The position numbers and the translations under genes were made by a program. From the NCBI RefSeq assembly GCF_000346465.2, contig NC_034010.1:800232-864231 (forward strand): 64,000 bases of DNA, written 5' to 3'. Position 1 is the first letter of the stretch. The number at the start of each line of letters is the position of its first letter. The notes under the pieces are model-generated. The model made no database searches. It was not told the DNA's origin and saw only the letters and a list, made by a program, of their open reading frames with translations. This DNA is from Prunus persica. Lineage: Eukaryota; Streptophyta; Magnoliopsida; Rosales; Rosaceae. Of the stretch, positions 1-64,000 are shown one piece after another.

Positions 1-820
1 CCTCTTCAACTTGAAGCATAAGCAGGATGAGTCTCTCCGGGACTACATCAAGAGATTTCTGGTGGAGAAATCCAACATTGTGGGATGCGATGATCAAATC
101 GCATCCTCTGTTTTTAAGAATGGCTTACCAACTAAGCATAACTTGGACCGAGAGTTTGCCATCACTCTGAGTCAAACTCTAGCTGAAGTCTTCACAACGG
201 CAGAGCATTACGAGCTTTGGGATGATGATTGTATCGCCGTGAAGAAGTCTGGCAAACAAGTCGATCATCCACCAAAAGAGGTAGTACATAAGAATGACGG
301 GTCCTACGATGGGAATAACTGAGGAAAGTGCAAGTCGCGATCTATCAGATGCGACTTATCAGTTGATAAGAGCTACACAGAATTTATGATTCCTATCAAT
401 CAAATTCTAAACCATGTGAAGGATAAGCCATGGCCGAAGTGGCCGCCACCTCTAAAATCTGATCTTGCCATGAAGGACACCTCCAAGTACCGTGTCTTCC
501 ACGGAATGCATGAGCACTACACTGGTGACTGTAAATCCTAAAAGAGGCATCTTGAGAAGCTGGTAAAGGAGGGACATTGCACCGAGTTCGTGCCCAAGAA
601 AGCTTTTCAGCAGATTGAGGATCATGATGCTGCCAAAGAATCTCTGCAAAAGGTCATAAAGATCCACACTGTCCTAGGCAACTCCAATGTCACATCCCGG
701 GATCGGCTCCGTCGTAGCACGATATTGTCTGCTTTGGGCCCCATCTCTGCCCTCACGGTTTTGTTTCTGGGAGCTCACGAGCAACTTCCCAGTGGGTCAC
801 CCATCCTGGGATTGCTCTAG
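1..820 (+). pseudogene. Ty3/gypsy retrotransposon gag fragment, decayed
   Basis: The reading frame enters from the left edge and shows the plant Ty3/gypsy gag core: a SLRDYIKRF block followed by a leucine- and glutamate-rich stretch. It then has a degenerate zinc-knuckle-like segment (HGMHEHYTGDC, around 505-535) followed by KRHLEKLVKEG. These are seen in plant gag proteins, where gag forms the virus-like particle. Two in-frame stops break the frame (TGA at 320-322, TAA at 539-541), while the same frame continues to 820. No LTR or primer-binding site is visible, so this is an internal remnant whose 5' part lies outside the window. Protease and RT were not recognised downstream. Confidence 0.75.
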
Positions 821-1936
821 CCCCCAACTCGCTTAACTTCGTAGTTCCTACGACTCCGAAGCCAGTGAGCTCCCAAAAGGCCTCGTGCTAAATGAATGCG
901 GGTGTGCATATATAAGACACATTACCCCATCTCCGTTGGTTGATGTGGGATCTTACATCCAAGGAGTCCGAAATGACATACAAGGAAAAGAAGAAGAAGA
1001 TTAAGTAGACAATTGTAATCTCCCAAGTTCTCACTAACTAACCAACAATGAAAGATGATCCTGTAATCAGTTTCCATAAGAAAAACATGTTCGAGCTTGA
1101 TTTGCCAGACAACGGTGTCCTTGTCATCAACAAATGTAGTGTGATACCACGTCACTCTACTCAAAGGTATATGCTTGTTTGAAATTACCAAATGCAATTA
1201 CTTAACCCATCAAGTATACACATAGCTATAAAACTTATGTTGTAGATTTCAAAGAAAAATATTTTAAAATTTAATTTCTAGTATATTATACACACAAATC
1301 AATTATGGCTCTTTCTAAAATGAATCGGCCAAAACATGAATTAATTAATAAATAAATAAGTCATAATCATGGGACAAAACTAACAATGGCTTCTTATCCG
1401 GTTATAGCATATATATGACTAGTATTATTTGGAAAAGTGTATTGAACATTTCATATAAATACAAGCAAGATAATCATGACGTGTTTGTTTTACGAATTAA
1501 ATCGAATCCTAGTTGAACATGTTGACCATGTTTTACTCAAAATCCTTAATCATTTTGAGTTTTTTTATTTATCTTTTTATGTTTTTCTCCAGGAGGTCGT
1601 TGGAAAATATGGACCTCGTGTTTTAGGGCATAATTGTTTTAATGAGGTAAGAGTTTCCAGCTAACGGGTATTTTGAGGAAAACTTGAATGTCTTACTGAC
1701 ATAAGTATTACTAAAGAAGTTTCAATTATGGGATACCAAAATGGACTCATTAATGGCCCCTCAAATTTTATAGTAGAAAAAAATGTGCAGTGTTGGAATT
1801 CCATTCGAAAAGACAAAGGCTTTGCAACATGCAAAAGTTGTCTTAATATGCAAGCCATATAGCTTCGCCTACATTGCGCTCGCAGTCGAGGAGCAACAGT
1901 TTGGATAGTTGGATACCTTTTAAAATACTCAGATGC
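821..1936. other. AT-rich intergenic stretch, no gene recognised
   Basis: A short open stretch at about 1051-1180 could be further decayed retroelement sequence. A possible exon-like piece at 1592-1646 is preceded by TTTTTCTCCAG and followed by GTAAGAG, but its peptide matches nothing I recognise. Nothing else is supported. Confidence 0.4.
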
Positions 1937-2071
1937 GCAAAGGACCCACTAATGTAGTGGTTTAGAGTATTTACTCCTTCAGATAAGGTCCTAGGTTCGA
2001 GTCCTAGCATTCGTATTGTGTGTGTGAGTTTAATATGCTATCGCCCTTTTCAATAGGAAAGATCCTCAAAA
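1937..2071 (+). mobile_element. tRNA-derived SINE with 15-bp TSD
   Basis: The 135-bp insert is flanked by the perfect direct repeat AAAATACTCAGATGC (1922-1936 and 2072-2086). It has an A-box-like block (TAGTGGTTTAGAG) and a perfect Pol III B box GGTTCGAGTCC (1994-2004), and it ends in a short A-run. This is the classic structure of a tRNA-derived SINE mobilised by LINE machinery. It has no coding capacity. Confidence 0.88.
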
Positions 2072-2086
2072 AAAATACTCAGATGC

Positions 2087-2584
2087 AAATTTCTTTGCTA
2101 TAAGTGACACGGATAACGGGTTTTATGAGATTAAGTTCTAAAGTTGTTCTTGGATAGTTGTATGCTCAGGGGACTCAACAATTACCAGATATTAAGCGTA
2201 TTCATGCCTCCCTTCCATCCTTTGCAACTCCTTTCTATTTTGACCTCTTTGGATCTGCTTGCTCACGAGACTTTGTTTTGTAATTCTCTTTTCCGCATTG
2301 AATTTTTTGTTTTTTTGAATTGGCATTGCTTTTCTTTTACAGGATGTTATTGAAACAACAGAGTTGACCGAAAAGTTGAAACTACAGAAGCCTACTGCAT
2401 CTAAAAGCTAACATGAAATAGATTAAAATTCCCATGCACCCACAGTAAATGCTACCATCCTACCATTATCTCTTCGGTGAAATACAAAGGAGAAAAAAGA
2501 AAAAGAAATTGGTTTCTTCTACTTTCCATCTTCCTATACTACAAGCTTTACATGAATATATGAGGCAGAAGGATTTGAATCAAT
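2087..2584. other. 3' flank of the bHLH gene, no separate gene seen
   Basis: This AT-rich DNA probably includes the 3' UTR of the minus-strand bHLH gene. No further coding exon, RNA gene or repeat was recognised. Confidence 0.4.
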
Positions 2585-4832
2585 TTATTTCTGTTTACTT
2601 GAACAACTGCACTTCGCCTTTATATCCCCGAGTGTCTGCATGAAAAATTGGAAACACTTTAGAGGAAATATAGAGTAGGTTGAATTTCATATGGATTACT
2701 TGGAATCAAAGTTTATATTTTTCATTGATTGAAACTGTACCTTAACCTGTTTCTGAAGGTCTTTAATGAACTCAACCGCCAAGTCCAACATTTCCGCTGT
2801 GTTTATTTGCTGCCAAGAATACAACACGCAAGACTCAATTTCATGCATTCATTCAAGAAAACACTGAATAAAATTGTGATGTTGTAAGAGTCTCCAACTA
2901 CCTTGTCCATGTTTGGGAAAAGATCCTGCAATTTCTTCATTCTTTCGCTAATCCGTGTCCTTCTCATCTGAAATACAATATACAAAATCATGGATATGAT
3001 TTAATCTGGCTAATAGTATAAGCTAATCACTGTGAGATATAAACACGCTCAATTAACTAATGCAAAAGATGAGATTTACCCTCTCTGCAATGCTTCGCGG
3101 GTGAGTGGCGAAACCTCTTTTGGCACGAATTTTACAGGGAATCGATTCTTCAAATTGCAAAAGCTTCTCCATAGCAGGCATCTCAAAATGTTTCGGCAAG
3201 CTCAAATGATGCGTCAGGCCATGATTGCGGTGTCCAAAATCATTGTTCTGTTCAAAGAAAAATAACATTACTAATAGGACACGCAAGCAGATGGGCAAGC
3301 AGAAACCACTTGAGTAGTGAGTTGACATAAAAGAAAAGTGCAAAGGCTACCTGAGTTTCGAATGCAGTTGAATTAGAAAACTTGTTCCCATCATTGTTTC
3401 TGCCTCTTTTGAGGTCATTAAATGAAGAAATGTCCCAAGAATCATTTGGGAAGTTAGAAATGCAATGTGAATTGCTAGCATTTCCCAAACCCTGATCCTG
3501 TTGGCTACCATCTCCCATGTTTCCATTCTCCATTTCAGCAATCCGAGGCATACGTCTTGGGTACGAAGATGGCCCAGATGAGAAGTTCAGTTGATTATTC
3601 AACCTAGAAGTTGATGATGGACTAGCTTCTCCATTTATACCATTGCCTGCTCTAAAACTTGCACCATCTTTCATCACATTAAAGCCTGTATGCCAAGCAA
3701 ACAAATACAAATTGAATCCTTGTTTGTCAAATCATAACCAACCACTTGTTTGTTATTTAGCTTTTCTTCATCTGAAGCTAAACATACATAACTGCACCCA
3801 AACGCTAAATAACCCTCCAAATTGACTCCAGCTAAACCTACTGTTTGCCTCTTAAATATGCACTGCAGTATCATTTGGTGACTAGATGAGCAATTTCATG
3901 AAAAGGGAAGGAAAAAAAAAGGGGGAAAAGCAGGGAGGAAAGTATTGAAAAAGGAAGAGAAAAAAAGTGTCCAATAAACAGCACTCATCTTATAGAGATT
4001 AGATAAATTCCACTTTCCAGCAAGTATAGGAAAATTATAGATATTTATATCCTTTTTCGATTTTAGTTTTTACTCATTGCAGGTTGAGAAAACAATATGC
4101 AGTCAAGTTTACGCAAGTTGATAACCGAAGCAACATTGATCCTAATTTTCTGAACTTCTTAAAACTCTTTTACAATTCTGTCAGCATTTTAACAAAGATG
4201 AATACCAGTCAACCAAGAAATAAGCAAGAAAAATATATACCATTGTCAACGGTTAAGTCAGGAAAGAATCCAGCCGGAGAGCTACTTTGTCTAACAAGAT
4301 TAGAGCGATTTCCAACACCAATTTTCGACTGCATCGAATTCTCCAACCCCGTAGAGTTGATAGCAGCAAAGGAGTTATTATCCAAAGCATGAACCTGTTG
4401 AGCTTGGTACATCATATGAGAAGAATTTGAGTAGCCATTCTGTTTAGAAACAGAGTCCCCTGCTTCCTGCTTCACAGCCCTCTCTTCAAACTGATGCTGC
4501 AGACTATTGGCACCATTGTCATGATGATCTGGTTCATTACATGAAGAAATGAACCTGGCTAACACCGTTTCCACTTCGGGGCTTGAAGGTCGAAGATACC
4601 GCGAATCCTCGCACCCAACACCACCATTGCTATCCACCAAATCCATTAGAAATGAGCTAGGAGCAGACCGATACCGCATTAGGCCAGAGCTCTGCTGCTG
4701 CGGCTGCTGCAGCTGCTGATGTAGCTGCTGTTGCTGGAAAATATTTGAATCCATGAACTCTGTGTGGTTCTTCCTCAGCTCTGCCTCTGAACACTTAAAA
4801 TTAGGATTGTATTTGTACAAAAGGCTACTCAT
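2585..4832 (-). CDS. bHLH transcription factor, FBH/AKS type (bHLH122/bHLH130-like)
   Basis: Six coding exons, all with GT-AG introns and consistent phase: 4832-4241, 3685-3351, 3247-3080, 2967-2902, 2809-2741 and 2635-2585 (1281 nt, 426 aa). The N-terminal half is low complexity with a glutamine run (about 33-47) and family blocks RYRSAPSS (53-60) and RQSSSPAGFFPDL (181-193). The bHLH domain lies at about 356-406. Basic-region Glu and the Arg pair for E-box contact are present in IAERMRRTRI; relatives usually have Val where Met366 sits. The protein ends KCSCSSKQK. In Arabidopsis this subfamily (FBH1-4, AKS1-3) activates CONSTANS and guard-cell K+ channel genes and is phosphorylated in ABA signalling; the same role here is inference. 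An in-frame ATG at codon 27 (MDSN) matches relatives' starts and is an alternative start. Confidence 0.93.
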
Positions 4833-5460
4833 AGTTTTTTTTTTTTTTTTTTTTCCAGATTCTGAAGAGCGCCAACAACTTCTTGTTTCCTTTCTTGTCT
4901 GCTAATCTGAATCCTTGCAAATTCAAACACTATGTAACACTTGGGTTGCTTCAAGATTCATCTGATTGAGAACGAGACCCACCCAGATAAGATCTACTTC
5001 TGCTTTGATCTAAATTGAACCCAAATCTGCAAACAAAGCAAGAGTTCATCAAAATTAATCCAATCCAAACAAAACCCTTTGGCATGTTCCTCGATCTCAC
5101 TTGAAAGCCTACAAATTTACATTACATACCACAACTAAATTCAATTTCCGTATCTGGACATGAACTCTGAATTCTGCAGGGATTGAAAATATTTTCCAAA
5201 CAACCAGAAGTGAGAATCTTTATGGATTTTTGATACTCTGCAATCAAAGCAGCTTCAAGACAAAAGAATCCCCATTAAGAAACAGCATGAATTGGAACAA
5301 AAAAGGAAAGAAAAAAAAACCAGCACTCGTTCGTTTGGAGTTATAATTTTTCTTTTCTTTTCTTTTTTTTGGATAAGAAGTTGAATGATTGAGCTTCAAC
5401 AATTCAAGTACCTATGTTTTCTTTGTGCTTCTGAATCTGACTCAGCGCAACCAACAGTCT
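4833..5460 (-). promoter_or_regulatory. Probable 5' UTR of the bHLH gene, with a leader intron
   Basis: Read on the minus strand, a good acceptor (TTGTTTGCAG, exon from about 5026) and an upstream donor (ACATAG|GTACTTG at about 5410) suggest a leader intron between a short first exon (about 5460-5411) and the coding exon. A 19-20-nt A-tract lies immediately 5' of the ATG. There is no transcript evidence; splice-site inspection only. Confidence 0.4.
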
Positions 5461-5869
5461 CCTTCAAAAAAACACAGATAAGAGAAAAACTTAGATTACC
5501 AACAATGTTTTGCAATGGCTCATCTCCTTTCTTTACACATACATATACACATGTCATATGATATATGTACTAAGGATGTTCCATACCTACCCTCTGTTTT
5601 TTATGCTATTACCCTAATGCCATTGAGGCTTGATGGCGGCCATGGCACGTCAGTACATGAGTTGACGAAACTACCCTGACCGATTTGTCGACACAATCTG
5701 ATGTTTTTGTTTTCTTCTGTGATTTAATGTCATCACATTTATTTTTTCTTTTAATTCTGAAAACAACGTTATCTATAGACTTTTGAGAGGATAATGGTAT
5801 ATTGGTATATGGTGCTTTGCTTATGGACCAAGCGACTTTAGAGTCAAAGTCTTTTAACTCCGAGACCAA

Positions 5870-6367
5870 AACTCAAAACTGCGTGCCGCTAATAAAACCA
5901 TAGCGTACCGGACGCTCCGTTTTCTGTTCTTTGGTTTCAAGGAAGAGACGCTAATAGAGAAATACTAATCATAAGAACAAGAAGTTGCCTAACTAGTTTC
6001 ATTCCATTGGTGCACTTTTAGGAGCCAAAAAATGGCAGCTTACAAATCATTAAGAAAAAGTGAGCTTCCAATGGGAATCTGGATGTCATAAAATGCTATT
6101 GTAAATATATTCCCAGTTGTGGTCCAATGAACCAAAAATTGGGTTCATCGACTAGTCTTAAGTCTTCGCTTTGTTGAAAAAGGTCTCAAATTCGATTCAC
6201 AATAAATTGTACGTTTGTGATGAGTTCAATACCTAATAAAAAGTGACTTATTGTGATGAAAGTAGCTCTGATGTGTGGTATATTTCCACTAGTTTAGTTT
6301 TGATAGTTATTTAGAGGTTTATGCAAACATTTATTATCTATAATCTTATGAACAAAGAATGAGACTC
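5870..6367. other. Intergenic; degenerate SINE-like segment at about 6145-6240
   Basis: The segment at about 6145-6240 resembles the one at about 8075-8160. Both have a CGA-TAGT start, TTGAAAAAGGT-like and TCGA-containing middles, and end near TTTGTGATGAGTT. That suggests two copies of one degenerate short interspersed family. Bounds are uncertain and no TSD was found. Confidence 0.35.
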
Positions 6368-6380
6368 AAACTACTAACCT

Positions 6381-6510
6381 GTTTGTCAACAAGGGTTTAT
6401 TTATAGCCTAGGGAGTCTTAGGTTCGAACTTTCATAACACTTTGATAGTACGTGTGAGAAAAACCCTCCTGCCCCTTATAATTTAGACTATCCCTTGTAT
6501 TTAAATTAAA
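6381..6510 (+). mobile_element. SINE-like insertion with 13-bp TSD
   Basis: The 130-bp insert is bounded by the perfect direct repeat AAACTACTAACCT (6368-6380 and 6511-6523). It contains a B-box-like GGTTCGAACTT from 6421 and ends in an A-rich tail (AAATTAAAA). The structure fits a tRNA-derived SINE of a different subtype from the copy at 1937-2071. Confidence 0.75.
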
Positions 6511-6523
6511 AAACTACTAACCT

Positions 6524-8286
6524 CTTTAAAAAATTGGAAAGAGACACTTGCGAACCCAATATATTAATAATTATTTTTCATGCGTAGGTATTATATAAGA
6601 ACATGACTTTGTTTTAATTCTGTCACTCACATGAGGATATATCTGAAATATTGAAATAAGAAATTGCTACTGAAAAGGCATTCAGTAGAAACAAGAAGTC
6701 GTAAAGAAAAAAATGCATTCAGAAACATGAAGTTGACCTTTTATTGACACATTCAAGCACGAATGCATGCATATGGAGGGTGAAGCCGCATACAAAAATG
6801 ACCATGACCAAAATATTCAAACAAGTACAGCAGAAAAACGATGACTGTTACCTTTCCTACACGCAGCAACTGGAAGTATTTAATTTATTCGTCAACCCAA
6901 TAAGGTTTTCACATTCAAATGTCTTTGTTTAATATTTACGGCCAACTGCTTGATTAATGTAAGACGTCCTTAAACTTTGCATAAGTCGATGAAACGTTCG
7001 TTTTCTGATGATCAACTGGCATTGTGGTTGACATTAGTAAATAAGTTTAAGAATGTTGGAAATAAAATTCATAAATTGCAAGTGGAGAACAACCTAGGGA
7101 AGTCATCTTTTCGACTTATCCAGATATTAAGCAACTGCATCTTCTTTTATAATTAAGATCAAATTGAATCAAACGTTGGTACCATTGTTGAAGATGTAAA
7201 GCATCTTCAAAAACATATTTCTAGCTTTCTTTTTCAATTTACTTATGGAGAAGCAATGGTGTTGCACACCGACTTACTTAATTCGGTCTGTATAATATGG
7301 ATAACTTTATTTGGTTTGAGGTGCCCCTGATCTTATTTAAGACGTCTTATTATGTGATTTGTTGAGTCGGGATCAGACATTATCCTCCCGCTTATAATTC
7401 TTTGTTTTATCAATAAAGTTTTTCTCGTTCCATCAAGGTTCTCTCTTTTCTTTTTTTTAATAAAGGATCAAATTGAATATTAGATGTCTATAAACAACAC
7501 AACCAAAAACAAAATATTGTATGTGGACATACTTGTCGATTTCTATTATACAAATTAGTTTACAACTAGAGATGTGTAAGAAGAATAGGACAAGAAACAA
7601 ACGGTGTTTAGTCAAAGAAATTTTCCATCCCAGCTGTACAACCCTAATCCCAACAAAGAGAGATAATCCTAGCCGTTGGATTAACGGAAAGTATTGACCA
7701 GCGGTCGCAAAAAACTTTCTCTAATCCATAGTTAATTAATTTACACATGGCTATTTGTTGGTTGATGTTAATGAAAGCAATGTCTCTCTTACTTTGGAAC
7801 CACATATTTCACTTAAACAACACATCACGTGTTGCTCGTGAATCCTAGTCAATTATGTAGCCTGACTGTGGAATCCATTGACTTAATATAAAAGTCAACC
7901 TTCTTGATTATAGGAGAAAGTCATAATTGAGTTGATTTGGTAAAACCCCTTGAGTCCATGATCATCCTCTCGTATAATATAAATTGATTATATAAAATAT
8001 GTCACATCATTTGTGATTTATTCACAATTTTGATGTTCTCTAGTATTTCTCATAATATAAAGGTTCAACTAGCATTTATCGATTAGTTTTCACTTAATTG
8101 AAAAGGTATTTTAAGCTCGACTTTCCTGAATGCAATTGTGATGAGTTTGAATGAAGCAAACTTCATTGTTGTGGTGTAGGTTTGTTGTGGGTGAATTATC
8201 AAGTCGAAAAATTTACAAACTAATTAGTGATTTTTCCTTAATGTAGGAAGTTGTGCCCTCTTCCATTCTCCCCAACCCATATTCAT
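6524..8286. other. AT-rich intergenic region, no gene recognised
   Basis: No coding exon, RNA gene or bounded element is supported beyond the SINE-like copy at about 8075-8160. Short open frames here lack recognisable domains and splice context. Confidence 0.4.
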
Positions 8287-8289
8287 TAA

Positions 8290-9991
8290 GGGCTCGTTTA
8301 GTACACCATATTAGACTCTGGATATGAGTAAATAATCTATGTCAAGTGTTTGGTGTCAACTTGTATTATTTAATTACCCGACTATTTTATACGGGTTGGG
8401 CTTTTAATACTCTCCTTACCTAACTAACTAATACAACTCACACACCCTGGTTTGTATAATACACGCTTAATTATACGGCTAAGCACGCGTTTTACGAAAA
8501 AAATCAGACACTCTTTTCATCTTCTTCTCCCTATGGTTCTTCTCTGCTATCTTCTCCACAGGTTATTTTCTTCACTCTTCTCCAGATATCCATCTCTCAC
8601 TCTCTCTCTCTTTCATACTCTCTCCAATATGCTTCTTCTTGCTTCTTCTCTATTCTTTATATATTTCAATTTTTTATTAATTTTTTGTGGAAATTAAGTT
8701 ATGTATTTTTCGTTTTTGAAATTAGATTATGCTTACTTACATGAATGAAATTAAATCGTAAAAGGACCTATTTTACAAATGAAAAACATTGGACATGGGA
8801 TTAATGAATGAATTGCACAATCTTATTACATAAGCAAATTAAACCATTTAAATGAACACACAAACTTCACAACAGCAGCAGCAACAGCAATTTAGTTACC
8901 AATTTGGCTTTTAATGAACCTAAAAATCTGGCAAACAAAGAATTACAATGTCTTGAAAAGCAACGTTCTGTTCTCAGAACTATAACCACATTGCCTGTTC
9001 TTTCTCTTAGTAAGACTCTGCATTGCTCTTGTTGAGTAAGAGGAGGCTCTCTTTATAAAAACCAACATTGCAATATTGATATCCATTTTTTTACGATTCC
9101 CAAGCTTGTGGCCTTGGCTCTTTTGATTGCAATGCTTCTGTTCTGCTGCTACTTTCTCCTTCTTGTTGCACATGGAAACTTTGATGTCTAGTACATACAT
9201 ATGCAGATCAATATTCATAATACAATTCTAATAGTTAAACCACATATATTTCTGTATATGCAAGCGGGATGGTATTTTGTAGTCTTCTGTCATGTGAAGA
9301 ATCCTACTTATTGTTGTATTATTCTAATTTTACATGTAGTCTTGTCTAATGCATGATTATTTATATTGCTAAAATTAATGGACTTGTCTATTAATGACCA
9401 AATTAAGGCACTACGGCTAATTTTGGAGAAAGCAAGTGATGAGAGAACATTTCTGACATTGGATGGTGCTATGCGAAAAGCATTTGTTCTTCTCTTACTT
9501 GGGGCGAGGGAGCTGTGATTCACTCTTTGATGTAGTTTGGTTTATGAACAACTTTCCCTTTTGCTATTATCACCTTAGTAAGTTATCACTTTGAATTATA
9601 CATTATTTGGTACTGTTTTTATTAATGTATGTAAGTATGTTGGAATTTTTATGAGATACTACAATTATGATAATGGGTTATATGAAAAAAAAAATCTTGG
9701 CAAAAACAATTGAAAAAAAAATCTTGTCATATGAATCTTACCCAAAAAAAATTCATGTCATTTGAATCTCAATTTCCATTAAAATTATCAAAGAATTTTT
9801 TTATTTTAAAAATAGTATGATCTGATGTTATCTGGAACATCACCAAACACAATATAACTTAGTTTGACTATTTATCCAGAACAGCACCAAACGCCTTATA
9901 ATATTATGGATAAATAGTCAGTACTCTCCGGAACAGATTAATACTATCCGACGGAAATTAGTCAGTACAGTCCGACGTACAAAACGAGCCC
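8290..9991. mobile_element. PIF/Harbinger (Tourist)-like DNA element, non-autonomous
   Basis: The terminal inverted repeats are GGGCTCGTTTAGTAC (8290-8304) and GTACAAAACGAGCCC (9977-9991), 15 bp with one mismatch. A 3-bp TAA duplication flanks them (8287-8289 and 9992-9994). A GGGC-type TIR with a TAA/TTA target is typical of PIF/Harbinger and Tourist elements. Subterminal DNA on the right repeats a GTTTGGTG-GTTC-GATAA pattern. No transposase or Myb-like partner was recognised in the 1.7 kb. A 47-codon open frame (9378-9521, plus) could be captured or chance sequence. Confidence 0.78.
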
Positions 9992-10342
9992 TAAAAAAGA
10001 ACATAAAGATCAAATTAGAGAAGAAATTACTACCTTTTTGAAGGGGGAAAAAAAGAAACTAAACAAAGAAATTTCTAGAATCAGTTGGCTAGAGTTTCTT
10101 TTCTTAGGATTTTCTCGGAGGTTTTTTCTTGAGAGATATGGGGAAGCCTATCCATACTATTATTTAAGAGAACACTATTTGCCAGCCAAGAGGGTAAAAT
10201 GTCAGTACACCCTTTTAACATTGAACGATAATAAACTTAAAATTATGGGCAATATAATAAAGGGAAATAGCCCTAAATGACACCCATTTCATAATTTTAA
10301 TTAAAAATACCATCCTTTCCCAATTTTTGTACAACTATCACC

Positions 10343-10350
10343 TATAAATA
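10343..10350 (+). promoter_or_regulatory. TATA box in left MULE TIR
   Basis: TATAAATA lies about 80 bp inside the left TIR and points into the element. The right TIR has an equivalent TATAAATAG on the minus strand (about 16621-16629). MULE TIRs commonly hold such outward-to-inward promoters. Here they could drive the plus-strand ORFs and the minus-strand CCT3 fragment respectively. Confidence 0.5.
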
Positions 10351-10414
10351 TAAAATTATTGCCCACTTATTGCTGATTTTTCACAAGTTCAGAAATTTTG
10401 GAGAGAAGAAGCTC

Positions 10415-10610
10415 ACACAGCTCTCTCTCTCTCTCTCTGTGGCACAGCTCTCTTTCTCTTTGGTATCTGTCTATCACAGCTCTCTGTGTCTCTCTTGGCT
10501 CTCTCTATCTTGGCTCTCTCTCTCTTGGCTCTCTCTCTGTCTCTCTAGCACAACTCTCTGTCTCTCTCTTTGCTCTGTTTCTCATAGCGCAGCTGTCTCT
10601 CTCTAGCTTC
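10415..10610 (+). repeat. CT-rich degenerate microsatellite
   Basis: The stretch is dominated by CTCTCT runs with recurring TTGGCTCTCTCT units, just inside the left TIR. The right TIR interior has a matching CT-rich (minus-strand) character. It is probably a 5' leader-like part of the MULE. Confidence 0.7.
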
Positions 10611-10989
10611 GTTATGTCCCTTTCTCCCCTATTCGATCTCTTGCTCTCTGTTTGGAATCGCGAACCCCTCCCTTTAGCTATGTCTTCTGAATAGCTGCTT
10701 GCAACCTTGAAGCTCTACTGGATTGCCGACCTCGAAAAGGTAGTGTTGATGGTTATTTTCTTAATATCAGTATTATGTGAAATGGGTTATAGTTTGATTG
10801 TTTGGGTTTGTGTTAAATTCGTTTTGGCTTTAATTTATTTGGGTTAGGTTTTGTTGAATATTCATGCTCATTCATCTGGGTTTGTACCAATTGCATTTAG
10901 ATTGGTCTGGATATGTGAATCTTGAAACTTGGGAATTTCTATTTGATGTAGTAGATCTGTATAGTGTGATTCTGATGTGTTCCTCTTAT

Positions 10990-11095
10990 TTTACAGTCGT
11001 ATTGCTGTTATATTGCCATTATATTGCCTATATATTGCTGTTATATTGTGGTTATATTGCTATTGTATTGTATGGTTATTGTGGTTATATTGTGT
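10990..11095 (+). repeat. Degenerate TATTG-unit repeat, block 1
   Basis: Irregular repetition of units such as ATATTGCTGTT and ATATTGTGGTT sits immediately upstream of the MURA-like ORF. A related block lies at 12890-13130. Confidence 0.75.
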
Positions 11096-11125
11096 GAATG
11101 AAATGTTGTTTTGTCATGGTCAGAA

Positions 11126-11674
11126 ATGGAGACAATTGTTATTCTCGTGTGCTACAATGGAAAATGGGTCACCTCGAAGAAGATGTGCAAATACGAAGGG
11201 GGTGACTCAAAAGGCTTAATAGTTCCACGGACCATCAATTTTGCTGAACTGTTGGACCGTGTGCATCAGATTGGTAATACAAACAGCAGGGAAGACAAGG
11301 TTTGCTTAAAATTCTCAGTTTTGGTGGCCTCGAATGAGTGGAAGTGCATAAAGATTGAGGACGATGATGATGTCAATTTTTTTATGAAGTACAATTCCGA
11401 GGTAACACCTTCAAAACTAGCTCCCTTACTCATGAGTATAGAAGATAAAGGACTGACAAATGATGTAGTTCATAGTATGCATATCACGACAGATAGTAGT
11501 CGGATGGGTCATTCTTCAGTTGCCATTGTTGAAAGCAATGAAGTAACTTGGAATAATACAAATGTCACTGATTTGGGAGGTGAAGTAGGGACAGATTTTA
11601 TGGATATGATTGATTTTAGCGAGGTGGAGGAGATGCATGGTGGTGATAATGGTACTGAAAGAAATGAAGTGTAA
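11126..11674 (+). CDS. MULE transposase (MURA) N-terminal region, truncated
   Basis: 182 aa starting METIVILVCYNGKW, with ELLDRVHQI and an acidic IEDDDDVNFFM block. This pattern (opening beta-strands with NGKW, a Leu-Leu-X2-Val helix, then an acidic DDDDV turn) matches the N-terminal, PB1-like part of plant MuDR-family transposases. A full MURA protein is several times longer and continues into the MuDR DNA-binding, MULE DDE and SWIM zinc-finger domains. None of these follow, so only the first part remains. An upstream TTG at 11111 is in frame; the ATG at 11126 is preferred. An intron after 11660 leading to 12127 is possible but not shown. Confidence 0.65.
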   Translation: METIVILVCYNGKWVTSKKMCKYEGGDSKGLIVPRTINFAELLDRVHQIGNTNSREDKVCLKFSVLVASNEWKCIKIEDDDDVNFFMKYNSEVTPSKLAPLLMSIEDKGLTNDVVHSMHITTDSSRMGHSSVAIVESNEVTWNNTNVTDLGGEVGTDFMDMIDFSEVEEMHGGDNGTERNEV

Positions 11675-12126
11675 GTGTACTCTGCCCCTCCTAATTTGGG
11701 GTGCTTGAACACAGCTGCCCAGTTGCCAAAAATACGTTTAGGAGGAGAATCTGAACCCACTCGTCAACATTATTTTTGCCCAGTTGCCAAAAATACATAG
11801 AGATACAATTTTATTGTTGTTAATGTCATGTTGTACTGCTGTAACTTACAGCCAAGGAGTTAATGGTGTAGTTTTGAATCCCATCAATTTAATGCACCAA
11901 CACAAAACCCAATTTACCTCATATAAGTTCGTACATATAACTGAACCTTCCTATATAGAACTGCAACAGAGGCACCTTCTTAACGGGAAAGGTAATTAGT
12001 CTTACTGAAAGGCAAATATTCTCCACTCAACCTAACCATATAGTCGTTTACAACTGGAGACTGAATGTACCTCTATTTGTTTGGTTGCAGGCAACAGCTG
12101 TGAATTGTCCCCAGTAATACTTCAAC

Positions 12127-12726
12127 ATGTCAGATGTATGCCCTCCTAACGAGCATGTGAGTTACCCGGGGGACCAGCCCTGGCATGTGCCATTCCCATC
12201 TCCACCTCGGACTCCCAATCATGATCCCACTTCATCTGGAAGTGAGGCTGACACTCATGATCCGCTTGACAAAATCTCCGCCGTCAAGCACCACCTCCAA
12301 TATATGTCAAAGGCAACGGATTGGTGGGAGAGTAAGTGCGATATTCATGGCCAAGTTATGGGAAACTTGGCCAACAAGTTGAACAAAGCATACGCTGGAG
12401 AGGTGAAGCAAGCTCTTAAAGCAAAAAGTCGGAGCAAAGAGTTAGAGTCCTTGAAGTTGAAATTGGAAGACACAAAGAAAAATGCCCTCGAAACATTCAC
12501 ACAATCTGAAGAATATAACCATGAAATGGTTGAATGTTTCAACAACGGCTTCGAAATGTTCCGAGATTATGCTTCGGTCATCTCACCAGACCACAATTGG
12601 AGTGAAATTGATGTAGCTGGTGTCTGGCAGGTACTAAATATGGGTTTTGATGGAATGGCTCATCATAGCCTCGTGCATGCAGCGAGAAGAAAGGACAAAG
12701 ACATGGATCTTTTGATGGACCTGTAG
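12127..12726 (+). CDS. Unrecognised MULE-borne ORF, 199 aa with coiled coil
   Basis: The ORF starts at ATG 12127. The first 50 residues are proline/serine rich (PFPSPPRTP). Residues about 55-130 form a charged, helical region rich in Lys, Glu and Leu with coiled-coil character (LESLKLKLEDTKKN). The last third is mixed and ends DKDMDLLMDL. It lies about 450 bp after the MURA-like ORF in the same orientation inside the MULE. I recognise no family. It may be an accessory MULE protein, the 3' exon of one spliced gene with the upstream ORF, or a captured host exon. The long open frame argues against random sequence. Confidence 0.5.
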   Translation: MSDVCPPNEHVSYPGDQPWHVPFPSPPRTPNHDPTSSGSEADTHDPLDKISAVKHHLQYMSKATDWWESKCDIHGQVMGNLANKLNKAYAGEVKQALKAKSRSKELESLKLKLEDTKKNALETFTQSEEYNHEMVECFNNGFEMFRDYASVISPDHNWSEIDVAGVWQVLNMGFDGMAHHSLVHAARRKDKDMDLLMDL

Positions 12727-12889
12727 TAACGGTGAATGCTGCTTCAGTTCATCTCACCCGAGTACATGGATCTTTTGTTGCCTTCATTTTCCCTTCGTGG
12801 GATAGATAGTATTGTTCAGTTTGGGAGGCGATTTCTTTCGCATGTGTGAAATGTTGTCTGTAATGTGTATGTATTGTATGTACATTGAC

Positions 12890-13130
12890 TTAATATTGCA
12901 TTTGTATTGTGTTTGTATTCCCTTAATACTGTAATGTGTATGTATTATATGTATATTGCCCTAATATTGCCTTTATATTGTACTTATATTGCTCTACTAT
13001 TGCCTTCGTATTGTATATTTATTGTGGCCATATTGCCCTACTATTGCCTTCGTATTGTATATTTATTGTGGTCATATTGCCTTCGTATTGCCTTCGTATT
13101 GCCTTTGTATTGTAGGCATATTGCCCTACT
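12890..13130 (+). repeat. Degenerate TATTG-unit repeat, block 2
   Basis: Units such as TATTGCCTTCG, TATTGTATATT and TATTGCCCTACTAT recur for about 240 bp directly after the second ORF. They resemble block 1 at 10990-11095, so the two ORFs are bracketed by the same repeat type. Confidence 0.75.
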
Positions 13131-13410
13131 TTGGAATATGATGAGGACTGGAAAATAAATCCACAGGCTCAGAATCACCAATTTTGCCTCCTTCAAGAGG
13201 CGTCCCATGCTTGTATGCAACCCTCACAGCTTCATCCTCGTTCAGCCTCGCTTGTGAAGTCCCAGACTTCATGTCATCTTTGCTATTTGCCAATTTCAGT
13301 TGCATCAGCTGGCCGTGTCTAGGGTTTTTTATCTGCTTTCGTTTCATTTTTAAGCTCTGCTTTGAATCAATACGTGGCATATTGGCTGAATATGGGAGTG
13401 ACAAGATCAA
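13126..13410 (-). other. Unrecognised minus-strand open frame inside MULE
   Basis: A 94-codon open stretch rich in Lys, Arg and Asp (RKQIKNPRHGQLMQLKLANS, DEAVRVAYKHGTPLEGGKIG). It looks protein-like rather than random and may be another captured exon, but no family was recognised and no start or splice structure is certain. Confidence 0.3.
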
Positions 13411-13912
13411 TTCTTACTCTCCCTAAGTGGATAAAATAGATGCTCAATATGAATCCTTTCCTCCACAAGTTTGTGTACAGTGCCGTACGTTGTGTGTTTT
13501 AGGTGCCACACTGGCTTATTAAAATTGATGCTTGGCCATGAAAAACTTTTTGTTTTCTTACTTTTAGAAAAGTACATATTTGTGTCAATAACTAAGTTTG
13601 GACTGTTAACAATCATTCAGAAGAATGGTAGAAATAAGCTCCACTGTGCCAATCCACGAAGTTGAACAAAGAAATTGTGTTCGATACACAGATGACATGT
13701 GAAACTAACATTAGCATTCTCCAATAAGAAGACTTCTCTTCTTTCCACCTCGTCGATTGAGAAAGAAAGAAGAGGGACAAAACACACACTACCAAGTTAA
13801 GGTGACATTACAAACCTAAAAAATATCCTCATCAAACTTATAATGCTCCTTTTTTTCTTCTTTAAAGCAAAACTTCATTCAAACTGAGATAACCACGTGC
13901 TCTCCATAAGCA

Positions 13913-14770
13913 CTCCGGAATTATTTGCTCATTATCTGCATCGCCTTCTGTCTCAACTTGAGGCTTGGAATGAGCTTTGGCACCAGGAGGCTGCTTCTTC
14001 TTCATCCCACTCACAATGTCATCGATTCTGAGAAGTAGGCAAGCAGCTTCTATGGCCGTTTTAAAACTCTGGCCCTTCACGTTGTAGGCATCCCATATCT
14101 GACATCATAAATCCTCAAAATGAACAGCCTTACCAACAAAATAAATTTATTGGGAAATTTTTTAATAACCACGACAACAGCACTTCCCCTCACATGAGTG
14201 CTGTCGAAATATATTGGGAGAAGCTCTAAACTAGAACTACTACTGAAGCAAATCGACAATATAAACCAGAAGATTGACACTTATGCCATATCAATAAAGG
14301 GACATATAATGGATACATTTGAGAACAATACTACATTAAAAGTCCTATTTCAGAGCTTTCAGCAAATATAAATCACCCAACAAATGTGAATATTGAGATA
14401 GCGAAGGAAATAAAAGAGAGCAACAATAGTAAGCCAAAAAGATATCCACCTATCTTTTTCTCTTTCACATCAGTTATCACACCAGTGTTACCATCAATGC
14501 CAATCCATGATTTTTCACCATTTGCATGCTATGGAAAAAAAAATTGTGGTTAGGATCTAAATGATGCATCATATTCTGACCAAAATAATAATGATGCATC
14601 AGAACGTATATAGAAATGACAAATCATAAAAAAACTGAACAAAGCCATACAAAACAGATTCAAACCTTTCCCTGCAGCGCCGTCATTGTTCTAATCATAT
14701 TCACCCCGCAATTCTGAGCCAAAGTACGTGGTATAGCCTCAAAAGCTATAGCAGCAGCTTCATACAGCCA
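13913..14770 (-). pseudogene. Captured CCT3 (TCP-1 gamma chaperonin) 3' exons
   Basis: Three exons of the cytosolic chaperonin subunit CCT3 lie in order on the minus strand, separated by introns. 14770-14666 holds YEAAAIAFEAIPRTLAQNCG (apart from its first two codons). 14528-14454 holds HANGEKSWIGIDGNTG. 14098-13913 holds IWDAYNVKGQSFKTAIEAAC and the C-terminal EGDADNEQIIPE. The piece is 122 codons, roughly the last fifth of CCT3, which normally folds actin and tubulin in the TRiC complex. The exon-2 donor reads AT instead of GT and the expected stop after IIPE is TGC, so it is not a working copy. Kept introns show capture from genomic DNA rather than from an mRNA. Confidence 0.9.
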
Positions 14771-16180
14771 CTGTTTTACCATAAAAACACGTGTAGCCAT
14801 AAAACTCCAATAAAATGCATGTAAGGTGAAACCACAACTAATTCTTAATCTAAAGTATGTCAACGAGCATGTGAATTGAAGTGACAGCCAGTTTATTCAC
14901 AGAATTTAGATTTCTACTTCCTATGAATTAGTGGCAACCACAGTACTGACTCTACTATGGCCCTCCTTTCAAATGTAAGAAAATGAAAGAAATTGGCACC
15001 ATCCCTTCAGTTTTTTCTTAACAAAAAATGAAAGATAAATTCATAAATAAACCATCAAAACGGTATAAAATGTTTGTAAGACATGTACAATTACAAAATT
15101 ATAAGTTCTCCTCAGAAACAGACTTCTCTAAGTATCCATACACAAACAACAAAAGCAAAAGCTTAAACAGTTAGCTTATAGCAAAATCAATGTCCCCATT
15201 TCTCTAAACCACAGCTGCTGCTGGTAGGTTCCCATCTTCACTCATTTCCCGCTTTCTTTTAAGCACACAATGATCAAGCACAAAACAGCAAACTTTTAAA
15301 CAACTCATATTACACCACATATGGTTCTAAACAAAACTCATCCATATCCAATATGCAAGCCCTAAACTTAGTAAACAAAGTTATACAAAAATATGTCGAA
15401 TTAACAAGCATTATTCTCAAACAAAAAGTATGATATGGTTGGGAGTTTACAAGTTCAAATATTTATACAATACTTGATTTTGTCAAACTCTGTCTTGAGA
15501 TATTTTATCAATCTAGAAGTTTCTTTCATATATGAAAAACTACGAACGATAACAAAGGAAATTATTTCTATGTAAATTATTCTTCGATTCCATCAGACAA
15601 CCATGCAAATCCTTTGCACAATTGAGTGTAATGTGAAGGGTCACTACCTCGTTGGAAGATAAAGAGAAAAAAATTAAGGAATTTAGCAAGCCACCAACAG
15701 TTTGCTTAAGATATTTCAAAATGGTTGCTTCCATCATGGAGTTTTAGCCACAAATTCTTTTCATGGCCACATTTTCTACGTAAAATATAATCAGCGAGTA
15801 TTTTTTGGTAATGATCCACAGAGAAGAAATCACCATACACAGGTTAATTGTCTTACACTTTAGATATCATCTTCAACAAACAAAATAGATACCAATTAGA
15901 CTTCTAAGAAGGTTAAATGCAATGCTCATAAAGACTCATACTAAGCCACCAAATACCATTCAATAACTGCTACAAAAACCATAATAAAACCATACTAAAA
16001 CTAAAAATACAACTGCACTAAAATGCCAACACAACATCACTACATTAGCAATACACTAGCAAAAAAACACAATACGACAGCAATAGCAACAGCAACAGCA
16101 ACACAACAGCAGTGCAAGCATCAGTCCACAAAGAACAAACCCATTCACTGTTTGAAACAAGGAATCATCATACTCAGATC
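14771..16180. other. Non-coding interior of the MULE
   Basis: AT-rich DNA upstream (minus-strand sense) of the CCT3 exons. It may include captured intron sequence. No further CCT3 exon was recognised. A CAACAGCAACAGCAACA-like stretch sits at about 16076-16105. Confidence 0.4.
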
Positions 16181-16194
16181 ATTTCAGACAAACC

Positions 16195-16345
16195 CCTAAA
16201 ACAATTTCGATGAAACCCCTAAACCAATTTCAGAGAAACCCCTAAACCTTCAACCAATTTCGAACAAACCCCTAAACTAATTTCAGCGAAACCCCTAAAC
16301 CTTCAACCAATTTCGAACAAACCCCTCAGCCAATTTCAGAGAAAT
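16195..16345 (-). repeat. Minisatellite of AAACCCCTAAACC units near right TIR
   Basis: Repeats of CAATTTC(A/G)GA(G/A)(A/C)AAACCCCTAAACC and close variants, about 25-50 bp per unit. They resemble interstitial telomere-like DNA only superficially: the unit contains a non-telomeric CAATTTC part. Confidence 0.65.
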
Positions 16346-16719
16346 GCATAAACCCTAAAACAACTTGAGAGAAACCCTTAAACTGTAAGAAAATGCCGAT
16401 GAACAGTACCTGTCGCTGGGAGAGGAAGAGAGAAGAGACAGTCGGAGCTGAGTGAGGAGAGACTGAGAGCTGAAGGACCACAGATTCGGAGCAAAGCCAC
16501 CGGAGAGTGAAGAGAAACAGAGGGCAGCGAAGAGACAGAGGCGAGAGAGAACTTCAGCAAAACAGAGACAATAAAATTTCAGCAAAAGTGATATCTGTGC
16601 AATAAGGGGACAATAAAATTCTATTTATAGATCATAGTTCCAAAATTTTTAAAAAAGGGTGGTATTTTCAATTACAATTATAAAAATGGTGGCATTTTGG
16701 GCTATTCCCCTATAATAAA

Positions 16720-18160
16720 TACCCGCGTATTTTCACTCCTTACTTTCTCCACTTCGATCTACAGATTACAATATCTTCATTTGACACATGAAAAGTATGT
16801 ATGGCCCATTCTAGTAAATATTAAAAACAACTTATGACGCGAATATGAATTTCCACATAATCAATATTTCTTTTATTTCATTTGTTACAATTGGGGGGAT
16901 CAAAACCTCAAAATATCATAATCCTAACTCATTATCTCCCACTCTTTCATTTGATGAAAATATAATAAACCTGAAAATCTATATTTATTAAACTTCTTTG
17001 TTACATCGAAAAAAATCAAGCCCTAAGCATATCCTAATTCTAACTCATTATCTCACACTCCTTCAATATGTCCACTTACGATTTTCCTTTCTTTGAGAAA
17101 AAAAAAAAAAAACGGCGTCCTCTACAGCTTTCAATATAGGTACATATGTATTATGTGACAACTAATTAAAATATCAAATTAAGGAGTGTTTGATATCACA
17201 TTTTCAAAGAACACACCTAATAAAACCCTAGTCACTCTATCATTCTGTGAGTCACAAAGAGAAAATCCATGGAGGTGGAGAAGGAAGAAGCATCATTGTC
17301 CCTCCTCCCCCTCCTCTCTTTTTGCTTTTTTTTTTTTTTTTGGTTAGTGAATAAGTCAATAAGAAGCTCCTTGTTGTGATTTATTCTTATCCATGTTCAT
17401 ATTGAAGTTCCCCATCACCTTTTTTGAACTATATTCTTAATAAAATCCTTCTCCCAAAACCCGTTCTCTAATAATACTTAGGTTCTTTAAATTTGGTTCT
17501 ACATTATTTGACAAAGGTTGTTGCAAATCACCCACTTGTTCTTTGTCAGGGTTGTTTTATAGGGAGACTTTGGAAAAGCCCAAAGGAGAGAGAAAATTTT
17601 TAAAAGAAGAAAATGGACAAAATTGCCCTTATTTATTTTTTGATTTCCTAAGAAATCCTTTACATTTGCATGTCTTTAGTTTGAAAGTTGAGAGGTTATT
17701 CTGTCTTTTTTTAAAAAGCTTTGGCTTTTTCTAAAAGTGAAAGTTTTTTTATGAGTAAAACATAAATTTACTTTTGGTTTATTTGTTCGCTCTTATGTGC
17801 AGGTAAATCGATGGAAACCATATTTTCTCTGAATTTGTTACAGATGCGGTGGTGGGTGTGGTCGTGATAGCGCTTCTTCAGGTGGTTGTGGTATGGTTCG
17901 TTTAGGTTCTTGGGTTGATTTAAGGTTTAGCTATGTTGGGCTTGTGGGCTTTGTTTGGGGTTATGCTTAATTGTGGTGATATGAGTTAGTAGTTTTTATG
18001 CTGCTTTTGTCCACTTTAGTTTTGCTTAGAGCATCTCTAATAGCCTCGTCAACAACTTTGGAATACTAAAATAAGTGAGTTACATCATCAAAACTCTCTC
18101 CAATAGCCTTGTGAAACACAGTCATTAAAGCTGCAACTTATTTCTCTCTATTCAGGACTG
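16720..18160. other. Intergenic, AT-rich; nothing supported
   Basis: No gene, RNA or bounded element was recognised. The start GAGCATCTCTAATAGCC at 18029 looks like a repeat terminus known from several plant MITE families, but no partner end was found. Confidence 0.35.
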
Positions 18161-18177
18161 GTAAACCTTGGCTCTTC

Positions 18178-18525
18178 TTTCACCTCTCCTTTTGTGAGAG
18201 TTTTTCATCTCTCCTTTGTGAGAGCTTTTCATATCTCTTTTATGAAAGTTTTATTTGTATTGTTATGGCTTGATTTTTTCAAGCTTTATCTCTTTTTTAT
18301 TATTCTAAGTTTGCAATCTTAGTTAGGATACCTATGCCAGAGTTTCTTCGATCCAACATGATCGTTAGTGGAGACACGCCATATTGTCTTAATTTTGATA
18401 TTAGACCGCTCCATTATTGTAATGGCCATTTTGTGGCTAGTTTGTATTGGCCCTTTGTGGCTAGTGGTTTTTTTGGCTGAATTATGAATGCAATCATAGA
18501 ATTTCTCAAAAAAAAAAAAAAAAAA
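18178..18525 (+). mobile_element. Poly(A) retroinsertion (5'-truncated LINE or SINE) with 15-bp TSD
   Basis: The insert lies between perfect copies of AAACCTTGGCTCTTC (18163-18177 and 18526-18540) and ends in an A-tract from 18508 that runs into the TSD. The body starts with short repeats of CTCTCCTTTTGTGAGAG type and has no coding capacity. The long TSD plus poly(A) shows target-primed reverse transcription. Its 3' portion reads like a LINE 3' UTR, so a truncated LINE is favoured over a SINE. Confidence 0.85.
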
Positions 18526-18540
18526 AAACCTTGGCTCTTC

Positions 18541-19610
18541 AAAACATTTAATTTTACTTTGGAAAAACAAAACCTCCTTGAAAATGTTAAAAACATGCAC
18601 TTTTTTTTTTCCAGATAATAAATACATAGACATTATTCACATGTGTTCATATTTTTCTTCATAAAATTGCATTAATTGAATTGAAGAGTATGCTAGGCAC
18701 AAATTATTAAAGCAGTAAATAAACCTTGTCAATTGCCACATATGTCAACAAAATTTAATTTGCTACTGCTATTGGAGATTTAGTATGTTAGGTTGTTGCT
18801 TTCGTGGGATGAGAGATTCACTATAATACCCAATATAGGAGCCCAAATTATTTTAAAAAAATCATATATGAAATAGACTTTAGAAATACACACAAAGCCC
18901 ATTTACAACATAACAAAAAGGCTTTTAACTTCTTTTAAATTACAAAACTGCCATTGATTTCCTAAAACAAACCCAACCCCAAAACCTTATAAAAAAGCCC
19001 AAAACACACAATGGGGTATCAAAGTAATTTAATAATCAAAATTAAATTCAATAAGATCAGTTGTCATTTATTGGGTTTTTTTATGGGTTTGTTTATAGAA
19101 ATTAAATGGTGTATGATTTATTTATAGTTTTAGTGCTAAAAATTGATATATGACTAAATATCTCATATTGGAAACCTAACCTTTTATTCTAGGCAAAATT
19201 TCAACGTTTAACAAACTTTCCCGTGTGAGTTGTTATCATAAATGCAAAAGTAAAATCAAAGAAACCCGCTAGTTGTTCATTTGACTTTGAATCCAATCGT
19301 AAAGCATTCAAGCTTAGCACAAATAAGAAAGCCACTGTTGAATGTTTCACCACTTTGTCGTTCGAGTTGGCTTGCAAATTACTTTCAAATAATGATCACC
19401 TCTCAGCTGTGATGTCTACCCGAGAATGTTCCCAGAACAGAGGGAATGGTTCTGTTAAACCAAGGCATAAATTGGAGATGCTTTCACTCAACGATTTGTC
19501 ATGCTTCAAGGAGCAATGGAGCATCCAATTTCACACGAGCAGCTCAAAGAGTCATTATGCTTTCCCATGGGATAAATAAATCTCGGTTTTTGTAAATTTT
19601 CCTTTTTAAC
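18541..19610. other. Intergenic, nothing supported
   Basis: AT-rich DNA. An open frame at 19355-19579 lacks any recognisable domain. Confidence 0.35.
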
Positions 19611-19620
19611 AAAATGTGAA

Positions 19621-19871
19621 GTGGTTTTTGACCGAGATCGTCCTCCAATTTTTGCTCGAGTTTTATTTGGTCTATGAACTAAATTTTTCATTCCAATAGT
19701 CTCTCAACTCTCCATGTGTCAAATTAGTTTTATCGTCAAAGTCTGTCCATTTTGCCGTTAAATTGAGGGGTAAAAACATCCCTCAATTTTGGTGAATTGA
19801 AATAAAATTTTTAGTTGATGGATCAAAATGAAACTCAAGCAAAAGTTCGAGGACCATTTCGGTTAAAAACC
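19621..19871. mobile_element. MITE with about 60-bp TIRs and 10-bp TSD
   Basis: The 251-bp element has TIRs of about 60 bp (left starts GTGGTTTTTGACCGAGAT, right reverse complement GGTTTTTAACCGAAAT). It is flanked by AAAATGTGAA (19611-19620 and 19872-19881). A 9-10-bp TSD with long TIRs suggests a Mutator-derived MITE. Confidence 0.8.
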
Positions 19872-20132
19872 AAAATGTGAAATTACATGAACTATTAATT
19901 GGATGATTACCAAAAAATGCCAGAAGTTATACTACATATAATGGTGTGGTTAGGACTTAGGAGTGCTTTTTGGCTGACATAGGGAAAGATGGATAAGTTT
20001 TCTAAAGTTAAAGAAGGTTTTAGTGCTTGTTGATAAAGCATTTATCAAGTGCGTCTTACAAAAAGCATTATTGTGGATAAGGAGAAGAATGCAACCATAA
20101 AAAGTAGTATATTAGGGTATAAAAAGTGTGAC

Positions 20133-20246
20133 ATAGTAGTTGAGGCTTGTAGCTTAAGTGGTAGAATATTTTCCTCTACATCCAAGGTCCTAGTTTGATT
20201 TTCCCCTTTTTCAATCACTTATATGAAAAAGAAACACAAAATTGAG
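20133..20246 (+). mobile_element. Probable degenerate tRNA-derived SINE
   Basis: It has an A-box-like TAGCTTAAGTGGTAGAAT, a decayed B-box-like GGTCCTAGTTTGATTTTCC and an A-rich tail. Short direct repeats GTGACAT occur on both sides. Bounds are approximate. Confidence 0.5.
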
Positions 20247-20249
20247 TGA

Positions 20250-21715
20250 CATTATTTTGATTGCTTACTAAGGTACATATGAGTTAAATAGCTCCTTTTT
20301 AATTTCCTTCTTAATATGGAAGTAGGAGCTCTTACATTCCTACTAATAGCAGTGTGACATGTGTGTAGAATATATATTTTTTTATTTGTGTTTTTTATAA
20401 ATAATTTTTGCATATGTCAAACTGTAATTTGCAGAAAGGAGGAGTATCTCAGAATCAATCAATATCCTTTCAACTTCATGGTCATACGTCAGGGGTCTTG
20501 AAAGCTGAATTACTAAAGATATGTTTAAAATAGCTACACAAACCCAACTCACATCACCACAACCACAAAGAACAAGCACAAAGCATTTGTCCCAAAAAAT
20601 ATTCTTTATAAGATCGATGGATATCGAGGAGGAGTTGTCTATTTATCTGTCCAATTTTTTTATTTTTTTATTTGGTAGGAGTGATTCAGAATTACCAGTT
20701 GAAGTCGGTTTCTTCTTTCTAGCATGTTCTGTGAGTTCGAGAAAGAATTAATAAATATGATTAAAGTAACAAGAAGGTTGTCTCGTACGGATATTGTCCT
20801 AAACTTTTCCACCAAAGGGCAGTTTTCTAGGGCGTGCACTAACTTAATTATTGAGGATGAAGAAGTGTTCTTCTGGCCACTTATAGAAAGTGAGGACTGA
20901 AGATTACACCTTTTTCAATACTAAATTAGAAAACTTTCTCCCACCAACAATGGCATGGCACAGATGATTTGATTCTCACCATTAATTAACCACCAAGTTT
21001 GTGGCATTTTGCTCCTCACCGGTCTTTTATCCACTTACAAAAAAGTGTAAGTGGATAAACAAGAAGTTGGAAAACCAGTTCCCGTAAAAAAAACAAATAC
21101 ATATAAAAATTATTCTTCTATTTTGGTGATAAGCACTTTTTGCGCCTTTGGCTTGTTGGCGATAAAGCAAATTTCAGGCCACTAAAATATAGAGGGGGAT
21201 ATGTGATCCTAAATATAGAGGGGGATGTATACCTACCCAAACCTACCCTGAATTAAGAAAAGGGTGATTATGAATCTTGATTACTTTATAATTAATAGCT
21301 AGCTGTCCCCTGAAAAGAATCGGATATGTTGGATTGCATGTGCATATAATATTATATGCAAAGCATCTTTGGATGGCATGCATGATGGGGTTTTTGTAGG
21401 CAAAGTCCACTATCTATCTATATGACATGTTATCAAGTACTGGAGGATAGCACGATACAAGATCTACATGTTTTAGAATATTTTATTTGGAAGCCTTTGA
21501 TTAAAAGACCACTTTGGAGACTTTTAATTTTTTTAGTAGAATTTTACAGGAAATTAAGATTGTCATTTTTTTAAGGGAGCTTTAGTTTTAAAACACAATA
21601 TAGTTTATTAATTTAGAAGATAGGAATACAATTTCATCTAATTAGCATGAGGCCAAATACCAAAATGTAGTACCTAATTTTACAAAAATATCATTAAAAA
21701 ATATCAAAATTACAC
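20250..21715. other. Intergenic; one perfect hairpin at about 21028-21060
   Basis: The only structured piece is a 13-bp stem (TTATCCACTTACA) with a 6-nt loop at about 21028-21060. No gene was recognised. Confidence 0.4.
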
Positions 21716-21764
21716 ACAATGTCACTCCTTCTAAAGAAAGTATACTATGCCATATGTCCATATC

Positions 21765-21950
21765 CAGTCAACTGCCACCACTGGCTAACCACCATTGCCA
21801 ACCACCACCCGCCGCCGGCCACCTGCCACCACCACCCGCCGCCGGCCACCTGCCACCACCACTGTCGGACGCCTGCGCTGCCGGCCAACAACGGCCAGCC
21901 ACTCGTCGTCGGCCAACCACTGTCGTCACCCCCAGTGGCCGTTTGCAAGG
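21765..21950. repeat. GC-rich tandem repeat island (CCACC/GCCGCCGGCC)
   Basis: A unit of 24-25 bp containing CCACCACCCGCCGCCGGCC occurs twice in tandem with diverged neighbours, an abrupt GC-rich island in AT-rich DNA. It is open in several frames on both strands because of its composition, not because of coding. Confidence 0.7.
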
Positions 21951-21994
21951 GACCAACTCCATTGCCTTTATTCACCTTTTTAAAATAAAAAAAA

Positions 21995-22075
21995 AATTGT
22001 GTCATTGAAGGGACTCGAACCTTGACCCTCAAAAGAGAAAAACTCACTCACAAACCACTACACCACTTGATTTTG
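21995..22075 (-). mobile_element. SINE-like tRNA head (minus strand)
   Basis: Read on the minus strand it has an A-box-like AAGTGGTGTAGTGGTT and a perfect B box GGTTCGAGTCC about 40 bp later. No TSD or tail was resolved, so it may be a SINE remnant or the head of a larger element. Confidence 0.45.
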
Positions 22076-22435
22076 TAATATTTATATAAACAATCAATGG
22101 TTTTTTTTTAAAAAAAAATTAACACATATTCACACAAGAACTGTAGATATCAATTATGTTAAAAAAACGAAAACATCTACAAAACCAAAAATTAATTTTA
22201 TAGAAGCGAAATGGAGGAACCAAGATGAAAATACTAAAATGGAAACTGCGATGCATAAACAGAAACTGAAATGTAGAAGCGGAAACTACAATGCATAAAC
22301 AGAAACTGCAATACAAAAATCTAACTTGCAATGCTGAGTTTGGACAAAAATGCTCAGCTCTAGAGTTAAAACAAAACAAAACAATATATATATTTTTTTT
22401 ATTCAAGACATGTTGGTAAAATACTCTATTTCTGG

Positions 22436-22770
22436 CAATGCAGTTTTCAAAAGTCCAATTTTGAGTTCCCTTGTTCTTGGGTAGTTCTACTCTTCTCTTG
22501 CCCACCCAATTCCTCATATGGGTAGCCTCTACTCTTCAAATTGGTGAGGTTGAAGGCCAAGGAAAGAGCAAAAATCCAATTGTAATTAAATGAAAACTAC
22601 AATGTAGTTTCTGAAAGTCCAATTTTGAGTTCCCTTGCTCTTGAGTAGTTCTACTCTTTTCTTGCCCACCCAATTCTTCATCTGGGTAGCCTCTACTCTT
22701 CAAATTGGTGAAGTTGAAAGCCAAGGAAAGAGCAAAAATCCAATTGTAATTAAATGAAAACTGCAATGCA
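22436..22770. repeat. Tandem duplication, period 164 bp
   Basis: Two adjacent copies share TTTTGAGTTCCCTTG, TTGCCCACCCAATTC and AGCAAAAATCCAATTG in order, offset by 164 bp (for example AAGTCC at 22451 and 22615). Identity is high. Function unknown. Confidence 0.85.
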
Positions 22771-22857
22771 GTTTCCAGAACTCCACAACCCCACCGAAGG
22801 CCTAGGCGTGAGACCTCCACCTTTGTTAGAAATTCGCATATGATACCCCACCTCCAT

Positions 22858-23063
22858 TGTTACGATATCAAATCTCAATCATAGGAGTAGATTGCTGCAG
22901 ACCTTTAACTGATTCTGTTTCCTTCTCTAGTCCAACAATCCCTGTAGTTTAGGCTGTAGTTATTACTTCTTTCCATATATGTTTCTGTACAATTTTCTAT
23001 ATATCTTTATAATTGTTATGACTGAATACACAAGTAATATACATCAGATTATCACTCTTCACA
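22858..23063 (+). repeat. Copia 5' LTR
   Basis: 206 bp, TGTTACGA...CTTCACA, followed directly by the primer-binding site. Confidence 0.95.
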
Positions 23064-23213
23064 TGGTATCAGAGCGATAGGCTCTGGGACCTTCACCACG
23101 ATTTGATTTCTTCTTAGCCTTATGGTTGTTTTTTATTATTTTGTTTGAGAGCTCTCTGTATCTCAAAATTCTACTCTTTATCATTGATCAGTTTTGTTCC
23201 ACCTTTGCTAATC

Positions 23214-23800
23214 ACGTGGAAACAAACATTACAGGTCTGGCAAGTTCTTATTTTTCTGATTTTCAAAATTCAGTTTCTTCCAATAATTTTCCACAGGTTT
23301 GGATTCTTGATAGTGGTGCAACGGATCACATCACATCCTGACCTTCAATTTTTTCTCAATCGTCGTCTTCATTGACTCTTTCATCTATTAAATTACCTAC
23401 TAGCGCTAACGCTCCAGTACATTCCATTGGGTCCATATCTTTTGATTCCAATATTTCTTTATACAATGTTCTTTGTGTCCCTTCTTTTAGAGTTAATTTA
23501 ATGTCTATTAGCAAGCTTACCAAATCTCTGAATTGTTGTGTCCTCTTTTTTCCTGATTTTTGTCTTTTGCAGGATTTGGCAACGAAGAAGACAATTGGCT
23601 TGGGTAAACAACATGGCGGACTCTATTATATTCACCTTATTCCTACTCACCCATCCTCAAATCACGTCTCCACTTCATCAAATTTTTGGCATCAACGTCT
23701 CGGTCACCCTTCACCTGCTCGCCTACAATTACTTACTAAAATAAATCCAACAATTTTTTCTAACTCTTCTCATCAATGTGATGCATGCACGGCAAACTAG
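23214..23800 (+). pseudogene. Copia protease and gag-pre-integrase region
   Basis: The aspartic-protease signature WILDSGATDHIT ends just before an in-frame TGA (23339-23341). The same frame continues with VNLMSISKLT and the pre-integrase FWHQRLGHPSPARL block, then the His/Cys part with CDAC. The frame closes at 23800, and integrase resumes in another frame. A single ancestral polyprotein is inferred. Confidence 0.85.
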
Positions 23801-23856
23801 ATTGCCTTTTGGTAGAAGTTCAATTTCTTCTACTGAACCTTTTTCTTTAATTCATT

Positions 23857-25197
23857 GTGATATTTGGGGACCTCATAAAGTTCCTTCTCATTTCTGAAGC
23901 ACTCTACTTTTTAACCATTGTAGATGACTATACTCGTTGCACTTGGTTATATTTGATGCGCTTCAAATCTGAAACTCAGCCATTATTTAAATCTTTTCAT
24001 GCTTTTGTTCGTACTCAATTTAATCGCGATATAAAAGCAATACGTGTTCACAATGGCAGCGAGTTTGCTTCTATGCGCCCATTTTTTATGGAGCATGGCA
24101 TTCTTTATCAAACTACATGTGTCTATTCTCCTCAACAAAATGGAGTGGCTGAGCATAAACATCGCCACATTTTAAATGTTGCTCGTGCTTTACGATTTCA
24201 ATCAAATGTTCCCTTAATCTTTTGGGGTGAATGTGTCCTTACTGCTACCTATCTAATTAATCGCATGCCCACTCTTTTGTTGTCAGGAAAGTCCCCTTTT
24301 GAACTACTCTATGATCGTGCACCCTTATTGGATCACTTGCGAGTCTTTGGGTGTCTTTACCATGCCACAAGCGTCCATCCTGTCCAGAAGTTTGACTCAC
24401 ATGCCCGTCGTTGTATCTTCACCGGCTACCCTGTAGGGAAAAAGGCATATCGCCTTTATGATCTCACCACGAAACAATTTTTCTCTAGTCGCGATGTCAT
24501 TTTTTATGATAATGTTTTTCCTTATTCAAACTCTGCAGGTGACACACGGCCAAACTCAATTGTTTTGTCATGCATAGACTCTTCTCATGAGCCATGTATG
24601 AATCCATCCTTCACATCTCCTTATCAACCTGATGTTTCACAGCATCTTGACCAATCCCATCCTTCAATGGAGGAGTCACCTTCTGTTATCCATGTGGATG
24701 ACTCTAATAATTCTTCCCCCATTCATGCGAACCACCATATTCCTGTGGATGAATCTAATAATTCTTCCACCATTCATGCGGACCACCATAACTCCACTCC
24801 TCTTGCCTCGCCGGAGCCGATTTCTCTTCCTCCAACTCTTCCCATCGCTTCCGCCCCCACAGAACCAAATTCATCGGTGATGGCTCACCCATCTCCTCAT
24901 CTGGAACCAACCCGTCACTCCACTCGTCCTACACGACCTCCTATTTGGCATCGTGATTATAAAGTGTCTCATGCTATGTTGCATACCCAAGTTCCATTGT
25001 CCGACTCTGTGCCAAGTTCTATGAAAGGTACTCGTTATCCCTTGTCAAATTTTGTTTCTTATGCATGTCTATCACCCGCACATCGTTCTTTCTTAGTTAT
25101 TATTTCAGGTCAAACAGAGCCCACTTCTTATGATCAAGCTGCACATGACCCCAATTGGCAGCAAGCCATGGCTACTGAGATTACTGCTTTGGAGTAA
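23857..25197 (+). pseudogene. Copia integrase core and linker
   Basis: The rve-type core starts near TIVDDYTRCTWLY, followed by GILYQTTCVYSPQQNGVAE and RHILNVARAL (catalytic Glu region expected there) and FGCLYHAT. The second catalytic Asp motif reads VHNGSEF, lacking the usual Asp, so integration activity is doubtful. A Pro/Ser/His-rich linker follows. The frame ends at TAA 25195-25197, directly before the RT domain in the same frame. Confidence 0.88.
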
Positions 25198-26710
25198 AAT
25201 AACACATGGACCCTTACGTCCCTGCCACATGGTCACAAGCCCATTGGTTGCAAATGGGTGTATAAAATCAAACATCATTCAGACTGCACCATTGAGCGTT
25301 ACAAAGCTTGCTTAGTGGCTAAAGGCTACACCCAACAAGTAGGCCTTGACTATCATGAGACTTTCTCCCCCACCGCCAAACTTGTCATTGTCCGATGCTT
25401 GCTTGCTATTGCTGCTGCTAGACATTGGCCTCTTCACCAACTCGATGTCCAAAATGTGTTCCTCCATGGACATCTTGATGAGGAAGTATATATGCTTCCT
25501 CCACCAGGCTTTCATCGACAAGGGGAGAATCTTGTATGTCGACTCAACAAGTCACTATATGGACTTAAACAAGCATCACGAAATTGGTTTTCCAAATTTT
25601 CCAACGCTATAAAAATGGTGGGAGTTAATCAGTCCAAGGCAGACTACTCTCTATTCACTAGGTCACATGGCTCATCTTTCACTGCTTTATTGATTTATGT
25701 TGACGGCATTATAATTATAGGCAATGATCCAGCCTCCATTAAATCTCTCATGGGAGTCCTTCATGAAAAATTTCATATCAAGGACCTAGGTGATCTTAAA
25801 TACTTTTTGGGCATTGAAGTGTCAAGATCCAAGCATGGAATTGTCATCTGTCAACGAAAATACACCTTGGATATTCTAAAAGATGCTGGTCTTCTCGGAG
25901 CACGCCCATATGATTTTCCCATGGAGCAAAAGTTAAAGCTGACTCCAACTGATAGTGATCTGTTACATGACCCTGCTCACTATAGGAGACTTGTTGGGCA
26001 CCTTATATACCTTACTATAACCAGGCTAGACATTGTTTACTCAGTACATATACTTAGCCAATTCATGCACCAACCACGCAAGCCACACCTTGAGGCAGTA
26101 CTTCGAGTTTTACGATATCTAAAGGGTTCACCCGGCCAAGGACTTTTGTTTCCTTCAGAAAACAACTTAAAGCTGACAGCCTTCTGTGACTCTAGGTATT
26201 TTACCTTTCTTGGGAATGCACTAATATCATGGAAAACAAAGAAGCAGAATGTTGTCTCACGCTCTTCAGCCGAAGAAGCAGAATGTTGTCTCACGCTCTT
26301 CAGCCGAAGCCGAATATTGAGCCATGGCGCATGCAACTTGTGAGATAACTTGGTTGAGATACTTGTTACAAGATTTTCAAGTCAATATTCAAGAGCCCGC
26401 TGTTTTACATTGTGACAATCAAGCTGCACTACATATAGCAGCCAATCCAGTTTTTCATGAGCGTACAAAACATATTGAGTTGGACTGTCATTTGGTAGGG
26501 GAGAAAATTCAATCAGGGATGATTACTGCTGCATACACGCCTTCTTCCCACCAGTTGGCAGACATCTTCACAAAACCACTTGGAAGAGATTCCTTTCAAT
26601 ATGATTATTCGCAAGTTAGGAGTTCTAAACCTTCACTCTCCAACTTGAGGGGGAGTGTTACGATATCAAATCTCAATCATAGGAGTAGATTGCTGCATAC
26701 CTTTAACTGA
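25198..26710 (+). pseudogene. Copia reverse transcriptase and RNase H
   Basis: The RT is clear: GCKWVYKIK, then YHETFSPTAKLVIVR, LHQLDVQNVFLHG, SLYGLKQASRNW. The catalytic motif reads YVDG where YVDD is expected, so one metal-binding Asp is lost. The connection and RNase H follow. A 34-bp tandem duplication (26241-26308) shifts the frame within the SSAEAE region, and RNase H continues to [11 protein letters not shown] near 26570. Confidence 0.9.
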
Positions 26711-26861
26711 TTCTGTTTCCTTCTCTAGTCCAGCAATCCCTGTAGTTTAGGCTGTAGTTATTACTTCTTTCCATATATGTTTCTGTACAATTTGCTATAT
26801 ATCTTTGTAATTGTTATGACTGAATAGACAAGTAATATACATCATATAATCACTCTTCACA
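26656..26861 (+). repeat. Copia 3' LTR
   Basis: The same 206-bp LTR as at the 5' end, preceded by the purine tract and followed by the TSD TCCAT. Confidence 0.95.
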
Positions 26862-27136
26862 TCCATATCATCAAACAGTTGGAGATCAGAACCAGCATGC
26901 CCAGTATAAACTACAAATCCACCACCTTTATCATGAATACCCATATGGCAGCCAACATCAAATTCAAGAATTCCATTACCATCATTGCATAAACCACCTG
27001 AGTGATGCATTTCAACATACAGGTGGAGAGCATGTGGTGCCTTGGATGCTAGCACAACACAAGAAGGATAAACCCCAAAACCCAATTTCTTCCAAGCTTC
27101 TTGATCAAGATTCTTCAAGGCTTCTGACCTAACCAT
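26862..27136 (-). pseudogene. Unrecognised host gene fragment split by the copia insertion
   Basis: A minus-strand frame reads MVRSEALKNLDQEAWKKLGF and continues GVYPSCVVLASKAPHALHLY and GGGFVVYTGHAGSDLQLF. The compositional and helical/strand patterning is strongly protein-like. It begins with ATG at 27136 and runs straight into the right LTR at 26861, so insertion of the copia element truncated it. I do not recognise the family and cannot show that the left flank continues the frame. Confidence 0.5.
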
Positions 27137-27339
27137 AATTGCAACAGAACCCTTATCATCCTATCACTTTGGGGTTAGGAAGCACATCAAATTTTTATCA
27201 ACCAATATCAAATTAAAATGTTGAAGAAACACACAGGTCACCAATTCAAGGACAAAGTAAATCAATTAACACATAATAGTTTTTGAAGGAAAATGTGATC
27301 CTCCCAACATAATTTCACCACTACTATTTAAATAATGGG

Positions 27340-28260
27340 GTTTTATTATTTCAGGTTCGACCCATTCGAGACGCAGTGTCTCTTAATAACAATCCCTTAT
27401 TTTAAGGGAACACCCTTTGATTCCATCATAAAGAAACAAAACGTGTGTGTTTGGTTTTGTGGCTGCTTTCAAGTCCATCCTCAGGGTGCCTAGGTATCCA
27501 TTGCGGGAATCAAGCTACTTGTAGTTCAAAGGATTACAATGAATAAATGACTCATTGCAAAAGGGGGAATTTGAATGAATTTGATTGAAAAAATGTTTGA
27601 GTGAATTTAGCTGAATAAACCAGGGATTCGATTTTGATGTGTGTTTGGGGTGAATTTGGTTAAGAATAAACCAAGGATTTAAATTTAGTTGCGGTTGCGT
27701 CTATTAAGATGCTAGACTGCCTATGTACCCTTGATGGGATCAAACCAACGTAGTTCGGAATTGATTTGTGTAGAGATAGATATTTGATTTGTGAGAATTT
27801 GGTTGATATAACCAATGATTCAAATTTGGTTGCGGTTGTGTCTATCGGGATGCTAGACTGCCTACGTACCCTTGATGAGATCAAACTGGTGTAGTTCCAA
27901 AATTTGAAAATTAATGGGTAAGTGTGGCCCACAAATTGAGAATTTATGTCTTTGGGTCAATTTGGAGATTTTCATAGTAGATGACCTATTGGAAAAATTG
28001 AAAATTAATGGGTAAGTGTGGCCCATTAATTGAGAATTTGTGTTTGAGAGATTTGAATTTAATCTCATTGGAATTTTCATGGGTAGATGACCCATGAGAA
28101 AAATTGAAAATTAATAGGTGAGTGTAGCCCAATGAAAATTTCTGTTTGAGAGATTTGAATTTAATCTCAATGAAATTTGGATGGACAGATGACCCATGGG
28201 CAAAAATTGGATGGTTTTGTACCCTTTTATTTTTATTTTTTTTATTGTCAATGTCAAATA
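27340..28260. repeat. Diverged direct repeats with TGCCTACGTACCC-type motif
   Basis: Two diverged copies (about 27650-27790 and 27795-27905) carry TTTGGTTGCGGTTGTGTCTA and a GACTGCCTACGTACCCTTGA...GTAGTTC block. A third related block is at about 27486-27532. Further repeats of TTGAAAATTAATGGGTAAGT lie at 27904-28150. Probably LTR-derived DNA. Confidence 0.6.
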
Positions 28261-30180
28261 AAACTAATGGGCAATTTTGATGAACCCACTAATTTAATTT
28301 GATCATTAACACATGCATTTGTATCCATGCATGATTTGGAGGATTTACGATTAAGGGTCTCTCGTGATCGACAAAACCCGTTAATCCATATTGATGCTCC
28401 TTTGGTATCTTTTGGGAGTTGAGCTTGATGCTCGGAGCATGACCAATCATGTATTTGGATTGGAGTCACCTTCATAACATGGTTGAGTCACTTGGCACTC
28501 CTTTCTAAATAGCTTCTTTGCCCCGGTGATTGATTCCCATATTTCTTGTTGGGAATCTGTGAGCATGTTTGGTAGCCATCTTGTATTTGATAATTGAAGC
28601 AGATAGACCTGAATGCCATAAGCATTTTATTGAGCCTCCTTGACCGTCAATTGATTTAATTCTCTTAAACCATCGCTGACACTCTTGTGCGCTTTCTTAG
28701 TTTTGTGTGTAATTCTTTACTAGACCTTTATACAATAATACTAACCTTGTTCAGCCATTGTAGCAGTAGAGTATCTTGATTTCGTCTAGAGAGTCTTCTA
28801 CCCTATGCAGCACTTTAGTTTCTCTTTCTCTTAGATAGGGTGAGATCTGATTTAAGAGGGTGTTTGCTGCAAGGGGAGGGACCTCTATTTATATGTGCAT
28901 CACTCATAAGGCTTTGCCTATCAAGAAGCGTTTGAGTGTCCTTTTTGCATTAGAATAGGTTTGTTTCAATCCATGTTATATTAGGAATCCTGATAATACT
29001 TGAGTTTAACTTTAATAAGCTTTGTACAAGTATTATCTCATAAGGATTGAGTTCTATTTCCTGATCAAACCAAAACTCGAATCCTCTTGGGATTAGAAGA
29101 TCATCTTTTATGGGCTGAGACAATAAATCGTCTTACATTGTGCTGCAAGTAGTGAACTCCCGTGTTCGTCCCTTGGAATACAAAGGGGGCACAAGTGTCT
29201 GAACACTTTATTTTCTTTTGTTTCTGGCACCAAGAGTGATGTGAGGGACTCGAAAAACTTCATGAGTCTTGATCCAAGTAGACTTGCATAATAACAGTTG
29301 AGGATGAATCTTTGAGCACACCATTAGTCCTTTTTAAGTGGACTTGAGAGCAAAGCATGAGGCACTTTTGTTTTGCCTTGGGCTTTTGTGCTTTTGGCAT
29401 TACTGACTGATTTCTTGTTTCCTCGGTTACCATCTTTGGTTTCGATATTGTTGAGCCTTTCAGGTTTTGATAACAAGTGCCAATATTTTTCTCAGGGTGA
29501 ACAAAAAATGGTGCTTGGACATTCTTTGTTTGATGTAGTTTTCAAACCATTTGAGAGCCCATGATTTTCAGGAATCTGATATAGATCATTCATTTGCTGA
29601 TTGCCTTTTTTATAACCAAAGTGGCCAATCTCTCTTTTGAGATTTCTTTTTACTGCCTTTGCTTTGTGCCTTGACTCTTAAATTGTCTTCGCCTTGCCTC
29701 TGGGTGCTGCCGAATGCTTGTTTTTATTTTGTAAAGCAGATTCTTGAATCTACTGAAACAGAAACATGATTTACAACGCACTGACCCTCCCAAACCTTCA
29801 TGCTTTTGACTATTTGTCGACTTCTTTGATTAGCCGGGACTTTAATGCTCTTTATCTCATAATTTGAGTTCTCTGGGCTCAAAGCAGCTGATGCCAATAT
29901 ATTTTGCAGCTCTTCTCTTCAATTTCTAGTGCTAATGAAGGCACATAAAGTGAAAGAGAAATATTGATGCCATTTTCCCTACTCATAGAGCATTTGTTAC
30001 AGAAGCAATTGTTTTCTTTCGAAGGGTAAAGGTTGCTTCCACTTTTTGGATTTTATATCCAGAGAGTGTTCCCTCTTTTGTCCACTGGCAGCCAACACCA
30101 AGGCAGAGAAGGCAAAAAGCGTGAAAATGCCCAAAGGCATCCACGATTTTGAACTATGATCAATTTTCTGTTGTTGTTAT
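28261..30180 (-). other. Repeat-derived region, probable promoter on minus strand
   Basis: On the minus strand a TATA box (TATAAATAGAGG, plus 28882-28893) is followed by a leader-like stretch and ATGGCTGAACAAGG at about 28750-28763. The layout suggests a retroelement LTR promoter or a decayed gene start. No domain was recognised downstream. Confidence 0.3.
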
Positions 30181-30189
30181 TGGTGGTGG

Positions 30190-30690
30190 GTTAAATACCC
30201 AATATTTGATTCATGGGTTTTTTCACCAAAAATGGATTTATCATCCAATGGAAATTTATGAGTTTTTCACCCATGATGGATTTATCATCCAATAATTTCA
30301 GGGTTACTCACCCATGGATTTGCATCCAAATAAATTCCGGGATTTCTTACCCAATAATGGATTTCATATCTAATGATTTTTCGGATGATAAATCCATATA
30401 AAGACAGCAAGAAAAGCAGAGAAGGGGGAGGCTTCAGAGGAAAAAAAAAAAAAAAAAAACTCACAAGGGTAGAGAAGAACAGCCGAAAAGCTGGAGAGGA
30501 AAAAAAGACAGAAGCAATCAAAGATGCATCTGCAACAAGGCTCCTCTCTTGAGGTCCTCCATGTTGGGTGGCAACCCTTTAATCAATCAAATGGATGGCA
30601 TGGTGGCAACCCTTGAATCAAATTTCTCGGATGTAAATCCATGGGTGAGTAACCCTGAAACCATTTGGATGTAAATCCATGGATTTCTCA
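30190..30690. repeat. Minisatellite and inverted repeat of CACCCATGGATTT units
   Basis: Multiple degenerate units like TCACCCATGATGGATTTATC occur at 30200-30380. An inverted copy at about 30625-30690 (GATGTAAATCCATGGGTGAG) pairs with 30290-30335. The intervening DNA has an A-tract (30439-30458). Confidence 0.65.
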
Positions 30691-30692
30691 CC

Positions 30693-31226
30693 CACACTCA
30701 AAATTTGACGTGGACAATTGTAGTTTGTAATGTGGTTTTTTCTATTAAGTATGAAATGTAATATTATCGTTTCATTTTTATGGGTCTATTTTGTAAGGAT
30801 TTTTTTTTTTACCTTTTATTTAAGGCAACGACAAAGAAAGGAAGAACCATATTTACATAGGGTGTTGCTATTTCCACCCCCTGTTCAATATTCCCACCCA
30901 CCTTATCTTCCCACTATAAATTTGAAAACATACAATCCTATCTTTCCACTCACCATTATTCCTAAAATACTATGTAATTATTAATTCATGCAAATTCCCA
31001 CTAGGTAATTTCCTAAAAAACACAATCCTATCTTTCCTCCCACTATTGTTCAATCGAAGAGAATTTGGGCTTTTGAGGGTTTGAGGCAGAAACTTGAGAG
31101 ACAAAGAGGGTTGGTAGTTTTTGTGGTTTAGTTGGTGGTGGAAAAGGAAATGAATTTGGAAATCAATATGTAAGAGGCTGGGCAATATTGCCGGGTGGTC
31201 CCACCAAATATTTTGGGGTGGGGTTG

Positions 31227-31264
<38 letters not shown>

Positions 31265-31615
31265 TGGAGGCTTGGGGAAGTATCAATTTGTTCATGGCTT
31301 TAGTTTTGGATGAGTTTTGAATAGATTTTTCTTTATGCATTTCCAATTTTTTTTTCCCTTCGCTAATGATTCTTCTTTGTAATTTGCAAGAATTGAAGAT
31401 AGAAGAAAACTTAAGAGGTATGAATTTTGTAGGGGATTGGGAGACTAGGTAATTGGTCGGGTTACTACGTCGAGAGTGAAGGTGGCTGTGGATTGTCTAA
31501 TTGTTGGATAAATGTTCTTAGAAGTCATTTTACAAAGGAGTAAATTTATCTTTAAAAATTTGAAGATAGATAGGTGGGAAAATACAAGGGGTGGAAATAG
31601 CAGCACTCTTCACAT
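30693..31615. repeat. Repeat R, copy 1, with an internal TIR element
   Basis: Homologous to 32031-33000 and 63247-64000 (shared CACACTCAAAATTTGACG start, ATTATCGTTTCATTTTTATG and GGCAACGACAAAGAAAGG). Within it, GGTGTTGCTATTTCCACCCC (about 30862) and its inverse GGGGTGGAAATAGCAGCACT (about 31585) form TIRs of a roughly 750-bp element, with imprecise flanking repeats (TTTACATAG, CTTCACATA). A (GA)n run at 31230-31262 is included. Confidence 0.75.
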
Positions 31616-31824
31616 ATCCAATTCTAATGAATATACGTAGTTTCTTGTCAAACAGAAAAAAGAAACGTACTCTCTTGTTGTCTTATCGCCTAGAGGAAAT
31701 CAAATTAGGTTACAAAAGGTATTAACTTTCCGATTTCTCTAATTGCCGAGTTGTTTCGTTTTGTGGAAGGGCACAGTCAGATACACGTTATGAACTATGA
31801 TTATTCCAACAATTGCTTACTCGC

Positions 31825-33000
31825 TTGCCCCAAAACAAGGATTAAAATGGGTTTCAACAAACTCAATTATCTTGAAGTTTTTCATCATTTTCACATCAAT
31901 GCCAAACTGACCTAAAGCAAGCCCAATAATCCCCCTCCCCAAAATCAGTTTCAATTGAATTTCCCCAAAGAGAACCCTACCTTCCAAACTCCTAACCCTA
32001 CCCCTCAACACTCAAACCACCACCACCATCCACACTCAAAATTTGACGTGAAAAATTGTAGTTTGTAATGTGGTTTTTTCTATTCAGTATGAAATGTAAT
32101 ATTATCGTTTCATTTTTATGGGTCTATTTTGTTAAATTTTAAAGAGACGTGCTAGTGGTCCACTATTAACAACACCAATATTGTCCCCAACCTAACCACC
32201 TACAAAGCCCAATAGGTATGGGTATCACAAAAAGCCTTGGTGATATTAGTAATGGAACCATTCATTATATGTTGTATTTTATTTAGTAAGTTTTCGATGT
32301 AGGACTTCTATTCTTCAACACGTCCCCTCATGTGGGACTACCATATAGTGGGCCACACATGGAGCCAAGTCCACATCGGAGTCAAACATTACACCACGTA
32401 TTGGGTAAGGAGTAAGGGTTTCAAGCCCAACATGTGAACACCACATATTGGGTAAGGGGTAAGGGTAAATGCCCAATATTTCAAGCCTAATCATTCAACC
32501 CGCTCTGATACTATGTTAAATTTTAGAGAGATGGGCCAACGGTCCACTACTAGCAGCACCGATATTGTCCCCAACTTAACCACCTACAAAGCCCAATAAG
32601 TGTGAGGTTTTATCACAGAAGGCCTTTGTGATATTAGTGGTGGAACCATTCATTATATGTTGTATTTTATTTAGTTAAGTTTCCGATGTGAGACTTATAT
32701 TCTTCAACATATTTTGTATGAATTTTTTTACCTTTTATACGTTGACCCCCGGAATGGAATTTCTTGAATCCACCACTGAGCTCATCTTCTCTAGCCAACT
32801 TAGCTAAGCCTATTCCATGAAAGTACTTTATTAAAACATTAGCATTTTGTGGGTTTTCATTAATACATAGTTCTTTGGTGAAAGGAAAAATTAATAGCTA
32901 TATTTCACTTAACTATTTAAGGCAACGAGAGAGAAAGGAAGAACCATATTTACATAAAGCGTTGCTATTTCCACTCCCTTGTCCAAATATTGTTTTTATT
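31825..33000. repeat. Repeat R, copy 2 (carries the empty CACTA site and a TRIM)
   Basis: This copy begins TTGCCCCAAAACAAGGATTA and matches the sequence on both sides of the CACTA element (49284-49307 joined to 63062 onward) without that element. It is interrupted by a TRIM at 32130-32709. It ends in a G-rich tract (33009-33060) at the junction with the duplicated polygalacturonase unit. Confidence 0.85.
32130..32709 (-). mobile_element. TRIM (terminal-repeat retrotransposon in miniature)
   Basis: The 580-bp element has two direct terminal repeats (32130-32320 and 32514-32709, starting TGTTAAATTTTA and ending CTTCAACA in plus orientation). It is flanked by the perfect TSD TATTT (32125-32129 and 32710-32714). 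Read on the minus strand, the upstream LTR is followed by the primer-site-like TAGTATCAGAGC, and a purine tract (CATGAGGGGACG) precedes the second. The interior of about 190 bp cannot encode protein. Repeat R copies at 30787 and 63341 show the uninterrupted target. Confidence 0.92.
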
Positions 33001-33892
33001 TTTTTGCTGGGAGGGGGGGGGGGGGGGGAGAGGGGGGGTTGTGGTTGGGTTGTGTGGGGGTGTGGTGTGGCAGGTGTCAGGCACAAATGACCAAAATACG
33101 CTTCTTGCACTAATCCAAAAACTGATTTAGGGTTTGGCTTCTATCGGAAAACCGGCAGTCTCCCTTGAAAAAGGCACATGCACATAAAACTCAAATAGTC
33201 TCGAGCGTTCAGCACAATCAACTTTACAAAACTGAACATAACAAACAATCAAAAACTTGCGGCTGCACCAAGGTTTGCATAGGTTGCCCAATTACCCTTA
33301 CTGAGGGGATCAAGCCACACATAGTTCTTTATGCAAGAAAATAAAGTTCAACCCATATGTAAGCATATGAATTAAATATTCCATTGCAGTTTCCAAAAAC
33401 CAAAAGATTCAAACTGTAATCAATCCGCTGAAACTTGAGCAAAAGATATTGATTTCAGAACAATCTTCCACCTATCACATATGTGCATATACAAATACAT
33501 ATATATATATATATAAAATAGCTCATTACAGATAAGTAGGAAAACAAAAAAATTATTAAAATAACATTGGCCACCTGAAACCTTAATATCAATATCAACG
33601 GTTTGAATAAAACATGCTTCCATCTTTCACATGTAAAAACAAACTCATCACTCAAGAAAATAGTTGTGAATTGTATACAATCCTTAAAATTTAGAAAACT
33701 TTCAATCCTTGTCTCATAAATCTGAATACATGTATTAAAACTTTCACCAATAAGTACCAAGATAAAATCATCAATTTTAGTTTAAAACATCTCCAAACTC
33801 ACATACTCTCCACATAGGCATACTCCAAATCATAATCCGTCAATTCCAATAATATTGCGTCAATTCCAAGTACCACATTTGTTACATCCTTG

Positions 33893-34120
33893 CAGAACTC
33901 GGGGGACCCATGGTCAGCCCGAGAACTCATATCCTCGCAGAAGTCTAGGGATACGTAAGCAGCCCGAGAACACATGTCCTCGTAGAACTCGGGGAACATG
34001 TGGTCAGCCCGAGAACGCATATCCTCGCAGTACTCGGGGGATACGTTGTCAGCCCGAGAACGCATATCCGTCAAATCCCCTCGCAAGACTCAGGAAGATA
34101 TAATCAACCCGAGAACGTAA
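33893..34120. repeat. Minisatellite, about 46-bp period, unit 1
   Basis: Four to five units contain GAACTCGGGG, TCAGCCCGAGAAC and CATATCCTCGCAG. The counterpart in unit 2 is at 42648-42880. Confidence 0.85.
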
Positions 34121-35786
34121 ATCCTCGCACCAAATGGTTCAGGGGTCCCCGAGACTCGTGGGCATTGTCATAAATGACTAAACTGTTCCGAAGGCAACTG
34201 CCGCGGGGGGGGGGGGGGGGGGGGGAATTTGGGGGGGGTTTTAAAAACCTTTTTTCAAAATTTTTAAAAAAATTCTTTTTTTTTCCCAAACCCCTTTTCC
34301 AAAACCCATTTTCCAAATTTTTTTCCACTTTTCCAAAAATTATTTTTTAAAAAAAAAACCAAAAACCCTTTTTAAAATGAGATCAATCCCAACATTCCTA
34401 ACTGAACTTGACCATGCATAATCTTTCAAAACTGTTCTCAAACTACATTCAAATATGTACAACATACTATTGAGAAAACTAGTATCCATCAGTCATTGAT
34501 TTGAAGCCACCGAGCATATATTTAAATATAGACATACAATCAGGCATTTAATTAATTCCTTATTCATGCCAAAATCCGGTTATCCAAGCCATTCCTTATT
34601 CATGGAAAGTAAAAGCGATTACATAATAATTCATAAAAATTTAAAACACTCAAAACACAATACCATTTTAAAACAAGCCTCCAATTACAATTACAACTAC
34701 TAAAAGGCCTCAAACAAGCCAACAAAGCCTACAATCTAAGCCAACTGGGATCGAAGGGCCCACGACCCCAATTGTTATATGACAATTCCTATTAGTCCAT
34801 AACCAAAAGTTTAGCCCATTCTAGAAGTCCCATCACAATCTAACGGTCGGTTTGACCCCGATCGTTGAATTTGACCAATTGGGCCCGTGGGGCCCACAAC
34901 CTCTGATTTTCGATCCAAACTTTACTATAACTCCAACAAGGTCTACTTAACAAGTTTTCAGAGTTTGTCTCGATCGAGCAATCGGATTGCTCTCGATCGC
35001 ACGATTGGACGATAACCGGTTTACTTAACCTTAGAATCATTGATTAGGAGTATTCGGGACTCCCATTCTCGATCCACCAGTTCCAACACAAATCCTAGAA
35101 GTACGAGGAACAACGCATTAGAAAATGGGACCGATTGAACGGTCCAAACCTATTGAACCTGGATATCGCATAATAGGTGCAATATCCGTTCGACTGTCAA
35201 ACGATAATCAAATCCAAATCCGAGTATACCATCATGCTCAGGACAACAAGGGTAAGAATTTAGAACTCTATGGGCCGCCACCCACCACCAGCAGCGCATG
35301 GGTGTCTTAAAAGATTTTTCAGCGATGGAAAATCTCCAAACCACCGGCGAATACCTATGCCAACAGATTCAAACTTACTAGGGGATCAAGTTTTGTTCGT
35401 GGACCACGGTCAAAAACTAGTCGGAACTAGCCGAATTAAAGCCTAAACCGTCGGCTAAAATGGGTATTTTGAACGACATGTAAAACCTCAAAATTATCCC
35501 ACCAGCATAGACAACTAGAGCACGTAGATAGGATGAAGACTCATAGCTGGATTGATGAAAATCGCCACCGGGTTCGCCGAAAACGGCGTCGGAAACTTCA
35601 AAAATCACCCGAACTTCCAGTCATTCCAGTTTAATTTCCTTGGGTTTTTGAGCTTGGAAAATGTGGGTAAGATAGAGGACATCGATACGAAACTTTTGCA
35701 ACCAATTTTGCTTGAATCAAACATCGGACGACGACAAAATCACCGTCTAAAATTTGTTGCCGCTCGTGTAAAGAGAGAAAGTCGCG

Positions 35787-35789
35787 TGC

Positions 35790-35853
<64 letters not shown>
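35787..35853 (+). repeat. (GA)n microsatellite
   Basis: An uninterrupted run of about 33 GA repeats. The aligned site in the unit 2 solo LTR (44518-44528) has only about five. Confidence 0.95.
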
Positions 35854-35854
<1 letters not shown>

Positions 35855-36123
35855 CTGACTGGGTATTTTAAAACCAACTTTGAAAAATTTACGTTTGTGC
35901 CACTGCACCTCCGTTGACCACAACTTCTTCGTTATAACTCCGATTTGAGCCCACTACGTATCTACGAACTCGAGAGAACGAGCTCTATGGAATGGTGTTA
36001 GTCAAATCCTCAAAATCCTTCTAGATCGAAAAATGACTAAAGTAACCCTACCCCTAAGGGCAAAATTGTAAATCCACAATTAAATAATCAATTGAACAGT
36101 GATTTTTGGGACGGAGTGTTACA

Positions 36124-36938
36124 TGCGAGCTCTCCAGAAGATTGCCACATGAGAGCTCGTGCCTTTACCTTATGGAAAGAAGACTGTGTGATGCAGGTTG
36201 ATCTATACTGTGAAACTCGAAGCAGATGGATCCATTGAAAGATATAAAGTTAGATCAGTGGTGAAGGGGTACAGACAGAGATATGGGGTGGGCTATCAAA
36301 TGACCTTTGCCCCAATAGCCAAGATCGACACTATCAGAGTCCTACTGTCTCTAACAACAAATCTAGATTAGCCACTATATCAGTTCGATGTTAAGAATGC
36401 CTTTTTACACAAAGACTTGGTAGAACAGATATACATGGATTTACCACTAGGATGTAATTTAGCTCCTGAAAAGAAAAATCATGTTTCCAAGCGCATAAAG
36501 TCATTATGTGGGTTAAAACAATCTCCGAATGCATGGTTTGGCAGATTTACTAAGTCCATGAAGAATTTTGCATACACTCAAAGTAATTCAGATGACACCT
36601 TGTTCTTGAAGTGTGATGAAGGAAATATCACTACATTAATTGTTTATGTGGATGACATTGTTGTAATTGGGAACTACACAAGAGAGCAACATAAGCTACA
36701 AAAGTATTCGTCTCAGTAATTTGAGATGAAAGATTTAGGTACTCTTAAAGACTTCCACGGAATTGAACTAGCAAGGTCAAAAACTAGTACATTTTTTCTC
36801 AAAGGAAGTATCTGATGGATCTACACACTAAAACAAGAATGCTTGGATGTAAGCATGTTGACACACCCATTGAGATAAATCACAAGTTGTGAGAAGACAT
36901 GGGCCGGTTGCCAACCAAAAAGGCACAATACCAGCGCC
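36124..36938 (+). pseudogene. Copia RT fragment, unit 1
   Basis: RT motifs are readable across breaks: RVLLSL, LHKDLVEQIYMDLPLGC, LCGLKQSPNAWF and the intact catalytic YVDDIVVIGN (about 36643-36672). In-frame stops (TAG at about 36369, TAA at 36718) and a frameshift kill it. The solo LTR interrupts the same copia sequence upstream and the fold-back element interrupts it downstream. Confidence 0.85.
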
Positions 36939-37473
36939 TTCTTTTTTGTAAATATGAAATATCTTAGTTGCTTTAATTATTATAAATTTTGTGAACAATT
37001 AGTATTTAAAGTTTTTACTAATTTCAAAAATTACTAAAGAAATTGTAATTAATTATTTTGTGGACTTTGTTTTTTTTTTTTTTTTGAACTAAATTAGTTT
37101 ATTTAATTTAATATGTTCGAATATTTCAATATGTCTGAATATTTTAACAGTATCGTCTGTGGCTATACTCTTAAAACCCGAATATATTTAACAGGTATAG
37201 CCGCATGGCTATACGCTTTAAATATTAATATATTTTAATAGTAGAGTCGCACGGCTACACTATTAAAATATTCAAACGTATTAAACAAAATAAACTAATT
37301 TTGTAGAAAATTAAATATAAAAAAAAGTCCACAAAATAATTTAAAATAATTAATTACAATTTATGAAGTAAATATTGAAATTAGTAAAATATTTCAATAC
37401 TAATTATTCACTAAATATATAAAAATTAAAGTAATTTTAAAATGGTAAGATATTACTTAATTACAAAAAAGAA
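36939..37473. mobile_element. Fold-back element with GTATAGCC palindromes, unit 1
   Basis: The outer arms TTCTTTTTTGTA and TACAAAAAAGAA begin long AT-rich inverted arms (about 180 bp each). The centre carries the 20-bp quasi-palindrome GTATAGCCGCATGGCTATAC (37195-37214). Further palindromes follow at 37488-37507 and 37536-37555. The counterpart is at 45566-46121. No coding capacity. Confidence 0.75.
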
Positions 37474-37619
37474 CACACTTTTATGCAGTATAGCCGGGCG
37501 GCTATACATTTGACACAGATTCGATTATTTAAATAGTATAGCGGCACGGCTATACTTAAAAAATATTCGTATAAATAACAAGTATAACCACTCTTTAAAT
37601 ATTAATTTATTTTAAAAGT

Positions 37620-38028
37620 GTACTCCTTGTTTAAAATGGCGCCCGCACGATAATAACGTGCAGACCGTCCGGATAATCTTCAATTAATATAGTGGAAGGA
37701 TCAAAATCAAGCTGGCATACTAATCCTAGCTTCAATTGGCCAAGAATGGGAAGAAAGAACGCCCTCTTGTTGGCATCGAACTGGTTGTAGGCCAAGAAAA
37801 GTATATAGAGTAGAAACTGATGCATTATCTAGACAATGATGAATTAGTGAATGTACGTATGTTTTAACACAAGCAATTTATTCGCAAATATTGAATATAT
37901 TAGAATTTTATAGCTCAGAACATGTGAAGGTATCTGAGCGAAGAAAAAAGACCTGTACAAGCACCACAAAATCAAAAAAAATCAAAGAACACAACAATTT
38001 ATCTTTAGTACTTTCCATTTCTTTAACC
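37620..38028. other. Unassigned DNA between fold-back element and antisense PG tail
   Basis: Duplicated in unit 2 (46270-46633). Short open frames on the minus strand have no recognisable domain. Confidence 0.4.
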
Positions 38029-38106
38029 CAGTAATGGTGGGCTTGACATTAACATTGAGAGGTAAGAGGGTCTTTGTTTCCATTGTAGGTGAGATCAATG
38101 TCACCG
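38029..38106 (-). pseudogene. Antisense exopolygalacturonase 3' fragment, unit 1
   Basis: The minus strand matches the C-terminal coding part of the adjacent gene (DIDLTY-GNK-PLTS and, one frame away, NVKPTITG), with a frameshift. It sits about 550 bp upstream of the start codon, in opposite orientation. Unit 2 has a longer version (46634-46747). Confidence 0.75.
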
Positions 38107-38554
38107 GGGGAGATAGGAAGCAAAACCTATGGATTATAAGAAAAATAAAAAGAATATGGTAAAAAATAGATGAACTAACCACCACAATGGTGCAAATGGA
38201 TTATCTAAGCTAAGTAGATGAATTAAAATTGTTAAGATGAGGCACTTTCTAGTTGGATGATATTAGAAAAAGTATATACATAGATGCGCCAATAGTGTAG
38301 GCATGGTCTTTTCCTGTTAATCTTGTTAACTCTATCCAGGTTTTCGTCCTCCTTTTTTGGAATATACATATATTGCGGGGTGTGGAGGAGGAAGCAGTAC
38401 TACAAACAGCTTAGCACATTCCAGATAGAGATTTGGTGATGAATATTCTCAAGGCTAAACAGCTTACTAATTATAAAAATAGCATGCAACTGTGTATAAA
38501 AATAGTTAGTGATTGGTTGGATAGTTTGATGGTGTTGAGCCTTCCCAATCGGAC

Positions 38555-38560
38555 TATAAA
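38555..38560 (+). promoter_or_regulatory. TATA box of exopolygalacturonase copy 1
   Basis: GGACTATAAATTGG lies about 100 bp upstream of the ATG at 38656, a normal distance for a short plant leader. An A-tract (38609-38620) follows. The same sequence is at 47209-47214 in unit 2. Confidence 0.65.
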
Positions 38561-38655
38561 TTGGCCTCAACTCAAAATGGAATTGCATCACCCTTCCAAA
38601 GGAAAAAAAAAAAAAAAAACAGAGAATAAAATAACAAAGTAGAAGGAAAATCAAG

Positions 38656-39882
38656 ATGGCTATGAAATTAAGTTTCTTGGCAATGCTTTTGTGCTTATTG
38701 TTAGCATCTACACCTAAAGCTCATGCTAGTGTGTTTGACGTGACGAGTGCAACATACGGTGCAAAGCCTGGCTCTGATGTCAGTACGGCCTTAGCCAAAG
38801 CTTGGAGTGATGCATGTGCATCGCCATCCGCGAGTAAAGTTGTTGTTCCGAGCGGGACATACAAGTTAAAAGAAGCAACTTTCAGAGGCCCCTGTAAGGC
38901 TCCTATTGAGATGCAAGTTCAAGGCACATTGGAGGCTCCAGCAGATGCTAGCCAACTCACAAGACCGGATACTTGGGTTGGTTTTCAGTACATTGACATG
39001 CTCACCTTATCAGGTGGTGGGACTTTTGATGGCCAAGGAGCACTTTCTTGGAATCAAAATGACTGCCACAAAAACAAAAATTGCAAACCTCTTCCCGTTA
39101 ATCTGCGGTTCGAATTCCTCACAAATTCCAAAGTTCAGGACATAACTTCACTTAACAGCAAATTTTTCCACATGCATGTTTTCCGGTGCAACCATACTAC
39201 ATTTCAACAGCTTACCATCACAGCACCTGACGAGAGCAGAAACACAGATGGAATCCATATCGGGGCTTCGACTGCTATCAACATTACTCATTCAAAGATT
39301 GGAACTGGGGATGACTGTATTTCTATTGGTGATGACTCTCACGAAATCACAGTGACTGATGTTACTTGTGGGCCAGGCCATGGAATAAGCATTGGAAGCC
39401 TTGGAAAATATAAGGACGAAAAGGATGTGACTGGGATCATAGTTAAGAATTGCACCCTGACTAATACGGAGAACGGTGTGAGAATCAAAACATTTCCAGA
39501 TTCTCCTTCCCCTAGCACTGCCTCGGGTATACACTATGAGGATATTATCATGGTTAATGTCAGTAACCCTATCCTCATAGACCAATTGTACTGCCCATAT
39601 ACTCAGTGTGAACAAAAGCCTCCGTCAAAAGTTAAGATCAACAATGTCAGCTTCAAGAACATTAAGGGCTCATCTTTCTCTCCACTTGCAGTCAAGCTTG
39701 TATGTACCACGGGCATACCGTGTGAGAATGTGGAGTTGACTGACATTGATCTCACCTACGGTGGAAACAAAGGCCCTCTTACCTCTATGTGTTCTAATGT
39801 CAAGCCCACAATTACTGGCGTGACAAAGGCTCTTGGTTGCGCTACATCGTCCTTGGCACCTCTTCCTTTATCCAAGAAGTAG
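38656..39882 (+). CDS. Exopolygalacturonase (GH28), copy 1
   Basis: 408 aa in one uninterrupted exon; ATG context AAGATGGCT. Residues 1-24 form a signal peptide, so the product is secreted to the cell wall. GH28 motifs are complete: NTDGIH (196-201), GDDC (218-221), GHGISIGS (241-248) and RIK (276-278), giving the three catalytic Asp residues, His242 and the substrate-binding Arg/Lys. The enzyme hydrolyses alpha-1,4-galacturonan in pectin; the sequence resembles pollen-type exopolygalacturonases. Several N-glycosylation sequons occur (for example N179, N209, N265). Against copy 2 it differs at three residues only (M173, D254, T271 here). The lack of introns is notable and could reflect an old retrocopy or intron loss. 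Confidence 0.95.
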   Translation: MAMKLSFLAMLLCLLLASTPKAHASVFDVTSATYGAKPGSDVSTALAKAWSDACASPSASKVVVPSGTYKLKEATFRGPCKAPIEMQVQGTLEAPADASQLTRPDTWVGFQYIDMLTLSGGGTFDGQGALSWNQNDCHKNKNCKPLPVNLRFEFLTNSKVQDITSLNSKFFHMHVFRCNHTTFQQLTITAPDESRNTDGIHIGASTAINITHSKIGTGDDCISIGDDSHEITVTDVTCGPGHGISIGSLGKYKDEKDVTGIIVKNCTLTNTENGVRIKTFPDSPSPSTASGIHYEDIIMVNVSNPILIDQLYCPYTQCEQKPPSKVKINNVSFKNIKGSSFSPLAVKLVCTTGIPCENVELTDIDLTYGGNKGPLTSMCSNVKPTITGVTKALGCATSSLAPLPLSKK

Positions 39883-40072
39883 AAAGTACTAATTAATGTT
39901 CTCTATACATAAATTGTTGTGTTCTACTTTGCTTTTGTGCTACATGTTCTCTCCTTTGTCCAAGATAAATGAATACACAACACAATTTTCATCAAAGCCA
40001 ACAGGATTTAGAGCCCTCTTATACCATTATTGACCTGTTTGATCTCAATTTTCATCACTGAAAACGTCCCTT

Positions 40073-40400
40073 GTGAATATGGCAGTAACACTGCCTGATA
40101 TTTCTCTGTCTTATGGAAAAAAACAATCGATAGACCTTTCCCGCCGAAATTTTGTCGGGACTATTGAAGTGGAAGGGGATGCACAATATATTATTACTGC
40201 TCTTGAGAAAGATGGGGAGGATTTGCATGTGTGGAAGGTCACCTTTTTAAAGATGCTAAGTGCCTCGCACATTCTTTCTCTCTGGTGAGATGGCGATATA
40301 GCTCCATAGAATGTAATAAGGTGTCTCACTCCCTTGCTAGGCATGCCCTGTTGTTAGATCAAGAATCTTTTGGTTAGAGGAAGAGCCTCCATGACTTAAT
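40073..40400 (+). pseudogene. LINE RNase H remnant downstream of PG copy 1
   Basis: Reads as the C-terminal RNase H-like end of a plant L1-type LINE or non-LTR polyprotein: GDAQYIITALEKD, then (after stops and frame changes) a LARHALLLDQESFWLEEP-like tail near 40335-40385. The unit 2 copy (about 48720-48983) is cut short. Confidence 0.6.
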
Positions 40401-40599
40401 TACTTCATTGTTATTAGATAATACTCCAAGTTTATTAAATTAATGAAATCTTTCATAATTTGTTTTTTTTTATTTTTAAAATGGGAGGGTGAAGCTAGAA
40501 AACAATTTTTAGAGGGACAAAGAGTGTGAATAACATTGTTTGGGGGCTATTACATAAATCTTTTACAAATTCTTCCATGAAATGCTAGAAATAGCCCTA

Positions 40600-40815
40600 T
40601 ACTGTTAAAATATTATATTTATGGAGTATAGCCGCACGGCTATACCGTTAAAATATTATATTTAGTATTTAAATAGTATAGTCGTGCGGCTATACTATTT
40701 AGTGAAGAATTAGTATTTAAATATTTCAATTAACTTCATAAAAATTATTTAACAAAAACAAATTACTTATATTTAATTATCTTAAATAATTTTGTGGAAT
40801 TTAAAATTATTTTTA
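40600..40815. repeat. Second GTATAGCC palindrome element, unit 1 only
   Basis: Two 20-bp quasi-palindromes (40626-40645 and 40676-40695) are followed by AT-rich DNA like the arm of the 36939 element. The block lies in a roughly 800-bp segment (about 40323-41118) absent from unit 2. Confidence 0.7.
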
Positions 40816-40899
40816 AAATAGTTTCAATTATTTAAAAATTCTAAAAATCGAATTTTAATCTCCAAACTCTAAATCCAAGTCTCGAACCAAAAATCCCAG

Positions 40900-41767
40900 C
40901 TTTCGAACTTGTCCGAACTTGTTCCAAAATCGTTCGCAAGCCTTAAACTCTAGCTATAAATCTATTGTAGGGCACTTAGGACTCAATTAGGCTTGGATAA
41001 TCACGTAACTCGACCTAGGGCTTTATGATTTTGGTTTCGCTCTTAGTCTTGGGTTAGTATGACGTAACTGAACCTACACTATACATGTCTCGGCGAATTT
41101 TTTCGGGATAAACCTAGCCCAACGAACTTTAACGGGATAGACTTATCCCGGCGAACTTTGATGGGATAGACCGATCCCGGCGAATATGTGTCGCCGGTCA
41201 CCCACTTTTATTCCTTCGCAACCAGAGCCACTATGTCAAAACAATCGGTCGCTCTGCCCAAACGACCGGTCCTCCTTTCCCAAACATTAAGCCTCTATGT
41301 CAAAACAACCGGTCGCCATTGAAAAATGATCGATCAACTCCACACTACCAAAATCATTAGGAGGAAGTTGAACTGTTTTTTGAGATTTTGCCCAATTCGG
41401 ACCCACATTCAGCTTTAGTACCACACCAATCACCTTCTGAAGAAGTTGTTTAGGTAACATCTCCTCCTGAAACTAATAACACTAATGTACTATATCATGA
41501 TGATTTGATTTCAGAAAACATAAAGGATGCAGATACCCCTAAATACCAATTCCAGAAAGAAAGAATCGTGGTAAACCTCGATTACAGTACAAAGCAGATC
41601 TTAAAGCAAAAGAAAAATGCACAATCAATAATTATATATCTCTAAGCAGATTATTAGAGTCACATGTATACTTTGTGGACCAGTGGGAAGATATATATGT
41701 CCCCAATAGTGTGATTGAAGCACTTGAAGACTCAAAATGGAAAAAAGCCGTGAATGAATAATTGCGA
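40900..41767 (+). pseudogene. Copia integrase-RT linker fragment
   Basis: A copia-type linker and pre-RT stretch is readable with frame breaks: EEVELFFEILPNSDPHSA, then LSRLLESHVYF and EALEDSKWKKAVNE, ending at the TGCGA target. The RT continues on the other side of the solo LTR at 44751. A short copy of the first part closes unit 2 (about 49220-49283). Confidence 0.7.
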
Positions 41768-44750
41768 TGACAGGACCCGACCCAAATTCTACTTTGGAAT
41801 TCGTGTCAAACTCGGTTTTGTCCACCCCTCGGTAGGTGTGTCAGGCATGAATGACCAAAATACGCTTCTTGTCCTAATCCAAAAACTGATTTAGGGTTTG
41901 ACTTCTATCGGAAAACCGGCAGTCTCCGTTCAAAAAGGCACATGCACAGCAAACTCAAATAGTCTCGAGCATTTAGCGCAATCAACTTTACAAAACTGAA
42001 AATAACAAACAATCAAAAACTTGCAGCTGCACCAAGGTTAGCATAGGTTGCCCAAGTACCCTTACTGAGGGGATCAAGCCACATATAGTTCTTTATGCAA
42101 GAAAATAAAGTTCAACCTATATGTAAGCATATGAATTAAATATTCCATCGCACTTTCCTAAAACCAAAAGCTTCAAACTCTAATCAATCCGTTGAAACTT
42201 GAGCAAAAGATATTGATTTCAAAACAATCTTCCACCTATCACATACGTGCATATACAAAAACTTATATATAATACCTCATTACAGATAAGTAGGAAAACA
42301 AGAAAATTATTAAAATAATATCGACCACGTGAAACCTTAATATCAATATCAACGGTTTGAATAAAACATGCTTCCATCTTCCACATGTAAAAACAAACTC
42401 ATCACTCAAGAAGATAGTTGTGAATTGTATACAATCCTTAAAATTTGGAAAACTTTCATTCCTTGTCTCATAAATATGAATACATGTATTAAAAATTTCA
42501 CCAATAAGTACCAAGATAAAATCATCAATTTTAGTTTAAAACATCTCCAAACTCACATACTCTCCACCTAGGCATACCCCAAATCATAATCCGTCAATTC
42601 CAATAATATTGCGTCAATTCCAATTACCATATATGTTACATCCTTGGAAAACTCGGGGGACCCGTGGTCAGCCCGAGAATTCATATCCTCGCAGAAGTCT
42701 AGAGACATATAGGTAGATCGAGAATGCATGTCCTTGCAGAACTCGGGGGACACGTGGTCAGCCCGAGAACGCATATCCTCACAGAACTCGGGGGACATCT
42801 TGTCAGTCCGGGAACGCATATTCTCGCTGAATCGGGTTATCAGCCCGAAACGCATATCCGTCAAATTCCCTCGCAGGACTCAGGAAGATATAATCAACCC
42901 AAGAACGCAATGGTTCAGGGGTCCCCGAGACTCGTGGGCATTGTCATAAATGACTATACTGTTCCGAAGGCAACTAGGGGGCGGTACTCCAGTGGTGGGT
43001 TTTGAAAAACATTTTCCGAAACTTATCATAAAATTCCTCTTTTTCCACAAATCCAGTTTCCAAATTCTTTCTCAACTTTCCAAACATCAATTCTTAAATA
43101 GATAACCAAAAATCCCTTTTTAAAATGAGATCAATCCCAACATTCCGTAACTTGAACTTGACCATGCATAATCTTTCAAAACTGTTCTCAAACTACATTC
43201 AAATGTGTACAACATACTATTGAGAAAACTAGTATCCAGCATTCATCGATTTGAAGCCACCGCGAATATATTTAAATATAGACATACAATCAGGCATTTA
43301 ATTAATTCCTTATTCATGCCAAAATCCGGTTATCCAAGCCATTCCTTATTCATGGAAAGTAAAAGCGATTACATAATAATTCATAAAACACTCAAAACAC
43401 AATACCATTTTAAAACAAACCTCCAATTACAATTACAACTACTAAAAGGCCTCAATCGAACCAACAAAGCCCACAATCTAAGTCAACTAGGCTCGAAGGG
43501 CCTACGACCCCAATTGTTGTATGACAATTCCTATTGGTCCATAACCAAAAGTTCAGCCCATTCTAGGAGTCCCATCATGATCTAACGGTCGGTTTGACCA
43601 CGATCGTTGAATTTGACCAATTTGGGCATGCGGGGCCCACAACCTTCGATTTTCGATCCAAACTTTACTAGAAGTCCAACAAGGTATACTTAACAAGTTT
43701 CCAGAGTTTGGTCTTGATCGAGCGATCGGATCGCATGATCGGACGGTAAGCGGTTTACTTAACCCTAAAATCATTGATTAAGAGTATCCGGGACGCCCAT
43801 TTTCGATCCACCAGTTCAACAAATCCTAAACGTACGAGGAACAACGCATTAGAAAATGGGACCGATTGAACGGTCCAAACCTATTGAACCCGGATATCGC
43901 ATAATAAGTGCAATATCCTTTCGACTGTCAAACGATAATCAAATCCAAATTCGAGCATACTGTCACGCTCAAGACTACAAGGGTAACAATTTAGAACTTT
44001 ATGGGCCGCCACCCACCGACGGCAACGAGTGGGTGTCTTAAAAGATTTTCCAGCGACGAAAATTCTCCAAAACACTGGCGAATACCAATGCCAACAGATT
44101 CAGACTTACTAGGGGATCAAGTTTTGTTCTTGGACCAGGCCAAAAACTAGTCGAAACTAGCCGAATTGAAGCTGAAACCGTCGGCAAAAATGGGTATTTT
44201 GAACAACATGTGAAAACCTGAAAATTTATCCAAAATACCAGCATAGACAACTAGAGCACGTGGATGGGATGAAGATTCATACATGGATTGACGAAAACCG
44301 CCACTGGGATGGCCGAAAACGGCGTCGGAAGCTTCAAAAATCACCTAAACTTCCTGTCGTTCCAGTTTAATTTCCTTGGATTTTTGAGCTGAGAAAATGG
44401 GGGTAAGACGACACGAAACTTTTGCAACAATTTTGCTCGAATCGGACACCGGACGACGACAAAATCGCCATCGAAAATTTGTGGCCGCTCGTGTAAAGAG
44501 AGAAAGTTGCGTGCATAGAGAGAGAGAAAGGCTGACTAGGTATTTTAAAACCAACTTTGAAAAATTTACGTTTCTGCCACTGCACTTCCGTTGACCACAA
44601 CTTCTTCGTTATAACTCCGATTTGAGCCCAGTACGTGTCAACGAACTCGTGAGAGCGAGCTCTACGAAAGTAACCCTACTCCAAGGGCAAAATTGTAAAT
44701 CCACAACTAAATAATCAATTGAACAGAGATTTTTGGGACAGGGTGTTACA
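41768..44750 (+). mobile_element. Complete solo LTR, unit 2, with TSD TGCGA
   Basis: Begins TGACAGGACCC and ends GTGTTACA, flanked by TGCGA (41763-41767 and 44751-44755). It is 2983 bp with no internal coding region or second LTR, so it is a solo LTR left after LTR-LTR recombination of a large (probably gypsy) element. It split a copia RT gene between KWKKAVNE and the next RT codons. It includes a minisatellite (42648-42880). Confidence 0.88.
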
Positions 44751-45565
44751 TGCGAGCTCTCCAGAAGATTGCCACATGACAGTTCGTGCCTTTACCTTAT
44801 GGAAAGAAGACTGTGGGATGCAGGTTGATCTATATTATGAAACTCAAAGCAGATGGATTCATTGAAAGATATAACATTATATCGATGGCGAAGGCGTACA
44901 AACAGAGATATGGGGTGGGCTACCAAGAGACTTTTGCCCCAATAGCCAAGATCGACACTATCAGAGTCCTACTGCCTTTAGCAACAAATCTAGATTGGCC
45001 ACTACATCAGTTCGATGTTAAGAATGCCTTCTTACACAGAGACTTGGTAGAACAGATATACTTGGATTTACCACTAGGATGTAATTTAGCTCCTGAAAAG
45101 AAAAATCAAGTTTGCAAGCGCATAAAGTCATTATATGGGTTAAAACAATCTCTGAATCCATGGTTTGGCAAATTTACTAAGTCCATGAAGAATTTTGGAT
45201 ACACTCAAAGTAATTCAGATGACACCATGTTCTTGAAGTGTGATGAAGGAAATATCACTACATTAATTGTTTATGTGGATGACGTTGTTGTAATTGGGAA
45301 CGACAAAAGAGAGCAACATAAGCTACAAAAGTATTTGTCTCAGTAATTTGAGATGAAGGATTTAGGTACTCTTAAAGACTTCCACGGAATTGAACTAGCG
45401 AGGTCAAAAACTGGTACATTTTTGTCTCAAAGGAAGTATCTGATGGATCTACACACTAAAACAAGAATGCTTGGATGTAAGCATGTTGGCACACCCATTA
45501 AGATAAATCACAAGTTGTGAGAAGACATGGGCCGATTGCCAACTAAAAGGCACAATACCAGCACC
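44751..45565 (+). pseudogene. Copia RT fragment, unit 2
   Basis: Better preserved than unit 1: GYQETFAPIAKIDTIRVLLP, DWPLHQFDVKNAFLHRD, LYGLKQSLNPWF and YVDDVVVIGND are intact in one frame (44786-45343). It then stops at TAA (45344-45346); the sequence continues in frame to about 45560, where the fold-back element interrupts it. Confidence 0.88.
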
Positions 45566-46121
45566 TTCTTTTTTGTAAATATTAAATATCTTAGCCTTTT
45601 TTAATTACTTTAATTATTATAAATTTAGTGAACAATTAGTGTTTAAATTTTTTTACTAATTTCAAAAATTACTTAATAAATTGTAATTAATTATTTTAAA
45701 TTATTTTGTGGACTTTTTTTTATATTTTATTTTGTACAAAATTAGTTTATTTAGTTTAATATGTTCGAATATTCAATATGCCAGAATATTTTAATAGTAT
45801 CGTCGTGTGGCTATCCTCTTAAAACCCGAATATATTTAACAGGTATAGCCGCATGGCTATACTCTTTAAATATTAATATATTTTAATAATAGAGTCGCAC
45901 GGCTATACTATAAAAATATTCAAACATATTAAACAAAATAAACTAATTTTTTAGAAAATTAAATAAAAAACAAAGTCCACAAAATAAGTTAAAATAATTA
46001 ATTTCAATTTATGAAGTAAATATTGAAATTAGTAAAATATGTCAATATTAATTATTCATTAAATACATAAAAATTAAAGTAATTTTAAAATGGTAAGATA
46101 TCACTTAATTACAAAAAAGAA
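45566..46121. mobile_element. Fold-back element with GTATAGCC palindromes, unit 2
   Basis: Counterpart of 36939-37473, with arms TTCTTTTTTGTA and TACAAAAAAGAA. Palindromes lie at 45843-45862, 46136-46155 and a mutated one at 46184-46203. Confidence 0.75.
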
Positions 46122-46633
46122 CACAATTTTATGCAGTATAGCCGGGCGGCTATACGCTTGACATACATTCGAATATTTAAATAGTATAGCTGGACGGCGA
46201 TACTTAGAAAATATTCGTATAAATAGAAAAGTATAGCCACTCTTTAAATATTAATTTATTTTAAAAGTGTACTCCTTGTTTACAATGGCGCCCGCACGAT
46301 AATAACGTGCAGACCGTCCGAATAATCTTCAATTAATATAGTGGAAGGATCAAAATCAAGCTGGCATACTAATCCCAGCTTCAATTGGCCAAGCATGGGA
46401 AGAAAGAATGCCCTCTTGTTGGCATTGAACTGGTTGTAGGCCAAGAAAAGTATATAGAGTAGAAACTGATGCATTATCTAGACAATGATGAATTATTAAA
46501 TATATTAGAATTTTATAGCTCAGAACATGTGAAGGTATCTGAGCGAAGAAAAAAGACCTGTACAAGCACCACAAAATCAAAAAAAATCAAAGAACACAAC
46601 AATTAATCTTTAGTACTTTCCATTTCTTTAACC

Positions 46634-46747
46634 CAGCATAGGTAGCACAGGCAAGGGCTTTTGTCACACAAGTAATGGTGGGCTTGACATTAACATTGAG
46701 AGGTAAGAAGGTCTTTCTTTCCATTGTAGGTGAGATCAATGTCACCG
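46634..46747 (-). pseudogene. Antisense exopolygalacturonase 3' fragment, unit 2
   Basis: About 114 bp on the minus strand match the end of the PG coding sequence (DIDLTY to VKPTIT, then VTKALAC-like codons) with frame breaks. It lies head-to-head with, and about 560 bp upstream of, the intact PG gene. It is longer at its 3' side than the unit 1 copy, which has a roughly 30-bp deletion. Confidence 0.8.
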
Positions 46748-47208
46748 GCGGATAGCAAGCAAAAACCTATGGATTCTAAGAAAAATAAAAAGAGTATGGT
46801 AAAAAATAGATGAACTAACCACCACAATGGTGCAAATGGATTATCTAAGCTAAGTAGATGAATTAAAGTTGTTAAGATGAGGCACTTTCTAGTTGGATGA
46901 TATTAGAAAAAGTATATACATAGATGCGCCAATAGTGTAGGCATGGTATTTTCTTGTTAATCTTGTTAACTCTATCCAGGTGTGTATGCATGGTTTTGGT
47001 CCTCCTTTTTTGGAATATACATATATTGCGGGGTGTGGAGGAGGACAACAGTACTACAAACAGCTTAGCACATTCCAGATAGAGATTTGGTGATGAATAT
47101 TCTCAAGGCTAAACAGCTTACTAATTATAAAAATAGCATGCAACTGTGTATAAAAATAGTTAGTGATTGGTTGGATAGTTTGATGGTGTTGAGCCTTCCC
47201 AATCGGAC

Positions 47209-47214
47209 TATAAA
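47209..47214 (+). promoter_or_regulatory. TATA box of exopolygalacturonase copy 2
   Basis: TATAAA in GGACTATAAATTGG, about 100 bp upstream of the ATG; identical in context to copy 1. Confidence 0.65.
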
Positions 47215-47310
47215 TTGGCCTCAACTCAAAATGGAATTGCATCATCCTTCCAAAGGAAAAAAAAAAAAAAAAACCAAAGAATAAAATAACAAAGTGGAAG
47301 GAAAATCAAG

Positions 47311-48537
47311 ATGGCTATGAAATTAAGTTTCTTGGCAATGCTTTTGTGCTTATTGTTAGCATCTACACCTAAAGCTCATGCTAGTGTGTTTGACGTGACG
47401 AGTGCAACATACGGTGCAAAGCCTGGCTCTGATGTCAGTACGGCCTTGGCCAAAGCTTGGAGTGATGCATGTGCATCGCCATCCGCGAGTAAAGTTGTTG
47501 TTCCGAGCGGGACATACAAGTTAAAAGAAGCAACTTTCAGAGGCCCCTGTAAGGCTCCTATTGAGATGCAAGTTCAAGGCACATTGGAGGCTCCAGCAGA
47601 TGCTAGCCAACTCACAAGACCGGATACTTGGGTTGGTTTTCAGTACATTGACATGCTCACCTTATCAGGTGGTGGGACTTTTGATGGCCAAGGAGCACTT
47701 TCTTGGAATCAAAATGACTGCCACAAAAACAAAAATTGCAAACCTCTTCCCGTTAATCTGCGGTTCGAATTCCTCACAAATTCCAAAGTTCAGGACATAA
47801 CTTCACTTAACAGCAAATTTTTCCACACGCATGTTTTCCGGTGCAACCATACTACATTTCAACAGCTTACCATCACAGCACCTGACGAGAGCAGAAACAC
47901 AGATGGAATCCATATCGGGGCTTCGACTGCTATCAACATTACTCATTCAAAGATTGGAACTGGGGATGACTGTATTTCTATTGGTGATGACTCCCACGAA
48001 ATCACAGTGACTGATGTTACTTGTGGGCCAGGCCATGGAATAAGCATTGGAAGCCTTGGAAAATATAAGGAAGAAAAGGATGTGACTGGGATCATAGTTA
48101 AGAATTGCACCCTGACTAATATGGAGAACGGTGTGAGAATCAAAACATTTCCAGATTCTCCTTCCCCTAGCACTGCCTCGGGTATACACTATGAGGATAT
48201 TATCATGGTTAATGTCAGTAACCCTATCCTCATAGACCAATTGTACTGCCCATATACTCAGTGTGAACAAAAGCCTCCGTCAAAAGTTAAGATCAACAAT
48301 GTCAGCTTCAAGAACATTAAGGGCTCATCTTTCTCTCCACTTGCAGTCAAGCTTGTATGTACCACGGGCATACCGTGTGAGAATGTGGAGTTGACTGACA
48401 TTGATCTCACCTACGGTGGAAACAAAGGCCCTCTTACCTCTATGTGTTCTAATGTCAAGCCCACAATTACTGGCGTGACAAAGGCTCTTGGTTGCGCTAC
48501 ATCGTCCTTGGCACCTCTTCCTTTATCCAAGAAGTAG
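47311..48537 (+). CDS. Exopolygalacturonase (GH28), copy 2
   Basis: 408 aa, intronless, with all catalytic motifs present and the same signal peptide as copy 1. Differences from copy 1 are T173 (Met), E254 (Asp) and M271 (Thr), none in the active site. The promoter and downstream regions are also near identical. The gene is therefore a recent tandem duplicate and both copies should be functional secreted pectinases. Expression in pollen is inferred from the family, not shown by this sequence. An antisense PG tail lies upstream (46634-46747). Confidence 0.95.
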   Translation: MAMKLSFLAMLLCLLLASTPKAHASVFDVTSATYGAKPGSDVSTALAKAWSDACASPSASKVVVPSGTYKLKEATFRGPCKAPIEMQVQGTLEAPADASQLTRPDTWVGFQYIDMLTLSGGGTFDGQGALSWNQNDCHKNKNCKPLPVNLRFEFLTNSKVQDITSLNSKFFHTHVFRCNHTTFQQLTITAPDESRNTDGIHIGASTAINITHSKIGTGDDCISIGDDSHEITVTDVTCGPGHGISIGSLGKYKEEKDVTGIIVKNCTLTNMENGVRIKTFPDSPSPSTASGIHYEDIIMVNVSNPILIDQLYCPYTQCEQKPPSKVKINNVSFKNIKGSSFSPLAVKLVCTTGIPCENVELTDIDLTYGGNKGPLTSMCSNVKPTITGVTKALGCATSSLAPLPLSKK

Positions 48538-48719
48538 AAAGAACTAATTAATGTTCTCTATACATAAATTGTTGTGTTCTACTTTGCTTTTGTGCTACAT
48601 GTTCTCTCCTTTGTCCAAGATAAATGAATACACAACACAATTTTCATCAAAGCCAACAGGATTTAGAGCCCTCTTATACCATTATTGACCTGTTTGATCT
48701 CAATTTTCATCACTGAAAA

Positions 48720-48983
48720 CGTCCCTTGTGAATATGGCAGTAACACCGCCTGATATTTCTCTGTCTTATATAAAAAACAATCGATAGACCTTTCCCGCCG
48801 AAATTTTGTCGGGACTATTGAAGTGGAAGCGGATGCACAATATATTATTACTGCTCTTGAGAAAGATGGGGAGGATTTAAATGTGTGGAAGGTCACCTTT
48901 TTAAAGAAGCTACGTGCCTCACACATTCTTTCTCTCTGGTGAGATGGCGATATAGCTCCATAGAATATAATAAGGTGGCTCAA
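48720..48983 (+). pseudogene. Truncated LINE RNase H remnant downstream of PG copy 2
   Basis: Same remnant as after copy 1, but it stops at AATAAGGTG (about 48976) and joins directly to CTCAACGAACTTTAAC, which in unit 1 lies about 800 bp further on. A deletion in unit 2 (or insertion in unit 1) explains this. Confidence 0.6.
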
Positions 48984-49319
48984 CGAACTTTAACGTGATA
49001 GGCTTATCCCGGCGAACTTTGATGGGATAGACCTATCCCGGCGAATGTGTGTCGCCAGTCACCTCCTTTTATTCCTTCACAGCCAGAGCCACTATGTCAA
49101 AACAACCAGTCGCTCTGCCCAAACTACCGGTCGCTTTGTCCTCCTTTCCCGAACATTAAGCCTCTGTGTCAAAACAACCGGTCGCCAGTGAAAAATGATC
49201 GATCAACTCCACGCTGTCAAAATCATTCGGAGGAAGTTGAACTGCTTTTTGAGATTTTGCCCAATTCGGACCCACATTCAGCTTTGCCCCAAAACAAGGA
49301 TTAAAATCACTACTACAAA

Positions 49320-50580
49320 AAAGCAAAAAGACGACGGTAAATCACCGTCGTGTATTTGGTTTTTCAATGGTCGTGGAATCCACCGTCATCTTTTCCCTCA
49401 TAAACCACGACGCTAAATAACCGTCGTTGTTAAACAATACAACGTCATCAAAAAATACAAAACGACGTCTTTGTACTGCAAAAAGATCTAAAAAAAGCAA
49501 TCGAGGATGATAATAGACGACCAATTCTCTAAAAAGACCGTCGTTAAAAAGGGAAAATATGACACATATTAAGAGAACAAGGCCGCAAGATAGACATACA
49601 ACGACGACAATAAAAATACGCCGACGTTAAATATAATTTTCACGACAATAAAAAATATGACGTCTTTAAATACATTAGAAGACGACGTTATTGATACCTA
49701 CTACGTCGCACATATAAACACAACCGTCGTACAATTAATTTTCCACTTCGATTTTTCGATAAAAGATGACGTGGAAATAGTTGTCAGTGTCATTATTTAC
49801 GACGTATGTGTTTCTATAGTAGACGTTGAAAAACTAAACAACGTCAGTTACAAATATATGAGAGTCGTATTAAAAAATTTATACGTCCTATTTTCAGAAA
49901 CAAACAACGACCATAAATATTAGACGTTGTTAAATACAACAACGTCGGAAAACAATAAAAACAGACGTGTTTAGTCTGCTAAAGTTCTACAACGTCTCTT
50001 ATTTACAAAAAACCGTCGTGAAATAAATTTTCCACTTCGATTTTTCTAAAAAAGATGACGTGGAAATAGTTGTCAGTGTCATTATTTACGACGTATACAT
50101 TTATATAGTCGACGTTGTATTTATATGTATTCATTACTCACGACGCACTTAATCATATAGACGACGTTGAACGTCTAAACAACGTCGGTTCCAAATAAAT
50201 GAGAGCCGTATTACAGAACATATAGACGGCGTAGATTATGATGGGAGCCGTATTACAAATAACGTCGTTTAATTGTTATTAGACGGCGGTTATAATGAAT
50301 TTCCGTCGGAATTAATTTCGTTCCTCTTCGTTTATAAAAGAACTTGCGACGTGGAAAATGTATGATGACGTCGTATTTTTTAACGTTCAGATTACATATC
50401 TCGTTTTTTAGACGTCGGTATTATGGGATTGGAGTCGTGTTATTTTGAATTACATGGCGGTTCTTTATCCTTCACCGACGTGATATCCTGAATAATTGCT
50501 TCACAATAGCGTCGTGGTTCTTCATTGTTACGTTGCTTTAAGACGTCGGTAAATATGCTGAATAACTGATTCACAATAAC
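49320..50580. repeat. Left subterminal region of CACTA: CGACG/CGTCG motif array
   Basis: Short motifs (ACGACGGT, ACCGTCGT, ACGTCGT, GACGTGG) recur every 15-40 bp in both orientations, often as small hairpin pairs. A roughly 90-bp piece (TTTTCCACTTCGATTTTTC to GACGTA) is duplicated at 49739-49805 and 50029-50095. In En/Spm elements such subterminal motifs bind TNPA; that role here is inferred. Confidence 0.85.
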
Positions 50581-50668
50581 GTCGTGTTTTATTTGAACGT
50601 AGAAAGTGAAGAAATCACATTACAATATTTTACAAAATTAATGTCATACACTGCCAATTACATAAGCA

Positions 50669-53595
50669 TCATTCAATCCATATATCTTCACACCCATCTC
50701 GAATATTTTGACCGCCTAACTCACCTACCAGTTCATCAAATGTGTCAACATTTGGCATCCCTCTAGTAAATGGCTCACACTCAATTATCACATCACCTAA
50801 TACTTCATCACCAATAACATCATTATATTCTCTACTAGGCATTGATAACACTACCGACCAACCACGATGCATCGGGTCGTCAACAAAAAATATTTGTTTG
50901 ACTTGAGAAGCCAAAACAAATTGGTCATTCCTATGTCCAATTTTACTCAAATCTACAAGGGTAAATCCAAGTTCGTCGACTACAAGACCAGAACTATCTA
51001 TCCAATCACACCTAAAGACTGGGATTGTAAACTTTTGGTAGTCAAGGTCCCAAATTTCTTGAATGACACCATAGAAACCCATATTTGAGAGAATTGGGTT
51101 TTTATCCTTGGCACTAGCTTGCATGGTATGTGCAAGTAAATAAACTCCACTATTTTGAGTTGTCCGCACATCATCTTGTGCCTTGATATTGAATTTAATA
51201 CCTTTAATAAGATAGCTCCTATATAATGGCACTGACATGTTTGGACCAGCTGCTAGCCACCTTAAATTTTCTGATACGCCATGATTGTCTTCCTCAACTT
51301 CACTTTGAACCTGCAAATTAATCATATCTTAATTCATCCTAACATATAAATAAGAAGAAAATTAAAAGAGAAATACGTTATTCAACAACATATACCTTGA
51401 AGCGTAGCCATTGAATGAAAGTGCTATTGTGCTTATCCTGCAGCCACTTTGTTCTCTTTCTAAATTTTGGATAAGCAGTCTTGATGTGGATCATATGTTG
51501 CCTACATGACACGAAAAATTCAAGCATTACGGTCCCAAATATATAAGATAAACATAAGAAATAATTTTAAATGGAAACTTAAAGAATAAAACTCATACGT
51601 ACNNNNNNNNNNNNNNNNNNNNNNNNNNNNNNNNNNNNNNNNNNNNNNNNNNNNNNNNNNNNNNNNNNNNNNNNNNNNNNNNNNNNNNNNNNNNNNNNNN
51701 NNTTGCCACAGGGAGCATTGTTGCATTAAGGTATGACAATCATGTGATTTAAGGCCAAGAAGTCTTGAATCTTGTACAGATACAAGATTTTTAATATTTG
51801 AAGAATAACCTTCAGGGACCTTCATACCATAGAAAGAATTGCAAACCTCTCTCTTCTCTGCTCTTGACAAATTCCAAGGCCCAGGAGGCAAACGAGTACG
51901 TCTTTCTCCATACTCGGGTTGCAAATCAGTTTTGACCCCCATGTTCAATAAATCTAATCGAGCAGCAATCCCATCTTTATTTTTTCCAGGGATCTCCAGC
52001 AATGTACCAATGATACTATCGCAAACATTCTTCTCAATGTGCATAACATCTAGGGCATGCCTCACAGGAAGGTATTTCCAATACTCGAGATCAAAGAATA
52101 TTGATTTCTTCTTCCAACAAACTCTGTCACCATTTTCAACCATATGCAGCACTTCTTCTCCGGTTAATGGCTCTGGAGGTATGCCATATTCAGGTTTCCC
52201 ATTAAAAGCTGCACGTTGCCTCCTATATGGATGATTGATTGGTAACCATTTTCTATGCCCAATGTAACAAATTTTGTGGCCATTTTTCAACCTGTGACTA
52301 GGTGTATCATCGCCGCATATTGGACAAGCTTTATATCCTTTAACAACACAACCAGATAAGTTTCCATAGGCGGGGAAATCATTAATTGTCCACATTAATG
52401 CAGCTCTGAGTGTAAAGTATTCTCCATTATGTGCATCATACACTCCTCTAATCCCAACCCACAAGGATTTTAAATCATCAATCAAAGGCTCCAAGTAGAC
52501 GTCTATATCATTTCCGGGTTGTTTAGGACCGGAAATCAATAAGGTTAACATCATGAACTTTCGTTTCATGCACAGCCATGGAGGGAGATTATATGTAACT
52601 AAGATAACCGGCCAACAACTATATCTGCTACTTAGAGAACTGTGGGGATTGAATCCATCAGATGAAAGAGCCAATCTCAAGTTTCTCGGCTCATTACCAA
52701 ACTCAGGCCATTTATCATCAAGAAGTTTCCAAGACGGGGAATCCGCCGGATGAGACATCTGACCGTCAATTGATTTTCTAGCAGCATGCCACCAAGTCAA
52801 ACTCTTAGCTGTCTCATGTGATTGAAACATCCTTTTAAACCTTGGAATTGGGGGAAAATACCACACCACCTTCGCTGGCACACCCTCTTTCAAGATTGAA
52901 TCTTTGCCTTCCTTCCACCTTGAGATACCACAAGTAGGACAATTAGTTGAATCCTCATACTCCTTCCTATACAAGATGCAATCATTGGGGCATGCGTGCA
53001 TTTTCTCATAACTCAGCCCCAATGCACACAAAGTCTTTTTAGCCTCATACATGGAGGTTGGTATTGTATTTCCTTCTGGAAGCAAATCGCCTTGAAGTAT
53101 CAATAATTCTGTAAAACAGACATCACTCATCCCATGTTTTGCCTTCAAATTATACAACTTCACTAATGCCGATAACTTCGTGTACTTTCTACAACCAGGG
53201 TACACTGGTTGATCTCCATCCCCAATCACATTGGCAAACTCATACGGATCCGAACCAAAATCACCAAAATCATTATCATCCATATCAATTTCTTCAGACA
53301 CAAAACTGTACCTACTATGGCCATCATCTTCTTCAACATTTCTGCTAGCATTAGTAGTTGCTTCCCAAGGTTCTCCGTGAAATGTCCAATTCTTATAGCT
53401 TTGGTCAATTCCATTAAAGTATAAGTGATCCCTTATAATTCCAACCCCAAACAACTTCAAATTAACACATTTAACACATGGACAACGGATATGTGTTGTA
53501 GTTAGAAGATTTTCTACAGCAAAGTTCAAAAATGCTTCCACCCCAAACTCATATGCCTTCGATCTTCTATCCGAGTGCATCCATGACTTATCCAT
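50669..53595 (-). CDS. TNP2-type CACTA transposase (assembly gap inside)
   Basis: The start ATG at 53595 gives MDKSWMHSDRRS, the usual opening of these proteins; a GTG slightly upstream is not used. Residues 1-78 are the transposase-associated domain with HIRCPCVKC. Next come CPNDC (202-206) and CPTCG (219-223), then the TNP2 core with SSDGFNP (first catalytic Asp, about 313), GPKQPGNDIDVYL and HALDVMHIEKNVCDS. The frame is open for 631 codons to the N gap at 51702, where the DUF4218 domain begins. After the gap, exons 51501-51396 and 51310-50669 (GT-AG) give the end of that region and a DUF4216-like C-terminus. It excises and reinserts the element. No disabling mutation is seen outside the gap. 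Confidence 0.92.
51603..51702. other. Assembly gap (100 N)
   Basis: Exactly 100 Ns, a usual placeholder for a gap of unknown size. It removes most of the DUF4218 part of the TNP2 gene. The true length of the CACTA element is therefore uncertain. Confidence 0.99.
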
Positions 53596-54761
53596 CTCCG
53601 ACACTATAACCTATTATCTATAATAAAGTGAAAATACAGGCAATGACCATCACTATAGCAGATTATACAATGATCTAATCGCAAGTAATAAACAACAGAG
53701 ACGACGGGTTTTAATCAAAAACAGACGTATTTGGCATATATAGACGACGGATTTTCAACAGACGTCGTCTATTATACGTAATACAAACGACGGTTTATGA
53801 AAAAACCGTCGTGTATAAGTAATACAACGACGGTAGTTTAAAAACACCGTCGTGTAATCGTCGTCGTACGCCTTAAAATTCGTCGTGTCTCAGTTTATTT
53901 TCAAGAACACAAAACCCATTAAGAACACAACATATATATGAAACCAAGCAAGAAACCAACATATACATGAAACCAAGCATGAAAACAATAAATCCATTCC
54001 CAATTCAACATAACATAGGGTGATTAAAAGATACGACAAAATTAAATCCATTCCCAATTCAACATAACAGATAATGTAATCCATGAACCCATTAAACAGA
54101 AAATCCATGAACCCATACCTATAAGCATTGGTGCACTTTGCACCTTCTCCAGAGCGGAAAATGACAAGATCAAATAAAGGTGTCCTTTTGCTGGAAATCA
54201 TTTGGAAGTTGGTGATGTGTCTTTTTGTGTTGATTTCCAGCAAAAATACACCTTTATTTGATCTTGTCATGAACCCATTAAACAGAAAATCCATGAACCC
54301 ATACCTATAAGCACATTATTAACAGATCGCAAAGCATATACCTAAAACCCTTTAACAAAACAACCTAATATCATTCAATGAATTTACAAGGGGAAGATAG
54401 GGTTTGTACTTACAGGTTGGACGAGCTCACAGATTCGACGAGCCTGGAGAGTGCAACTTTTAATTAGAGCAGAAGTGAGAGAGCGAAATGTTATGTCGCG
54501 TGAAATCTGAAATTTTAGGTTTCAGGGATCAAAGTATAAGACTAAGAGCCAAATCTAAAAAAATTTAGGTCGTGCGAAAATTTTTAGAGCGCGCGCGTTA
54601 TAAAACGTCGAAAGAAAAACCAAGGCGAAAGTTCTACAAGTACCGACGTAAATTTAATATTCCACGACGGAAACTTCATTTTTCGGATTAAGAACGTAAG
54701 GCCGTTCATTTTTCGGATTAATTTTAAATTTATTTTGAATTTTTTATATAACGACGACTGA
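53596..54761. other. CACTA spacer upstream of TNP2, with fold-back at 54162-54269
   Basis: Contains CGACG motif arrays (53700-53890 and 54600-54760). A roughly 108-bp fold-back has 38-bp arms (54162-54199 and 54232-54269, TGACAAGATCAAATAAAGG at the tip). It lies between direct repeats ATGAACCCATTAAACAGAAA (about 54082-54129 and 54268-54314). TNP2 promoter elements should be here but none is certain. Confidence 0.7.
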
Positions 54762-56014
54762 AAAACCACGTCGGTGTTAAGAAATTAAAGACGTTGTAAA
54801 TTATATAAACCGACTTACATATTAAAATAACGTCGTTTAAAGCGTAAACCATGTCGTATGTTTTACTGTACGACGTAAAATATGTATTCCACGACCTAAC
54901 CACCGTCGTTAAAAATTAATACACTAAACCCATAAAATTAAATTATACAATTTAAAAAATTAAGTTTATAAAAGGTTTTATGGTTTTAAAGCCTAACATA
55001 TAACATAGACTACCCAAAAATTATACTTTAAAAATAAACCCCAATAAATAACAACACTAATCTCTAAACCCTAGACTCTAAACCCTAAACCATTAAACTA
55101 GAAGTGATTTTATGACTCATCAAAACAATTTTGTTTTGGATGGTCATTTTAAATTTTTGTTATTCAAAATGAATTTTTTCAAGGTTTATGTGGAAGAAAA
55201 TATATCAATGACTTCATAGGAGTTGACTTTTCAATTTTCTGATTTATTTTATATTTATTTTGAATATTTTGATATAAAAATAATAAAATATTCTTACCAT
55301 ACAACAAACCACGTCGGTGTTAAATAAATTGTAGACGTTGTAAATTGTAATAGACTACTAAGTCGTTAAAATGACGTCGTTAAAATGAGAAACCACGTCG
55401 GTGTTAAGAAATTAAAAACGTTGTAAATTATATAAACCGACTTACATATTAAAATGACGTCGTTTAAAGCGTAAACCATGTCGTATGTTTTACTGTACGA
55501 CGTAAAATATGTATTCCACGACCCAACCACCGTCGTTAAAAATTAATACCCTAAACCCATAAAATTAAATTATACAATTTAAAAAATTAAGTTTATAAAA
55601 GGTTTTATGGTTTTAAAGCCTAACATATACCCTAGACTACCAAAAAATTATACTTTAAAAATAAACCCCAATAAATAACAACCCTAATCTCTAAACCCTA
55701 GACTCTAAACCCTAAACCATAAAACTAGAAGTGATTTTATGACTCATCAAAACAATTTTGTTTTGGATGGTCATTTTAAATTTTTGTTATTCAAAATGAA
55801 TTTTTTCAAGGTTTATGTGGAAGAAAATATATCAATGACTTCATAGGAGTTGACTTTTCAATTTTCTGATTTATTTTAAATTTATTTTGAATATTTTGAT
55901 ATAAAAATAATAAAATATTCTTACCACAACAACAAACCACGTCGGTGTTAATAAATTGTAGACGTTGTAAATTGTAATAGACTACTAAGTCGTTAAAATG
56001 ACGTCGTTAAAATG
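54761..56014. repeat. Tandem duplication, period 627 bp, in CACTA spacer
   Basis: Two adjacent copies (54761-55387 and 55388-56014) are nearly identical, for example GTAAACCATGTCGTATG at 54844 and 55471. Each carries CGACG motifs at its ends and a motif-free AT-rich middle with a short CTAAACCCTA run that is not a telomere. Confidence 0.9.
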
Positions 56015-56376
56015 AGAAACCATGGCGGCTATTTAACTATACGACGTAAAATATATATATCAACGACTTAACCGCTGTCGTTACATAAACGTCGTCGATG
56101 ATACCCTGAACCCTTAAGAAATTGAAGATGTTGTAAACCATAAACGACTCAATTGTTCAAAGAACGTCGTCTAACTATATTTTTACGTCGTAATTGTTTA
56201 AAACACGAAACAACAAAATACGACGGTTTGTGACTTTATTAGGTCGTTGGAAAAGTATTACACGTCGGTTAAGCAATTTGTATGTTTGTTTTTTTTTTAA
56301 TTTAAGAAAACCTCAACAAATTTTTACATTACATATTATAGAGAAAATTTGTACATTATACATAAATATCAAGTGT

Positions 56377-59300
56377 TCAATAATTGCCCTGTTTAATAAT
56401 TTGGAAAACAAACTCTGCCCATTCATTCCGGACTTCATCAATGGCTTCTTGGGGGTATGAAGCTTCCTGGTTTCCCTTGGCATACTGCATAAACAATGAC
56501 TATTAGGGTTTATAAATAAAAAGAAATTCAATCACAGACGACGATATTTTTCATAACCGACGTAGTATATCCATTCAACGACGTTAATTTTACACGACCG
56601 TCGTTGATAATACAAAAAACGACGTGAAATGTATGAAGGTAATTTCTTCTTACCTTATTCTCAAACCCCAAGGAAGGATCCATGATGATGTCCCTCATGA
56701 AGCGCATTACATAATACCCGCATTCGACATTGCTGGGTTGCTTTGGTGTGCCTGAGAGAGTTTTTCAAATTACATTTTTACGTCCTGCTCGGGCTATGTG
56801 GGTATTATATATTTTTAAAGCACTGTTCACGATGTTTTTGGCCTCTTCATCGACCACACGATTTCCTGGCAGAGGATCCAGAAAATAGACGGTTTCTCTC
56901 TTTGCTCTTACAATCAGCAAAATCCAATGACGGCTGCACAAAATTAATATAAAAACGACAGTTATTTACAAAAACGACGTATTATAGTATTTCACACGAC
57001 GAAGTAAAGTAGCTAACGACGACATTATATATTTATCACGACGATAAATAAATACCGACGTGGTTAGTAGTTTCAAACGACTAAATAAAATAAAACACCG
57101 ACGTGGTTAGTTTATAAGCTGTCATTTATTGAAAATCATAAAAACAAAATCCTAAGGAGACTAACCCTGGATTGTAAGGCATCATGAAAATCTGTTCACC
57201 GTCTGTCTTCTGAAGTCGAGCTGCTACGAGTCGTGATCTTTCAGTTATTGTGCCAGAGTTGGCACTAACTGTAGCAGGGTCGATAAAGCCAACCATACTG
57301 CACATATTGGCTTTTTTCAAAACATCGTGTAAGTACCTAAACAAATAAAATAATATAAACAAGTCAGCACACAAAACACGACGGTTATGTATAAAAAAAC
57401 GACGTATTATAATATTTCACACGACGTACTGAAATAGATGAGGACGTTATAATATATTTATCACGACGGTTGTTAGTTAAGACGACGTGGTTAGTTAGTT
57501 AAGACGACGCAATATATAAACCAACGAGTTATTATTTTAGAAGTACAAACCTCATATATACAGCCAATACAGTAGCTCCAATTTCTTCCATGCCTGCAAA
57601 TTGTGTAATATCTTCAGGCAGGAGGAAGGTATCGCGCTCACCACCAAACACCTCCTTATCAATTGTAAATTGGAGTGTCTTATCCTCAGGCAGGAGTGTC
57701 GTTTCCACAAAACGACAAAGGGTTTTTAAAGAAGATGGCGCCTCCATATTTGAATAAGCACCAACTTCAATAACCTGTTTAAAGAAATAAAAAAAATGAC
57801 GTGGTAATTCAATAAAGACGACGGTTTAAGTAATAAAACGTCGTCTTAAAAGTATTTAAACGACGGTGAAAAAACTGTCGTGGTAATTCAATAAAGACGA
57901 CGGTTTTATGAATAAAGCGTCGTCTGAAACCATTTAAACGACGGTGCAAAAACCGTCGTTTAAATATTTTATTACGTCTTAAAAAAATTCCGCCGTCTAA
58001 GTTTTAAACAAACGACGGATTAAATAAAAATATCGACGTCTGAAATTTTGAAAAACAAATAAAAAAGGCAAAGTTATGTGAACATACCTTGTCGTCATGC
58101 TTTTCTTCATCTTCTTTCTCCTTTTCTTCTTCCTTCTCTTCATCTCTTTTTTCTTCTTCCTTCTCTTCATCTGGCTGATGTTTCCCCATTTTGGCAGTAT
58201 CATCCTCCAAATGTAGGGATCTCACATCACCTCCAGAGCAGCTAGCTTTGTCAGACATTGGATTTTTGGGGCTTTGGCTAATTCTTGGTTTAAGCATGCT
58301 TGGATCAAAATTGGGAATTAATTGGGAAAGCTGACTCAGGAAATGCTCCCTCTCAGCCTCTACCAATTGTTTTGTCCTAGCCTCCATCCTTAAGGCCTCT
58401 TCCCTTGCCTTAGCCTCCATCTTTTTAGTCTCTTCTTGAAGGAGAACTCTTAAACTGTCCTTCAAACGGTCGTCAAAGCTCACCCTCTGTGGTTTGGGCA
58501 AATTGAAATATTGCCTTGGGGAAACACCAGCACCAACTCCCCTCAGTCTGCCTGGATGCTCGGGGCCCAAAGCCATGGTCAGCACATCATTGCTGCCATC
58601 TACTCTGACTTTGCCTTCCGAGACTTGTTTCTGCAATTCATCCTAAAAAAAGATAAACAAAAAAACACACGACGGTTATTTATGTACAAACGACGTATTA
58701 TATAATTTCACACGACGCAATAACGTATAAACCGACGTTATTATAACTTATCACGACGGTAGTTATACCGACGTGGTTATTTATTTAAAACGACGAAATG
58801 AATAAACAACCGACGTCTTATGCTATAATTAAAGATAACAGAGTAGTGATTCCTATTTAGACCGTTAACGACGTTTTTAAAAAATTTTCGACGTGGTAAT
58901 ATCATTCACACGACGCGAAAATGAACCACCGACGTCTTATGCTGTAATTACAGAAAACATAGTAGTGATTCCTATTTAGACCTTTAACGACGTTTTTAAA
59001 AACTTTTCGACGTGGTAATATCATTCACACGACGAAAAATATAACATACGACGTAATAAGAATAATTCACAGTTTAATAAAAATTTAAAACAGAGTGATA
59101 GTAGGCTTACAATTAATTTTGCTTTCTCTGCCACCTTTGGATCAGGGATGTTACCATGTTTGTCCTGTCTAGCTCTCTTCCATAAGGTAGATCGATCAAT
59201 TTCTACCCCAGGCATGGTTTCCTCCAATTGATCCTCCAATCCAGCATATCCTTTTCGAGACAATCGATGATTGTACTCGAGTTTCTCCCTAATCTGTGCA

Positions 59301-59920
59301 TGTTGAGAATGCACAGACTCAAAATCTTTGGATAGCCTTGAAGCTACAAAGGCATCCCATTGTGCTTTCTCTATGAATTTATATGTTTCAGGGGGTTGGC
59401 TTAATTTCTCCCTGTCATTGGTGTATGGAAGGATATAATGCCTCGTTAGTGTAGACTTGAAATCCTTCCATTTTTTGGCAGCAGAAGATAAAACAGAGGT
59501 CTTGCCCCCTTGGCCTACGACAAAAGCCATGTCAACTGCTTCCCAAATCTGCTCCTTTATATCCTTTGGGATTTGGGACCATTTCTTGTCCACAAGTGGG
59601 ATCTTGGAGCGTGCCAAGACACCAATATACGACTGCATCTCAATATGTGCTTGGCCAACACCTTTCCCCCTTTTATTGTACTCAACAATTGGCCTCAGTT
59701 TCTGAAGCTTTCTCTTCACAACACGAGGCATTGTGCTCATACCTCGACCAGTCTTTGAATCATCAGAGATTGTTGTCTGGCTGGTTGGTTCTGTCTCAGC
59801 AGATGATGAAGCAAACTTCATCTTCTTCGAAGACTTCATCTCCTTCGAAGACTTGTCTTGGGGAGCTACCACTCCAAGCTTCTTGGAGCCAGAATCCTTA
59901 GTTTGTTGTTGAGAAACCAT
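56377..59920 (-). CDS. CACTA TNPA-domain/Ulp1-like protease fusion, one nonsense codon
   Basis: Six exons with GT-AG introns and matching phases: 59920-59111, 58642-58088, 57774-57551, 57336-57166, 56933-56654 and 56484-56377 (715 codons). Residues 1-270 hold a Lys/Ser-rich start and the plant En/Spm TNPA-like region (KWSQIPKDIKEQIWEAVDMA, LSRKGYAGLEDQL, DRSTLWKRARQDKHG). Then come a coiled coil and a Glu/Lys tract (EEKEEEKRDEEKEEEK). The C-terminal third is a Ulp1/C48 cysteine-protease fold with the His (GRHWILLIV), Asp (YFLDPLPG) and Cys (NVECGYYVMRFM) triad. A TGA at 56765-56767, where relatives probably have Trp, lies between the Asp and Cys. It would remove the Cys unless suppressed, so this copy is probably broken for protease activity. 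Confidence 0.88.
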
Positions 59921-60239
59921 TTTAACAGACAAAACTGCAAGTGAAAATATTTCAGGAAAACATTAAGAACACAAACGACGGTATTAAAAAAATACGACGT
60001 ATGATATGATTTTAGACGACGCAATGATATGATCTCAGACGTAATAAATGTTTAAAACCATTATTTATATAACGTCGTGGTATATATGTTCACACGACAT
60101 CAATAGTAATACACCGTCGTGGTAAACTATTAATTATATAACGTCGTGGTATTTATGTTCATACGACGTCAATAGTAATACACCGTCGTGGTATTAACAT
60201 TCACACGACGTAAAACAATAAGATATTTTTCGTCTATAT

Positions 60240-61450
60240 TAGATACCAACCTTAGTTTCTTTTTCTTTATATTTTATCAAATAAGGGAAAAACAAAAACC
60301 ATTGTTCAGCGAAATCAAACCTGCAATTAAACAAGCATATAAAAAAAGACTATTATTTTAAAAACAACTTTGTCAATTTTCAGACGACGCTAGAACAACT
60401 GACGAACCGTCGTGGTCTACCGTCGTCTTATTTAGTTGATGTAGTTGTCTTCAAAGTTGGAAACTTTCTCTCTTTGTCTGTATATTTTATCAAACTTGGA
60501 AAGAAGTAAAATGATTTTGGCCAGAAAAAAGGTAAAAAGATTTTTCAAACAAAAAACGTATGAGCATGCAAAACAGTAACCAAAATAGTGAAAATGAAAG
60601 CTTACCTTTTGCGTGCAATGAAAGAAAGAGGAAGATGATCGATGTTTAAGTTCAGAGACGACGAAGAAGACGAGAGGAAGACGATGAGAAACTCTGACAA
60701 TGCTCTGACAAGGAAAAAAGACGAAAAGGTTTCTCTGGGAGATTGAAATTTTTAATCGGGTTTGGAAACAGTGCATGTGTAAGTCGAAAAGTTGCTTACA
60801 TATAAATCCATTTCAAAAAAATAATACGGCGGTTACATTTAACTACGTCGTTTTTAACTAAAACGACGCAATATTTTTCATTCGACGTGGAATCATTTCA
60901 TTTAACGTCGTTAGGTTTAATATAACCGACGTGGATTTTAATTTTTAAATTATGAATAGAATTTTTTTTCCCGTGACCTTTCAGTTTATTTTTCAATTAC
61001 AGTGCGTTATAAATAGAGTTTTTTTTCCGGAGGAAATTTAAAACGAAGGAAATTAATATTCTGCAATATGTAAAGTTTCTTTTTTGGATGACAGATTTAA
61101 ATAAAATAAGAATATAAAAACAACAAATGTGTAAGTCAAGTAGACGAAAAGTTGCTTACATATAAAACCATTTCAAAAAAATAATATGGCGGTTACATAT
61201 AACTACGACGTATAAATTACAAAATACGACGGTACATTTAACTTCGGACGTGGTAAATAAATACGACAGTAGTTTGTAGGTACCGTCGTAGTAAACTCAA
61301 AAATTAAAGTACATAAGTAATAACTCGCGTCATGGTATATTATTTAACACGTCGTTTTTATTAATTTACCGACGTGGATTTCTGTAATATACGTCGATCA
61401 TACCGACGTTGATTTTACAATTTAAACGGCGGTTTTTTTGTAAGGACCGC
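60240..61450. repeat. Right subterminal CACTA region, part 1
   Basis: CGACG/CGTCG motifs in both orientations recur through this AT-rich DNA, with duplicated pieces (for example AAGTTGCTTACATATAAA at about 60789 and 61150). It contains the probable promoter of the TNPA/Ulp1 gene. Confidence 0.75.
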
Positions 61451-61464
61451 CGTTGGTTTTAAAA

Positions 61465-62030
61465 ATTTATTCTATAAATTTGTCGCTTTCATTCATTTTC
61501 GGTTTACATTTAAGGTTCCAAGTTCTTCCTCTCTCAGTCTCTCATGTCTCAAAGATAATAATTTGGATGTTTTCTCAAAGAGAAATTGAGCTTACTCGCA
61601 TCAAATATATGTCCACAAGAAGAAGCTTGTCAACTAGCCTTCTCACTTCCTTGATCAAGCCTGATAGGACACTTAGTGCTTCTGAATACTCCTTGCTTTC
61701 CATCAAAAGAGATGCAAGCCTGGCCTCCACTCGCTGTCGAAGGAAAGTTCGCTTCTCAGGGAAATCTGAAGATCAGATGTGCCTGATCCTCTGCTTGATT
61801 TTCTTGCCTAAGAAGATCCGTCGGATTTATTGTGATAGCCACTTCCTTTATCCGTAGAGCTTCAGAAGAAGAAGATGGGTTTCAAGAATGCGATAAAGAA
61901 TAGAAATGGCTTCAGATGGCCTCTAAAGCATGAGCAATTGAATCAGTAGTTTCTGGGAGATATGATGAAGACATTGTCAATGCTTTGAACTACACAAGTC
62001 CTGCAGAAAGATATGTTAAAGAAACTGAAA
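61465..62030 (+). other. Motif-free island in CACTA with a 96-codon open frame
   Basis: Unlike its flanks, this segment has almost no CGACG/CGTCG motif. From ATG 61568 it reads MFSQREIELTRIKYMSTRRS and ends at 61857. The Arg/Ser/Leu-rich peptide matches no family I know. It may be captured host DNA or an old exon of the element. Confidence 0.4.
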
Positions 62031-63047
62031 CAACGGCGGTTTTCTGTTCTACCGTCGTCTTTTCTCGTCGTCTATATTAAGTTACGATGGCGGTAGATTT
62101 ATAATTACCGACGTAGATTATTTTGTTAAACGTCGTTAAGTGTACTACAACCGACGTGGATTTTAATTTTAAATTATAAATGGAGTTTTTTTTCCCGTAT
62201 TCTTTCAGTTTTAGTTTTCAATTCCAAAGCGTGATAAATAGATTTTTCTTTCCCGAGGAAATTTAAAATGAGGGAAATTAATGTTCTAGAATTTGTAAAC
62301 TAACACGACGCAATATTTGCAAATCTGTGTCATCTGTTAAGATTATGATGTGGAACAGAGTTCCATCTGGTAAGATTTCGTAACCCTTGGGATCTCAGAC
62401 AAAACTGATTATGTCGGCGGTGTTCTATATAAACCGTCGTGGTTATTTCAATTCTTGTCATTAAGTAGATCTACCGACGTAGGATAAGAAAATCAAAGAA
62501 AAAAATTGTTAACAAAAATTCTTATTAAGACGACCGTTAAAATTAAAGGTACGACGTATAAAATGAATAAATACGACGATAAATTTTATTGTACGATTTA
62601 AAGATAACGTAGTAGAACTATACGAGAATGACGTCGATATATTTATATTTTCCGTCGTTGTAAATTAATTTAATACGGCGATATTTTGTATTTTAAAGCC
62701 GTGGATTTGTTTGTAATTATACGGCGTCTTATACGAAAACCTCGTCGTGTTATTTTATGAGTAAAAACGGCAGTTTTTATTGAAATCGTCGTCTTTACTT
62801 TCTACGTCGGTCGATTCATAACTTCTGCCGTTCTTTGTTGGCATTGATTTTACACTGCGGAAATCTGTTTCAAATAGACGTCGGTTGTTTAATTATGTAC
62901 GTCGTTGTTTTTGAACAGCCATTTGAAACTCCATTTTTTAGTTGTCTAAGGTTGTATTACACGACGGTGTTTTTAGAACCGTCGTCTTTTTATAAACCAC
63001 GACGGTTTTCACTGAGACCGTCGTTGTTTTCTGGTCGTCTTTTTCAC
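62031..63047. repeat. Right subterminal CACTA region, part 2
   Basis: Densest motif array of the element; hairpin pairs such as ACGACGGT...ACCGTCGT follow each other up to the right TIR. Confidence 0.85.
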
Positions 63048-63061
63048 TTTTTGTAGTAGTG

Positions 63062-64000
63062 AATGGGTTTCAACAAACTCAATTATCCTGAAGTTTTTCA
63101 TCATTTTCACATCAATGTCAAACTGACCTAAAGCAAGCCCAATACTCCCCCTCCCCTAAATCAGTTTCAATTGAATTTCCCCAAAATGAACCCTACCTTC
63201 CCAACTCCTAACCCTACCCCTCAACACTCAAACCACCACCACCATCCACACTCAAAATTTGATGTGGAAAATTGTAGTTTCTAAGGTGGTTTTTTCTATT
63301 TAGTATGAAATGTAATATTATCGTTTCATTTTTATGGGTCTATTTTGTGTGAAATTTTCTTTTACCTTTAACAAGTTGACCCCCGGAATGGAATTTCTTG
63401 TATTGGCCATTCAGCACATCTTCTCTAGCCAACTTCACTAAGCCCATGTCTGTGAAAGTACTTTATTAAAACATTAGCATTTTATGGGTTTTCATTAATA
63501 CATAGTTCTTTGGAATTAATAGGTATATTATTAAGGCAACGACAAAGAAAGGAAGAACTATATTTACATAGAGTGTTGCTATTTCCACCCCCTGTTCAAT
63601 ATTCCCACCCACCTTATCTTCCCACTATAAATTTGAAAAAACACAATCTTATCTTTCCACCCACCATTATTCCTAAAATACCATGTAATTATTAATTCAT
63701 GCAAATTTCCACTATGTAATGTCCTAAAAAACACAATCCTATCTTTCCTCCCATCATTGTTCAATCGAAGAGAATTTGGGCTTTTGAGGGTTTGAGGTAG
63801 AAACTTGAGAGACAAAGAGGGTTGGTAGTTTTTGGTTTTTAGTTGGTGGTGGAAAAGGAAATTTATTTGGAAATCAATATATGAGAGGCTGGGCAAAATT
63901 GCCAGGTGACCATTTTTTTTTTTTTCTTTTTTTGGGGTGGGGGAGAGGGGAGGGAGGGAGAGGCGGGGGTGGAAGAGGGAGGGAACTGGAGACTTGGGAA
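63062..64000. repeat. Repeat R, copy 3 (right part of the CACTA target)
   Basis: It continues the sequence of 49284-49307 and matches 31847-33000 and 30693-31270. It shows the uninterrupted TRIM target (GTCTATTTTGTGTG at about 63339). It ends at the window edge in a G-rich tract, so the block continues beyond. Confidence 0.88.

Follow-up and report, generated by a model that had tools for sequence, protein, structure and literature searches.

Why would a transposable element fill its introns and spacers, as well as its ends, with one short CpG-rich motif? The question is raised by a 64,000-nt stretch of the peach genome (Prunus persica, contig NC_034010.1, positions 800,232 to 864,231; hereafter the window), in which a first-pass annotation had recognized a CACTA element whose introns and spacers, besides its termini, were saturated with CGACG and CGTCG. 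Combining motif counts, comparisons among genomic copies and domain and structure searches, we asked how these motifs are arranged, whether they are maintained, and what might read them.

The element, its genes and its family

A CACTA transposon occupies 49308..63061 and encodes a tnp2 transposase as well as a Transposase_24/Ulp1 protein. Its left end at 49308 reads CACTACTACAAAAA, and the inverse of CACTACTACAAAAA ends at 63061, giving 14-bp terminal inverted repeats (TIRs); an N gap occupies 51604-51703. Elsewhere in the window, around 31827-31860, an empty paralogous site reads GGATTAAAATGGGTTTC and shows the sequence uninterrupted, so that the target-site duplication (TSD) can be set at 3 bp, AAT (left copy 49305..49307, right copy 63062-63064). 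The CACTA (En/Spm) features are thus all present: CACTA TIRs, 3-bp TSD, tnp2 transposase, Transposase_24 gene and subterminal repeats. The left side of the element is adjoined by two direct copies of 7.1-7.3 kb (33074-40328 and 41838-48982, 90% identity); a repeat of part of the left flank occupies 41117-41416, and the stretch 31846-32140, where the empty locus lies, repeats the right flank.

Both genes lie on the minus strand. The transposase gene (50647..53595) encodes the Transpos_assoc (PF13963), Transposase_21 (PF02992; E 2.4e-96 in the domain search) and DUF4216 (PF13952) domains. The TnpA-like/Ulp1 gene (56387..59920) comprises six coding exons (59920-59111, 58642-58088, 57774-57551, 57336-57166, 56933-56653 and 56486-56387), whose limits were placed by hand using splice signals and the reading frame. 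The exon 1/2 junction is backed by an almond protein (P0093) and the exon 5/6 junction by a peach protein (P0005) that has both the Transposase_24 and the Ulp1 domains and whose gene model omits exons 2-4. Exon 1 carries Transposase_24 (PF03004; E 3.3e-8), and exon 5 carries the Ulp1 domain Peptidase_C48 (PF02902) in two pieces, one barely above the curated cut-off and the other barely below. The proposal that a TNPA-like/Ulp1 gene resides in a CACTA element is therefore borne out by the TIRs, the TSD, PF02992, PF03004 and Peptidase_C48. In the window copy, exon 5 holds an in-frame stop, at a codon that is a stop in 3 of 26 copies, so that the complete protein is not makeable by every copy.

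The predicted structure of exon 1 (mean pLDDT 69) displays a three-helix core, with a block at residues 81-220 reaching pLDDT 76-92 and lower values in the remainder; the predicted helices span residues 90-106, 119-132 and 139-166, with a long helix at 198-223. A search of this fold against the PDB returned no clear structural relative, and the domain search gave the protein only a sub-threshold match to Myb_DNA-bind_5; we therefore infer DNA binding by the TnpA-like protein from its family membership. The element also contains a captured, motif-poor fragment of the host proteasome gene RPN6/PSMD11 (61575..61772, minus strand), whose best PDB match has an E-value of 1.9e-20, the entries named RPN6/PSMD11 following at 1e-10 to 2e-7. 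Public records name many almond relatives of the TnpA-like protein ‘Non-ATPase subunit 9’; perhaps the almond gene models take in the RPN6 fragment.

The family is abundant. Exact matches in the 227.5-Mb genome numbered 663 for the left end, 624 for the right end, 465 for a 32-mer of the transposase (TPase) gene, 371 for an exon-1 32-mer and 285 for a 35-mer of the intron-1 array, while reversed-sequence controls of the end, gene and array probes gave 0 genome matches. A listing of left ends over the first 22 Mb of C1 gave 98, of which 75 have a right end no more than 25 kb away and 23 lack such a partner. The 75 pairs have a median length of 13.5 kb and the shortest measures 5.8 kb, short deletion derivatives with these exact ends being absent below that length among them, as expected if internal DNA were needed in cis. 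By eye, these lengths cluster near 11.3, 13.4 and 14.2 kb. The 138 scored matches to protein P0096 fall into a leading group of 25, with 70-91% identity and stops in 20 cases, and 113 others at 64-66%, including one copy of the present family; deeper subfamilies exist besides it. A review table lists CACTA at 4.25-7.41% in Prunus species (PMC13359793).

Density, phasing and orientation of the motif

Occurrences of CGACG and CGTCG (together CGWCG) were counted against 500 dinucleotide shuffles per compartment. The introns of the Ulp1 gene hold 42 motifs in 1,393 nt (30/kb; shuffle mean 5.9, maximum 12) and the intergenic spacer (53596..56386) holds 34 in 2,791 nt (mean 3.1, maximum 9). The left subterminal array (49308..50646) contributes 28 in 1,339 nt (mean 5.95, maximum 15), the right subterminal array (62031..63061) 21 in 1,031 nt (mean 3.8, maximum 9) and the array upstream of the TnpA-like/Ulp1 gene (59921..61560) 25 in 1,640 nt (mean 3.5, maximum 9). 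By contrast, a single motif was found in 2,686 nt of TPase exons (shuffle mean 0.34) and none in 2,141 nt of Ulp1-gene exons (mean 0.40), counts that match the shuffled expectation and are not lower. No motif occurs in the 163 readable nt of the short TPase introns, of which there are two, one broken by the N gap. A single motif was counted in 470 nt of the captured RPN6-like segment, and the rest of the window, beyond the element, contains 18 in 50,246 nt against a mean of 11.6 in 20 shuffles. Ratios of observed to expected CpG lie at 1.7-2.9 for the five motif-rich noncoding compartments; the short TPase introns stand at 1.4 and exons at 0.38-0.44. A stretch outside the element with 27% GC and a CpG ratio of 1.36 (37001-38000) contains zero CGWCG.

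The spread through introns and spacer and the rarity in exons reported by the first-pass annotation therefore both hold: density lies far above the shuffled null rather than level with it, and exons and introns differ. The motif is a feature of the element's native noncoding DNA, except for the short TPase introns, and hardly occurs in coding or captured DNA. The annotation had also counted a dozen or more motifs in 57781-58040, and its three words with their inverses indeed give 14 matches there, several at one site, the strict core CGWCG occurring 9 times and GACG/CGTC 17 times. When no core was preset, the top over-represented words included ACGACG, ACGTCG, ACCGTCGT and ACCGACGT, to which the near-palindrome CGWCG is common.

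The cores are regularly spaced. Their median gap is 22 bp and core-to-core distances peak at 19-22, 40-44 and 61-64 bp. Where neighbouring cores are 10-32 bp apart, the gap measures 19-22 bp in 28/31 cases in the introns, 10/16 upstream of the Ulp1 gene, 7/11 in the spacer and 7/10 in each terminus. Motif pairs at this distance are more numerous than under random placement, most clearly in the introns and the upstream array (p 0.0001) and least so in the left terminus (p 0.01). About 21 bp corresponds to two turns of B-DNA, and such a spacing would thus place the sites on one face of the helix. Intron cores, moreover, point the same way in 38 of 42 cases (38:4), while orientations are mixed in the other compartments. 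Intron 1 (58643..59110) holds 16 CGACG in a single orientation, intron 2 (57775..58087) 6 CGACG and 3 CGTCG, introns 3 (57337..57550) and 4 (56934..57165) 6 CGACG each, and intron 5 (56487..56652) 4 CGACG and 1 CGTCG. The highest density and the strongest phasing are found in the introns rather than in the termini. The phasing of about 21 bp and the shared orientation of the intron motifs are additions to what had been noted before. Within the spacer, 54759-56028 is a 640-bp tandem duplication with units 97.5% identical, at which BLAST alignments of the copies are interrupted; perhaps the unit number varies.

Enrichment in five noncoding compartments, phasing and the 38:4 orientation of the intron cores support a reading of the arrays as binding sites. 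The best account we can give, to which we attach an even chance, is that these sites bind a protein of the element itself and serve anti-silencing of the VANC or TnpA type. Its main rival, which we consider rather unlikely, is that the internal motifs would merely extend the subterminal TnpA sites in the service of transposition, loading transposase, compacting the element and joining its ends, with no anti-silencing. A transposase-binding scaffold and an anti-silencing array were two of the three roles suggested by the first-pass annotation, and either may still apply. Identical words do occur in termini and interior, all 75 end pairs found are long, and the subterminal repeats of known CACTA elements, with GC-rich and AT-rich parts, are taken as sites for TnpA-like proteins (PMC2613891, PMC4219821), which would fit here; however, the same literature, as far as drawn on, places such repeats in the termini, whereas the densest and best-phased arrays of the present element are those of its introns. 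A second alternative, which we hold to be improbable, would make the arrays enhancers, placed in introns and between genes, through which host transcription factors drive the element's genes. bZIP-type transcription factors have ACGT or GACG cores, and ACGTC/GACGT is also enriched, with 27 occurrences in the introns against 6.4 in shuffles, but this enrichment is partly a by-product of the core; the conserved core is CGWCG, which is found in both termini as well, and a 21-bp phase held across kilobases would exceed what enhancers require.

Age of the copies and selection on the motif

Retention of so many CpGs had been attributed to youth or selection, and both find support in comparisons at two time depths. 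A 260-bp intron stretch is identical to that of the window in all 40 scored copies, the window's own included, among 664 candidates. Across the window copy and 25 others (26 copies, each compared across 10 kb), the mean singleton rate against the majority is 9.3e-4 per site. The copies examined are thus very young; an assumed mutation rate near 7e-9 per site and year would make them roughly a hundred thousand years old by this crude measure. A block of linked differences at 56100-57750 divides the 26 copies into two forms, about 10-12 of them with the minor form, as if two subfamilies had swapped that stretch.

Singleton transitions per site-copy reach 2.1e-3 at motif CpGs (15 in 7,193), 1.1e-3 at other noncoding CpGs (3 in 2,792, few events and hence a rough rate) and 1.9e-3 at exon CpGs (6 in 3,123). 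The corresponding values are 2.2e-3 for noncoding CHG, 1.8e-3 for exon CHG, 0.8e-3 for CHH and 1.2-1.9e-4 for A/T, so that motif CpGs change about 10 times as fast as noncoding A/T (1.9e-4), and CpG and CHG decay at about equal rates within motifs and within exons. These CpG and CHG transition rates are typical of methylated DNA, and the inserted copies look methylated and silenced, a finding on the state of these copies rather than on what the protein does. Since motif CpGs change about as fast as exon CpGs, the arrays do not appear to keep inserted copies unmethylated, and the data do not support the suggestion that motif CpGs are spared in situ; once inserted, they are lost at the pace of exon CpGs.

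Motif variants among the 26 copies are singletons rather than shared (17:0), against 85:42 in other noncoding DNA (Fisher p 0.003) and 66:38 in exons (p 0.001); restricted to CpG and CHG transitions, the comparison of motifs with exons (15:0 vs 16:2) is not significant (p 0.49). Motif changes appear after insertion, and none were seen in lineages that moved again. Over 78 motifs in the 26 copies, counted outside the query stretch and the duplicated spacer, 1,792 of 1,809 readable sites are intact.

Conservation over deeper time was judged from duplicated arrays within the element, introns 1, 3 and 4 holding arrays related by old duplication. These agree at 79% of A/T positions, at 40-46% of G/C positions outside CpG and at 93-97% of motif positions; whole motifs are preserved in 32 of 40 cases, other 5-mers in 141 of 693 (20%). 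Motif-position identity in these introns is 0.955, above both the mean (0.768) and the maximum (0.895) of a shifted-mask null (5,000 trials). The expected identity would be 0.79 at the A/T rate and about 0.5 at the CpG rate seen in the copies, the latter using a CpG rate ratio of 3.4 calculated by hand from the copy counts. Nine hand-picked duplicated pairs are in line with this, with 68 of 84 motifs unchanged and 2 more differing only at the central A/T, against 698 of 2,069 control 5-mers. As mutation is fastest at CpGs, the motif should be lost first without selection; motif positions are nevertheless conserved in the duplicated arrays, where they are the best kept, and in the 26 close copies, and the motif has apparently been maintained by selection. 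If a short, phased noncoding motif is under selection, some factor must recognize it, and a protein is the simplest candidate.

A neutral origin, in which 21-bp tandem units spread by slippage and duplication in a family too young for CpG decay, is already disfavoured and in our view highly improbable. It draws on the youth of the copies and on the internal duplications of the arrays, but has to face intron arrays that differ by 21% at A/T while remaining 95.5% identical at motif positions despite the fastest mutation at CpGs, zero shared motif variants among 26 copies, and CpG-poor exons in the same element. An RNA-level role, in which transcribed introns fold stably and affect splicing or small-RNA production, is scarcely plausible: intron 2 folds better than 60 shuffles (z -6.4), with z -2.5 for intron 1 and -2.0 for intron 5, but no such gain in stability is seen in intron 3 (z 0.2) or intron 4 (z -1.3), the mostly single orientation of the intron motifs does not favour hairpins, and the termini show the same phasing. 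The data support the presence of phased arrays, the lack of such arrays in exons, selection on the motif and a recent amplification of the family.

Anti-silencing as the preferred reading, and its known counterparts

Under the anti-silencing reading, the phased CGWCG arrays of native noncoding DNA are putative protein-binding sites under selection, probably bound by the TnpA-like protein that the element encodes, in which a Transposase_24 N-terminus is fused to an Ulp1 protease. With sites 21 bp apart on one face of the helix, this protein could load cooperatively along the element; a coat on noncoding DNA would oppose methylation there, both genes would stay expressed, and the family would spread, with VANC for VANDAL21 and TnpA for Spm as the models. 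The identity of the binder, its cooperativity and a demethylating or anti-silencing effect are what we infer here. The hundreds of ends and gene matches across the genome count as family success and speak for this reading; methylated-type decay, the search of exon 1 against the PDB with no clear match and the motif-free short TPase introns count against it, although anti-silencing active only while the protein is produced would be compatible with methylation-like decay of inserted copies. More tentatively, and with somewhat less than even confidence, we propose that a CACTA element evolved whole-element anti-silencing independently of VANDALs, its TnpA-Ulp1 protein loading on phased CGWCG arrays and clearing methylation, and that a need in cis for the internal arrays explains the missing short derivatives.

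If true, two unrelated transposon superfamilies would have reached the same answer to silencing, placing sites for their own protein in DNA that is free to change. The element would offer a test bed for the removal of methylation over kilobases by an element-encoded protein, and for whether an Ulp1 domain (SUMO-protease type) aids that removal, and would bear on how a 227-Mb genome came to hold hundreds of copies of one family, most of those measured being 10-16 kb long. Phased motif arrays in the introns of transposon genes would also provide a sequence sign for finding similar systems.

Among CACTA elements, Spm/En with TnpA and soybean Tgm share with the present element CACTA ends, a 3-bp TSD, tnp2, a DNA-binding second function, and direct and inverted subterminal repeats with GC-rich and AT-rich parts, and their activity is affected by methylation (PMC2613891, PMC4219821). 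In the mutable soybean line, TgmR* was less methylated at its subterminal repeats and over the 3' end of ORF2 (PMC4219821). TnpA of Spm has been cited as an activator, with demethylation accompanying its action. In the parts of these accounts drawn on here, however, the repeats are described for the termini, whereas those of the peach element also fill spacer and introns, and its second gene, unlike theirs, has an Ulp1 domain. CACTA elements with Ulp1 domains are known from grapevine (Cactavine-2, -3, -4, -5 and -13), where CACTAs measure 10-25 kb; these are described as relatively old and mostly defective, in contrast to the young and abundant peach family, and the portion of the description used makes no mention of noncoding motif arrays (PMC2528002). 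CACTA elements of Chenopodium likewise have tandem repeats inside them, beyond their ends, but in the described cases these form a captured satellite array of 171-bp monomers near the 3' end and not a short motif across introns and spacer (PMC8978399).

Closer parallels of layout come from the VANDALs. According to a review, some VANC genes (KIU) carry an Ulp1 domain and act via noncoding motifs (PMC13317346), a likeness at the level of domain and layout, although KIU-bearing VANDALs have a Mutator-like transposase, unlike the present CACTA. In Arabidopsis, VANC21, the nearest demonstrated case, binds YAGTATTAY in intron, intergenic and terminal DNA of VANDAL21, where its sites form dense same-orientation arrays, often as tandem repeats, and causes methylation to be lost through the element (Hosaka et al. 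2017, PMC5735166); RdDM targets the same noncoding regions that carry these sites (PMC10398659). The spread through introns and spacer, which the first-pass annotation had called unusual, is thus so for CACTA elements, in the literature consulted, while the same layout is known in VANDAL21: a short motif in introns, intergenic DNA and termini, rare in coding DNA, in dense arrays of shared orientation and tandem repeats, all of which the peach element displays, its short TPase introns excepted. The two nevertheless differ. VANDAL21 is Mutator-like, whereas the transposase here is Transposase_21/tnp2; YAGTATTAY has no CpG and CGWCG has two; the 21-bp phase of the present arrays has no reported equivalent in the part of the VANC21 description used (PMC5735166); and a binder and hypomethylation have been demonstrated for VANC21, while the peach element offers a candidate binder gene. 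Within a CACTA frame, the latter element unites sites laid out as in VANC systems with a TnpA-like gene that bears Ulp1.
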